A stretch of 64,000 nt of DNA, taken from contig JAQMWT010000331.1 in the NCBI GenBank assembly GCA_029834535.1, positions 1 through 64,000 on the forward strand, in the 5' to 3' direction. Under the pieces are notes generated by a model. The model had not been told where the DNA came from and ran no database searches. It saw only the letters and a list, made by a program, of their open reading frames with translations. Below are positions 1 through 64,000 of this stretch, one piece after another. Position numbers and translations under genes: made by a program. Source of the stretch: Chrysophaeum taylorii (taxonomy: Eukaryota; Sar; Pelagophyceae; Pelagomonadales; Pelagomonadaceae). Within the stretch, counting starts at the first letter, position 1; every line of letters starts with the position of its first letter.

Positions 1-302
1 GAGATGGTTATGTGACAACTGTGGGCAAGCTGTGGAGTCAGAGTAGTGCGTGCAAGCTGTATTCCCGAGTAGTGCCGCTAGCGTAATCCCCACGTGGCAT
101 GCTGGTTATTTGTTGGTGCTTTCAACGGAGCTTGGTAGGTGCATTGCCATGTAATGTACGAGTGGACGTCCCCAAATAGTCCGTACATTTGGGCAAGCGT
201 ACAGGTTAGGCCAACTACACAACACAGTCAACATTAACAGACAATACGAATACATTACCAGTGCAACTTGGTTACACGACCCCGTGTGCAAAATTGCATA
301 TA
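1..302 (-). other. 5' leader of truncated copia element A0
   Basis: This non-coding stretch matches, on the minus strand, the leader between PBS and gag of the other family 1 copies (15082-15580 and 26634-27138), with scattered substitutions. It is the 5' untranslated leader of a minus-strand element whose gag would lie left of the window. Short open frames here are not conserved between copies and are not genes. Helitron derivative H1 interrupts the leader at about 303. Confidence 0.75.
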
Positions 303-318
303 CAAGTGCAGCCTACGT

Positions 319-640
319 TCACCTAGTCACAATCCCTAACCCCAGTAAGCTCACCTGGTCCCAGTAATTCACCTGGTCATTAAGTTCACCTAGTCCCAAT
401 CTCTAACCCCAGTAACTTCGGCGTAAACCCAGCTCGTGCTCACACCAATCCTATCGAGCTGTCGCTCTCGCCTCCGCAATCTAAGCTGCTTCGATCCGCA
501 CACGCCGCTAGCCTTTGAGTTTACTCTAAACCCCCAGTAAGCTCACCTGGTCAGTAGATTCACCTGGTCACCCTATATTCACCTGTCCCAATCTGGCAAA
601 CCCGTAATTTCACCTGCCCGAAGTTCACCTACAGTGCGCG
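319..640. repeat. Minisatellite in H1 (CCCAGTAAGTTCACCTGGT-type)
   Basis: Degenerate tandem units around the core AGTTCACCTGGTCCCAGTA, period about 18-19 bp, interrupted by a unique block with TCGATCCGCACACGCCGCTA. The same array, with different unit counts, lies at the 3' side of H2 and H3. The autonomous H4 carries only short traces near its 3' end. Confidence 0.7.
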
Positions 641-659
641 TGTATACGCCGGGAGGGGG

Positions 660-1190
660 GCTTATCGGTATTGCGCAGCACGTGGGTAGGGTGGCGTCGT
701 CGACTCAGAAAGAGCTATCCTCGGGGTGCCGATCGACAGAGAGCCACGAGAGCTGGACGTGACAGAGACGGGCTTGTGGGCAAGAGGACGCGGACCTCGC
801 GGGCGTCTGGCCCTGGCTCTTGTGATCGTCTGGCGTAGGCGGGCCTTAAGGGACACAGGTTGGAGGAGCCTCGGTGACAACGACACGATCGATAATGTAT
901 CTGGTACGTTGCAGTGGCCGTGCGACGGTCGAGGTGCTGCGAAGACTTTAAGCTCGCGATCAAAGTCAGCATCCCGTTGGTTGTCATGGAGTTGAAAACT
1001 CGACTGTAAAGAGCGCGCGTCGGCTTCGACCCAACCTAGTCGGCCGAAAGAATCCGACGCCTCGTCTCCGGGAAAAAGGGCCGCGGTCATGCGCGCGTTG
1101 TCAGCATCGACAACATCGTTTCGACGGGCGTGACAATGGCGCGCTGAAAGAGCCGCCGCGGGTCGTGGAAATAGTCTGCGAGGTCGCCGT
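660..1190 (-). pseudogene. PIF1-like helicase C-terminal fragment (in H1)
   Basis: Read on the minus strand in several frames, this matches the last 170 or so residues of the Helitron helicase at 55250-55957, including the SQGQT, GQLYVALSR and WVDDSTLP segments. There are many frameshifts and no start, so it encodes nothing functional. It shows that H1 descends from an H4-like Helitron by internal loss of Rep and the helicase N-terminal half. Confidence 0.75.
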
Positions 1191-1226
1191 ATCCTTACCC
1201 TAAATCGGGGGACAAACAAACAAACA

Positions 1227-1507
1227 ACTAACAAACTAACTTCAGACCTCACCCGAGCATGGGAGCCAGGCCGGACCGACAGGAGCCAGTCCGGAATCAC
1301 GGGCCTGTAGACGAGGGGCGCCGAAAGGTGGGTCGGCGGAGAGTGATCATCAAGCTTGTCGCCATGCGACGAGGAGACCGCGATGTGACTGACATCCAAC
1401 TCGTCGATAACCTTCCGTCTGCGCCCCCCGGCCATACCCCGTCCCACTGCGAACGTTCCGGCTGCCAACCGGCCCGCCCGAGAGTCGAATAGGTGCCAAC
1501 CTACGCC
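1227..1507 (-). mobile_element. Short retroposon copy S1, (TTAG)n-tailed family, 5'-truncated
   Basis: On the minus strand this runs from the mid-part of the family consensus to a short TTAG-like tail and is embedded in the (AAAC)n tract of H1, with AAAC-rich sequence on both sides. It matches S3, S6 and S8 over about 275 bp. The 77-codon open frame on the opposite strand recurs in other copies but follows from composition rather than coding. Insertion postdates H1. Confidence 0.75.
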
Positions 1508-1680
1508 AAACAAACAAACAGACAGACAAACATCTGTCGATTAGTAGTAAGGATACAGCCCAATGGTAATGGCGATATATTAACAAGCGTGTTTGCGTGG
1601 CGAGGCTGGACCGGCGCGGCAACAGTCCAAAACCCATAGGTTACGTGCACGCGTTGACACATGGTTTCTCAGGGACCCGC

Positions 1681-1694
1681 CTGGGCCCATAACC
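1681..1694 (-). promoter_or_regulatory. Primer-binding site of A0 (initiator tRNA-Met anticodon arm)
   Basis: Minus-strand GGTTATGGGCCCAG abuts the LTR end at 1695. It is complementary to the CUGGGCCCAUAACC anticodon arm of initiator tRNA-Met, with CAU the anticodon. The same 14 nt follows the LTRs of elements B and C. Confidence 0.8.
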
Positions 1695-2135
1695 TGCAGA
1701 GCATTTAGCATGCAGTGGTAAGTCACCTGGGAAACCATCCCGTCTCATCATGAACGTCTGGAAGTATTTAATTCGGGGAATGAAAGGATATGTTCCCTAT
1801 ATCCTCAGAACACGACAGGCGGCATCTAGAACTACACGAGAAAGGTTAAGTGTATAGTGCTACATACCTGGGACGCGCTAGACCATGATGATGAGCTTGA
1901 GCACAAATCAGAGGACTAATTGACAGTGTAGAAAGGAAGAAGAAAGGGTAAGGAAGAGATCACGCTCTCAACGGACGGACAAGGGTAGGATCTTTCGGCG
2001 CTCCTCGTCTACAGGCCCGTGATTCCGGACTGGCACCTGTCGGTCCGGCCTGGCTCCCATGCTCGGGAGAAGTCTGACGTTAGTTAGTTAGTTAGTTAGT
2101 TAGGATAAGGGTAAGAGGCAGCAGATTTCTCTGCA
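1695..2135 (-). repeat. LTR (family 1), 5' LTR of A0, with retroposon insert
   Basis: Read on the minus strand the LTR begins TGCAGAG and ends CTCTGCA, giving 7-bp inverted ends, and is followed directly by the PBS. It is about 90% similar to the LTRs at 2177, 15581, 26309 and 37944. A 114-bp retroposon fragment (1991-2104) sits near its 5' end, so its own length is near 314 bp. Confidence 0.85.
1991..2104 (+). mobile_element. Short retroposon copy S2, strongly 5'-truncated
   Basis: The last 100 or so bp of the family ending in (TTAG)n, inserted in the LTR. The flanks GGACAAGGGTA and GGATAAGGGTA form an imperfect target duplication. The 5' truncation together with an intact simple-repeat tail fits target-primed reverse transcription. 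Confidence 0.8.
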
Positions 2136-2176
2136 CGGGGAATGAAAGGTATGTTCCCTATATCCTCAGAACACGA
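2136..2176 (-). repeat. 41-bp LTR scrap between two LTRs
   Basis: Duplicates an internal LTR segment (GGGGAATGAAAGGTATGTTC onward) and lies exactly between the terminal TGCA of one LTR and the TGCAGAG of the next. It is probably a rearrangement or gene-conversion footprint at an LTR-LTR junction. Confidence 0.6.
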
Positions 2177-2490
2177 TGCAGAGCATTAGCAAGCAGTGGT
2201 AAGTCACCTGGGAAACCATCCCGTCTCATCATGAACGTCTGGAAGTATTTAATTCGGGGAATGAAAAGGTATGTTCCCTATATCCTCAGAACACGACAGG
2301 CGGCATCTAAAACTACACGAGAAAGGTAAAGTGTATAGTGCTACATACCTCGGGACGCGCTAGACCATGATGATGAGCGTAGGCACAAATCAGAGGACTA
2401 TTTGATTGTGTAGAACGGAAGAAAAAGGGTAAGGAAGAGATTACGTTCTCAACGGACGGATAAGGGTAAGAGGCAGCAGATTTCCCTGCA
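2177..2490 (-). repeat. 3' LTR of copia element A
   Basis: 314 bp with TGCAGAG/CTCTGCA-type inverted ends; the polypurine tract of A abuts it at 2491. The first LTR bases here are TGCAGGG instead of TGCAGAG. Confidence 0.88.
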
Positions 2491-2500
2491 CCCCCTCGAG
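2491..2500 (-). promoter_or_regulatory. Polypurine tract of A
   Basis: Minus-strand CTCGAGGGGG lies directly before the 3' LTR, as in B (37934-37943) and A' (15895-15904). This is the expected plus-strand primer site. Confidence 0.7.
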
Positions 2501-2648
2501 ATGTCTTAAGCGCAAGGTGCGACTGTAGAGCATCTCTTGAGAAAGATGATGATGAAGAAAAAGGAGGAAATACAGTCTTGATGGTCACAGAGGTCACATA
2601 CGAAGCATCAAGAGTATACATACGAAGCATCAAGAGTATAGAAGGGTC

Positions 2649-4218
2649 GTAGGACTTGGACTTGGTGGAGCTGAGAGTCGATTTGACCCTTTTGAACAGA
2701 ACACTAAGAAACACAGATACAACAGACAGTATGTTAGGATTATCAATCATCGTCAACTTCTGCTGTAAGGTGGTGACACCAATAGCTGAATGATGTGGTG
2801 CCAAGAGAAGGGTGAGTGCAAGTAGAGCATTCAGTATGGATGGCGACAGAGAATCTAGTTGAAAGGTGTCCAGTTGGTTTTCAAAAAAAAAAGGTTGGAC
2901 TTGGCGAACGAAGATAGAAGAGTCTTCAGATTCACATGAGAGCGGACGGAATGCTCTGAAGCATGAGAGCAACTTGTCACGTAGATGAAGGAGGTGATCG
3001 TCCGGGGAGGAGTGGTTGGTAGCATGTTGGTCATGAACGGTGAGTGTCAAGCGAGACAGCAGCTCTGTGATCTTGTACAGTGTATAAGTAACACGTGGGT
3101 GTTGGCTGTAGGAGGGAAGAGCCGGTTCTCCAGGGATGTGATTGAAGCAATGGCAGCCTCGGTAATATAGATTCGAAGAGTTTCCTGGAGTTGGTCGACT
3201 TGTTGGCACAAGACGTCGAAATCAGCAAGCGAAGCAGAAGACGTAGGTAACGATGGCGAAGATATCTCCAAAGTAGCGTCCAGCGTGGAGTGTGAGTAGT
3301 TTAACGACGCTTCGATCAACGTTAAAAAAAAAGGGGTGCAGGAAGTCTTAATGTTCTGCCTGAGTATAAGTGTGGCCGAACATTACATCCCGGAGTGATA
3401 GCGGTTCTTTATCATCAGAGGATGATGCGTAGTCGTCAAGATGTTGTACACGCGATCGAGCAACAGTAGTAATCAAATGCTGAATGGATGGCTTGTATAG
3501 CCTGAGCTGTGCGACTCTGTGTTTGAACACGAGTCACAAGTAAACTGATCGGTGTTGTGGCAAGCGCAGCAAATGTTCGTGGTAATAGCAGAAATGGGGA
3601 TGTGACCATTCTTCTTATGGTCGTCCGTGTTGAGGTGACTCAGCACTTCAGTGGGGAGTTCACGAGGTGTTTGTGCCTTGGAACTGTACGTGGTCGAGAC
3701 TAGGAAAGTCGGTTGTCCACGATCATTGAGGCACTGCGTACAAAAAGGAAAGCGACAAAATGAAACGTTCGCGTTTGGGGCCTCTGTAGCAGCCAATAGA
3801 AGCAATAGCAGGAGCAGCTTCCCAAAGTATAGTAATGGGTAAGCGCATGGATATGAATGTGGTCAGGTCTACAAACAATGAAAAGTCAGTAGACTCATAG
3901 GGCAGTGTGAGTTCCACTCGCATAAAAGAAGAGAGAAATGGGGTGACAGGGACACGGAAGTTCTCAAGGAGAGAGATTCCTCGCTCGTAAGCAGCATAGT
4001 CAATACTGAGGCCGTCCTGGAACGTCAGCGACTGAGGTGAGATATGCACGGCTGGTGTCGGTGCAACCGCAGCAGCCAGTGTGGTAGCAGTAGTAGCAGT
4101 CATGGTTCGTTGCTTTTGCGACAACCTGGGGGAAGGTTCGGCCGTGGAGAGCGAGAAAGGACTGTCCTTCAACCGACTAGGGAGATGCCGCGGCCACGGG
4201 AGTGCCAAGAAAAGACAT
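2649..4218 (-). pseudogene. ORF3 of element A, decayed
   Basis: Homologous to the better preserved ORF3 of D and A'. The N-terminal part is open from about 4241 to 3740, then comes a frameshift. The CTQC and CCACHN cysteine motifs are still readable near 3740-3545. An internal deletion then removes the next cysteine motifs, and poly-A slippage disrupts the coiled-coil half. The normal stop is mutated (TAA to TAC at 2651-2649), so the last frame runs on into the LTR. No function is expected from this copy. Confidence 0.8.
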
Positions 4219-4311
4219 GAGCAACACTCGCACGCGTACAAAAAATTGTGGCAAAAGAAGGTAAGGCCAGGGCTAGTTTAACGACGTTGCGGTCACTAGA
4301 GTTAGGCATCT

Positions 4312-6203
4312 TCAATCCTGTAAAGGCTTGTCGTCAGAGGCATGATGCATACCGAGTAGAGAACGAAAAGTGGAGAACTCAGCAGCAAGTGGCTTTGTAA
4401 AACCATCCGCCACGTTTAGCTTGCCGGGAACATGATGGACTCGTATTTTCTGTAGCGAGATGTACTCACGGATTTTAAACCATCTGGTCGACAGTGCCTT
4501 GGATCGAGAGGACCCATCTGGGTTATTAGAGGTGTGAACAGCGGCAGCATTGTCAGACAAGAGAGGTAGGCTTCTGATGAAGCGCATATCTTCAGCAATT
4601 GGGTTGTCATTGTCATCGAAGTCAACAGGATCAGCGGTGTTCTCACCATTAGCATTGTTGACGTAGAAGGTGGGGTTGACGACAAAGGAGAGTTCCAACA
4701 GCAGCTTGCGTAGCCAAACAGCTTCATCAGCACAAATACTGAGGGCAATCAACTCAGCTTCGTGAGTTGAGCAGGAGACAATCGGTTGAAGTTTGCTTTT
4801 CCAACCAATAAGGCAGTTGAAAAGATAGAAGACAAACCCGGTGGTAGATTTCCTATCTTCCTGTGCTAAGGAAGGGGCATTGTCAGCGTCAACCATGGCA
4901 ACTAAGGGATCAAACTGTCCAGTAGATACATCCTGCGGTTGGTAGTCGACCACAGTGGATAGATCAATTCGATTAGCGGAGACAGTGCGAAGGTGAGCTT
5001 CAATGGCATTACCTTTAGGATGGAACCAGAGGCGAAGTGAGCGGTTTTCCGGCTTCTTGAGGTAGCGAAGCAAATGCTCTAGCATTTGGACGTGAACATA
5101 CGTGGGTGCATGCATACCACGCGAACATCTGCCCAAGGCTTGCGAGAAGTCAGGTCTGCAGGCAACTTGCATGAACACCAGCTTGCCAAGGAGGGTGGCA
5201 AAGTGCGAATTGATGTACAACTCTGTTTCAGAGCTGGGAGTGCCATCTTTATACTTGAAGGACGATGACATAGGATATTTAAGCGGGGTCAGTTGCTGCA
5301 AGACTGGGTGATCAGCGAAGAGTTCATCCAGCTTGGCTTGCACATCCAGAGAAATGGAACCGTCAGATGTGCGACACACACGCATGCCTAGGAGGGTATG
5401 GACAGGTTCAAACTGCTCTACAGCATACCGTTTGTGGAGGGCATCCTGTAATTCAGTACGAAGAGGGTCGTCATTGGACACAATAACAATGTCGTCTACA
5501 GACAGACTGCATACGACGAACTTAGCATGTGCGGATACTCGAGCATATAGGCAAGAGTCCGAATGCAGGCGTTTGTAGCCAAGGCTACGGAAGAAGCCGT
5601 CTATCTCTTTGTTCCAAAGGGATGGTGATTGCCGAAGTCCATAAAGTGACTTCAGCAGTTTCGGTAGACGTCGGCCCTTGTACTTAGCGTCATCGGGGTC
5701 GATAAGCTTGATGCCGTCTGGTAACTGAACATAGACATTGGCATCGATGTCAGACTGAACGAAGGCGTTCGGGACGTCTGCATGGTAGACAGGCAATTGC
5801 TTGTATGCTGCAATAGCTAGTAGTACCCGGATTGCGGTCATGGTGGCCATGGGGCTGAAGGTGCCAAAGAAATCGGCGCCAAGAGATGCTAGGAAGCCAC
5901 GTAGTACGAGGCGAGCCTTGTGCTTAACGTATTTGCCTGCAGAGTCTGTTTTAATCTTCAGCACCATCTTGCTGTCAATAGGACGAGAGACACCGTCGGG
6001 TAAGGAAAGTTTGAAGCAGCCAAAGCGGATAATGTCGTGGAGTTCCTTGGCGATGGCCTTGAGGTAGGCGTGCCTGTTTTCAGGCGACAAACCGTGGAGG
6101 CACTTAAGTTTATATTCGTCAATGGAAACGTCCGCTTCTTGGACCTTATATTCGTCAGGACCAACAATGGCTGGTGAATTATAGTTTAGCGACGTTGCGG
6201 TCG
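4312..6203 (-). CDS. Copia reverse transcriptase - RNase H (element A)
   Basis: Open frame after the IN/RT border repeat at 6182-6202 and ending in TGA at 4312-4314. Copia-type RT: the KIKTDSAGKYVKHKARLVLRG and DFFGTFSPMA segments, then HADVPNAFVQ, and the catalytic box as LSVDDIVI (SVDD in place of YVDD). RNase H follows with MVDADNAPS, KSTTGFVFYL, STHEAELIAL and LLSDNAA, supplying the acidic residues, and ends in the copia-typical VADGFTKPL. It makes cDNA and degrades template RNA in the particle. The frame is intact over more than 620 codons, but the upstream frame is broken by a 4-nt insertion near 6510. Confidence 0.9.
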
Positions 6204-8732
6204 AGGCAGTGTGCGCAACTTCGGGATAAGCGGAAACAGCGTCAGTAGGAGTAGGAGGGGCAGATTCCAGTTGAATATGGATAGTAGGGTCGGTGTGTAA
6301 GACCTGGGTGATAAACTCTGTAGAGACCAGAAGGTATTCCTCCAAGTCAGCCAGAGATGCAGAAGTAGCGCCAAACTCGGAGGAGTTGTGATCAATAAAG
6401 CTGGTCGGCGCCAGGTACGTAAGTGCATATTGTAAGGAAGAAGTGCCAAAGGCAGCAGCGTGTTCAGTGAACGCAGATAAAAGGGGCTGAGGAATAGGGC
6501 ACGCAGGTGAAGGTGATCAGCAGCAGTTAAAAAGGTTGCAGCTGGGATGCTGGATGCGCACTTGGCGTGGGCGAAGTAACCATCGACGTGCGGGTAGCGG
6601 GCAAGTAAGTCAGTGCGCAACGGGAGAAGAAGACGAGCTAACAACGCATGTTCCCCCTCTGAGCAGATAGCAGACCAGAGGATACCACCATTGAGATGAA
6701 GGGCGGAGAGGGCGGGAGACTTGAACGTAAGAAAGTGGTGGCGAAGATCCCAGCGGAAATCGGCGAGTTTGCCACCAGCGGCTTTGTAAGCACCAATAGT
6801 AGACGCTTGTAGCCGGGCTTGGATAGTTTTCATAGAAGTGGCCTTGCGGGTGTTGGGCTGTTTGGAACCTGGGACAAGAATGAGGTCATCTTGTGCAAAA
6901 AGGTCTTTGTAAGAGGGAAGCAAGGGCGGCGGTGACGTAGAGGCAGAATCGTCGGCGAGCGTGTTAGAAGAGGGAGAAGAGGCAGGAGCAGGGGACGAAG
7001 AAGGAGCTGAAGGAGGTGGGGAGTGCCCCCTCCGAGGATGAGGAGTCCGTGCCCCCCTCTGAATGACATGGTCGTGGGTAGCGGTGTGGGGTGTGGGCGA
7101 GAAAGGCGCGGGAGGAGCGTGAGGCGGAGGAGCAAGTTCAGGATCAGGAGTAGGATGCTGGAGCATGTAGAGGAATTGCAGCTTGGACGAAACCCGAATT
7201 TGTCCGTTTTCAGGGTTGAGGACGACGTCAGCGAGATGGTCGACGCGTGGGGAGACGAGCGGGTTTTGCGCGTTGGCGCAACAGAGATATAAATATTTGC
7301 GGCGGCACGGTTCCCACTTGTGGTGTTCATGGGGCTCCAATAAAAGGTAGCATTCAGCGCCAAAAATCTTGAGCATGTCATGTTGGGGAGTGTTGAGTTG
7401 GTTGTAGAGTAGCTGTTGCGGACTCAGGATAGCATGATGAATGCGCTCGAGCGTGGCGTTCGGGAGAAGGTTCTAGCTTTGAACGGTGTGTATCACCGCC
7501 CACGGAAACATGATGGCTGGTTCCACGATCTTGGCGCCACGATAGTGAGCATTAAGGAGAGAACGAAGGCGAGTTGAGGAGGCGGAGGCGATGAAACCGA
7601 TGGCGGACTCAACTTCAAAGTTAAAGTGGTGCATGTGCGGCGGGAAGGCGATGAGTTGAATGCCCTTATCGACGCGGCACGGGGAGGTAATGTGCTGGCT
7701 AAAGTAGGGCTTGAAGCCATCGGAGTAGAGGGTGCGCATGTGCACGTTGAGTTGTGTACGACAAAAGTCATACACAAAATCCAGAGCTTGGGTGAACTCC
7801 GTGGCGTTGGTGGTGCGTGTAAAATACACCAAGAGAAATTTCGAAATGAGTTCTTTGAAGACGATGATATGTGTGAAGCCTCCCCATTCGGATGGGATGG
7901 TCACATAGCCGCCGTCGCACGCCCAGACTTCGCCGGCTTTGTGAGTTTGCTCAAAAGAAGGCTTGGTCGCATTGAAATGCCTGTGCGGGTGGCGCTTGTT
8001 GTGTGCGATGCAGTCGGTGCATAAGTCGCGATATGGTATGTCAGAAGCAGAAAATCTAGGGCGAACAAGTACGTTGGGGGCCTTGGCAGCGACGTCGTGG
8101 GGGCAGTGATGCACCCGGTGGAAGCGATTGGCACGTTCTTTGGCATTGAGATGTTCGGTGGATCCGTGTGTGGGGGACCTACGAGGAATGGGATGAGCGG
8201 GAATATGGCGTTTGCGCCGAACCCTTACCCTGATCGCCGACCGCATGGTTGCGATGGAGGACGGTGCCTCATGAATCCTGAGCCTTGCGAGGGCATCCGC
8301 CCTCCCGGCGTAGGTTGGCACCTATTCGCCTCTCGGGCGGGCCGGTTGGCAGCCGGAACGTTCGCAGTGGGACGGGGTATGGCCGGGGGGCGCAGACGGA
8401 AGGTTATCGACGAGTTGGTTGTCAGTCACATCGCGGTCTCCTCGTCGCATTGCGACAAGCTTGATGATCACTCTCCGCCGACCCACCTTTCGGCGCCCCT
8501 CGTCTACAGGCCCGTGATTCCGGACTGGCTCCTGTCGGTCCGGCCTGGCTCCCATGCTCGGGAGAGGTCTGAAGTTAGTTAGTTAGTTAGTTAGCGCCGA
8601 ACATCGAACTTGAGTTCGGTGTCTAAGGCAGGGGAAGGCGGTGCGTCGTCATCCTGGTGCGCAGCAGGGTCACTCGGAGGTGAATCCTCATCATCACGAG
8701 TAACGAAAGTATCTTCATAGGACGAAGATATA
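6204..8732 (-). pseudogene. Copia integrase (element A), split by retroposon S3
   Basis: Zinc-binding FHRVHH...CTDC N-terminus, a core with WACDGGY, LYSDGFKPYFSQ and NFEVESAIGF supplying the D, D and E residues, then a long proline/serine-rich tail (about 6830-7150) before RT. It inserts cDNA into the genome. Retroposon S3 (8223-8593) splits the N-terminal part; a stop replaces the usual Ser-Tyr near 7475 and a frameshift lies near 7380. The 4-nt insertion near 6510 separates it from RT. Confidence 0.85.
8223..8593 (+). mobile_element. Short retroposon copy S3, full length
   Basis: 371 bp starting CCTTACCCTGATCGCC and ending (TTAG)n, flanked by a perfect 9-bp target duplication GCGCCGAAC (8214-8222 and 8594-8602). 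The empty site is readable in B, D and E. No protein similarity and no convincing pol III A/B boxes. It defines the full-length unit of the family, the same start being shared with S6 and S8. Confidence 0.9.
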
Positions 8733-10027
8733 TAGTTTAACGACATTTCGGTCAAGCAGTTGCTGGAAATAGACATCATAAAAGCTTGTGCCAAAGACAA
8801 GGTATCTGTGCTGCACGTGGTAGAAGCTTGCTCAATGGTCATGAAATTGGATACATAGGATTTCTTGGTCGCTGCAGCAGTATGTTGGAAGGTAGGGTCC
8901 AACATAAGGGATTTAATATCGGCAACGAGGAGCGAAAGGTGTTTGTACAGAGTGCTGTACATACCGGCAGGCAGAGCATTGCTGAGCATGTCACAGCAAA
9001 GGTCATGGCGTAGAGACAAGAGGAAAGATTCCTGTTGTTTGGTGTGGTTGTTAGCACGAATCAACTCCGGTCGAGTGGGGTAGCGTAATTTCCCGTTGCG
9101 GGGGTCGAGTAAGATGATATTGGCGTACCCTCGGACGGTGGGCAATGGAGCATGCATGGAGTGGATTTTAGAGCCGAGTTTGCGGTCACTTCCACGAAGG
9201 TACCCTATATAGCGACTATGAGATAAGTGGTGGTCTTCCAGAGCAAAATGAGAATCCTTGTAATCGAAAGAGTTGTCGGTGGCCTTGTAGGTAAGGCAGC
9301 CAGGCATCACAAGAGAGCATCTGGACAAGAGTTTTTGTATGGCGGTGCCATAGGTGGCAGCAGAGCCAACTTGGGGAAGGGTTTGGACTATCCACAAGTA
9401 ACCCATAAACGGCTCCAAATATATGGACCTGTCCCGGTCGCGGGGGATGTCGGGAGCAGTGAACGTATACGTGCTTCCAAAAGCGTCGATGGAAGCATGA
9501 TATTTGGTGGTGGCGTTCTCTATGGTGAGGTTGCCATCAGAATGGTGGCCACCAGTTAAGAAGTAGGAGTTGTATGATGTTGATGAGGTTGTAAGTAGTA
9601 GCCTGTGTGGCGGTTGGTTGGTTTCGAAAACGGTTATGTGATAGGACACAGGAGAGGGTTAGTTAGTGTGTAAGCTGGCAAACAAGTTATAGAGGATTGT
9701 AAAAACCTTGACGTGTATAGGGTAGGTAGCATTGGGTAGCGGCTCCATCGAGAAGCGTTTAAAGCTCAACTGATGATAAGTACACTCGGATTGAACAGAG
9801 TGAGTACGTTGCTCGTGAGCCTGTTGTGAGTGAAGGCGAAGCAGTGACATATTGAGGGATTCAAGGTCAGCCATAGTAAGCTGAACAGAACCTGTGCGAG
9901 AGTAAGGTGCAAACGTTTTTGGAACAGGGATATATGGAGGATCGGGGAACACCCGGATCCAGTCTTTGGATACGTGTTTAGGTAGCCAAAGGCGCTTGGG
10001 AATAGCTTGTAGACAAGTGCAGGCCAG

Positions 10028-10350
10028 TAAGTTCACCTAGTCCCAATCTCTAACCCCAGTAAGTTCACCTGGTCCCAGTAAGTTCACCTGGCCAGTAAGT
10101 TCACCTAGTCCAAATCTCTAACCCCAGTAAGTTCGGCGTAAACCCACTCGTGCTCACACCACTCCTTCGAGCTCGTCGCTGTCGCCTCCGCCAATCTAAG
10201 CTGCTTCGATCCGCACACGCCGCTAATCTTTGAGTTTACTCTAAACCCCCCAGTAAGTTCACCTGGTCCCAGTAAGTTCACCTGGTCACTTTATTCACCT
10301 AGTCCAATCTCAAACCCCAGTAAGTTCACCTGGTCCCAGTAAGTTCACCT
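10028..10350. repeat. Minisatellite in H2
   Basis: Units built on CCCAGTAAGTTCACCTGGT, interrupted by the same unique TCGATCCGCACACGCCGCTA block as in H1 and H3. Confidence 0.75.
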
Positions 10351-10379
10351 ACAGTGCGCGTGTAGACGCCGGGAGGGGG

Positions 10380-10960
10380 CTTATCGGTATTGCGCAGCAC
10401 GTGTGGGGTAGGGTGGAGTCGTCGACTCAGAAGAGCATATCCTCGGGGTTGCCGATCGACAGAGAGCCACGTAGAGCTGGACGTGACAGAAGACGGGCTT
10501 CGCCAAGAGGACGCCGACCTCGCGGGGCGTCTGGCCCTGGCTCTTGGTGATCGTTTGGCGTCGGCGGGCCTTAAGGGATACAGGTTGGAGGAGCCTCGGT
10601 GACAACGACACGATCGATCATGTATCTGGTACCGTTGCAGTGGCCGTGCGACGGGCCGAGGTTGCGAAGATTTTAAGCTCGCGATCAAAGTCAGCATGCC
10701 GTTGGTTGTCAGGGAGTTCAAAACTCGACTCTTGAGAGCGAGGCGTTGTCTTCCGACCCAACCTAGTCGACCGAAAAGAACTCCGACGCCTCGTCTCCGG
10801 GAAAAAAAGGCCGCGGTCATGCGCGCGTTGTCAGCATCGACAACATCCTTTCGACGGGGCGTGAGAATGGCGCGCTGAAAGAGCCGCCGCGGGTCGTGGA
10901 AACAGTCTGCGAGGTCGCTGTAGACGGCTTGGAGGATCACTGTCTGGCTCGCGGGCCTAC
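10380..10960 (-). pseudogene. PIF1-like helicase C-terminal fragment (in H2)
   Basis: Minus-strand homology to 55240-55930 of the autonomous Helitron (AVYSDLADCFHDPRRLFQRAILTPR and on to the AQYR end), now in three frames. Same left and right limits of homology as in H1 and H3, so all three come from one deletion ancestor. Confidence 0.8.
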
Positions 10961-11078
10961 CTGATCCTTACCCTAAGTCGAGGGACAAACGCCTGCCCCA
11001 CGCCTCGGCGATGACCCCGACTAGGTCCCGCGTACTTATCTCTGCCCGTCAGGCACATCCATCATACCCCACAAACCC

Positions 11079-11204
11079 ACCCACATCCTTCATGCTCCCC
11101 ACACACACCCCCCTCTTAGCAGTCGACATTTAAAGACAAACACCCACATCCTTCATGCTCCCCACACACACCCCCCTCTTAGCAGTCGACATTTAAAGAC
11201 AAAC
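11079..11204. repeat. Two 63-bp tandem units in H2
   Basis: The block from ACCCACATCC through GTCGACATTTAAAGACAA occurs twice, 63 bp apart and nearly identical. Element H4 has only the last part of the unit (TTTAAATGTCGACTGCTAAGAG near 48865), so the duplication is specific to this derivative. Confidence 0.85.
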
Positions 11205-11913
11205 AGACAGACAAACAAACAAACAGACAAACATCTGTCGATTAGTAGTTAGGATCATCCACGATCTTTAGGAAAGGGCGTGGATGGAGGATGGGCCACG
11301 ACAATAGTTTAATTGGCCCAGTAGAATATCTGCGTGCGATGCATATCCATCTTTCTCTATATTGGTAGTCGCCACCGAGGTAGGTCGGGAGCCTATCAAC
11401 AACATCGACACAGTAATCAAGTGTAGTATGGATAAGGTTGGCCACTGTGATGTGGTCTTGATGACAGTACATATGCGGAGGCGTCATCTCAGCTAGTAGT
11501 ACCAAGGGCTGGAGTAGCTTGATGACAGACAACATGCTGTCGAAAAGAGAGTCTTCCAGCAGGCTGTGTAAGTCTTCTGTCTTATGCTGTTCTAGTAAAT
11601 TCCTGTTTGTGCAGGGAGGAGTGATCTCGATTATATCACAATAGAATGTGCGCCTTTCCTCTGGTGAGATTAGGTGAAGGTGGTTAATAAAGGCGGGAAG
11701 AGATTCAAATAATAATACAGTAGGAAAACGGTTGCGTAACATACGAACAAGCGTATCATCAGACTCAACAACAACTTTTACATTTATGTTTAAGCCTAAG
11801 TCATTAGTGGCTTGAGACAGGAACGCCGGAGTTGACAAACCAGAACAAAGTAACATGACAGAGGGTTTGCGGAGATTGGACTCTTGTAAGAGAAACACTG
11901 GGGGTGAAAGTAG

Positions 11914-11916
11914 TCA
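11914..11916 (-). promoter_or_regulatory. In-frame UGA (UGA-CUA context) between protease and methyltransferase, element A
   Basis: On the minus strand the frame reads CAG CCA TTA ACT TGA CTA CTT, with the methyltransferase continuing in the same frame. Elements B and E have the same stop with the same CTA after it, and family 2 element C has a TGA at the same place. This is a candidate readthrough stop; see findings. Confidence 0.65.
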
Positions 11917-14900
11917 AGTTAATGGCTGCGTATTTTGCTGAACAAACTTGTTCTGTTTCCGAAGATTGAGAACCAAAGGGCGAATCCACGGGCGATCTGG
12001 TAAAACTCTTCGGAGTAGGTAGTTGTAGTATGCCAGTAGATCCCTGTTTTCATGGTATCGCTTGAGGGGAAATGCGAGGGAACGAAGTTCGAGTTGCGTG
12101 TCGAGAGCGATGTTTTAAGTGATAGAAGGGAGAACAGGTAAATTAGCTGCTACATAGTGTATGGGTATGCGTACATCTTTGTCTATGCGGCTCGTGACAG
12201 CGCTGGGCTTTGGCTCAGCTCGATCATTGAACACAGTGGTCAGGTTCGTCTGGTTCCACTCGAGCATGCTCAGGATAGCGAGATGTCGGTCATGCACTGG
12301 CTGAAGACATAAAGCGAAGTCGATCTTAACATAGCCAACTTGTGGATGATCTGGTAGGGGAACAACAATGTTACGTGTTAACATCATGTGTGATGCCCGT
12401 TGTTGTCCTGTAGCCGTCTGAATAACAATCGGCGCGTATTTGGAATCCAATGGAATTATATGATTGGGTATTGCAAAATCGTAAGTGGACATCAATGAGA
12501 TGGTAGCACAAGAGTCAAAATATAGAAAAGAGCAATGTGGAGGGACACTGTTTACCTTCATGTAGTTGGTGAGGAAGGCGTTTTCCGAATGTGGGCAAGT
12601 AGTGGAGAGGCTGGCTGTGAAGAAGTTCTTCAGCAATAACAGATTCGTTGGAATGATAATCGGTTGAACAGGTGGTGATGGTTCGTCAGCCTCATCAGCC
12701 ATGCCGTGCTTTTCATCAAATGACGATAGCGAAGTATGATCGGCATCCCTTTTGGTTTCGGCTTGTGATGGTGTGTTGAGGGCAGATTGGACCTGTGAAG
12801 ATAACGAGGACAATAATGCTGGTGGTAAAGCCGAGATGGCGGAAGCGGTAAAGAGGCTAGGCACGGTATTGGAAGGATTACCTTGTGTGTTTGTAGTAGG
12901 AGGAGTTGCCTTTGGGGTGGGAGCAGTAACAACAGTATGGTGTTGTGGCTCCACGTAGTTTAACGACTTTTCGGTCGAGGATATATGAACGTCTACATCA
13001 TAAATGACGTCTTCTGCAAACATGAGCTGCTCGTTTAGACGAAGTAAACTCCTGTTGTCCTCAGTATGTGTCGTTGACAGAATGTCAGCTGATTGTAATA
13101 GAGTCTCAAATAACTTCTTGATATTCTGTTGTAGCTGAGCCGTGGTATCATTATCTGTCACATGCTTCGTAAGTTCACTACACTGTTCTCGCAGGGTGTT
13201 TAAGGTGTGGTTTGTTCGATCTAATAATTTCATGTTAGACCGAGAGGACCTGTCAAAAGTGCGGGGGTAAATTGGACGGTCATGGGACTGTCCAGCAGTT
13301 TTCTTGGTGACGTAAGAATCACCAGAACGATAATACGATAAATCGCTGCGAGAGAAAGGCTGGCGAGCATCATTAGAGTTACGCAAGCGTCTAGCATTAA
13401 ACGTGGAAGATGTACCAGGTTGGGACGAAGTGATGAAGGCGAGTGTGTTAGCAGTTTGAGTCAGACTTTTGTCTGCTGAGTCCAGAGTTTTTGTAAGTAG
13501 TAACTTTGGCTTTGGTTGAGATGATAAACCTTCGACATAGGGTTGCCAAGAAACAGGGCGTTCTAAGCGTCTTTTGTTCGACCCATTTGATACTACATTG
13601 TATAGGTCTAATGCGTATTCTAAAATGTAGCTAGGGTTGGTAGGGTGACACAATCGTTCAGCTTCTGGCACAGGCCGAGATGAAGATCGGGTTTCATACA
13701 TATAACACCAATCTACCCAACCACGATCGTAACGATTGTTGCTGGTATTATCGGCATAATGCCGATGTATCTCTTCATAGATTTTTATACAAAGAGTGCC
13801 AAAGTCGAATTGAAGGTCAGTCTCTTCCTGGTTAAGTTGGTAAGAGATTTGCCTAAATGCTAGGACAGCTTCGATAAATACATGGACATACCAGTTAGGA
13901 TTATAAACAACAGAGTTAAATTGCTGTTTCAAATAGGACACATCAGTAGTCGTAACAGACTCGTAGTGACTAAAGGCGATGAGCATAATGGCTCGAGCCT
14001 TGTTGGGTAAATAACTTTTGTTATATACCTCATTGATGGCGGGCCAGGCCGCAAGTGCTGGTTTTCCAACACTTTCAAGATTGAAGTAAGTATGCAAGAA
14101 TGTAGCATACGTGTTCTGATAAGTGTGCCAGTCAGCAGCAGTTAACGAAAACATGGTAACAGGGGCACGAACACGGGTGTCGAAAGCTAATGCCTTCGGG
14201 TGCGCGCGATTTAAGATTCGTTCCTCTTCTAAGAAACGGGCATTGATTTCAGGACGTAATGCCTTGACTTCATAGTCGTAACAGACCGGAGCTAGCTGAG
14301 CTACTTCTGCATCAGGTAAGTGGGGGAAAGCTTCGTTGGTGAAATGCCATTCCTGATACTCAGGGGGCAATTCATCAACAGCTAAACGGAGATCAGCAGC
14401 CCTATCGGTCTTCCATTCCAGGAAAACGCGATCGAGAATTTGATTCCGGAGGATCTCGTAGTCTTTGCATGACCGAGTATATGCTTCGTACGAGTCGTAC
14501 TCGAGGAAAGCATCGGCATGACTGGACCGTAACAATTGCTTAATGTGCTTGATTTGCAAGGATACCTTGCGAGTCTGAAGCTGAAATCGATTTCCTAACT
14601 AACTAACTAACTTCAGACCTCTCCCTAGCATGGGAGCCAGGCCGGACCGACAGGAGCCAGTCCGGAATCACGGGCCTGTAGACGAGGAGCGCCGAAAGGT
14701 CGGTCGGCGGAGAGTGACCATCAAGCTTGTCGCAATGCGACGAGGAGACCGCGATGTGACTGACAACCAACTCGCCGATAACCTTCCGTCTTCGCCCCCC
14801 GGCCATACCCCGTCCCACTGCGAACGTTCCGGCTGCCAACCGGCCCGCCCGGGAGGCGAATAGGTGCCAACCTACGCCGGGAGGGCGGATGCCCTCGCAA

Positions 14901-15081
14901 GGCTCAGGATTCATGAGGCACCGTCCTCCATCGCAACCACAGTCGGCGATCAGGGTACCTTGCAAGTCTGAAGCTGAAATCGATTTCCATCGTTAAGAAA
15001 CTCAACTACAGGAGCGTCGAGCTTGAATGTATCCGCACCTGTGATCGCCTTGGGTGCGGCTCGTGCTGCGTGTTCTGCCAT
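11917..15081 (-). pseudogene. Gag-protease (element A), split by retroposon S4
   Basis: Gag starts at the ATG at 15081 (MAEHAARAAP), is interrupted by S4 after about 30 codons, and then stays open from 14562 to 12115. Gag is helical and charged and has no CCHC zinc knuckle. The border repeat encoding TEKSLNY lies at 12976-12956; the protease follows with the active site FDSCATISLM, Cys replacing the usual Gly of DSG/DTG. A TAA (TAC in E) at 12115 stops the frame early. Gag forms the particle; the protease would cut the polyprotein. Confidence 0.82.
14596..14955 (-). mobile_element. Short retroposon copy S4
   Basis: Near full-length, minus strand, with tail CTAACTAAC at its left end. It is flanked by a 33-bp target duplication (14563-14595 and 14956-14988) with one mismatch, far longer than for the other copies. 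The duplicated bases are gag codons, so the insertion can be read exactly against B. Confidence 0.9.
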
Positions 15082-15580
15082 AGCAGTTGACGGGGAACCT
15101 GTGGGTTCAGTCACGCAGTTGACATTGTCTAGACATTATAAGGGGTTCTGTCTATCGGTGTCTATGTACACTCATCGTTTTCGATGGAAAGATGTCTATT
15201 TGACGACTGTGCAAGCTGTGAGTCCAGAGTAGTGTCGCTAAGCGTAGTCACTCAGGCAGCCGGTTAGTTTTGGTGCTCTCAAGAAGCTTGTTAAGTGCAT
15301 TGCCATGGAATGTACGAGTGGACGTACCCAAAATATTCCATAACACGTGTGCAAGAGTACAGGTTAGCCAATTACACACACATCAACATTGACATGACAA
15401 CACGATGCTATGAACAGGTGCACACAAGGTTACACGATCACGTGTGCAAAAAAGTATTATATACAGCCCAATGGTAATGGCGCTGTATTTACAAGTGTGT
15501 TTACGTGGCGAGTCTGAACTGGCGCGGTAACAGTTCAAAACCCATAGGTTACGCGCACGTTTTAACACATGGTTTCTCAG
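15082..15580 (-). other. 5' leader of element A
   Basis: About 500 bp of non-coding leader between gag and the 5' LTR. It contains a stem TGCACAC/GTGTGCA that B also has (26771-26800). The 22-24 bp next to the LTR, including the PBS, is deleted: TTTCTCAG is joined directly to TGCAGAG at 15580/15581. Confidence 0.8.
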
Positions 15581-15894
15581 TGCAGAGCATTAGCAAGCAG
15601 TGGTAAGTCACCTGGGAAACCATCCCGTCTCATCATGAACGTCCGGAAGTATTTAATTCGGGGAATGAAAAGGTATGTTCCCCATATCCTCAGAACACGA
15701 CAGGCGGCATCTAGAACTACACGAGAAAGGTAAAGTGTATAGTGCTAAATACCTCGGGACGCGCTAGACCATGATGATGAGCGTTAGCACAAACCAGAGG
15801 ACTATTTGATTGTGTAGAAAGGAAGAAGAAGGGTAAGGAAGAGATCACGTTCTCAACGGACGGATAAGGGTAAGAGGCAGCAGATTTCTCTGCA
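15581..15894 (-). repeat. LTR shared by elements A (5') and A' (3')
   Basis: 314 bp with exact TGCAGAG and TCTCTGCA ends on the reverse strand. On its left lies the leader of A; on its right lie a polypurine tract and ORF3 of another copy. One LTR between two internal regions is the product of LTR-LTR recombination between tandem elements. Confidence 0.88.
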
Positions 15895-15904
15895 CCCCCT
15901 CGAG
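15895..15904 (-). promoter_or_regulatory. Polypurine tract of A'
   Basis: Minus-strand CTCGAGGGGG directly next to the LTR. Confidence 0.7.
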
Positions 15905-16053
15905 ATGTCTTAAGCGCAAGGCGCGACTGAAGAGTGTCTCTTGAGAAAGATGATGATGAAGACAGAAAAAAAAAGAAGGAAAGGAGCACACAGTCTTGAT
16001 GGTCGTAGAGGTCACATAAGAAGCATCAAGAGCATAGCAGGGTGTCTTAGGGC

Positions 16054-17540
16054 TTAGGACTTGGACTTGGTGGAGTAGAGAGTCGGTTTGACGCTTTTAA
16101 ACAGAGCACTACGAAACACAGGTACAACGGACAGTGTGTTGAGGCTATCTGAGGTGGTGGGCATCGTTACTGGTTCGAGAGTATCGGTATCTTCTTCGTC
16201 AGCTTCTGCTGTCAGGTGGTGAACACCAATAGCAGAATGGTGTGGTACCATACGAAACGTGAGTGCAAGTAAAGCATTCAGTATGGATGGCACTAGTGAA
16301 TCAAGTTTTAGTGTGTCAAGTTGGTTTTCCACGAAGTTGGACTCAGCGAACGGATCCGAGAAGATAGAAGAGTCTGCCGATTCACATGCGAAGGGAATGC
16401 TTTGAATACACGAGAGCAAATTATCACGCATATGATGGAGGTGATCGTCCGGGGAGGAATGGTTGGCGGCATATTGGTCATGAACTGTAAGAGTTAAGCG
16501 AGACAGCAGCTCTGTGATCTTGAACAGTGTTACGAGCAACACGTGTGCATTGGCTGTAGGAGGAAAGAGACGGTTCTCCAGGGAGGTAATTGAAGCAATG
16601 GCAGCCTGCAGATCTGTGCGCAGAGATAGATTCTCGGCACTGAGGGTGTTGACCTTGCGAATATGTAGGCGAAGAGTTTCCTGGAGTTGCTCGACTTTTT
16701 GATGCAAGGCATCAACATCATCAGGCGAGGCAGAAGGAGCAGGGTGTGTCGATGGCGAAGACATTTCCAGTGTAGGTTCTGATGTAGAGAGTGAGTAGTT
16801 TAACGACGTTTCGGTCAACACATGCTGTGCAAGTAGGGGGTATTTCGCGTTTAGAAAGTGCAGAAAGTCTTGATGTTCTGCCGGAGTATAGGTGGGGCCG
16901 AACATTATATCCAGGAGTGATGGCGGCTTTGTATCATCTGAGGATGATACGTAGTCGTCAAGATGTTGTGCCCACGATTGGACAACAGTATTAATCACAT
17001 GGTGGTATTTGGTGGGCTTGAACATAGCCTGAGTTTTACGAGCCTGTGTTCGCACGAGAGTTACAAGAAAGTTAAGATGCTCTAGGTGCATCTGAGTAAT
17101 AAGCCGAAGATCCAGTGCAAATGGCAGTTGAGTGGTGGAGTCTGTGGCTGCATCGGTTACTGATAAAACTAAATGCGCAAGTGACGGATGTTGCGTTAGC
17201 CTGCTAGTCAAGAGAGTATGTAGCTCCTTTGGCAAATGATAGGTGCGGATGATGGTTGCGCGTATATTACCAGCTGAGCACCCATCACAGGAGGGCTGGA
17301 AGGAAGTAGCATTACGTGCACATACGACAGGTCGTATGGGCACCTGATCGGTGTTGTGACAAGCGCAACAAATGTTTATGGTGATAGTTGAGATGGGGAT
17401 GTGACCATTCTTCTTATGGTCATCTATGTTGAGGTGACTCAGCACTTCAGTGGGGAGTTCACGAGGCGTTTGTGACTTCGAATTATATGTGGTGGAGGCA
17501 AGAAATGTAGGTTGTCCAAAATCGTTGAGGCATTGCGCAC
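16054..17540 (-). CDS. ORF3 of copy A', best preserved C-terminal part
   Basis: Open without interruption for about 495 codons, truncated upstream where element C begins. It shows, in order, a cysteine cluster (CCACHN, VCARN, CDGC), a helical region, the border repeat peptide LTETSLNYS (16816-16796), and a heptad-like stretch (KVEQLQETLRLHIRKVNTL and on to SLENRLFPP) that looks like a coiled coil. The C-terminus is Ser/Lys rich (STKSKS). No membrane segment or signal peptide, so an envelope role is unlikely. I recognise no family. Its place after RNase H is where some copia-group elements carry an extra gene. Confidence 0.75.
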
Positions 17541-17945
17541 AGTATCCAGAGAGCTACACTATTATGTGTGGGACACTGGAACATTTTCACACCTATCTCT
17601 ACACGAGGGTTTTCTCTCCGTAATACGGCTTTCACTCTTTCTTCCTTTTCCTCACCCCTTCCGCCCCTTTTCTTTCACGACTATGAAGAGCCCAGTCTGA
17701 AGCTCTTCTCCAACATGGAGTAGGCCTCCAGGTGCGTACCGTCGGGTACGGGTTTTTCTGTTTAATTAACAGAGACTTCGTTCCCCGTTGTCAGTGTAAA
17801 CGCTTCTATGGGACCTAATGTCCTTAAGGAGTTGGGGCCTAAATCCCTACCTTGTGTAGTAGCATGTGACAAGCGGAATGGTCTGTACACGCCTAAGACT
17901 GCACGCAGTCTCTACCATGTACCCGGAGAGGGTCAAATCTCTCCA
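17541..17945 (+). repeat. 5' LTR of copia element C (family 2)
   Basis: The right end is set by CTCTCCA followed directly by the PBS, parallel to CTCTGCA plus PBS in family 1. The left limit is where homology to ORF3 of A' stops. No TG start matching the CTCTCCA end was found, so the first bases may be missing. There is no second LTR to compare with because C is truncated. It contains a stem-loop at 17735-17750. Confidence 0.6.
17735..17750 (+). other. Stem-loop in LTR of C
   Basis: CGTACC-GTCG-GGTACG, followed by GGTTTTTC. A second stem-loop followed by GGGTTTTTC lies in the leader at 18178. Possible RNA structure near the transcript start or end; function unknown. Confidence 0.5.
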
Positions 17946-17959
17946 GGTTATGGGCCCAG
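17946..17959 (+). promoter_or_regulatory. Primer-binding site of C
   Basis: GGTTATGGGCCCAG, identical over 14 nt to the family 1 PBS although the neighbouring bases differ. Complementary to the anticodon arm of initiator tRNA-Met. Confidence 0.8.
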
Positions 17960-18378
17960 ATGCGTAGGTGTGTCAGCCCAACTGTGTTGTACGTCTAAAT
18001 CGAATGATCAATTTGCGCCTGATCACGAGTACAATGCGACAATGTGTTTGGCGGTGGTCTACTGTACATATTTGTTGTGTGACGGTATGTGCCCACCAGT
18101 TAAATTGGTTTGTGACCGAGTTGGGTCGGTCACTGGTCATATGCACTCGCATAACCAATAAAATTAAAGTTTTTCCTATACAAGCCGCGGAAACTTGTAT
18201 GGGTTTTTCCTTCCACTCCCCAACAAAAGACTGACTGCTCGAGAACTAATCCATTCTTCAGTCTCAAGTCACCCTGTTTTAAATAGCATGTTGATTTGTT
18301 TGGTCTTGTCAATAAGCCTACGTTTAAAAATCGCGTACTGTACATAGAACCCGCACTTGAGAAACCCTTCATTATTAT
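17960..18378 (+). other. 5' leader of element C
   Basis: About 420 bp without a conserved frame. It includes a stem-loop ATACAAG-9 nt-CTTGTAT at 18178-18200 followed by GGGTTTTTCC. No sequence match to the family 1 leader was seen. Confidence 0.6.
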
Positions 18379-19905
18379 GTGTCGAATCTGTCTATCAATC
18401 CTCTAACCTATCCCTTAATAGGTCACAATCATGTCAAAACAAAAATAATATCTACCACCGATATCTACAAACAAGAACAAATCCTCGTTGATAAGATTAA
18501 CGCAGGATTGCGTTTCCAAGATAATTCAACTAAGGTGAGCTTGCAAATTGAAACGCTTCGCAGGCATATGACAAGTCCATATGTGGACGCGTTATTCTGC
18601 TTTGATTCATGTGAAGCTTACACTCGGAATGCTCCGGAATATAATCAAATCCTTGAACAAGAAGCTGATATCATCTTCGCTCAATGGAAAGCTGAACAAG
18701 TTAACGATTTAAACTTACATGATGAAGGTGCCCTGCCCGAACATTTAAAGACTTGGCACGTCAACTCTTCCCATCAACTAACGGTTGATGCCCGTAATAG
18801 ACTTGAACGACTTTACTACCAAGAGTCGTACAATCTTGTCCGTCCTGAATTAGATGAGGATGTCAAAAATGTCCTTACTTTATTAGATACCCGATTTCCT
18901 AGATCAACTGTGTATGATTCATCTTTAACTAACATATCCTTTACAGGCCTCTCTAATGCCGATTGGATCAAACACTGCGAAGCTTATGCTGTTTTTTGTA
19001 CATATTCTTTAACCTCGAGTCCCAGGAAAAGCCCGCTGTCGCTATGTGGCCTCAACTAAAGAAAAATTTATGCAATCCCTGCACATCCCAATAAATTACG
19101 TGCTGTTGTGCTTTTAGCCTATCATTACTATGAGACAGTGTATTGTACAGATGTAACTGAGCTTAAATCTCAGTTTAATCGAATGTCTCTAAATGTTAAT
19201 TGGTATACCCATGTATTTGTCGAACAACTCCTTGTCTTTCAATCTCAGGCAAAGCAATTAAATAATGATGAAGCATCAATCCAATTTACTAACTCCATAA
19301 TCACTCTTAAAGCTCACGAGGAGATCTACCGTCTATATGCTAATCCCTCGGATCACGAGCGCTATTCTCAATCTTTATTGGAATGGTGTGAACTCTACGA
19401 GACACGCTCTGGTAACAACTCGAGTCACGATCCCGAATGGTTAAAGCTAGTTGATCCTAACGACGTTCGTCCACTATTGGAATTCTTGTTAAAGATATAT
19501 AATGAGACAAAGTTTTCTTCTAACCGACGCTTGGATAAACCCGCTTCCTCGATCCCTTACATCCCTGGTACTACCGCTACCAAGCCACCTAAGGTATTAT
19601 TGATGGATACTATTCATCAATCCCACGACTCTCTAAACAACGCTTAGTCGTTGTTAGCCACTGTAGCTGGACAGTCTGGCTTCAACGCTCGTAAGCTTCG
19701 TAATGCAAAAGATAAAGCATCGACAATCTCACCCCGTGACACGTCGTACTATCGTTCACCTTCAAATTATAACGTCAAAGGTACCAGCTTCGATCGTCCT
19801 GTCTACTCATCTTCCTCTAACCGTAATGCACGCTCTAATATGTCTCTTATGGATCGGGCTACTTATCAAGACTTATCAAGTTGATAGTCTTCGCCACCTG
19901 TTTGG
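18379..19905 (+). pseudogene. Gag of element C, frameshifted
   Basis: Collinear with family 1 gag: KVSLQIETLRRHM, LFCFDSCEAYTR, NVNWYTHVFVEQLL and the FNARKLRN, SYYRSP, NARSNMSLMDR series match the corresponding blocks of A and B. Frame breaks near 19030 and 19100, a TAG at 19645, and a small insertion near 19870. No CCHC knuckle is visible, as in family 1. The true start is unclear; the best candidate frame runs through 18430. Confidence 0.8.
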
Positions 19906-21177
19906 TAAATTGCAGGAAGCGAATCCCAATCCCTCCACCGACTCTAAAATGGTACAGGAGGAAATGAAAAGCTTATTGAGTACCCTCTGGACACCCGCTT
20001 CTCAAGCTTCGACACAGTCCTTAGATCCTGGTGAAGCCACCCAAGTTCATCTCTACTTATCTCGAGTTGATATTATGTCCAATACCATATCGAACCTCTT
20101 GGAAGGCGACAAGGAATCTCTTGTTTCAGAAGAAAAGTATCAAACTGAAACATCTGCTCCTGAAGCGTCCCCCAGTGATGCGGAGCAGAGGGGGACTGCT
20201 GATACAGAGAAAGTGTTCCACACTTTTCTGTCCATTAAAGATGATGAAATCGATAACATCCCTCAGCCGCTATTGCAGCACATAAATGCTAAAGCTCAGA
20301 ATGCTATCGTTCGTCGTCAAGCTCGGGAAACTTCCTCGCACTCTGAGCTCCCCAGTAATTTAACCAATGAAGATAATGAAGATGGTACAGATCCCCCTGT
20401 GTTGCTACCAAAATTAAATACTGGTTTTACACTCGTCGTTGTGCCTTCCGAACAAACGCAAAGTTTCATGACACAGTACGTGTTTGGTCAAAGCTCAACA
20501 CATGCCTGTTATGCAACAATGCTTAAACTGTACAACGAGTACAATTTGCCGCTAATGACTACGCCAGGATATGCTGACACATGTGCTTCTCAACATGTAA
20601 TTAACTTTAAACGTTATGCTGATCCTATCCACATCGTAAAGCTACCCGAGTCCTTATCACCTGCTATCCAGACTGCTACGGATACGCAGAGAATCACACA
20701 TGCTATGATTATAAGGACCGTCATTCCCGCTCTCCCAAAGCATCCAAATGTGGGATATGTAAAGCTAGACGTTGCGCTTTTCTACCCAAGCAAAACGACC
20801 ATAACGATCCCGATCTGCACATCATCAGTATGACTCAATGGGGAGAAGATAAACTTGGTATACACCTTTATGGAGTTGAATTTAAAGGACAATCATCTAT
20901 CCAGAGTAAAATTGATGATAATGTCAAGATTACTTTGTTTAGACTCAGTAACCTGTTGCCAACTCTACCAATTTACTCGCTACAACAAGCAAAAGCGCGT
21001 AAAATGGAACTTCGCTCACTACAGTTCAGACTATGTGCTTTTAATGAACAACGCGAAATGCTCAAACTATATTCCACCCTCATGGAACGAGTAATTTACG
21101 TCCCATGGCTTAAAACCATCCTGGAGTCAATGCATTCGCAGCTGCCTTACATACGCAAGCATTTCCCACCTCCTGTA
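19906..21177 (+). pseudogene. Protease region of element C
   Basis: Aligned with the family 1 protease by YADTCASQHVI (DTC where FDSCAT stands in family 1), AIQTATDTQRITHAMI and HPNVGYVKLDVALF. A frame change near 20810 joins it to the next open part (20830-21180), which runs straight to the UGA. The Gly-to-Cys change in the D(S/T)G active site is shared by both families. A CAGAGGGGGA tract occurs at 20186. Confidence 0.75.
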
Positions 21178-21180
21178 TGA
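21178..21180 (+). promoter_or_regulatory. In-frame UGA between protease and methyltransferase, element C
   Basis: CCT CCT GTA TGA CGC AAG: the stop is followed in the same frame by the open methyltransferase frame. The first ATG after it lies inside motif I (LLCSGMSTP), too late to make a whole domain by fresh initiation. Confidence 0.65.
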
Positions 21181-23200
21181 CGCAAGGTTACAACACGTTT
21201 GCTCCATACAGTAACTTCATCTACTAGCCCACGAATACCTACAGTAACTTTACTTTGCTCTGGGATGTCCACTCCTGCATTCTTGGCTTGCGCTTCTAAT
21301 GACTTGCAAATCAACATCAACGTTAAAGTTCTTGTTGAGAGCGACGACAATATCACGCACATGCTACGAAGACGTTTTGGTAATTCCATCGAAGTTTTCC
21401 CATCCTTACCTAAGTTTTTGACATATCTCCATCGAGCATCGGACGTTGAACGTGCACGATATTACACTGACATAGTGGAATTGACATCACCATGCACAAA
21501 TCGCAACATAATCAATGGGAGATCCATTTCCACCTTCGAGCGCGATATGGATGATTCCTTGTTTCCAAGTGCTCTAAGTGTACTTGAGCTTTTAAAGCCG
21601 CTTGTTCTCTTCATGGAAATGACACCACCACACTCCGCATCGTACGAAGACCATATACGAGTTGCTAATCTCATCTTCTCAACGATGCACTATACGGTGG
21701 ACATATGTGACCGATTTCCATGCTATCTATGTGGAGATTATCAAGCCAGAGAAAGATGGATCCTCGTCGCACGCAAATATAACACCGGCCCTCTTGATCT
21801 GCTTTCATGGCCTAATAAACGAGTCACTTCCTTTCTGGATATTGCAGACCACGCTAACTCCATCAGTCGCAAGTTAATAGTCGACGAACCTTGGACGCAG
21901 GTCTTTCCTGACATACCATTCGTGTCCACACCTAAAACCTACAATATGTTTAGTCGTACAGGATCCGTGCGCTTAACTGTGACTGAGCTTGAAACCTTAA
22001 CTATGCTGTTCCTTCGTCTGCACTCTAATAAAACAGTCGAACATCCCAGTCAAGATGAAATGGAGGGCATTTCTAACTTTCGCCTGGGATTCTTGACTAA
22101 TTCAAGAAAACCACTTGCTTGCATGAGATCCCCTATTGAACTCAAAGCTTTTGTGCTCCTCTATAATATTATGGGACGATTATTCCCTAAATCCATCACA
22201 TTACCTGTGTCCTTTCGTATTACAACTATCGAATCTAACCAACCATCTCACAGGTTATTCTTAAATAAATCCTCTACTTCATCCATCATTTACATCACTG
22301 GTGGAAGACACACAGGCGGAGACATAACAGTTTCTAACTCTTCTTCTAAATACCAGGCACACATAAATGCTTTTGGCGAAACCTACGCCCTTTTAACACA
22401 CGATGCCGGAATCGATAAGACTGCTTCTCTCGAACCAGTTACCGGTTTTCTTTGGCTTTGCCAAGCATACCATCATAATAATGAAAATCAAGACACGCGT
22501 CGTCTAGTACAAGCACTGGTTTCCTATACTTCTCCTGTATTTCACGATTCTTTTGTCTTCTACCCTCAGGAAAATCGTCTTGAATTTATCGACAAAATAT
22601 TTGCTTTAAGTGACATGCATTTGTCCCAAAGCAGATATTTGGGCTTTATAACATCAAGCGATAGGAAGATGGGTGCCAAAGTTCACTCTATATATACTCC
22701 CACTCCTACCATTCGTGGATTTGCTAATATGCTCGTGTACGATCCACGACTCGATCGCATTCGACACTACTCAACTCGCGAATTGGCACGCGCCAATAAC
22801 TTCACAGCGTACCAAATCAATTTTCTTTTGTCTTTGTCCCCTGACCTATGCTGTGATATCATCGCAAATGCTATTCCAGCTGGAACATATCATACAATTT
22901 ATAAACATTTGTGTCAGCTTGTTTATGACTTGCGTATATTAACGCTATCACCATCGTTTGACCCTGATCACGCTCCTCTAACCAAAAACTATAGGTCAAC
23001 CTTCTTCACAAATATATTCCCAACAGATACATCCTTAACATTACACCAGAGTTCCATTACAATGTTCTACATCTCCAATAAAAAACTCTTATGTTGTGAT
23101 ACTATCACTTCTAACCACGAACTTCCTTCTTTTCATACTGATTCAGTAGCTCATGCTTTCCTCTCTAACATCTTATCCGCAGATATATCATCTCCTACTA
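21181..23200 (+). CDS. C5-cytosine DNA methyltransferase domain, element C (intact frame)
   Basis: Open frame continuing to 23517. Counting from codon 21199: motif I TLLCSGMSTPAF (17-28), acidic motif II VLVESDD (44-50), motif IV ELTSPCTNRN with the presumed catalytic Cys at 99 (codon 21493-21495), motif VI FMEMTPP with Glu 140, motif VIII YQARERWILVAR with Q182, R184 and R186, then about 330 residues of variable region taken as target recognition, motif IX STRELARANNF (525-535), motif X ANAIPAGTYH (556-565). Order and spacing fit C5-methyltransferases, with an enlarged recognition region. ENV of motif VI is replaced by MEM, and SPC replaces PPC. Cytosine C5 methylation is the expected reaction; activity and target are unknown. 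Confidence 0.85.
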
Positions 23201-25250
23201 AAGAAAAACAAATACCCCTTATAACGCCAAGACAGCTCCATGAGAAGCATGCGCCCTTCGATAAGAAAGTCCATGCCAGGGGCACCCTTGCATTTCGAGA
23301 TGCGCAACAACGAGCTACCAATTTTCACAACATTCACCATTCCAGTGATTCTCAAGCCATAAAAGCTGTTCAGGTTATTGCCAGTCCTGGACACCACCCA
23401 TCTGACGTACCCTACCGTGAGTTCTGTGTGGATTGTACGATTCACAAAAAAAAGCTTTCCTCATCCACACCACCTTATCAAGCAACCATCATTCGAAAAA
23501 ATTTTTCAACCTGGTGAAGCTTGGGCATGTGACGGTGGTTACGTCTCCGTGCTCTCGGAATGGGGATCCTTTCGACATATCATTGTTTTCAAGTGTCTCA
23601 TTTCTAAATTTCTGTTAGTGTACTTTTGTCGTAGCACTAACTCCAGCGAATTTTGTAACGCCCTTGAGTTTGTCCGTAATTTTTGTTCTACTTATGTTCA
23701 TGTACAACTAAAACAAATTTATTGTGATTCCTTTAAACTCTATTTATCCCAGCATGTAACAACCCCCTTCCGTGTGGAACATGGTATTAATATGTCCGCG
23801 TCCCCCCCTTACTTACATGTCTTTAATCATGAAGTCGAAGCCGCTGTTGGTCACATAGCCACTGCCGCGTCTACACGACTCAGGCATATGCTTAATGTAT
23901 CCTATAAAGGTCACCCCCTAACAGATCCGGCACCACACTACCCGTGGGCTGTTATACATGCCATCCAATCGTATAATCTCCTCCCTAACGTTTCCCTCGA
24001 ACGTATTTATAATAAAGTCCTAAGCCCCCAACAAGTTTTGTTAGACCAATGTAATGTTCCCCAACAAGACTACCTCAAACCTTTTGGTTCTGTTTGTTAT
24101 CTGCATTTGGAACCTAACGAATTTCATAAATATGAACCCCGATGTCGTCCCTACATCTACTTATGTGGTGCTAACGTTATAAACCCTTTAATAACACCCC
24201 ATGTTAATCATTTAGCCGATGTTGTCCTTAATCCTGAAAACGGTCAAGTCCGTGTTTCCTCTAAACTGACTTTCCCCCATCTTATTTCTAAATCTCCTCC
24301 TGATTATGAACAGCATCCACCTCCCGCACCTTCACCCGACATTCCCTTCTCTGTTCACAGCACCCCCAATGATGCGGCGCAGAGGGGGAATGCTATGCCT
24401 ACCGACACTGACCATGAGAGGGGGACTCCTTCTTCTCATCTCCATGCTCCCTCTCCCGCTCCCGCATGTGCTCCAGCTGCTCCTGCACCCGCTACTTCCA
24501 CCACCACACCTACATCTGAAGTGTCTCCCGACACTCTGCCACTTTTACCATCTTATCGGTCTCTCTATTCCCAGGATGTCCTCCGTCTCACCCGTGGTCC
24601 TCATCACCCTCAGCCTCGTCGCAAAACCAATCTCAAGGATGTTCTTACTCGTATTGCTTCGCCTACTGTTGCCGCTTATAAACAAGCCGGTGGTACGCTT
24701 GCCGACTTCAAGTATGACCTCTCCAAGCAGTACATAACATTCTGCGACCCCACCCTCCACTCCCTTCACCTCGCTCATGGCATCCACTGGACGGCTATAC
24801 CTCCAGAGGGGGAATTTACACCATCCCTTCATCACCATGTGCACCAAGCGATTTCACAGTCCTCTTCAGTTATGTGTCATAGGAGCCATAGCCACCCATC
24901 GCCTGATGCTCCCCATGTTCACTTCTACGACGACGTCAACCTTGCAGACTTTCACCTTCCTCAAGCTCTCGTTCATTTAATTTCTGAACATGCTCACGCC
25001 TTTCAAGTTCCTCCCGCTCAATATGCTTATGCTTTGTTCACGCCCCACTCCATTTTGGATCATAATGACGCTTCTTATGGTGCTTCCGAGCCTCATCTCT
25101 CCGCCATCGAAGACTATATCACCGTGCAATCGCATTACATTGAAGCCCACCTTGGTGATGCTCCTCTACTAGTCGTTCAACTCATCGAAGATCCCGATCA
25201 CGCTCATCTGCCCGATAATGTCGCTTCTTACGCAATTACTCATCTGACGA
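23201..25250 (+). pseudogene. Integrase and proline-rich linker, element C
   Basis: FHNIHH...CVDC zinc site, then WACDGGY, IYCDSFKLYLSQ and FNHEVEAAVGH carrying the D, D and E residues. A one-base slip in a run of A near 23450 splits it; from there it stays open to RT. The linker (24290-24560) is rich in Pro and Ser and contains three AGAGGGGGA tracts. Confidence 0.85.
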
Positions 25251-26308
25251 CGACTCATGACCCCAGCACGGTTGGTTCGGACGAATACAAGATTCAAGCC
25301 AAAGATATCAAAATTGATGAATATGAGTTGAACTGCCTCAAAGGTCTCTCAGACGCTGATCGCAAAGCTTATGTTGCTGCCATCTCCAAAGAGATTTTTG
25401 ACATTGTTAAGTTTGGCTGCTTTAAACTAGCGCTGCCAATGGTCAACTCAAAGCCTATTGACACCCGTCTCGTCCTACGTATAAAAACCAACGCTGCTGG
25501 TCAGTACATTAAACATAAAGCACGCCTGGTACTACGAGGATTCTTAGCCTCTCTGGGCACCGATTTCTTCAACACATTCAGCCCTATGGCACAGCTTACC
25601 GGCATCCGTTGTGTTTTGGCGCTAGCAGCTCATCTGCGACTTCCCGTCTATCATGTCGACGTCCCTAACGCTTTTGTTCAAGCTCCCATCGATTCTCATG
25701 TCTATGTCAAACTGCCACAAGGCATTTACCTTCTCGATCCCGAAGATACTAAATACCAAGGCCGCCGTCTCCCAAAGCTACTTAAATCTCTATGGATTGC
25801 GTCAGAGCCCTGCCCTTTGGAATCAAACCATAAACGGCTTCTTTGATTCATTAGGCTACACACGATTTCGAACAGACACATGCATTTACGCTAAAGTCCA
25901 AGCTGACGCTACATTTCTAATTTGCACGCTCTCAGTAGACGACGTCGTCATTACTTGTACTTCGGAAACTCTACGTCGTGAGTTCCAGCAAGCCCTGAAA
26001 AGGAATACTCAGTCGACACCTTCGAGGAAGTCCATACTCTCCTAGGCATGCGCATAACGCGTACAACTGATGGCTCTATATCACTGGACTGTCAGGCTAA
26101 ACTTGACGCATTGTTCGAAGAGTACCCCATTTTAATGCAGTTACGTCCCACTTCCACACCGATGTCACCATCAACCACGTATAAAACTGGAGAGCCATCT
26201 TCTGATATGGACAAGTTTGTTCTTCATACCTTCTCCACCTTACTCGGCAAACTTACTTTTGTCCAATTAGCTTGTCGCCCTGATTTATCCCAAAGCCTTA
26301 GTCGTTGC
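25251..26308 (+). pseudogene. Reverse transcriptase, element C, 3'-truncated
   Basis: RIKTNAAGQYIKHKARL, DFFNTFSPMAQ, HVDVPNAFVQ and LSVDDVVI show copia RT. Frameshifts near 25790 and 26040. The frame ends at CRPDLSQSLSRCC where it is fused to the LTR of B, so the RNase H domain is absent. Confidence 0.85.
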
Positions 26309-26619
26309 TGCAGAGAAATCTGCTGCCTCTTACCCTTATCCGTCCGTTGAGAACGTGATCTCTTCCTTACCCTTCTTCTTCCTTTCTACATCAAGTAGTC
26401 CTCTGATTTGTGCCTACGCTCATCATCATGGTCTAGCGCGTCCCGAGGTATGTAGCACTATACACTTTACCTTTCTCGTGTAGTTCTAGATGCCGCCTGT
26501 CGTGTTCTGAGGATATAGGGAACATACCTTTCATTCCCCGAATTAACTACTTCCAGACGTTCACGATGAGACGGGATGGTTTCCCAGGTGACTTACCACT
26601 GCTTGCTAAATGCTCTGCA
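26309..26619 (+). repeat. 5' LTR of copia element B
   Basis: 311 bp, starts TGCAGAGAAATCTGC and ends GCTCTGCA. Followed directly by the PBS. Matches the 3' LTR at 37944 apart from small differences and the retroposon inserted there. Confidence 0.92.
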
Positions 26620-26633
26620 GGTTATGGGCCCAG
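26620..26633 (+). promoter_or_regulatory. Primer-binding site of B
   Basis: GGTTATGGGCCCAG directly after the LTR; complementary to the initiator tRNA-Met anticodon arm. Confidence 0.85.
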
Positions 26634-27138
26634 GCGGGTCCCTGAGAAACCATGTGTCAACATGCACGTAACCTATGGGTATTGGGTCGTTACCGCGCCG
26701 ACCTAGCCTCGCCATGTGACACGCTTGTAAATACAACGCTATTACCATTGGGCTGTATATAATATCTTTTTGCACACGTGATCGTGTAACCTTGTGTGCA
26801 CCTGTTCATAGCATCGTATTGTCATGTCAATGTTGATGTGTGTGTAATTGGCTAACCTGTACTCTTGCACACATGTTATGGAATATTTTGGGTACGTCCA
26901 CTCGTACATTCCATGGCAATGCACTTAACAAGCTCCTTGAGAGCACCAAAACTAACCAGCTGCCTGAGTGACTACGCTTAGCGACACTACTCTGGACTCA
27001 CAGCTTGCACAGTCGTCAAATAGACACATTTTCCATCGAAAACGATGAGTGTACATAGACACCGATAGACAGACCCCCTTAGAATGTCTAGACAGTGTCA
27101 ACTGCGTGACTGAACCCACAGGTTCCCCGTCAACTGCT
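26634..27138 (+). other. 5' leader of element B
   Basis: About 505 bp without a conserved open frame. It contains the stem TGCACAC (26771-26777) / GTGTGCA (26794-26800), also present in A. Short frames here differ between copies. Confidence 0.75.
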
Positions 27139-28804
27139 ATGGCAGAACACGCAGCACGAGCCGCACCCAAGGCGATCACAGGTGCGGATATATTGAAGCT
27201 CGAAGCTCCTGTAGTTGAGTTTCTTAACGAAGGAAATCGATTTCAGCTTCAGAACCGCAAGGTATCCTTGCAAATCAAGCATATCAAGCAATTACTACGG
27301 TCCAGTCATGCCGATGCTTTCCTCGAGTACGACTCGTACGAAGCATATACTCGGTCATGCAAGGACTACGAGATCCTCCGGAATCAAATTCTCGATCGCG
27401 TTTTCCTGGAATGGAAGACCGATAGGGCTGCTGATCTCCGTTTAGCTGTTGATGAATTGCCCCCTGAGTATCAGGAATGGCATTTCACCAACGAAGCTTT
27501 CCCCCACTTACCTGATGCAGAAGTAGCTCAGCTAGCTACTGTCTGTTACGACTATGAAGTCAAGGCATTACGTCCTGAAATCAATGCTCGTTTCTTAGAA
27601 GAGGAACGAATCTTAAATCGCGCGCACCCGAAGGCACTAGCTTTCGACACCCGTGTTCGTGCCCCGGTTACCATGTTTTCGTTAACTGCAGCTGACTGGC
27701 ACACTTACCAGAACACGTACGCTACATTCTTGCATACTTACTTCAATCTTGAAAGTGTTGGAAAACCGGCACTTGCGGCCTGGCCCGCCATCAATGAGGT
27801 ATACAACAAAAGTTATTTACCCAACAAGGCTCGAGCTATTATGCTCATCGCCTTTAGTCACTACGAGTCTGTTACGACTACTGATGTGTCTTATTTGAAA
27901 CAGCAATTTAACTCTGTTGTTTATAATCCTAACTGGTATGTCCATGTATTTATCGAAGCTGTCCTAGCATTTAGGCAAATCTCTTACCAACTTAACCAGG
28001 AAGAGACTGACCTTCAATTCGACTTTGGCACTCTTTGTAGAAAAATCTATGAAGAGATACATCGGCATTATGCCGATAATACCAGCAACAACCGTTACGA
28101 TCGTGGTTGGGTAGATTGGTGTTATATGTACGAAACCCGATCTTCATCTCGGCCTGTGCCAGAAGCTGAACGATTGTGTCACCCTACCAACCCTAGCTAC
28201 ATTTTAGAATACGCATTAGACTTTACAATGTAGTATCAAATGGGTCGAACAAAGACGCTTATAACGCCCTGTTTCTTGGCAACCCTATGTCGAAGGTTTA
28301 TCATCTCAACCAAAGCCAAAGTTACTACTTACACACACTTTGGACTCATCAGAGACTCAAACTGCTAACTTCGGGCTCAAAAACTTCTCACGACTTACAT
28401 AACAACGAAATGAAAGATAATGCCAAAATATGCATACCACCTTTTCTTCGTCAACGAGTCGTCGAATGATGACGTCACCAAGAAAACCGGACAGTCCCAT
28501 GACCGTCCAATTTACCCCCGCACTTTTGACAGGTCCTCTCGGTCTAACATGAAATTATTAGATCGAACAAACCACACCTTAAACACCCTGCGAGAACAGT
28601 GTAGCGAACTCACGAAGCATGTGACAGATAATGATACCACGGCTCAGCTACAACAGAATATCAACAAGTTATTTGAGACCTATTACAATCAGCTGACATT
28701 CTGTCAACGACATCTACTGAGGACAACAGTAGTTTACTTCGTCTAAACGAACAGCTCATGTTTGCAGAAGACATCATTTATGATGTAGACGTTCATCTAT
28801 CCTC
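27139..28804 (+). pseudogene. Gag of element B
   Basis: Starts at ATG 27139 (MAEHAARAAPKAITG), the same start as in A (15081) and E (63989). The first 360 codons are intact and helical. A one-base loss near 28220 shifts the frame (codons LYNVV in A become FTM stop), and 28240-28480 is locally scrambled before the frame resumes at TKKTGQSHDRPIYP. No zinc knuckle. It ends at the gag/PR border repeat at 28805. Confidence 0.85.
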
Positions 28805-28825
28805 GACCGAAAAGTCGTTAAACTA
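28805..28825 (+). other. 21-nt border repeat, gag/protease junction (B)
   Basis: Encodes TEKSLNY. Copy 1 of five in element B. The core GTCGTTAAACTA is preceded by GACCG. The same sequence stands at this place in A (12976-12956) and E (62095-62075). Confidence 0.85.
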
Positions 28826-29863
28826 CGTGGAGCCACAACACCATACTGTCGTTACTGCTCCCACCCCAACAACAACTCCTCCTACTACAAACACACAGGG
28901 TAATCCTTCCAATACTGTGTCTAACCTCTTTACCGCTTCCGCCATCTCGGCTTTACCACCAGCATTATTGTCCTCGCTATCTTCACAGGTCCAATCTGCC
29001 CTCAACCTACCACCACAAGCCGAAACCAAAAGGGATGCCGATCATACCTCGCTATCGTCATTTGACGAAAAGCACGGCATGGCTGATGAGGCTGACGAAC
29101 CATCACCACCTGTTCAACCGATCATTATTCCAACGAATCTGTTATTGCTGAAGAACTTCTTTACAGCCAGCCTCTCCACTACTTGCCCACATTCGGAAAA
29201 CGCCTTCCTCACCAACTACATGAAGGTAAACAGTGTCCCTCCACATTGCTCTTTTCTATATTTTGACTCTTGTGCTACCATCTCATTGATGTCCACCTAC
29301 GATTTCGCAATACCCAATCATATAATTCCATTGGACTCCAAATACGCGCCGATTGTTATTCAGACGGCAACAGGACAACAACGGGCATCACACATGATGT
29401 TAACACGCAACATCGTTATTCCCCTACCAGATCATCCACAAGTTGGCTATGTTAAGATTGACTTCGCTTTATGTCTTCAGCCAGTGCATGACCGACATCT
29501 CGCTGTCCTGAGTATGCTCGAGTGGAACCAGACCAACCTAACCACCGTGTTCAATGATCGAGCTGAGCCAAAGCTCAGCGCTGTCACGAGCCGCATAGAC
29601 AAAGATGTACGTATACCCATACACTATGTAGCAGCTAATTTACCCGCTCTCCCTTGTCTCACTTACAACATCGCGCGCGACAAGCGGCTGGAACTTCGCT
29701 CCCTTGCATTTCCCCTCAAGCGATACCATGAAAACAGGGATCTACTGGCATACTACAACTACCTACTCCAACGAGTTTTACCAGATCGCCGTGGATTCGC
29801 CCTTTGGTTCTCAATCTTCGGAAACAGAACAAATTTGTTCAGCAAAATACGCAGCCATTAAAG
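28826..29863 (+). pseudogene. Aspartic protease region of element B
   Basis: YFDSCATISLMST is the active-site loop with Cys in place of Gly; then PIVIQTATGQQ and HPQVGYVKIDFALCLQ as the usual beta-strand series. The region is open to about 29790, where one G is lost (CGCCGTGG, with CGGCCGTGG in E), so the frame shifts just before the UGA. It should act as a dimer in the particle; the substitution may reduce or alter activity. Confidence 0.75.
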
Positions 29864-29866
29864 TGA
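29864..29866 (+). promoter_or_regulatory. In-frame UGA (UGA-CUA) between protease and methyltransferase, element B
   Basis: CCA TTA AAG TGA CTA CTC, in the frame of the methyltransferase and, before the one-base loss upstream, in the frame of the protease. Confidence 0.65.
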
Positions 29867-31783
29867 CTACTCTCACGCCCAGTGTTTCTCTCACAAGAGT
29901 CCAATCTCCGCAAACCCTCTGTCATGTTACTTTGTTCTGGTTTGTCAACTCCGGCGTTCCTGTCTCAAGCCACTAATGACTTAGGCTTAAATATCAATGT
30001 AAAAGTTGTTGTTGAGTCTGATGATACGCTTGTTCGTATGTTACGCCACCGTTTTCCTACTGTACTATTATTTGAATCTCTCCCCGCCTTTATTAACCAT
30101 CTTCACCTAATCTCACCAGAGGAAAGGCGCACATTCTATTGTGATATAATTGAGATCACTCCTCCCTGCACAAACAGGAATTTACTAAAACAGCAAAAGA
30201 CAGAAGACTTACACAGCCTGCTGGACGACTCTTTTCGACAGCATGTTGTCTGTCATCAAGCTACTCCAGCCCTTGGTACTACTGGCTGAGATGACGCCTC
30301 CGCATAAGTACTGTCATCAAGACCACATCACAGTGGCCAACCTTATCCATACTACACTTGATTACTGTGTCGATGTTGTTGATAGGTTCCCGACCTACCT
30401 CTGTGGCGACTACCAATCTAGAGAAAGATGGATATGCATCGCACGCAGATATTCTACTGGACCAATTAAACTATCATCGTGGCCCATCCTCCATCCACGC
30501 CCCTTCCTAAAGATCGTGGATGATCTACAAGCTATTCCCAAGCGCCTTTGGCTACCTAACCACATATCCAAAGACTGGATCCGGGTGTTCCCCGATCCTC
30601 CATATATCCCCGTTCCTAAAACGTTTGCACCTTACTCTCGCACAGGTTATGTTCAGCTTACTATGGCTGACCTTGAATCCCTCAATATGTTACTGCTTCG
30701 CCTTCACTCACAACAGGCTCACGAGCAACGTACTCACTCTGTTCAATCCGAGTGTACTTATCATCCGTTGTGCTTTAAACGCTCCTCTATGGTGCCATTA
30801 CCCAATGCAACACATCCTATACACGTCAAGATTTTTACAATCCTCTATAACGTGTTTGCCAGCTTACATACTAACTCGCCCACTCCTGTGTCCTATTACA
30901 TACCCGTTTTCGAAACTAACCAACCGTCACACAGGTTATTACTTACAACCTCATCAACATCACACAACTCCTACTTCTTAACTGGTGGCCACCATTCCGA
31001 CGGCAACCTCACGATAGAGAACGCCACCACCAAAAATCCAACTCCCATCAACGCCTTTGGAGGCACGTATACGTTCACTGCTTCCGACATCCCCCGCGAC
31101 CGGGACAGGTCCATATATCTGGAGCCGTTTATGGGTTACTTGTGGATAGTCCAAGCCCTTCCCCAAGTTGGCTCCGCTGCCACCTATGGCACCGCCATAC
31201 AAAAGCTCTTGTCCAGATGCTCTCTTGTGATGCCTGGCTGCCTTACCTACAAGGCCACCGACAACTCTTTCGATTACAAGGATTATCTTTTTGCTCTGGA
31301 AGATCACCACTTATCTCATAGTCGCTATATAGGGTACCTTCGTGGAAGTGACCGCAAACTCGGCTCTAAAATCCACTCAATGCTTGCTCCATTGCCAACC
31401 GTCCGAGGGTATGCCAATATTATTTTACTCGACCCTCGCAACGGGAAATTACGCTACCCCACTCGACCGGAGTTGATTCGTGCTAACAACCACACCAAAC
31501 AACAGGAATCCTTCCTCTTGTCTCTACGCCATGATCTTTGCTGTGATATGCTCAGCAATGCTCTGCCTGCCGGTACGTACAGCACTCTGTACAAGCACCT
31601 TTCGCTCATCGTCGCCGATATTAAATCCCTTATGTTGGACCCTACCTTCCAACATACTGCTGCCGTGACGAAGAAATCCTATGTGTCCAATTTCATGACC
31701 GTTGACCAAGCTTCCACCACGTGCAGCACAGATACCTTGTCTTTGGCACAATCTTTTATGATGTCTATTTCCAGCAACTGCTT
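29867..31783 (+). pseudogene. C5-cytosine DNA methyltransferase domain, element B
   Basis: Motif I MLLCSGLSTPAF, motif IV ITPPCTNRN with catalytic Cys codon 30167-30169, motif VI LLAEMTPPH, motif VIII YQSRERWICIAR, motif IX PTRPELIRANN and motif X SNALPAGTYS, in canonical order. A 2-base loss near 30235 splits it; from 30243 the frame is open through to the integrase. It lies between the UGA and the border repeat at 31784, so it would be freed as a separate protein if that repeat is a cleavage site. An ATG stands just before motif I (SVMLLCSG), a possible alternative start. Confidence 0.85.
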
Positions 31784-31804
31784 GACCGAAATGTCGTTAA
31801 ACTA
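31784..31804 (+). other. 21-nt border repeat, methyltransferase/integrase junction (B)
   Basis: Encodes TEMSLNY; copy 2 of five. Present at the same place in A (8753-8733), E (58702-58682) and, with a short TTTA insertion, D (near 45355-45378). Confidence 0.85.
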
Positions 31805-33951
31805 TATATCTTCGTCCTACGAAGATACTCTCGCTACTCGTGATAATGAGGATGCACCTCCAAGTGACCCTGCTGTGCACCAGGATGACGACGCACCGCC
31901 TTCCCCTGCCTTAGACACCGAACTCAAGTTCGATGTTCGGCGCAAACGGCACATTCCCGCTCATCCAATTCCTCGTAAGTCCCTCGCACACGGATCCACC
32001 GAATATCTCAATGCCAAAGAACGTGCTAATCGCTTTCACCGGGTGCATCACTGCCCCGACAACGTCGCTGCCAAGGCCCCCAACGTACTTGCTCGCCCTG
32101 GATTCTCTGCTTCTGACATACCATATCGCGACTTATGCACCGACTGCATCGCACACAACAAGCGCCACCCGCACAAGCATTTCAATGCGACCAAGCCTTC
32201 TTTTGAGCAAACTCACAAAGCCGGCGAAGTCTGGGCGTGCGACGGCGGCTATGTGACCATCCCATCCGAATGGGGAGGCTTCACACATATCATCGTCTTC
32301 AAGGAACTCATTTCGAAATTTCTCTTGGTGTACTTTACACGCACCACCAACGCCACGGAGTTCACTCAAGCTCTGGATTTTGTGTATGACTTCTGTCGTA
32401 CACAACTCAACGTGCACATGCGCACCCTCTACTCCGATGCATTCAAGCCTTACTTTAGCCAGCACATTACCTCCCCGTACCGCGTCGATAAGGGCATTCA
32501 ACTCATTGCCTTCCCGCCGTACATGCACCACTTTAACTTTGAAGTTGAGTCTGCCATCGGTTTCATCGCCTCCGCCTCCTCAACTCGCCTTCGTTCTCTC
32601 CTTAATGCTCACTATCGTGGCGCCAAGATCGTGGAACCCGCTATCATGTTCCCATGGGCGGTGATACACACCGTTCAAAGCTATAACCTTCTCCCGAACG
32701 CCACGCTCGAGCGCATTCATCATGCTATTCTGAGTCCGCAACAGCTACTCTACAACCAACTCAGCACTCCCCAACACGATATGCTCAAGATTTTTGGCGC
32801 TGAATGTTACCTCCTATTGGAGCCCCATGAACACCACAAGTGGGAACCGTGCCGCCGCAAATATCTGTATCTCTGTTGCGCCAACGCGCAAAACCCGCTC
32901 GTCTCCCCACGCGTCGACCATCTCGCTGACGTCGTCCTCAACCCTGAAAACGGACAAATTCGTGTTTCGTCCAAGCTGCAATTCCTCTACATGTTGCAGC
33001 ATCCTACTCCTGATCCTGAACTAGCTCCTCCGCCTCACGCTCCTCCGCGCCTTTCTCGCTCACACCCCACACCACTATCCAAGACCATGTCATTCAGAGG
33101 GGGACAAGGACTCCTCATCCTCAGAGGGGGCACTCCCCACCTCCTTCAGCTCCTCCTTCTTCGTCCCCTACTCCGGCCTCTTCTCCCTCTTCTGACGCTA
33201 CCGCCGACGAATCTGGCTCTATGTCACCGCCGCCCTTGCTTCCTTCTTACAAAGACCTTTTTGCACAAGATGACCTCATTCTTGTCCCAGGTTCCAAACA
33301 GCCTAACACTCGCAAGGCCACTTCTATGAAAACTATCCGAGCCCGGTTACAAGCGTCTACTATTGGTGCTTACAAAGCCGCTGGTGGCAAGCTCGCCGAT
33401 TTCCGCTGGGATCTTCGCCACCACTTTCTTACGTTCAAGTCTCCCGCCCTCTCCGCCCTTCATCTCCGTGGTGGTATCCTCTGGTCTGCTATCTGCTCAG
33501 AGGGGGAACATGCGTTGTTAGCTCGTCTTCTTCTCCCGTTGCGCACTGACTTACTTGCCCGCTACCCGCACGTCGATGGTTACTTCGCCCACGCCAAGTG
33601 CGCATCCAGCATCCCAGCTGCAACCTTTTTAACTGCTGATGGTTCACCTACGTGCCCTATTCCTCAGCCCCTTTTATCTGCGTTCACTGAACACGCTGCT
33701 GCCTTCGGCACTTCTTCCTTACAATATGCACTTACGTACCTGGCGCCGACCAGCTTTATTGATCACAACTCATCCGAGTTTGGCGCTACTTCTGCATCTC
33801 TGGCTGACTTGGAGGAATACCTTCTGGTCTCTACAGAGTTTATCACCCAGGTCTTACGTACCGACCCTACTATCCATATCCAACTGGAATCTGCCCCTAC
33901 TACTCCTACTGACGCTGTTTCCGCTTATCCCGAAGTTGCGCACACTGCCTC
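31805..33951 (+). pseudogene. Integrase and proline-rich linker, element B
   Basis: Zinc site FHRVHH...CTDC, catalytic Asp codons at 32241 (WACDGGY) and 32436 (YSDAFKPYFSQ), Glu in NFEVESAIGF about 35 residues later. The C-terminal part ends in a Pro/Ser-rich linker; a frameshift near 33040 leads to a different frame up to 33221, where the RT frame is already open. It handles cDNA insertion. Three CAGAGGGGG tracts lie in the linker and just after it. Confidence 0.87.
33095..33131 (+). promoter_or_regulatory. Internal polypurine tracts in element B (two of three)
   Basis: CAGAGGGGGA at 33095-33104 and CAGAGGGGGC at 33122-33131; a third is at 33498-33507. They resemble the terminal polypurine tract (GAGGGGG) and recur at comparable places in family 2. 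Candidate central plus-strand priming sites. Confidence 0.45.
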
Positions 33952-33972
33952 GACCGCAACGTCGCTAAACTA
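33952..33972 (+). other. 21-nt border repeat, integrase/RT junction (B)
   Basis: Encodes TATSLNY and is followed by NSPAIVGPDEY; copy 3 of five. Same place in A (6202-6182), D (43210-43190) and E (56222-56202). Confidence 0.85.
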
Positions 33973-35842
33973 TAATTCACCAGCCATTGTTGGTCCTGAC
34001 GAATATAAGGTCCAAGAAGCGGACGTTTCCATTGACGAATATAAACTTAAGTGCCTCCACGGTTTGTCGCCTGAAAACAGGCACGCCTACCTCAAGGCCA
34101 TCGCCAAGGAACTCCACGACATTATCCGCTTTGGCTGCTTCAAACTTTCCTTACCCGACGGTGTCTCTCGTCCTATTGACAGCAAGATGGTGCTGAAGAT
34201 TAAAACAGACTCTGCAGGCAAATACGTTAAGCACAAGGCTCGCCTCGTACTACGTGGCTTCCTAGCATCTCTTGGCGCCGATTTCTTTGGTACCTTCAGC
34301 CCCATGGCCACCATGACCGCAATCCGGGTACTACTAGCTATTGCAGCATACAAGCAATTGCCTGTCTACCATGCAGACGTCCCGAACGCCTTCGTTCAGT
34401 CTGACATCGATGCCAATGTCTATGTTCAGTTACCAGACGGCATCAAGCTTATCGACCCCGATGACGCTAAGTACAAGGGCCGACGTCTACCGAAACTGCT
34501 GAAGTCACTTTATGGACTTCGGCAATCACCATCCCTTTGGAACAAAGAGATAGACGGCTTCTTCCGTAGCCTTGGTTACAAACGCCTGCATTCGGACTCT
34601 TGCCTATATGCTCGAGTATCCGCACATGCTAAGTTCGTCGTATGCAGTCTGTCTGTAGACGACATTGTTATTGTGTCCAATGACGACCCTCTTCGTACTG
34701 AATTACAGGATGCCCTCCACAAACGGTATGCTGTAGAGCAGTTTGAACCTGTCCATACCCTCCTAGGCATGCGTGTGTGTCGCACATCTGACGGCTCCAT
34801 TTCTCTGGATGTGCAAGCCAAGCTGGATGAACTCTTCGCTGATCACCCAGTCTTGCAGCAACTGACCCCGCTTAAATATCCTATGTCATCGTCCTTCAAG
34901 TATAAAGATGGCACTCCCAGCTCTGAAACAGAGTTGTACATCAATTCGCACTTTGCCACCCTCCTTGGCAAGCTGGTGTTCATGCAAGTTGCCTGCAGAC
35001 CTGACTTCTCGCAAGCCTTGGGCAGATGTTCGCGTGGTATGCATGCACCCACGTATGTTCACGTCCAAATGCTAGAGCATTTGCTTCGCTACCTCAAGAA
35101 GCCGGAAAACCGCTCACTTCGCCTCTGGTTCCATCCTAAAGGTAATGCCATTGAAGCTCACCTTCGCACTGTCTCCGCTAATCGAATTGATCTATCCACT
35201 GTGGTCGACTACCAACCGCAGGATGTATCTACTGGACAGTTTGACCCCTTAGTTGCCATGGTTGACGCTGACAATGCCCCTTCCTTAGCACAGGAAGATA
35301 GGAAATCTACCACCGGGTTTGTCTTCTATCTTTTCAACTGCCTTATTGGTTGGAAAAGCAAACTTCAACCGATTGTCTCCTGCTCAACTCACGAAGCTGA
35401 GTTGATTGCCCTCAGTATTTGTGCTGATGAAGCTGTTTGGCTACGCAAGCTGCTGTTGGAACTCTCCTTTGTCGTCAACCCCACCTTCTACGTCAACAAT
35501 GCTAATGGTGAGAACACCGCTGACCCTGTTGACTTCGATGACAATGACAACCCAATTGCTGAAGATATGCGCTTCATCAGAAGCCTACCTCTCTTGTCTG
35601 ACAATGCTGCCGCTGTTCACACCTCTAATAACCCAGATGGGTCCTCTCGATCCAAGGCACTGTCGACCAGATGGTTTAAAATCCGTGAGTACATCTCGCT
35701 ACAGAAAATACGAGTCCATCATGTTCCCGGCAAGCTGAACGTGGCGGATGGTTTTACAAAGCCACTTGCTGCTGAGTTCTCCACTTTTCGTTCTCTACTC
35801 GGTATGCATCATGCCTCTCACGACAATCCTTTACAGGATTGA
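33973..35842 (+). CDS. Copia reverse transcriptase - RNase H (element B)
   Basis: Open to the TGA at 35840-35842. RT: KHKARLVLRGFLASLG, TFSPMATMTAIRVLLA, HADVPNAFVQ, SLYGLRQSPSLWN, LSVDDIVI. RNase H: MVDADNAPS, KSTTGFVFYLFN, STHEAELIALS, LLSDNAAAVH and the ADGFTKPL terminus. It is the best preserved pol part in the window, nearly identical to A and D. The catalytic RT box is SVDD rather than YVDD in both families. Confidence 0.92.
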
Positions 35843-35859
35843 AGATGCCTAACTCTAGT

Positions 35860-35880
35860 GACCGCAACGTCGTTAAACTA
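35860..35880 (+). other. 21-nt border repeat between pol and ORF3 (B), Tyr codon replaced by TAG
   Basis: Copy 4 of five. In the pol frame, after the TGA, codons read CLTLVTATSLN then TAG, so the repeat keeps its frame but the Tyr codon is a stop. A carries the same double stop (4294-4274). Confidence 0.8.
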
Positions 35881-35935
35881 GCCCTGGCCTTACCTTCTTT
35901 TGCCACAATTTTTTGTACGCGGGCGAGTGTTGTTC

Positions 35936-37803
35936 ATGTCTTTTCTTGACACTCCCGTGGCCGTGGCATCTCTCCAGTCGTTCGAAGGACAATTCCACGC
36001 TCGCTCTCCACGGCCGAGCCTTCTCCCAAGTTGTCGCAAAAGCGACAACCCATAACCACTGTCACTCCTGCTACCTCCCAGGCTGCTACTGTTTCACCGA
36101 CACCAGCTGAACCTGTTTTACTACAACCCCTAACACTCCAGGATAGCCTCAAGATGGATTTTGCCCTGCTTACAAGCGAGGAATCTTTCTCCTTGAGAAC
36201 TTCCGTACTCCTGCTACGCCCTTTCTCTCTTCTGTTATGCGAGCGGAAATCTCTACGGCACTCAACTCGATATATGAATCTGCTGACTCTTTACTGTTTG
36301 TGGAACTAACGACATTCATATCCATGCGCCTACCCATTACTACATTTTGGGAAGCTGCTCCTGCTATTACTTCTATTGGCTGCTACAGAGGCCCCAAACG
36401 TGAACGTTTCATCCTGTCATCCTACTGTACGCAGTGCCTCAACGATTTGGGGCAGCCTACATTTCTTACTTCCACCACATATAATTCGAAGTCACAAGCA
36501 CCTAGTGAACTCCCCACTGAAGTGCTGAGTCACCTCAACACAGATGACCACAAGAAGAATGGTCACATCCCCATCTCAACTATCACCACTAACATTTGTT
36601 GTGCTTGTCACAACACCGATCAGGCGCCCATACAACCTAACGTATGTGCACGTAATGCTACTTCCTTCCAACCCTCCTGTGATGGGTGCTCAGCTGGTCA
36701 TATACGCGCAACCATCATACGCACGTATCATTTGCCAAAGGAGCTACATACTCTCTTGACTAGCAGTCTAACGCAACATTCGTCACTTGCTCATTTAGTC
36801 TTATCAGTAACCGATGCAGCCACAGACTCCACTACTCAACTACCATTGGCACTGGATCTTCGGCTTATTACTCAGATGCACCTGGAGCATCTTAACTTTC
36901 TTGTAACGCTCGAGCGAACACAAGCTCGTAAAACTCAGGCTATGTTCAAGCCCACCAAATACCACCATGTGATTCATACTGTTATCCGATCGCGTGTACA
37001 ACATCTTAACAACTACGCATCATCCTCTGATGATACAGAACCGCTATCACTCCGGGATGTAATGTTCGGCCACACTTATGTTCAGGCAGAACATTAAGGC
37101 TTCCTGCACCCCTTTTTTAACGTTGACCGAAACGTCGTTAAACTACTCACACTCCACGCTAGACGCTACTCTGGAGATATCTTCGCCACCGTTACCTACG
37201 CCTTCTGCTTCGCTTGCTGATTCCGACTTCTTGTGCCAACAAGTCGACCAACTCCAGGAAACTCTTCGAATCTATATTACCGAGGCTGCCATTGCTTCAA
37301 TCACCTCCCTGGAGAACCGGCTCTTCCCTCCTACAGCCAACACCCACGTGTTACTTATACACTGTACAAGATCACAGAGCTGTTGTCTCGCTTAATACTC
37401 ACCGCTCATGATCAACATGCTACCAACTACTCCTCCCCGGACGATCACCTCCTTCATCTACGTGACAAGTTGCTCTCATGCTTCAGAGCATTCCGTCCGC
37501 TCTCATGTGAATCTGAAGACTCTTCTATCGTTCTTCGTTCGCCAAGTCCAACCTTTTTTTTGGAAAACCAACTGGACACCTTTCAACTAGATTCTCTATC
37601 GCCATCCATACTGAATGCTCTACTTGCACTCACCCTTCTCTTGGCACCACATCGTTCAGCTATTGGTGTTCACCACCTTACAGCAGAAGCTGACGATGAT
37701 TAATAATCCTAACACACTGTCTGTTGTATCTGTGTTTCTTAATGTTCTGTTCAAAAGGGTCAAATCGACTCTCAGCTCCACCAAGTCCAAGTCCAAGTCC
37801 TAA
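35936..37803 (+). pseudogene. ORF3 of element B, frameshifted
   Basis: Starts near ATG 35936 as judged from D. The middle part 36237-37097 is open and holds CTQC, CCACHN, VCARN and CDGC cysteine motifs. A stop (TAA at 37095) replaces a Gln codon of A', the SLNY repeat follows at 37125, and the coiled-coil half is in shifted frames with a deletion of part of the heptads. It ends at TAA 37801. Unknown family; see A' and D. Confidence 0.78.
37125..37145 (+). other. 21-nt border repeat inside ORF3 (B)
   Basis: Encodes TETSLNY; copy 5 of five. It separates the cysteine-rich half of ORF3 from the coiled-coil half. Same place in A' (16816-16796) and, diverged, in A (3317-3297). Confidence 0.82.
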
Positions 37804-37933
37804 GACCCTTCTATACTCTTGATGCTTCGTATGTGACCTCTGTGACCATCAAGACTGTATTCCTTCCTTTTTTTTTCTTCATCATCATCTTTCTCAAGAG
37901 ATGCTCTACAGTCGCACCTTGCGCTTAAGACAT

Positions 37934-37943
37934 CTCGAGGGGG
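37934..37943 (+). promoter_or_regulatory. Polypurine tract of B
   Basis: CTCGAGGGGG immediately before the 3' LTR start TGCAGAG. Confidence 0.75.
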
Positions 37944-38535
37944 TGCAGAGAAATCTGCTGCCTCTTACCCTTATCCGTCCGTTGAGAACGTGATCTCTTC
38001 CTTACCCTTCTTCTTCCTTTCTACACAATCAAATAGTCCTCTGATTTGTGCCTACGCTCATCATCATGGTCTAGCGCGTCCCGAGGTATGTAGCACTATA
38101 CACTTAACCTTTCTCGTGTAGTTCTAGATGCCGCCTGTCGTGTTCTGAGGATATAGGGAACATAACCTATTCGCCTCCCGGGCGGGCCGGTTGGCAGCCG
38201 GAACGTTCGCAGTGGGACGGGGTATGGCCGAGGAGCGAATACGGAAGGTTATCGACGAGTTGGTTGTCAGTCACATCGCGGTCTCCTCGTCGCATGGCGA
38301 CAAGCTTGATGGTCACTCTCCGCCGACCGACCTTTCGGCGCTCCTCGTCTACAGGCCCGTGATTCCGGGCTGGCTCCTGTCGGTCCGGCCTGGCTCCCAT
38401 GCTCGGGAGAGGCCTGAAGTTAGTTAGTTAGTTAGGGAACATAACCTTTCATTCCCCGAATTAACCTTCCAGACGTTCACGATGAGACGGGATGGTTTCC
38501 CAGGTGACTTACCACTGCTTGCTAAATGTTCTGCA
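37944..38535 (+). repeat. 3' LTR of element B with retroposon S5 inside
   Basis: Begins TGCAGAGAAATCTGC, ends GTTCTGCA. Without S5 and its target duplication the length is about 313 bp, as in the other LTRs. Confidence 0.9.
38169..38434 (+). mobile_element. Short retroposon copy S5, 5'-truncated
   Basis: About 266 bp, (TTAG)n tail, flanked by the 13-bp target duplication GGGAACATAACCT (38156-38168 and 38435-38447). The empty site is visible in the 5' LTR of B at 26518. Insertion came after B had integrated. Confidence 0.92.
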
Positions 38536-38559
38536 GTGGGGAGTGAGTAGTTTAAGGAC

Positions 38560-39806
38560 GTTTCGGTCAACACATGCTGTGTAAGTGGGGGGTATTTCGT
38601 GTTTAGAAAGTGCAGAAAGTCTTGATGTTCTGCCGGAGTATAGGTGGGGCCGAACATTACATCCAGGAGTGATGGCGGCTTTGTATCATCTGAGGATGAT
38701 ACGTAGTCGTCAAGGTGTTGTGCCCACGATTGGACAAAAGTATTAATCACATGATGATATTTGGTGGGTTTGAACATAGCCTGAGTTTTACGAGCCTGGG
38801 TTCGCACGAGAGTTACAAGAAAGTTAAGATGCTCCAGGTGTATCTGAGTAATAAGCCGAAGATCCAGTGCGAATGGCAGTTGAGTGGTGGAGTCTGTGGC
38901 TGCATCGGTTACTGATAAGACTAAATGAGCAAGTGACGAATGTTGCGTTAGACTGCTAGTCAAGAGAGTGTGTAGCTCCTTTGGCAATTGATACGTGCGT
39001 ATGATGGTTGCGCGTATATGACCAGCTGAGCACCCATCACAGGAGGGTTGGAAGGAAGTAGCATTACGTGCACATACGATAGGTTGTATGGGCACCTGAT
39101 CGGTGTTGTGACAAGCGCAACAAATGTTTATGGTGATAGTTGAGATGGGGATGTGACCATTCTTCTTATGGTCATTTGTGTTGTGGTGACTCAGCACTTC
39201 AGTGGGGAGTTCACGAGGTGCTTGTGACTTCGAATTATATGTGGTGGAGGCAAGAAATGTAGGTTGCCCCAAATCGCTGAGGCATTGCGTACAGTAGGAT
39301 GACAGAATGAAACGTTCACGTTTGGGGCCTCTGTAGCAGCCAATAGAAGCAATAGCAGGAGCAGCTTCCCAAAATGTAGTAATGGGTAGGCGCATGGATA
39401 TGAGTGTTTTTAGTTCCACAAACAGTGAAAAGTCAGCAGATTCATAGATCGAGTTGAGTGCCGTAGAGATTTCCGCTCGCATAAAAGAAGAGAGAAAGGG
39501 AGTGGCAGGGGTACGGAAGTTTTCAGAGAGAGAGAGTCCTCGTTCAATCAGGGCAAAATCCATGTTTAGGCCATCCTGGAGTGTTAGGGATTGTAGTAAA
39601 ATATGTTCAGCTGGTGTCGGTGAGACAGTAGCAGCCTGGGAGGTAGCAGGAGTGACAGTGGTTATGGGTTGTCGCTTTTGAGACAACTTGGGAGAAGGCT
39701 CGGTCGTGGAAAGCGAGCGTGGAATTGTCCTTCGAACGACTGGAGAGATGCCACGGCCACGGCCACGGCCACGGCCACGGCCACGGGAGTGCCAAGAAAA
39801 AGACAT
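38560..39806 (-). CDS. ORF3 of element D, best preserved N-terminal part
   Basis: Open from ATG near 39806 (MSFSWHSRGRGRG) to the SLNY repeat near 38560, where the copy is cut. It has an Arg-Gly run encoded by six CCACGG hexamers (39751-39786), a Ser/Thr-rich stretch, a helical region, then CTQC, CCACHN, VCARN and CDGC motifs. The RGG-like N-terminus and cysteine pairs suggest nucleic-acid binding, as inference only. No signal peptide or membrane span. Most residues match A' where they overlap. Confidence 0.72.
39751..39786. repeat. (CCACGG)6 microsatellite in ORF3 of D
   Basis: Six perfect hexamers. A and B have only one or two degenerate units at this place. Lengthens the Arg-Gly run without breaking the frame. 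Confidence 0.9.
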
Positions 39807-40005
39807 GAACGACACTCACACGACACGTACAAAAAAAATTGTGGCAAAAGAAGGAAGGGTCAGGGCTAGTTTGCTAGTTTAATAATCGACAGATGTTTGT
39901 TTGTTTGTTTGTTTGTTTGTCTGTTTGTTTGTCCCTCGATTTAGGGTAAGGATCAGGTAGGCGCGCGAGTAAGGATCAGGTAGGCGCGAGAGCCAGACAG
40001 TGATC

Positions 40006-40598
40006 CTCCAAGCCGTCTACGGCGACCTCGCAGATTATTTCCACGACCCGCGGCGGCTCTTTCAGCGCGCCATTCTCACGCCCCGTCGAAACGATGTTGT
40101 CGATGCTGACAACGCGCGCATGACCGCGGCCTTTTTTTCCCGGAGACGAGGCGTCGGAGTTCTTTTCGGCTGACTAGGCTGGGTCGGAAGACGACGCCTC
40201 GCTCTTAACAGTCGAGTTTTCAACTCCCTGACAACCAACGGCATGCTGACTTTGATCGCGAGCTTAATGTCTCCGCAACCTCGACCCGTCGCACGGCCAC
40301 TGCAACGGTGCCAGATACATGATCGATCGTGTCGTTGTCACCGAGGCTCCTCCAACCTGTATCGCTTAAGACCCGCCTACGCCAAACGATCAACAAGAGC
40401 CAGGGCCAGACGCCCCGCGAGGTCGGCGTCCTCTTTCCCAAGCCCGTCTTCTGCCACGTCCAGCTCTACGTGGCTCTCTGTCGATCGGCATCCCCGAGGA
40501 TATACTCATCTGGGTCGACGACTCCATCCTACCCCACACGTGCTGCGCAATACCGATAAGCCCCCTCCCGGCGTCTACACGCGCACTGTAGGTGGACT
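40006..40598 (+). pseudogene. PIF1-like helicase C-terminal fragment (in H3)
   Basis: QAVYGDLAD through to GVYTRTV is recognisable in shifting frames against 55240-55930. Same ends of homology as in H1 and H2. Confidence 0.8.
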
Positions 40599-40599
40599 T

Positions 40600-40900
40600 A
40601 CTGGGACCAGGTGAATTTACTGGGGTTGGAGATTGGGACTAGGTGAGCTGAGTGACCAGGTGAAACTGGGACCAGGTGAACATACTGGGGTTTTTAGAGT
40701 AAAGGGTTTTTAGAGTAAACTCAAAGGTTGGCGGCGCGTGCGGATCAAAGCAGCTTAGATTGGCGGAGGCGAGAGCGACGAGCTCAAAGGAGTTGGTGTG
40801 AGCTATGTGAACTTACTGACCAGGTGAACTTATATGAAACTTACTGGGATTAGGTGAACTTACTGGGGTTAGAGATTGGGAGTAGGTGAACTTACTGGCC
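40600..40900. repeat. Minisatellite in H3
   Basis: ACCAGGTGAACTTACTGGG-type units, the reverse complement of the H1 and H2 arrays, interrupted by the TAGCGGCGTGTGCGGAT-like block. Confidence 0.75.
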
Positions 40901-40984
40901 TGCACTTGTTTGCTAGTTTAACGACGTTGTGGTCACTAGGGTTAGGGATCTTCAATCCTGTAAAGGATTGTCGTCAAAGGCATG

Positions 40985-41347
40985 GCCCTTACCCTGATCG
41001 CCGACTGCGGTTGCGATGGAGGACGGTGCCTCATGAATCCTGAGCCTTGCGAGGGCATCCGCCCTCCCGGCGTAGGTTGGCACCTATTCGCCTCCCGGGC
41101 GGGCCGGTTGGCAGCCGGAACGTTCGCAGTGGGACGGGGTATGGCCGGGGGGCGAAGACGGAAGGTTATCGACGAGTTGGTTGTCAGTCACATCGCGGTC
41201 TCCTCGTCGCATGGCGACAAGCTTGATGGTCACTCTCCGCCGACCGACCTTTCGGCGCTCCTCGTCTACAGGCCCGTGATTCCGGACTGGCACCTGTCGG
41301 TCCGGCCTGGCTCCCATGCTCGGGAGAGGTCTGATGTTAGTTAGTTA
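40985..41347 (+). mobile_element. Short retroposon copy S6, full length
   Basis: Starts CCTTACCCTGATCGCCGACTG, ends (TTAG)n. Inserted in the last codons of RNase H of D; short target duplication GCATG (40980-40984 and 41348-41352). Confidence 0.88.
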
Positions 41348-43189
41348 GCATGATGCATACCGAGTAGAGAGCGAAAGGTGGAGAACTCAGCAGCAAGTGG
41401 CTTTGTAAAACCATCCGCCACGTTCAGCTTGCCGGGAACATGATGGACTCGTATTTTCTGTAGCGAGATGTACTCACGGATTTTAAACCATCTTGTCGAC
41501 AGTGCCTTGGATCGAGAGGACCCATCTGGGTTATTAGAGGTGTGAACAGCGGCAGCATTGTCAGACAAGAGAGGGAGGCTTCTGATGAAGCGCTTATCTT
41601 CAGCAATTGGGTTGTCATTGTCATCGAAGTGGACAGGGTCAGCGGTGTTCTCCCCATTAGCATTGTTGACGTAGAAGGTGGGGTTGACGACAAAGGAGAG
41701 TTCCAACAGCAGCTTGCGTAGCCAAACAGCTTCATCAGCACAAATACTGAGGGCAACCAACTCAGCTTCGTGGGTTGAGCAGGAGACAATCGGTTGAAGT
41801 TTGCTTTTCCAACCAACAAGGCAGTTGAAAAGATAGAAGACAAACCCGGTGGTAGATTTCCTATCTTCCTGTGCTAAGGAAGGGGCGTTGTCAGCGTCAA
41901 CCATGGCAACTAAGGGGTCAAACTGTCCAGTATATACATCCTGCGGTTGGTAGTCGACCACAGTGGATAGATCAATTCGATTAGCGGAGACAGTGCGAAG
42001 GTGAGCTTCAATGGCATTACCTTTAGGATGGAACCAGAGGCGAAGTGAGCGGTTTTCCGGCTTCTTGAGGTAGCGAAGCAAATGCTCTAGCATTTGGACG
42101 TGAACATACGTGGGTGCATGCATACCACGCGAACATCTGCCCAAGGCTTGCGAGAAGTCAGGTCTACAGGCAACTTGCATGAACACCAGCTTGCCAAGGA
42201 GGGTGGCAAAGTGCGAATTGATGTACACCTATGTTTCAGAGCTGGGAGTGCCATCTTTATACTTGAAGGACGATGACATAGGATATTTAAGCGGGGTCAG
42301 TTGCTGCAAGACTGGGTGATCAGCGAAGAGTTCATCCAGCTTGGCTTGCACATCCAGAGAAATGGAACCGTCAGATGTGCGACACACACGCATGCCTAGG
42401 AGGGTATGGACAGGTTCAAACTGCTCTACAGCATACCGTTTGTGGAGGGCATCCTGTAACTCAGTACGAAGAGGGTCATCATTGGACACAATAACAATGT
42501 CGTCTACAGACAGACTGCATACGACGAACTTAGCATGTGCGGATACTCGAGCATATAGGCAAGAGTCCGAATGCAGGCGTTTGTAGCCAAGGCTACGGAA
42601 GAAGCCGTCTATCTCTTTGTTCCAAAGGGATGGTGATTGCCGAAGTCCATAAAGTGACTTCAGCAGTTTCGGTAGACGTCGGCCCTTGTACTTAGCGTCA
42701 TCGGGGTCGATAAGCTTGATGCCGTCTGGTAACTGAACATAGACATTGGCATCGATGTCAGACTGAACGAAGGCGTTCGGGACGTCTGCATGGTAGACAG
42801 GCAATTGCTTGTATGCTGCAATAGCTAGTAGTACCCGGATTGCGGTCATGGTGGCCATGGGGCTGAAGGTACCAAAGAAATCGGCGCCAAGAGATGCTAG
42901 GAAGCCACGTAGTACGAGGCGAGCCTTGTGCTTAACGTATTTGCCTGCAGAGTCTGTTTTAATCTTCAGCACCATCTTGCTGTCAATAGGACGAGAGACA
43001 CCGTCGGGTAAGGAAAGTTTGAAGCAGCCAAAGCGGATAATGTCGTGGAGTTCCTTGGCGATGGCCTTGAGGTAGGCGTGCCTGTTTTCAGGCGACAAAC
43101 CGTGGAGGCACTTAAGTTTATATTCGTCAATGGAAACGTCCGCTTCTTGGACCTTATATTCGTCAGGACCAACAATGGCTGGTGAATTA
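41348..43189 (-). pseudogene. Copia reverse transcriptase - RNase H (element D)
   Basis: Same domain series as A and B. One nonsense codon (TAG at 42231-42229, where A has GAG) splits an otherwise open frame; the terminal codons after HHA are displaced by S6. RT frame open upstream to 44382 through the IN-RT linker. Confidence 0.88.
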
Positions 43190-43210
43190 TAGTTTAGCGA
43201 CGTTGCGGTC

Positions 43211-45350
43211 GAGGCAGTGTGCGCAACTTCGGGATAAGCGGAAACAGCGTCAGTAGGAGTAGGAGAGGCAGATTCCAGTTGAATATGGATAGTAGGGTCG
43301 GTGTGTAAGACCTGGGTGATAAACTCTGTAGAGACCAGAAGGTATTCCTCCAAGTCAGCCAGAGATGCAGAAGTAGCGCCAAACTCGGAGGAGTTGTGAT
43401 CAATAAAGCTGGTCGGCGCCAGGTACGTAAGTGCATATTGTAAGGAAGAAGTGCCGAAGGCAGCAGCGTGTTCAGTGAACGCAGATAAAAGGGGCTGAGG
43501 AATGGGGCACGCAGGTGAACCATCAGCAGTTAAAAAGGTTGCAGCTGGGATGCTGGATGCGCACTTGGCGTGGGCGAAGTAACCATCGACGTGCGGGTAG
43601 CGGGCAAGTAAGTCAGTGCGCAACGGGAGAAGAAGACGAGCTAACAACGCATGTTCCCCCTTTGAGCAGATAGCAGACCAGAGGATACCACCACTGAGAT
43701 GAAGGGCGGAGAGGGCGGGAGACTTGAACGTAAGAAAGTGGTGGCGAAGATCCCAGCGGAAATCGGCGAGTTTGCCACCAGCGGCTTTGTAAGCACCAAT
43801 AGTAGACGCTTGTAACCGGGCTCGGATAGTTTTCATAGAAGTGGCCTTGCGGGTGTTGGGCTGTTTGGAACCTGGGACAAGAATGAGGTCATCTTGTGCA
43901 AAAAGGTCTTTGTAAGAAGGAAGCAAGGGCGGCGGTGACATAGAGACAGAATCGTCGGCGAGAGTGTTAGAAGAGGGAGAAGAGGCAGGAGCAGGGGACG
44001 AAGAAGGAGCTGAAGGAGGTGGGGAGTGCCCCCTCTGAGGATGAGGAGTCCTTGTCCCCCTCTGAATGACATGGTCTTGGATAGCGGTGTGGGGTGTGAG
44101 CGAAAGGCGCGGGAGGAGCGTGAGGCGGATGAGCAAGTTCAGGATCAGGAGTAGGATGCTGCAGCATGTAGAGGAATTGCAGCTTGGACGAAACACGAAT
44201 TTGTCCGTTTTCAGGGTTGAGGACGACGTCAGCGAGATGGTCGACGCGTGGGGAGACGAGCGGGTTTTGCGCGTTGGCGCAACAGAGATATAAATATTTG
44301 CGGCGGCACGGTTCCCACTTGTGGTGTTCATGGGGCTCCAATAGAAGGTAACATTCAGCGCCAAAAATCTTGAGCATATCATGTTGGGGAGTGTTGAGTT
44401 GGTTGTAGAGTAGCTGTTGCGGACTCAGGATAGCATGATGAATGCGCTCGAGCGTGGCGTTCGGGAGAAGGTTGTAGCTTAGAACGGTATGTATCACCGC
44501 CCACGGGAACATGATGGCTGGTTCCACGATCTTGGCGCCACGATAGTGAGCATTAAGGAGATAACGAAGGCGAGTTGAGGAGGCGGAGGCGATGAAACCG
44601 ATGGCAGACTCAACTTCAAAGTTAAAGTGGTGCATGTACGGCGGGAAGGCGATGAGTTGAATGCCCTTATCGACGCGGTACGGGGAGGTAATGTGCTGGC
44701 TAAAGTAGGGCTTGAATGCATCGGAGTAGAGGGTGCGCATGTGCACGTTGAGTTGTGTACGACAGAAGTCATACACAAAATCCAGAGCTTGAGTGAACTC
44801 CGTGGCGTTGGTGGTGCGTGTAAAGTACACCAAGAGAAATTTCGAAATGAGTTCCTTGAAGACGATGATATGTGTGAAGCCTCCCCATTCGGATGGGATG
44901 GTCACATAGCCGCCGTCGCACGCCCAGACTTCGCCGGCTTTGTGAGTTTGCTCAAAAGAAGGCTTGGTCGCATTGAAATGCTTGTGCGGGTGGCGCTTGT
45001 TGCGTGCGATGCAGTCGGTGCATAAGTCGCGATATGGTATGTCAGAAGCAGAGAATCCAGGGCGAGCAAGTACGTTGGGGGCCTTGGCAGCGACGTTGTC
45101 GGGGCAGTGATGCACCCGGTGAAAGCAATTGGCACGTTCTTTGGCATTGAGATATTCGGTAGATCCGTGTGCGAAGGACCTACGAGGAATGGGATGTGCG
45201 GGAATATGTCGTTTGCGCCGAACATCGAACTTGAGTTCGGTGTCTAAGGCAGGGGAAGGCGGTGCGTCGTCATCCTGGTGCGCAGCAGGGTCACTTGGGG
45301 GTGCATCCTCATCATCACGAGTAACGATAGTATCTTCGTAGGCCGAAGAT
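43211..45350 (-). pseudogene. Integrase, element D
   Basis: CTDC zinc half-site, WACDGGY, YSDAFKPYFSQ and NFEVESAIGF are present. Open from 45115 to 43967; one base lost near 44100 (GCGAAAGGCGC against GCGAGAAAGGCGC) shifts the frame before RT. Confidence 0.85.
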
Positions 45351-45378
45351 ATATAGTTTATTTAACGACACTTCGGTC

Positions 45379-47294
45379 AAGCAGCTGCTGGAAATAGACA
45401 TCACAAAATCTTGTGCCAAACACAAGGTATCTGTGCTGCACGTGGTGGAAGCTTGGTTAATGGTCATGAAATTGGATACATAGGATTTCTTAGTCACTGC
45501 AGCAGTATGTTGGAAGGTAGGCTCCAACATAAGGGATTTAACATCGGCGACGATGAGCGAAAGGTGCTTGTACAGAGTGCTGTACGTACCGGCAGGCAGA
45601 GCATTGCTGAGCATGTCGCAGCAAAGGTCGTGGCGTAGAGACAATAGGAAAGATTCCTGTTGTTTGGTGTGGTTGTTAGCACGAATCAACAACGGCCGAG
45701 TGGGGTAGCGTAATTTCCCGTTGCGAGGGTCAAGTAAAATAATATTGGCATACCCTCGGACGGTTGGCAATGGAGCAAGCATGGAGTGGATTTTAGAGCC
45801 GAGTTTGCGGTCACTTCCACGAAGATGCCCTATATAGCGACTATGAGATAGGTGGTAATCTTCCAGAGCAAAAATGAGAATCCTTGTAATCGAAAGAGTT
45901 GTCGGTGGCCTTGTAGGTAAGGCAGCCAGGCATCGCAAGAGAGCATCTGGACAAGAGCTTTTGTATGGCGATGCCATAGGTGGCAGCGGAGCCAACTTGG
46001 GGAAGGGCTTGGACTATCCACAAGTAACCCATAAACGGCTCCAAATATATGGACCTGTCCCGGTCGCGGGGGATGTCGGAAGCAGTGAACGTATACGTGC
46101 TTCCAGAGGCGTTGATGGAAGTCTGATATTTGGTGGTGGCGTTCTCTATGGTGAGGTTGCCGTCGGAATGGTGGCCACCTGTTAAGAAGTAGGAGTTGTG
46201 TGATGTTGATGAGGTTGTGAGTAATAACCTGTGTAACGGTTGGTTAGTTTCGAAAACGGTTATGTAATAGGACACAGGAGTGGCTGAGTTAGTGTGTAAG
46301 CTGGCAAACAAGTTATAGAGGATTATAAAAACCGTGACGTGTATAGGATGCGTTGCATTGGGTAGCGGCTCCATAGAGGAGCGTTTAAAACACAACTGAT
46401 GAAAAGTACACTCGGATTGAACAGAGTAAGTACGTTGTTCGTGAGCCTGTTGTGAGTGAAGGCGAAGCAGTAACATATTGAGGGATTCAAGGTCAGCCAT
46501 AGTAAGCTGAGCAGAACCTGTGCGAGAGTAAAGTGCAAACGTTTTAGGAACGGGGATATATGGAGGATCGGGGAATACCCGGGTCCAGTCTTTGGATACG
46601 TGTTTAGGTAGCCAAAGGCGCTTGGGAATAGCCTGTAGATCATCCACGATCTTTAGGAAGGGGCGTGGATGGAGGATGGGCCACGACAATAGTTTAATTG
46701 GTCCAGTAGAATATCTGCGTGCGATGCATATCCATCTTTCTCTAGATTGGTAGTCGCCACAGAGGTAGGTCGGGAACCTATCAACAACATGGACACAGTA
46801 ATCAAGTGTAGTATGGATAAGGTTGGCCACTGTGATGTGGTCTTGATGACAGTATTTATGCGGAGGTGTCATCTCAGCCAGTAGTACCAAGGGCTGGAGT
46901 AACTTGATGACAGACAGCATGCTGTCGAAAACAGAATAGTCCAGCAGGCTGTGTAGGTCTTCCGACTTTTGCTGTTTTAGTAAATTCCTGTTTGTGCAGG
47001 GAGGAGTGATCTCAATTATATCAGAATAGAATGTGCGCCTTTCCTCTGGTGAGATTAGGTGAAGGTGGTTGATTAAGGCGGGGAGAGATTCAAATAATAG
47101 TACAGTAGGAAAACGGTGGCGTAACATACGAACAAGCGTATCATCAGACTCAACAACAACTTTTACATTGATATTTAAGCCTAAGTCATTAGTGGCTTGA
47201 GACAGGAACGCCAAAGTTGACAAACCAGAACAAAGTAACATGACAGAGGGTTTGCGGAGATTGGACTCTTGTGAGAGAAACTGGGCGTGAAAGT
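45379..47294 (-). pseudogene. C5-cytosine DNA methyltransferase domain, element D
   Basis: Open from 47436 to 45841 across motif I (MLLCSGLSTLAF), IV (ITPPCTNRN), VI (LLAEMTPPH) and VIII (YQSRERWICIAR). One added A near 45870 shifts the frame before motif IX (PTRPLLIRANN; Leu replaces the Glu of motif IX) and motif X (SNALPAG). The loss of the motif IX Glu is private to this copy. Confidence 0.83.
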
Positions 47295-47299
47295 AGACG

Positions 47300-48379
47300 A
47301 GGTAATGGCTGCGTATTTTGCTGAACGAATTTGTTCTGTTTCCGAAGATTGAGAACCAAAGGGCGAATCCACGGGCAATCTGGTAAAACTCTTTGGAGTA
47401 GGTAGTTGTAGTATGCCAGTAGATCCCTGTTTTCATGGTATCGCTTGAGGGGAAATGCGAGAGAACGAAGTTCGAGTTGCTTGTCGCGAGCGATGTTGTA
47501 AGTGAGACAAGGGAGAGCAGGTAAAATAGCTGCTACATAGTGTATGGGTATACGTACATCTTTGTCTATGCGGCTCGTGACAGCGCTGAGCTTTGGCTCA
47601 GCTCGATCATTGAACACAGTGGTCAGGTTCGTCTGGTTCCACTCGAGCATGCTCAGGATAGCGAGATGTCGGTCGTGCACCGGCTGAAGACATAAAGCGA
47701 AGTCGATCTTAACATAGCCAACTTGTGGATGATCTGGTAGGGGAACAACAATGTTACGTGCTAACAGCATGTGTGATGCCGGTTGTTGTCCTGTAGCCGT
47801 CTGAATAACAATCGGCGCGTATTTGGAATCCAATGGAATTATATGATTGGGTATTGCAAAATCGTAAGTGGACATCAACGAGATGGTAGCACAAGAGTCA
47901 AAATATAGAAAAGAGCAATGTGGAGGGACACTGTTTACCTTCATGTAGTTGGTGAGGACGGCGTTTTCCGAATGTGGGCGAGTAGTGGAGAGGCTGGCTG
48001 TGAAGATGTTCTTCAGCAATAACAGATTCGTTGGAATAATAATCGGTTGAACAGGTGGTGATGGTTCGTCAGCCTCATCAGCCATGCCGTGCTTTTCATC
48101 AAATGACGATAGCGAAGTATGATCGGCATCCCTTTTGGTTTCGGCTTGTGATGGTGTGTTGAGGGCAGATTGGACCTATGAAGATAACGAGGACAATAAT
48201 GCTGGTGGTAAATCCGAGATGGCGGAAGCGGTAAAGAGGTCAGACACAGTATTGGAAGGATTACCCTGTGTGTTTGTAGTAGGAGGAGTTGTCTTTGGGG
48301 TGGGAGCAGTAACAACAGTATGGTGTTGTGGCTCCACGTAGTTTAACGACTTTTCGGTCGAGGATAGATGAACGTCTGT
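47300..48379 (-). pseudogene. Gag C-terminus and protease, element D
   Basis: Begins at the fusion point with E. Border repeat STEKSLNY lies at about 48359-48339; a TAG interrupts near 48176 (CAG in A), then the protease with FDSCATISLM is open to the methyltransferase border. There the usual TGA codon is CGT (47299-47297), and a 2-base loss follows, so this copy has lost the stop. Confidence 0.8.
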
Positions 48380-48805
48380 TGTACTTAGCGTCATCGGGGT
48401 CGATAAGCTTGATGCCGTCTGGTAACTGAACATATACATTGGCATCGATGTCAGACTGAACGAAGGCGTTCGGGACGTCTGCATGGTAGACAGGCAATTG
48501 CTTGTATGCTGCGATAGCTAGTAGTACCCGGATTGCGGTCATGGTGGCCATGGGGCTGAAGGTACCAAAGAAATCGGCGCCAAGAGATGCTAGGAAGCCA
48601 CGTAGTACGAGGCGAGCCTTGTGCTTAACGTATTTGCCTGCAGAGTCTGTTTTAATCTTCAGCACCATCTTGTTGTCAATAGGACGAGAGACACCGTCGG
48701 GTAAGGAAAGTTTGAAGCAGCCAAAGCGTATAATGTCGTGGAGTTCCTTGGCGATGGCCTTGAGGTAGGCGTGCCTGTTTTCAGGCGACAAACCGTGGAG
48801 GCACT
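48380..48805 (-). pseudogene. Reverse transcriptase fragment of element E, downstream of Helitron H4
   Basis: LHGLSPENRHAYLKAIAKEL through LIDPDDAKYN, continuous with 56125 onward once H4 is removed. Breaks off at 48380, where it is joined to gag of D. Confidence 0.85.
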
Positions 48806-48930
48806 TCCTTACTACTAATCGACAGATGTTTGTCTGTTTGTCTGTCTGTTTGTCTGTTTGTCTTTAAATGTCGACTGCTAAGAGGGGGGGGTTGTCTGTT
48901 TGTCCCTCGATTTAGGGTAAGGATCAAAAA

Positions 48931-49219
48931 CTCCCGGCGTAGGTTGGCACCTAGTCGCCTCGCGGGCGGGCCGGTTGGCAGCCGGAACGTTCGCAGTGGG
49001 GCGGGGTATGGCCGGGGGGCGAAGACGGAAGGTTATCGACGAGTTGGTTGTCAGTCACATCGCGGTCTCCTCGTCGCATGGCGACAAGCTTGATGGTCAC
49101 TCTCCGCCGACCGACCTTTCGGCGCTCCTCGTCTACAGGCCCGTGATTCCGGACTGGCTCCTGTCGGTCCGGCCTGGCTCCCATGCTCGGGAGAGGTCTG
49201 AAGTTAGTTAGTTAGTTAT
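48931..49219 (+). mobile_element. Short retroposon copy S7, 5'-truncated
   Basis: Ends (TTAG)n; target duplication ATCAAAAA (48923-48930 and 49220-49227). It lies inside H4 upstream of the first gene and so may separate the gene from its promoter. Confidence 0.9.
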
Positions 49220-49278
49220 ATCAAAAAGATTAGGAGACGACGGTTGTTTTTTTCTGTGTCCGTTTTTTTCTGTGCCCA

Positions 49279-50256
49279 ATGTGCTTTGGGTGGGACGCGC
49301 ACGCGCACGTCGTCGCGAAGAGAGAGGAGCTTCACGAGCTTCGAGCGCGGTATCGCCATGCTTTCGGGGTCATGTGCGACGACGCGACATCGAGCGACAT
49401 TGACAGGCTCGCGCCCGGGCGACTCGCAGCGTGCTTCGCGATGGAGGCGCAGAAGGAGGACGAGTGGGACCCTGTACGTCGGGCGCTGACTCGGAAGATC
49501 AAGATACGGGAACTCAAGGTGGAGGCGGTGCGAGCGCGGATGGCTGAGCGGAAACGGGTTGGGGTCAAGAAAAAGCAAGGGCGTGACCTCAACGCTCTTC
49601 AGCGAGAGATCGGCGCCTTCGAGCAGGAGCTCGCAGGCCTCAAGGCCCGGCTGGACGACCACCTGGGCGCCGCCGCCGAGCAGCTGCATCAACGCACCGT
49701 TTGGTTCGAGATCGAAGGCCTCGAACGCACCGTCGACCAGCTTGAAGCCGCCTACGACATGCGCCAGATGCTCCTCCGTTGCTCTCGACGCCGAGTGTTG
49801 GATGTCTCCGGCGCGTTCGCCCATTGGGTCGAGGTGAACACTCGCTCACATGGACCTTGGCCGATCTCTCCGTTGCGGGGCAAGGAGCTCGACCGATCGC
49901 TCGCCGCCGACGCCGCCGCTCGCGCCATGCGCGTGCTCAACATGTTGCCGATCATCGAGGAGGATGACGACGACGACATCGTGGTCCCCGGGCCGCCCGA
50001 CGGCGCATCGATCTGCGAGCGCGGCCAGCACTGTGACGGCGGCTGGGAAGAGCAGAAAAGTGATGGCGACGGGGTCGGCACTCACACTGCGCCGTCACCC
50101 GCAGCTTCCGCCGACCGTATCCGGCCACGAGAGCTCGCTCTAACCATGCGGATCGGGTTCAACGACCTCGGCGCCATCCAGCGCGCCGCCACAATGTTGG
50201 TTGCCCGCGTCCCTCAACGACTGAATGTCGACGTAGCGTTCTATAAGCTCATATAG
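49279..50256 (+). CDS. Helitron H4 accessory protein, coiled coil, unknown function
   Basis: 325 codons from ATG 49279 to TAG. The first 190 residues are highly charged and helical (KREELHELRARY, REIGAFEQELAGLKARLDDHL, EIEGLERTVDQLEAAYDM), typical of a coiled coil. An acidic run EEDDDDDIV follows near residue 230, and then a low-complexity tail. No cysteine cluster, membrane span or enzyme motif. I do not recognise a family. It shares strand and GC-rich codon use with the downstream RepHel gene, about 450 bp away, so it is probably carried by the Helitron. An additional upstream ORF is common in some Helitron groups. Confidence 0.6.
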   Translation: MCFGWDAHAHVVAKREELHELRARYRHAFGVMCDDATSSDIDRLAPGRLAACFAMEAQKEDEWDPVRRALTRKIKIRELKVEAVRARMAERKRVGVKKKQGRDLNALQREIGAFEQELAGLKARLDDHLGAAAEQLHQRTVWFEIEGLERTVDQLEAAYDMRQMLLRCSRRRVLDVSGAFAHWVEVNTRSHGPWPISPLRGKELDRSLAADAAARAMRVLNMLPIIEEDDDDDIVVPGPPDGASICERGQHCDGGWEEQKSDGDGVGTHTAPSPAASADRIRPRELALTMRIGFNDLGAIQRAATMLVARVPQRLNVDVAFYKLI

Positions 50257-50568
50257 CACGTCCAAAGCCTACCTGTGCGACCACCCAAGCTTCTCGGTGG
50301 AGCTCGAACGAGACCTGTGGGCCGAGGCGGTGGTCGAGGTGCGCGAGGCCGTGGTCGCGGTCGTGTAGCACATGGCGGAGGAAGCGTTGGCACGCAGGAC
50401 CGACGCGCCTTGGCGCCCTTGGACAACAACGTGCGACCGCCGGCATTCGACTACTCGACTCAGCAGCTGCCGCGGGGCGTCAGGATCCCATCCAGGCAAC
50501 CAGTTGCACACCGGCCCCAGAGTGACGCGCTGAGGATGAAGCTGTAGGCCGAGCGCGATTTACTGTGC
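50257..50568 (+). other. Gap between the two Helitron genes
   Basis: About 310 bp without a conserved frame. GC-rich, with CGTGG/CGAGG runs near 50320-50370. No in-frame ATG precedes the RepHel repeats, so the start or a splice acceptor for that gene may lie here. Confidence 0.4.
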
Positions 50569-53500
50569 TTGAGCTGCGGAGGAGTCGGCCGTGCCGTCTG
50601 CGGACCATGCTCTCCAGGCGCCTGCTGCGGCAGAAGGCTATGCTCGCATCACCCTTCTTACGAAAGCCTCAAGAGGTGGAATCGATTGCATTCCCAAGGT
50701 GGTGACCAACGAGATGCTCGACTCGGCGCCCAGGCTGCGCGCCAGCGGACGGCGCGGGCGCTTGAGGACGGGGACGAGCGAGATGCTCGACTCGGCGTCG
50801 ACGCCACGCGCCACCGGACAGCGCGGGCGCTTGAGGACGGGGACGAGCGAGATGCTCGACTCGGCGCCCAGGCTGCGCGCCAGCGGACAACGCGGGCGCT
50901 TGAGGACGGGGACGAGCGAGATGCTCGACTCGGCGTCGACGCCGCGCGCCACTGGACAGCGCGGGCGCTTGAGGACGGGGACGAGCGAGATGCTCGACTC
51001 GGCGCCGACGCCGCGCGCCACCGGACAGCGCGGGCGCTTGAGGACGGGGACGACCGAGATGCTCGAGTCGGCGCCCAGGCTGCGCGCCAGCGGACAGCGC
51101 GGGCGCTTGAGGACGGGGACGACCGAGATGCTCGACTCGGCGCCGACGCCGCAAGCCACCGGACAGCGCGGGCGCTTGAGGACGGGGACGACCGAGATGC
51201 TCGACTCGGCGCCGACGCCGCGCGCCACCGGACAGCGCGGGCGCTTGAGGACGGGGACGAGCGAGATGCTCGAGTCGGCGCCGACGCCGCGCGCCACCGG
51301 ACAGCGCGGGCGCGAGAAAACGTCGACCAAAGAAGTGCTCGAATCGGTGCCCAGGCTGCGCGCCAGCGGTCAGACCGACAAGGTCAAATCAACCGTCGAC
51401 GCCGAAGCAGTGTCAGTCTCGCCGGCCAGCACACGATCGACGAGTTTGACGAGGGCAAAGTCGAGAAACACGACTACGGATACATGTCCAAGCTCTGTTC
51501 GCACTGCAACGCGCTGTACTTTGAAGGGGAGGCCACTCATGCCGGCGTGTTCACGAAGTGCTGCGCCAATGGCACTGTGGTGCTGCCGCGGATTCCGGAG
51601 CCGCCTAATGAGATCCAGGCCCTCTTCAAAGGCAATACGGCGCAGTCCCCCGACTTCCTCGCCAACATCCGGTCGTACAACTGCGCGCTGAACTTCGCGT
51701 CGCTCAAATGCACGGACGAGCGCCTTATGGCCCGCGGGCAGGCGAACCACCGCTGCCCGATTTCCGCATTGCGCATCTCCGGCCAAGTCAACGTCTTTCT
51801 CGGTCCAGTCCGCGCCGCCGACGGAGCAGATCCAGTCTGCGCCCAGGTCTACTTGCTTGACCCCCAATCACAGTTGGATCATCGTGCCCGTAATGCTCGG
51901 CTCGACCGAGAGGTGCTCGGCATGCTTCAGGATTGCATTCTGCGACGCAACCGGTTTTGCCGTGAGTTCGTCCAGCTCGACCGGGATTTTCGCATCAACC
52001 ATGCGAATGTCGCCGACGCGCGGATCGTGTTCCATGCGGAGAAACGTGCCGGCAATGTCCACGAACGCCGCGCGAACGCGCCGACGGCGGAAGAGGTCGC
52101 CTTCGTATACCACGGCGATGCGACCGCAGTCGCCAAGTCGAGGGACATTGTCGTCAAGCACCGGCCGGATCATGGCGGTTCCTTGGTCACCATCAGCAAT
52201 TTGCATCGATGGCGCGACCCTCTCCACTACGTGCTCCTGTACCTCGACGGCGCGACGAAGGCTTCCGCCTGGGGATTCGACGCGTCAATCCAGAGAACGG
52301 CATTTCGACCGACAAGAAGGTGACCGAGCTGGACTTCTATGCGTACAGGATCCAAGTGCGTGCTGACGACAGCGCTGGCGGAGGAGAGAACGACATGGAT
52401 GTCGATCAACGCAACCATCCAGCTCGCGAGTTCTCGGCCTTGCACCTCAGCAGGCTCCTCTTTCAGGAGTACCTCCTCGACGCGCACACGAAGGTGGAGG
52501 CCTCGCGCCTCGACTTTCTTCGTAACAACCAGCGCCAACTCCGCGCCGATCTCTACCACGGACTCGAAGATGCGGTGGCGAGCGGCAACGAAAGAGATGC
52601 CGGCAAGTTTTTCCTTCTGCCGTCGTCGTTCAAGGGTGGGCCGCGCGAAATGCGGGCGGCGTACCAGGATTCCATGGCCATAGTGCGCGAATACGGCAAG
52701 CGGGACTTCTTCATCACGTTCACGACCAACCCCAAGTGGGATGAGATCCAGCGCGAGCTCGAACCGAACCAGAGCGCGAAGGACCGACCGGATTTGGTCT
52801 GTCGGGTGTTCCACGTCAAGCTCAAGGAGCTCCTCTCGGACATCTTCGACAAGGGCGCTCTCGGCAAGCCCGTGGCGTACAGCTACTCGATCGAGTATCA
52901 GAAACGAGGGCTCCCACACGCGCACATTTTGCTGATTCTGGATCGCGACTCCAAGATATCGCCCGAGGACATAGACAAGTACGTGTGCGCCGAGATCCCG
53001 GACCCAGAGACGCAGCCTGAACTCCACCGCATCGTCGTCAGCAACCTCATCCACACCCCGTGCTGTGAGCACGGCGACCGTCAAGCGTCGTGCATTAAGG
53101 ACGGCACCTGCTCGAAGAGCTTCCCCAAGGATTTTAAGCCGCAGACCACGGTTCCAGAGGACGGGTACGCGGTCTATCGGCGCCGCAGCCCCGAGCAGGG
53201 CGGCCGCACTGTTACGAAGCAAATCCGCGGCCGAGACGTCCCGTTGGATAACCGTTGGGTTGTCCCATACAACCCTTACCTCGCGAAGAAGTACGACGCT
53301 CATATGAACGTCGAGTTCTGCGCCTCAGTCAAATCGGTCAAGTACATCCACAAGTACGTCTACAAGGGCCACGACGAGGCGACCGTGTCCATCGAGACCC
53401 CCAAAGCGCGGGACGAGATCGACGAGTTCGTCAACGGTCGGTACGTTTGCGCGACCGAGGCTGCCTGGCATTTTTCAGCGTCCGCACACGCCCTTCGTGT

Positions 53501-55957
53501 CGCAGCTGGCGAGCTCACGACTATCCCTCGCAGGCGGCTCTACGGCTTCGAGACCCACGGTCATTATCCGCCGGTCGAGCGCCTCGCCGTGCACCTGGAA
53601 AATGGGCAGCGCATCGTTTGGGAGGATTCGGACGACCCTGTCGTAAGAGCGGAGCGGGCGCGAATCGCGGCCGCGGTACCTCTGGAAACGACGTTGACGG
53701 CGTGGTTCAACATTAACCGCCACTACAAGAATCTCTGGCTCCGCTCAGGGGGGGGCCAGGATGGTTTCGACGAATCCCTCGCTCGCGGCGAATGGGATTC
53801 ACGGAAATATTTTTACCACGAGATGCCGAAAAACTTTACCTTCGAGAAGACGGGAACGACAGCGACGTGGAAGCCTCGGGAGCAGGGCGACACCCGCCGC
53901 CGCGAGCGCCTCGGCTTGGACCTCCACGACTTCTCCTGCGACAAGGTCGCACGCGTCTACTCGGTGTCGCCCAAGGACCTCGAGTGCTTCTACTTGCGGA
54001 TCCTGCTCTCACACGTCCAGGGCGCGACCTCATTCGAAGATCTGCGCGAGTTCGGAGGCATCGTCTATCCAACGCATGTTGCCGCCTGCCGCGCGCGAGG
54101 CCTCACACAAGACGACGAGTAGTGGGACGAGTGCCTTCGCGAGGCTGCCAACTTTCTTAGTGGGGCGTCGTTGCGACGGCTCTTCGCGATCATCCTCTCG
54201 ACCTGCGAGCCCTCGGATCCGTTCGGGCTTTGGACGACGCACACAGAGGCGCTCTGCGATGACATTCTCCATAGGCATCGAATGAGCCACCAGAACCCGA
54301 ACCTCCAGCTCAACGCCGAAATTGAGAACGAGGCGCTGCTCGATGTTGAGTCGATGCTCGACGCCGTCGGCTGCAGGCTTCCGAACGAATTTCCCGAGCG
54401 ACGACAGGTGGCGAACGTCACTTGCCGGCAGGTCGTCGACGAGCTCATCTTCAGCGACTCGACCGAGAAAAGGCAGGCGCTGTGCAGCCAAGTCATCGCG
54501 AACGTCGCCAGCATGCGGCAAAGGAACCCAGACCAATTTCGGCTCTATGAGGAGATCTGTGGGGACATCGACAGTGGCACCGGCCGAGTGTGCTTCGTCG
54601 ACGCGCCCGCCGGCACTGGAAAGACCTTCTTGAGCACGACGCTGCTCGCGTACGTCCGCAGGAGCCAAAACGTCGCGCTCGCGACTGCGGGCTCCGGGAT
54701 CGCCGCTACGCTTCTTCCCGGCGGACGGACATCGCACTCGCGTTACAAAATTCCACTCGACCCCGACGAGTTGTCGTTCTGCAACATTACGCAGCGAGTA
54801 AACGATCAGACGCCGGCCGTCATTACCGAGGCCAAGTTGCTGCTTTGGGACGAGGTTCCGATGACGATTAAGCTCTGTTTCGAGGCCCTCGACCGCACGC
54901 TCCAGCGCGTGTTCGAGTGCGCCCAGCCGTTCGGTGCCAAGTTGTCTTTTTGGGCGACTTTCGGCAATGTCTGCCCGTCCTCAAGCACGCCCGCCAGTTC
55001 CAGATCGTGGACGCAACGCTGAAGAAGTCTCGACGGATTTGGCCCCACGTCCGCATCCGCCACCTTACGAAGAACATGCGCGTCGAGCTTTCGGGTGGCC
55101 TCGATGCCAGGCAGCTCGCTGAATTTTCCGACTTCCTCCTCAAGGTCGGAAACGGTTTGGTTCCTACTGTCCCGAGCTTGGGACGGGACTGGATCAAGAT
55201 CGACGATTACGTTCGCTGCGTCGAGCGCGAGCCAGAGTTGATCCAAGCCGTCTACGGCGACCTCGCAGACAATTTCCAAGACCCGCGGTGGCTTTTCCAG
55301 CGCGCCATTCTTACGCCCCGAAACGATGTTGTCGATTCTGTCAACGCGCGCATGACCGCGGCCTTTCCCGGAGACGAGGCGACGGAGTTCTTTTCGGCCG
55401 ACGAGGTTGGGAAGGACGACGACCCCTCGCTCTTTCCAGTCGAGTTTCTCAACTCCCTGACAATCAACGGCATGCCGCCGCACAAGCTCGCGCTCAAAGT
55501 CGGCATGCCGGTGATGTTGCTTCGCAATCTCGACCCGTCGCACGGCCACTGCAACGGCACCCGATACATCATCGAGCGTATCGTCTCGCCGAGGCTCCTC
55601 CAACTCGCCCATTGGGTGGACGGCGAGAAAAAAACCCTCATGGTCCCGCGCATCACCCTCACCACGAAGCAGGGCGACCTCCCCTTCGAGCTGCGCCGAC
55701 GCCAGTTTCCGTTAAGGGCGGCGTTCGCCATGACGATCAACAAGAGCCAGGGCCAGACGCTTCGCAAGGTCGGCGTCCTCTTGCCCAAGCCCGTCTTCGG
55801 CCACGGCCAGCTCTACGTGGCTCTCAGCCGAGTTGGCAAGCCCGAGGACATCGTCTTCTGGGTCGACGACTCCACCCTACCCCACGTAGCGCAATACCGA
55901 CAACGCCACCCTGGCGTCTACACGCGCAACGTGGTTTACCACGAGGTCCTCCGGTAG
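50569..55957 (+). pseudogene. Helitron Rep-helicase (RepHel), three lesions
   Basis: N-terminus: ten 23-residue repeats (50711-51400). Then a zinc-type region with LCSHCNALYFEGE and TKCCANGTV, and the IRSYNCALNFASL block usual in Helitron proteins. Rep domain: FFITFTTNPKWDEI, the HUH motif GLPHAHILL, and the two-Tyr motif VKYIHKYVYKG. Helicase: Walker A DAPAGTGKTF, Walker B LLLWDEVPM, and the C-terminal INKSQGQTL and LYVALSRVGKPED. Lesions: a frameshift near 52250, TAG at 54120-54122, and a frameshift near 54945. All else is open, so death is recent. No ATG stands before the repeats. Rep nicks and joins the transposon ends; the helicase unwinds. Confidence 0.9.
50711..51400 (+). repeat. Ten 69-bp tandem repeats encoding 23-residue units
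   Basis: Units begin GAGATGCTCGA at 50711 and recur every 69 bp to 51332. Protein units read about DERDARLGADAARHRTARALEDG. The length of 23 residues and the ER..RL...R......R pattern resemble STPR repeats of DNA-binding proteins such as silkworm FMBP-1. Because 69 is a multiple of 3, three other frames also stay open here. Confidence 0.9.
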
Positions 55958-56124
55958 CCGCACTACCCTTATTAGGACGAGTGTTGTTCGCGAGGGACCG
56001 GGTCGAAGTCAGCGCAGCAGCGCAGCACGGAACTTTGTGGGGTTTGAGAGCCAAGTGAATGTGGGGTAAACTCAAAGGTGAATGTGGGGTTAGAAATCTG
56101 AGCAAACTTACTGGCCTGCACTTG

Positions 56125-56573
56125 TAAGTTTATATTCGTCAATGGAAACGTCCGCTTCTTGGACCTTATATTCGTCAGGACCAACAATGGCTGGTGAATT
56201 ATAGTTTAGCGACGTTGCGGTCGAGGCAGTGCGCGCAACTTCGGGATAAGCGGGAACAGCGTCAGTAGGAGTAGTAGGGGCATATTCCAGTTGGATATGG
56301 ATAGTAGGGTCGGTACGTAAGACCTGGGGGATAGACTCTGTAGAGACCAGAAGGTATTCCTCCAAGTCAGCCAGAGATGCAGAAGTAGCGCCAAACTCGG
56401 ATGAGTTGTGATCAATAAAGCTGGTCGGCGCCAGGTACGTAAGTGCATATTGCAAGGAAGAAGTGCCGAAGGCAGCAGCGTGTTCAGTGAACGCAGATAA
56501 AAGGGGCTGAGGAATAGGGCACGTAGGTGAACCATCAGCAGTTAAAAAGGTTGCAGCTGGGATGCTGGATGCG
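56125..56573 (-). pseudogene. IN-RT junction and RT N-terminus of element E, upstream of H4
   Basis: EYKVQEADVSIDEYKL, TATSLNYNSPAIVGPDEY at the border repeat (56222-56202), then the linker to S8. Continuous with 48805 after removal of H4. Confidence 0.82.
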
Positions 56574-56936
56574 CCTTACCCTGATCGCCGACTGCTGTTG
56601 CGATGGAGGACGGTGCCTCATAAATCCTGAGCCTTGCGAGGGCATCCGCCCTCCCGGCGTAGGTTGGCACCTATTCGCCTCCCGGGCGGGCCTGTTGGCA
56701 GCCGGAACGTTCGCAGTGGGACGGGGTATGGCCGGGGGGCGAAGACGGAAGGTTATCGACGAGTTGGTTGTCAGTCACATCGCGGTCTCCTCGTCGCATC
56801 GCGACAAGCTTGATGGTCACTCTCCGCCGACCGACCTTTCGGCGCTCCTCGTCTACAGGCCCGTGATTCCGGACTGGCTCCTGTCGGTCCGGCCTGGCTC
56901 CCATGCTCGGGAGAGGTCTGAAGTTAGTTAGTTAGT
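56574..56936 (+). mobile_element. Short retroposon copy S8, full length
   Basis: Starts CCTTACCCTGATCGCCGAC, ends (TTAG)n; 11-bp target duplication TGCTGGATGCG (56563-56573 and 56937-56947). Confidence 0.92.
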
Positions 56937-58681
56937 TGCTGGATGCGCACTTGGCGTGGGCGAAGTAACCATCGACGTGCGGGTAGCGGGCAAGTAAGTC
57001 AGTGCGCAACGGGAGAAGAAGACGAGCTAACAACGCATGTTCCCCCTCTGAGCAGATAGCAGACCAGAGGATACCACCACGGAGATGAAGGGCGGAGAGG
57101 GCGGGAGACTGGAACGTAAGAAAGTGGTGGCGAAGATCCCAGCGGAAATCGGCGAGGTTGCCACCAGCGGCTTTGTTAGCACCAATAGTAGACGCTTCTA
57201 ACCGGGCTCGGATAGCTTTCATAGAAGTGACCTTGCGAGTATTAGGCTGTTTGGAACCTGGGACAAAAATGAGGTCATCTTGTGCAAAAAGGTCTTTGTA
57301 AGAAGGAAGCAAGGGCCGCGGTGACATAGAGCCAGATTCGTCGGCGAGAGCGTCAGAAGAGGGAGAAGAGGCCGGAGTAGGGGACGAAGTAGGAGGAGCG
57401 GAAGGAGGTGGGGAGTGCCCCCTCTGAGGATGAGGAGTCCTTGTCCCCCTCTGAATGACATGGTCTTGGATAGTGGTGTGGGGTGTGAGCGAGAAAGGCG
57501 CGGAAGGAGCGTGAGGCGGAGGAGCTAGTTCAGGATCAGGAGTAGGATGCTGCAGCATGTAGAGGAATTGCAGCTTGGACGAAACACGAATTTGTCCGTT
57601 TTCAGGGTTGAGGACGACGTCAGCGAGATGGTCGACGCGTGGGGAGACGAGCGGGTTTTGTGCGTTGGAGCAACAGATATACAGATATTTGCGGCGGCAC
57701 GGTTCCCACTTGTGGTGTTCATGGGGCTCCAATAGGAGGTAACATTCAGCGCCAAAAATCTAGAGCATATCGTGTTGGGGAGTGCTGAGTTGGTTGTAGA
57801 GTAGCTGTTGCGGACAGAATAGCATGATGAATGCGCTCGAGCGTGGCGTTCGGGAGAAGGTTATAGCTTTGAGCGGTGTGTATCACTGCCCATGGGAACA
57901 TGATAGCGGGTTGCACGGTCTTGGCGCCACGATAGTGAGCATTAAGGAGAGAACGAAGGCGAGTTGAGGAGGCGGAGGCGATGAAGCCGATGGCAGACTC
58001 AACTTCAAAGTTAAAGTGGTGCATGTACGGCGGGAAGGCAATGAGCTGAATGCATCGGAGTAGAGGGTGCTTGCACGTTGAGTTGTGTACGACAGAAGTC
58101 ATACACAAAATCCAGAGCTTGCGTGAGCTCCGTGGCGTTGGTGGTGCGTGTGAAGTATACCAAGAGAAATTTCGAAATGAGTTCCTTGAAGACGACGATA
58201 TGTGTGAAGCCACCCCATTCGGATGGGATGGTCACATAGCCGCCGTCGCACGCCCAGACTTCGCCGGCTTTGTGAGTTTGCTCAAAAGAAGGCTTGGTCG
58301 CATTGAAATGCTTGTGCGGGTGGCGCTTGTTGTGTGCGATGCAGTCGGTGCATAAGTCGCGATATGGTATGTCAGAAGCAGAGAATCCAGGGCGAGCAAG
58401 TACGTTGGGGGCCTTGGCAGCGACGTTGTCGGGGCAGTGATGCACCCGGTGAAAGCGATTGGCACGTTCTTTGGCATTGAGATATTCGGTGGATGTGTGC
58501 GAGGGACTTACGAGGAATGGGATGAGCGGGAATGTGCCGTTTGCGCCGAACATCGAACTTGAGTTCGGTGTCTAAGGCAGGGGAAGGCGGTGCGTCGTCA
58601 TCCTGGTGCACAGCAGGGTCACTTGGAGGTGCATCCTCATCATCACGAGTAACGAGAGTATCTTCGTAGGACGACGATATA
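56937..58681 (-). pseudogene. Integrase and linker, element E
   Basis: FHRVHH...CTDC, WACDGGY and NFEVESAIGF are readable. A deletion near 58055-58070 removes the second catalytic Asp region (YSDAFKPYFSQ), and a stop and frame change occur near 57765. The Pro-rich linker is open (57732-56937). Confidence 0.83.
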
Positions 58682-58702
58682 TAGTTTAACGACATTTCGG
58701 TC

Positions 58703-61032
58703 AAGCAGTTGCTGGAAATAGACATCATAAAAGCTTGTGCTAAAGACAGGGTATCTGTGCTGCACGTGGTGGAGGCTTGGTCAACGGTCATGAAGTTGGA
58801 TACATAGGATTTCTTCGTCACGGCAGCAGTATGTTGGAAGGTAGGGTCCAACATAATGGGATTTAATATCGGCGACGATGAGCAAAAGGTGCTTGTACAG
58901 AGTGCTGTACGTACCGGCAGGCAGAGCATTGCTGAGCATGTCACAGCAAAGGTCATGGCGTAGAGACAAGAGGGAAGACTCCTGTTGTTTGGTGTGTTTG
59001 TTAGCACGAATCAACTCCGGTCGAGTGGGGTAGCGTAAATTCCCGTTGCGAGAATCGAGTAAAATAACTTAAACTAACTAACTTCAGACCTCTCCCGAGC
59101 ATGGGAGCCAGGCCGGACAGGCAGGAGCCGATCCGGAATCACAGAGGAAAATCACGCAGTTGGGGCAGAGGCGAGGGACGAGGACTCGTTGATGACGGAC
59201 CGCCACTGCGCGCGGTCTTGTGCGAAGTCGTGCAAAAGCGTCGCAGGCCGCAAACGTGTTGGTCCACGAACAATCGACCTGTCCGTCGCGTTCTGCCCAA
59301 CCGAGCGAACCCCAGCCCAGCGCGGACTTTCCGGGTGCTAACCGGCCAGCCCGGGAGGCGAGCAGGCACCGTCTCACTCCGGGACGGCCGGGGCCGCCGC
59401 AGGGAGCAAGCGTGTTAGGCGCCGTCCTCCATCGCAACCAACGGTTAGCGATCGCAGGGTTAGAGTCGAGTAAAATAATATTGGCATACCCTCGGACGGT
59501 TGGCAATGGAGCAAGCATTGAGTGGATTTTAGAGCCGAGGTTGCGGTCACTTCCACGAAGGTACCCTATATAGCGACTACGAGATAAGTGGTGATCTTCC
59601 AGAGCAAAAGAGAATCCTTGTAATCGAAAGAGTTGTCGGTGGCCTTGTGGGTAAGGCAGCCAGACATCACAAGAGAGCATCTGGACAAGAGCTTTTGTAT
59701 GGCGATGCCATAGGTGGCAGCGGAGCCAACTTGGGGAAGGGCTTGGACTATCCACAAGTAACCCATAAACGGCTCCAAATATATGGACCTGTCCCGGTCG
59801 CGGGGGATGTCGGAAGCAGTGAACGTATACGTGCTTCCAAAGGCGTTGATGGGGGTTTGGTGGTTGGTGGTGGCGTTCTCTATGGTGAGGTTGCCGTCGG
59901 AATGGTGGCCACCAGTTTAGAAGTAGGAGTTGTGTGATGTTGATGAGGCTGTAAGTAAGAACCTGTGTGGCGGTTGGTTAGTTTCGAAAACGGTTATGTA
60001 ATAGGACACAGGAGTGGGCGAGTTAGTATGTAAGCTGGCAAACAAGTTATAGAAGATTGTAAAAACCTTGACGTGTATAGGACGTGTTGCATTGGGTAAT
60101 GGCTCCATAGAGGAGCGTTTAAAGCACAACTGATGATAAGTACACTCGGATTGAACAGAGTGAGTACGTTGTTCGTGAGCCTGTTGTGAATGAATGCGAA
60201 GCAGTAACATATTGAGGGATTCAAGGTCAGCCATAGTAAGCTGAGCAGAACCTGTGCGAGAGTAAGGTGCAAAAGTTTTAGGAACGGGGACATATGGAGG
60301 ATCGGGGAACACCCGGATCCAGTCTTTGGATACGTGGTTAGGTAGTCAAAGGCGCTTGGGAATAGCTTGTCGATCATCCACGATCTTCAGGAAGGGGCGT
60401 GGATGGAGGATGGGCCACGATGATAGTTTAATTGGTCCAGTAGAATATCTGCGTGCGATGCATATCCATCTTTCTCTAGATTGGTAGTCGCCACAGAGGT
60501 AGGTCGGGAACCTATCAACAACATCGACACAGTAATCAAGTGTAGTATGGATAAGGTTGGCCACTGTGATGTGGTCTTGATGACAGTACTTATGCGGAGG
60601 CGCCATCTCAGCCAGTAGTACCAAGGGCTGGAGTAGCTTGATGACAGACAACATGCCGTCGAAAAGAGAGTCGTCCAGCAGGCTGTGTAAGTCTTCCGTC
60701 TTTTGCTGTTTTAGTAAATTCCTGTTTGTGCAGGGAGGAGTGATCTCAATTATATCACAATAGAATGTGCGCCTTTCCTCTGGTGAGATTAGGTGAAGAT
60801 GGTTAATAAAGGCGGGGAGAGATTCAAATAATAGTACAGTAGGAAAACGGTGGCGTAACATACGAACAAGCGTATCATCAGACTCAACAACAACTTTTAC
60901 ATTGATATTTAAGCCTAAGTCATTAGTGGCTTGAGACAGGAACGCCGGAGTTGACAAACCAGAACAAAGTAACATGACAGAGGGTTTGCGGAGATTGGAC
61001 TCTTGTGAGAGAAACACTGGGCGTGAGAGTAG
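58703..61032 (-). pseudogene. C5-cytosine DNA methyltransferase domain, element E, split by S9
   Basis: Open from the UGA at 61033 down to 60346: motif I MLLCSGLSTPAF, IV ITPPCTNRN, VI LLAEMAPPH (Thr to Ala), VIII YQSRERWICIAR. A private TGA replaces Trp near 60350. The recognition region is shifted near 59930 and is split again by S9 (59068-59465). Motif X SNALPAG is still readable near 58915. Confidence 0.83.
59068..59465 (-). mobile_element. Short retroposon copy S9, divergent subfamily
   Basis: Shares the tail side (CTAACTAACTTCAGACCTC to GGAGCC) and parts of the head with the family, but the middle 150 bp is different sequence. 13-bp target duplication TCGAGTAAAATAA (59055-59067 and 59466-59478). 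Confidence 0.85.
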
Positions 61033-61035
61033 TCA
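61033..61035 (-). promoter_or_regulatory. In-frame UGA (UGA-CUA) between protease and methyltransferase, element E
   Basis: Minus-strand frame: CAG CCA TTA ACC TGA CTA CTC. E is the clearest case: the 540-codon gag-protease frame upstream and the methyltransferase frame downstream are in register and open on both sides. Confidence 0.7.
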
Positions 61036-62655
61036 GGTTAATGGCTGCGTGTTTTGCTGAACAAATTTGTTCTGTTTCCGAAGATTGAGAACCAAAGGGC
61101 GAATCCACGGCCGATCTGGTAAAACTCGTTGGAGTAGGTAGTTGTAGTATGCCAGTAGATCCCTGTTTTCATGGTATCGCTTGAGGGGAAATGCGAGAGA
61201 GCGAAGTTCCAGCCGCTTGTCGCGCGCGATGTTGTAAGTGAGACAAGGGAGAGCGGGTAAATTAGATGCTACATAGTGTATGGGTATACGTACATCTTTG
61301 TCTATGCGGCTCGTGACAGCGCTGAGCTTTGGCTCAGCTCGATCATTGAACACAGTGGTCAGGTTCGTCTGGTTCCACTCGAGCATGCTCAGGATAGCGA
61401 GATGTCGGTCATGCACTGGTTGAAGACATAAAGCGAAGTCGATCTTAACGTAGCCAACTTGTGGATGATCTGGTAGGGGAATGACGATGTTGCGTGTTAA
61501 CATCATGTGTGATGCCCGTTGTTGTCCTGTAGCCGTCTGAATGACAATCGGCGCGTATTTGGAGTCCAATGGAATTATATGATTGGGTATTGCAAAGTCG
61601 TAAGTGGACATCAATGAGATGGTAGCACAAGAGTCAAAATATAGAAAAGAGCAATGTGGAGGGACACTGTTTACCTTCATGTAGTTGGTGAGGAAGGCGT
61701 TTTCCGAATGTGGGCAAGTAGTGGAGAGGCTGGCTGTGAAGAAGTTCTTCAGCAATAACAGATTCGTTGGAATAATGATCGGTTGAACAGGTGGTGATGG
61801 TTCGTCAGCCTCATCAGCCATGCCGTGCTTTTCATCAAATGACGATAGCGAAGTATGATCGGCATCCCTTTTGGTTTCGGCTTGTGATGGTAGGTTGAGG
61901 GCAGATTGGACCTGTGAAGATAGCGAGGACAATAATGCTGGTGGTAAAGCCGAGATGGCGGAAGCGGTAAAGAGGTTAGACACAGTATTGGAAGGATTAC
62001 CCTGTGTGTTTGTAGTAGGAGGAGTTGCCTTTGGGGTGGGAGCAGTAACAACAGTATGGTGTTGTGGCTCCACGTAGTTTAACGACTTTTCGGTCGAGGA
62101 TAGATGAACGTCTACATCATAAATGATGTCTTCTGCAAACATGAGCTGTTCGTTTAGACGAAGTAAACTACTGTTGTCCTCAGTAGATGTCGTTGACAGA
62201 ATGTCAGCTGATTGTAATAGAGTCTCAAATAACTTGTTGATATTCTGTTGTAGCTGAGCCGTGGTATCATTATCTGTCACATGCTTCGTGAGTTCGCTAC
62301 ACTGTTCTCGCAGGGTGTTTAAGGTGTGGTTTGTTCGATCTAATAATTTCATGTTAGACCGAGAGGACCTGTCAAAAGTGCGGGGGTAAATTGGACGGTC
62401 ATGGGACTGTCCGGCAGTTTTCTTGGTGACGTAAGAATCACCAGAACGATAATACGATAAATCGCTGCGAGAGAAAGGCTGGCGAGCATCATTAGAGTTA
62501 CGCAAGCGTCTAGCATTAAACGTGGAAGATGTACCAGGTTGGGACGAAGTGATGAAGGCGAGTGTGTTAGCAGTTTGAGTCAGACTTTTGTCTGATGAGT
62601 CCAAAGTGTGTAAGTAGTAACTTTGGCTTTGGTTGAGATGATAAACCTTTGCCAA
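61036..62655 (-). CDS. Gag C-terminus and protease, element E
   Basis: 540 open codons. FNARRLRN and SYYRSGD series, TEKSLNY border repeat at 62095-62075, then a Pro/Thr-rich stretch (VVTAPTPKATPPTTNTQG), an acidic stretch, and the protease with YFDSCATISLMST and PIVIQTATGQQ. Cys replaces Gly in the active-site triplet. The protein ends QQNTQPLT before the UGA. This is the best gag-protease end in the window. Confidence 0.82.
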
Positions 62656-62690
62656 GAAACATTCTAAGCGTGTTCAACCCATTTGATGCT

Positions 62691-62895
62691 AACCCTGATC
62701 GCCGACTGCGGTTGCGATTGATGAAAGCCTTCCGAGGTTGGCACCTATTCGAGCCGGAACGTTCGCAGTTTGAAGACGGAAGGTTATCGACGAGTTGGTT
62801 GTCAGTCACATCGCGGTCTCCTCGTCGCATGGCGACAAGGATGGTCACTCTTTGGCGCTTCGTCTACTGATTCTATAGAAAGTGGTAGTTAGTTT
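62691..62895 (+). mobile_element. Short retroposon copy S10, internally deleted
   Basis: About 205 bp: the start CCCTGATCGCCGACTGCGG, then several gaps relative to S3, ending in GTAGTTAGTT. Inserted in gag of E; flanks are degraded and a target duplication is not certain. Confidence 0.75.
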
Positions 62896-63989
62896 TATAC
62901 TACATTATATAAGCATAATGCGCATTCTAAGATATAGCTAGGGTTGGTACACAATCGTTCAGCTTCTGGCACAGGTCGAGATGAAGATCGGGTTTCGTAC
63001 ATATAACACCAATCTACCCAACCACGATCGTAACGGTTGTTGCTGGTATTATCGGCATAATGCCGATGTATCTCTTCATAGATTTTTCTGCAAAGAGTGC
63101 CAAAGTCGAATTGAAGGTCAGTCTCTTCCTGGTTAAGTTGGTAAGAGATTTGCCTAAATGCTAGGACAGCTTCGATAAATACATGGACATACCAGTTAGG
63201 ATTATAAACAACAGAGTTAAATTGCTGTTTCAAATAGGACACATCAGTAGTCGTAACAGACTCGTAGTGACTAAAGGCGATGAGCATAATAGCTCGAGCC
63301 TTGTTGGGTAAATAACTTTTGTTGTATACCTCATTGATGGCGGGCCAGGCCGCAAGTGCCGGTTTTCCAACACTTTCAAGATTGAAGTAAGTATGCAAGA
63401 ATGTAGCGTACGTGTTATGATAAGTGTGCCAGTCAGCTGCAGTTAACTAAAACATGGCAACAGGGGCACGAACACGGGTGTCGAAAGCTAGTGCCTTCGG
63501 GTGCGCGCGATTTAAGATTCGTTCCTCTTCTAAGAAACGAGCATTGATTTCAGGACGTAATGCCTTGACTTCATAGTCGTAACAGACAGTAGTTAGCTGA
63601 GCTACTTCTGCATCAGGTAAGTGGGGGAAAGCTTCGTTGGTGAAATGCCATTCCTGATACTCAGGGGGCAATTCATCAACAGCTAAACGGAGATCAGCAG
63701 CCCTATCGGTCTTCCATTCCAGGAAAACGCGATCGAGAATTTGATTCCGGAGGATCTCGTAGTCCTTGCATGACCGAGTATATGCTTCGTACGAGTCGTA
63801 CTCGAGGAAAGCATCGGCATGACTGGACCGTAACAATTGCTTAATGTGCTTGATTTGCAAGGATACCTTGCGGTTCTGAAGCTGAAATCGATTTCCATCG
63901 TTAAGAAACTCAACTACAGGAGCTTCGAGCTTCAATATATCCGCACCTGTGATCGCCTTGGGTGCGGCTCGTGCTGCGTGTTCTGCCAT
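62896..63989 (-). pseudogene. Gag N-terminus, element E
   Basis: Starts at ATG 63989 (MAEHAARAAPKAITG), open to 63449 where TAG replaces a Ser codon (TCG in A and B), then open again to the S10 insertion. Matches B and A almost throughout: KHIKQLLRSSHADAF, EWHFTNEAFPHLPD, NPNWYVHVFIEAVL. Confidence 0.85.
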
Positions 63990-64000
63990 AGCAGTTGACG

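Follow-up and report, generated by a model that had tools for sequence, protein, structure and literature searches.

A predicted C5-cytosine methyltransferase domain behind a conserved UGA in Copia retrotransposons of the pelagophyte Chrysophaeum taylorii

Copia retrotransposons of Chrysophaeum taylorii carry in their Pol polyprotein a conserved domain with a predicted C5-methyltransferase (MTase) fold, which follows a conserved UGA and evolves under purifying selection. We are confident that the Copia Pol of this alga has acquired a C5-cytosine DNA methyltransferase, inserted between the protease and the integrase. Cytosine methylation usually targets transposons, and here a Copia element itself may write the silencing mark of its host. 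The analysis started from 64,000 nucleotides of contig JAQMWT010000331.1 (hereafter the window) and from a preliminary description of the methyltransferase motifs made from the sequence alone; that description did not include the conserved UGA (21178-21180), the number of copies or another MTase-bearing family elsewhere in the genome.

Predicted methyltransferase domain in two Copia families

A tblastn search of the window with copy C recovered all five domain copies that had been described, and motifs supported the assignments: A (8754..11913, minus strand), B (29867..31783, plus), C (21181..22968, plus, end approximate), D (45379..47294, minus) and E (58703..61032, minus). The query matched itself over 21199-23514. 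Copy A was found in two pieces (11871-11248 and 9973-8837) separated by a repeat insertion of about 1.2 kb at approximately 10013-11253, copy B in two pieces (29888-30232 and 30228-32165) with one frameshift near 30230, copy D in two pieces (47256-45868 and 45875-45462) with a frameshift near 45870, and copy E in three (60990-59605, 59791-59465 and 59068-58862) with stops and frameshifts. Across these pieces, protein identity to copy C was 39-56%. At the DNA level, A, B, D and E group in one family, their coding parts sharing about 91-98% of positions, while C represents another. The same domain was confirmed in all five copies, with the correction that frameshifts, stops and nested repeats have broken four of them (A, B, D and E), so that an uninterrupted frame over the full domain exists in C alone.

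In copy C, a motif search located motifs I (LLCSG, 21250-21264), IV (PCTNRN, 21490-21507), VI (EMTPP, 21616-21630), VIII (QARERW, 21742-21759) and X (NAIPAGTY, 22867-22890) on the plus strand, at the positions given in the preliminary description, and motif IX (STRELARANN, codons 525-534) was assigned by eye. The order I, IV, VI, VIII, IX, X is thus present together with the Cys, Glu and Arg residues. Each motif was found in 27 to 29 of 30 C-family loci, counting any frame and including the window copy (catalytic Cys motif, 29; EMTP, 27; QxRERW, 27; NAIPAGTY, 29). In our alignment of the domain (A2), Glu140 and Arg186 are invariant and Cys99 is nearly so.

Direct profile searches, which had been proposed as a check, found no C5-MTase: PF00145 did not match copies B, C or D even at an E-value of 1, and an NCBIfam scan of copies C and D at the same threshold gave no C5-MTase and no TIGR00675, indicating that such methylases can escape Pfam. 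A profile built from B and C alone matched Dnmt2 only at motifs IX-X (E 0.056, probability 1%), and against PDB sequences it gave just two chance matches (E 0.9 and 1.2). Among about 8000 candidate public proteins, none matched the C-family polyprotein at E 0.01, and viral contigs held no relative of alignment A2 or of L004, a member of the sister family described below. In contrast to these empty searches, the structure comparison, also proposed earlier, agreed with the motifs, as the predicted fold of 21235-21804 is that of a C5-type class I MTase. All 50 structural matches listed for this model, which covers the first half of the domain at a pLDDT of 68 and rests on an alignment to which the sister family contributes 6 of the 18 rows, have this fold. 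A model of the whole domain (610 residues) reached a pLDDT of 36 and was discarded. The empty profile searches correspond in part to what the preliminary description had named as a refutation; we kept the C5-MTase assignment despite them because the fold evidence overrides them. It is further supported by a profile-profile alignment with Dnmt2, using a domain alignment that includes the sister family, and by the sister family itself, a recognised MTase family that scores above the Pfam cut-off and with which the domain aligns collinearly.

This sister family (L003-L008 and further PF00145 matches in the genome) is retroelement-like, and its C5-MTase, which Pfam does recognise, comes after a DGGA protease-type motif. 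Its member L004 matches PF00145 at 7e-10, passing the Pfam cut-off, and the open frames around the PF00145 matches of contigs C96 and C314 measure 1952 and 1868 codons. The best candidates in the genome gave 57 PF00145 matches, none of them on the contig of the window. A direct comparison of the B/C-only profile with the sister family was not significant, either by hhalign (E 0.03, probability 1.7%) or by HMM scores in the two directions (E about 0.3, ranking fourth and first among 500 shuffles). Searches with a single sister protein against PDB (E 0.1), with the sister-family polyprotein against about 8000 candidate public proteins (E 0.01) and with L004 against prokaryote genomes yielded no relative. 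One host locus, L002, has a 2086-codon open frame that matches PF00145 (E 8e-18) and, weakly, RING (E 0.23); we take it to be DNMT5-like, and through it the alga may keep CG methylation itself.

Both Copia families are numerous. As a query, copy C matched at least 62 stretches (58 scored out of 1834 candidates) and copy D at least 84 (81 scored out of 1538); both counts are lower bounds, and a few of the stretches belong together as fragments of a single copy. Of the 62 C matches, 35 are at least 94% identical to C in protein, and stop-free frames within a match extend up to 1464 codons (on contig C428, 86% identical). The family is only partly young: its median pairwise dS is 0.22, although the LTR ends of B, described below, are closely similar. 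No stop occurs in 753 codons in 17 of the 30 loci examined, and from these 17 (the other 13 being dropped), using pairs with dS above 0.05, we obtained median dN/dS values of 0.077 for residues 1-200, 0.091 for 200-480 and 0.082 for 480-590, compared with 0.131 for the linker together with the zinc region of the integrase. As a protein, the methylase is constrained no less strictly than this integrase part.

A conserved UGA ahead of the methylase

In copy C the domain is directly preceded by an in-frame UGA (UGA CGC, 21178..21180, plus strand), located at the junction of protease and methylase. All 30 C-family loci have TGA followed by C at this place, seven codons ahead of the methylase match, or nine in L018, whose match begins further downstream. 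The TGA is in frame in 29 of them, and the exception, L016, has an adjacent indel. Upstream, about 500 codons are free of any further stop in six of the 30 loci, although in L027 this frame runs partly through a neighbouring B-family stretch; in the three of these that were inspected, L015, L022 and L030, the stop-free frame contains a protease-like motif. By parsimony, the three TGA sites have undergone no change, as against a mean of 1.56 changes at 354 fourfold sites. Since a third of the fourfold sites are likewise unchanged, conservation within the C family, taken alone, carries moderate weight. At the corresponding position of the other family, A, B and E read TGA CTA, and D reads CGT. 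In B, the UGA CUA lies directly before the methylase at 29864..29866 (plus strand), with a 1-base deletion upstream, and in E at 61033..61035 (minus strand), where it terminates an upstream ORF of 540 codons. UGA CUA is a known readthrough context.

A conserved in-frame stop, a weak context and frames open on both sides were thus all found, and the sequences suggest that the UGA in the two Copia families is likely a readthrough site. RNA structure after the UGA did not exceed that of shuffled sequences in the five stretches tested (z -1.6 to 0.74). We also considered an overlapping stop-start (AUGA), which was rejected by eye, as the frame of the AUG differs from that of the methylase.

Relation to known elements and possible roles

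Retrotransposons with methyltransferases, mentioned in the preliminary description, do exist, but in the classes LINE, DIRS and Gypsy rather than Copia: SymbioLINE-Dnmt, SymbioDIRS-Dnmt3 and KnitGypsy-Dnmt3 are described in PMC5890265, so the kind is known. According to the same paper, SymbioDIRS-Dnmt3 methylates CG de novo in yeast, self-methylation of cDNA has been proposed, and the Copia elements of Symbiodinium have no DNMT. The closest parallel is KnitGypsy-Dnmt3 of Klebsormidium nitens, also an LTR retrotransposon whose Pol polyprotein includes a C5-MTase domain and also under purifying selection (Ka/Ks below 0.2, compared with about 0.08 for the Chrysophaeum domain; PMC5890265). However, it is a Gypsy element of the green lineage with a Dnmt3-type methylase and a DIRS-like repeat layout, and its description there mentions no UGA, whereas the Chrysophaeum element is a stramenopile Copia with a methylase that Pfam misses in the window. 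SymbioDIRS-Dnmt3 and SymbioLINE-Dnmt resemble our case in that hundreds of methylase-bearing retrotransposons occupy one algal genome, but they are DIRS and LINE elements (PMC5890265). One sentence in PMC12344493 names LTR Copia, along with DIRS, as a carrier of DNMT3 and cites the 2018 paper; this may be a slip, since the cited paper describes Gypsy, and, unlike our case, the mention involves no pelagophyte.

Two further systems share single features. The retrotransposon Tca2 of Candida albicans has a UGA between gag and pol that needs bypassing, but it has no methylase and its UGA follows gag, not the protease; by the account in PMC2194720, the Tca2 junction was not sufficient by itself for readthrough in yeast. 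Sola1-1_Ec32 of Ectocarpus is an algal transposable element with a DNA methyltransferase, encoded as a ParB-like plus methyltransferase protein, but the parts of PMC12477816 that treat it present a DNA transposon whose enzyme is predicted to make N4-methylcytosine or N6-methyladenine, not 5-methylcytosine. In the open-licence literature we noticed no further report of a C5-MTase in a retrotransposon and none that treats Chrysophaeum together with a retrotransposon; PMC9998398, which touches on a pelagophyte, methyltransferase and transposable elements, describes no such elements in its relevant parts. As far as could be searched, the class, the host group, the methylase type and the UGA arrangement are new. 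Methylase-bearing elements being known from two algal lineages (PMC5890265), a Copia case in a stramenopile makes the phenomenon look recurrent rather than a curiosity.

How might the enzyme serve the element? Gag-protease would be translated first, and it is fairly probable, judging from the sequence, that a minority of translations pass the conserved UGA and yield Gag-PR-MTase-IN-RT-RH. As part of such a product, the methylase would be packaged into the virus-like particle alongside RT and integrase, and the UGA would thus provide a specific, testable route of the enzyme into the replication particle. Tentatively, the packaged methylase may act on the double-stranded cDNA of its own element, either ahead of integration or during it, and a new copy would then enter the genome already marked like host DNA. 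Taken as a whole, an explanation that joins a Copia Pol methylase, UGA bypass, packaging and methylation of own cDNA is in our judgement evenly balanced between right and wrong, and is the best we can offer. With more reserve, we picture a Copia lineage with the methylase as a regular Pol enzyme, packaged by UGA readthrough, whose cDNA would be methylated in the particle and integrate with the mark in place. In this picture the domain would sit at the same position in two Copia families, B and C, which are about 45% identical, and probably in one more family of retroelements, and a long life in the element would have let the methylase diverge beyond profile recognition. The CpG figures were 0.81-1.03 for the B and C elements and their parts and 1.00-1.10 for sister loci, compared with 1.26 and 1.46 for two host loci and 1.31 for the non-Copia part of the window, but this depletion is mild and base composition differs too, so we rejected it as proof of self-methylation and regard it as weak evidence.

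Action mainly on host DNA in trans, around insertions or genome-wide, with the element shaping or exploiting a DNMT5-like host methylation, appears unlikely. The high copy number and a host locus such as L002 that could maintain the marks would suit it, and effects on the host epigenome have been proposed for Symbiodinium (PMC5890265), but a domain in Pol behind a UGA is expected to be scarce and packaged. It is rather improbable that the domain keeps the fold without catalysis and helps Pol to bind DNA or RNA or to hold its structure: the motif counts across the 30 loci and a dN/dS of about 0.08 argue for a working enzyme, even though Pfam is blind to the domain and its motifs (LLCSG, and EMTPP instead of ENV) lie far from what we take to be the C5-MTase consensus. 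Nor does the fold decide between DNA and RNA, because DNA enzymes and tRNA enzymes both occur among the structures closest to the model. Methylation of RNA, for instance of the element RNA or the tRNA primer, would fit with element B, which seems to be primed from an initiator tRNA fragment, and with the activity of Dnmt2-type C5-MTases on tRNA; RNA methylation was also raised for SymbioLINE-Dnmt in PMC5890265. We nevertheless consider RNA a quite improbable substrate. Finally, the lack of a direct profile match could mean that the domain is no methyltransferase and that its motifs arose by chance, which is hardly credible in view of the fold matches, the collinear alignment with a recognised family and the conservation over 30 loci. 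Whether methylation by the enzyme would serve self-marking, hiding or a change of host methylation can be tested in one alga, since the elements are numerous in a genome of 71 Mb.

Element structure and neighbouring repeats

The Copia class given in the preliminary description was borne out. RVT_2 matched at 1e-19 in C, 5e-42 in B and 4e-42 in D and is preceded by SH3_retrovirus and a weak rve match (E 0.002-0.004, under the curated cut-off), which places integrase upstream of RT and therefore the elements in Ty1/Copia, with the order gag, protease, methylase domain, integrase, RT.

Element C extends on the plus strand from 17545, where similarity to both the C242 copy (L039) and the C114 copy (L040) begins, to 26309, where, as judged from L039, it is cut off. 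It comprises a gag-like frame with one internal stop (18361..19644, gag by position only), a gag-protease ORF with a D-T-C-A protease-like motif assigned by eye (19703..20833), the methylase domain, and, in the same frame and assigned by eye, a linker and integrase zinc-binding region (22969..23517). The open frame stops at 23517, and RT is read in a different one; integrase core, SH3-like region and RT start span 23378..25846 (rve 0.0043 and SH3_retrovirus 3e-5, both under cut-off; RVT_2 1e-19). An LTR pair was found neither for element C, whose 3' end is cut, nor in 13.9 kb around its C242 relative. The C242 copy was also considered as a version lacking a 700-base intron, but its coordinates make a deletion between 8-base repeats inside RT more likely.

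LTRs with TG..CA ends were found in elements A and B. Element B, on the plus strand, has a 5' LTR remnant (26309..26619), a primer binding site (26620..26635), a gag-like ORF by position (27049..28233), a protease ORF with an F-D-S-C-A motif seen by eye (28758..29861), an RT region (33221..35842) and a 3' LTR, TGTACGCAGTG..TGTTCTGCA, at 36426..38535, which a repeat interrupts at 38165-38433. Its LTR ends are 96-98% alike over about 320 bases. The primer binding site is complementary to the anticodon arm of what we take to be the initiator Met-tRNA sequence, a mode of priming as in copia and Ty5; the same stretch recurs behind the end of an LTR near 1693, and element A does not have it.

Several other repeats were observed in the window. 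An interspersed repeat of about 1 kb, rich in CCCAGTAAGTTCACCTGGT units, occurs at 302-1191, 10013-11253 and 39880-40909, and at 3521-4588 of L039; it inserts into Copia elements, and the coordinates suggest a 7-base duplication. Another repeat, of about 365 bp, is present in at least seven places (1226-1507, 8222-8590, 14595-14957, 38165-38435, 40986-41348, 48931-49218 and 56574-56937), mostly 94-98% alike and inserted into Copia copies, with coordinates at 8222-8590 that suggest a 13-base duplication. Neighbouring Copia ends abut almost to the base at 17544/17545 and at 38528-38538, which hints at an insertion preference for element ends. A GC-rich stretch encodes a Helitron_like_N protein (52209-54122, plus strand, E 5e-57), near which lies a 69-base tandem array at 50710-51313.
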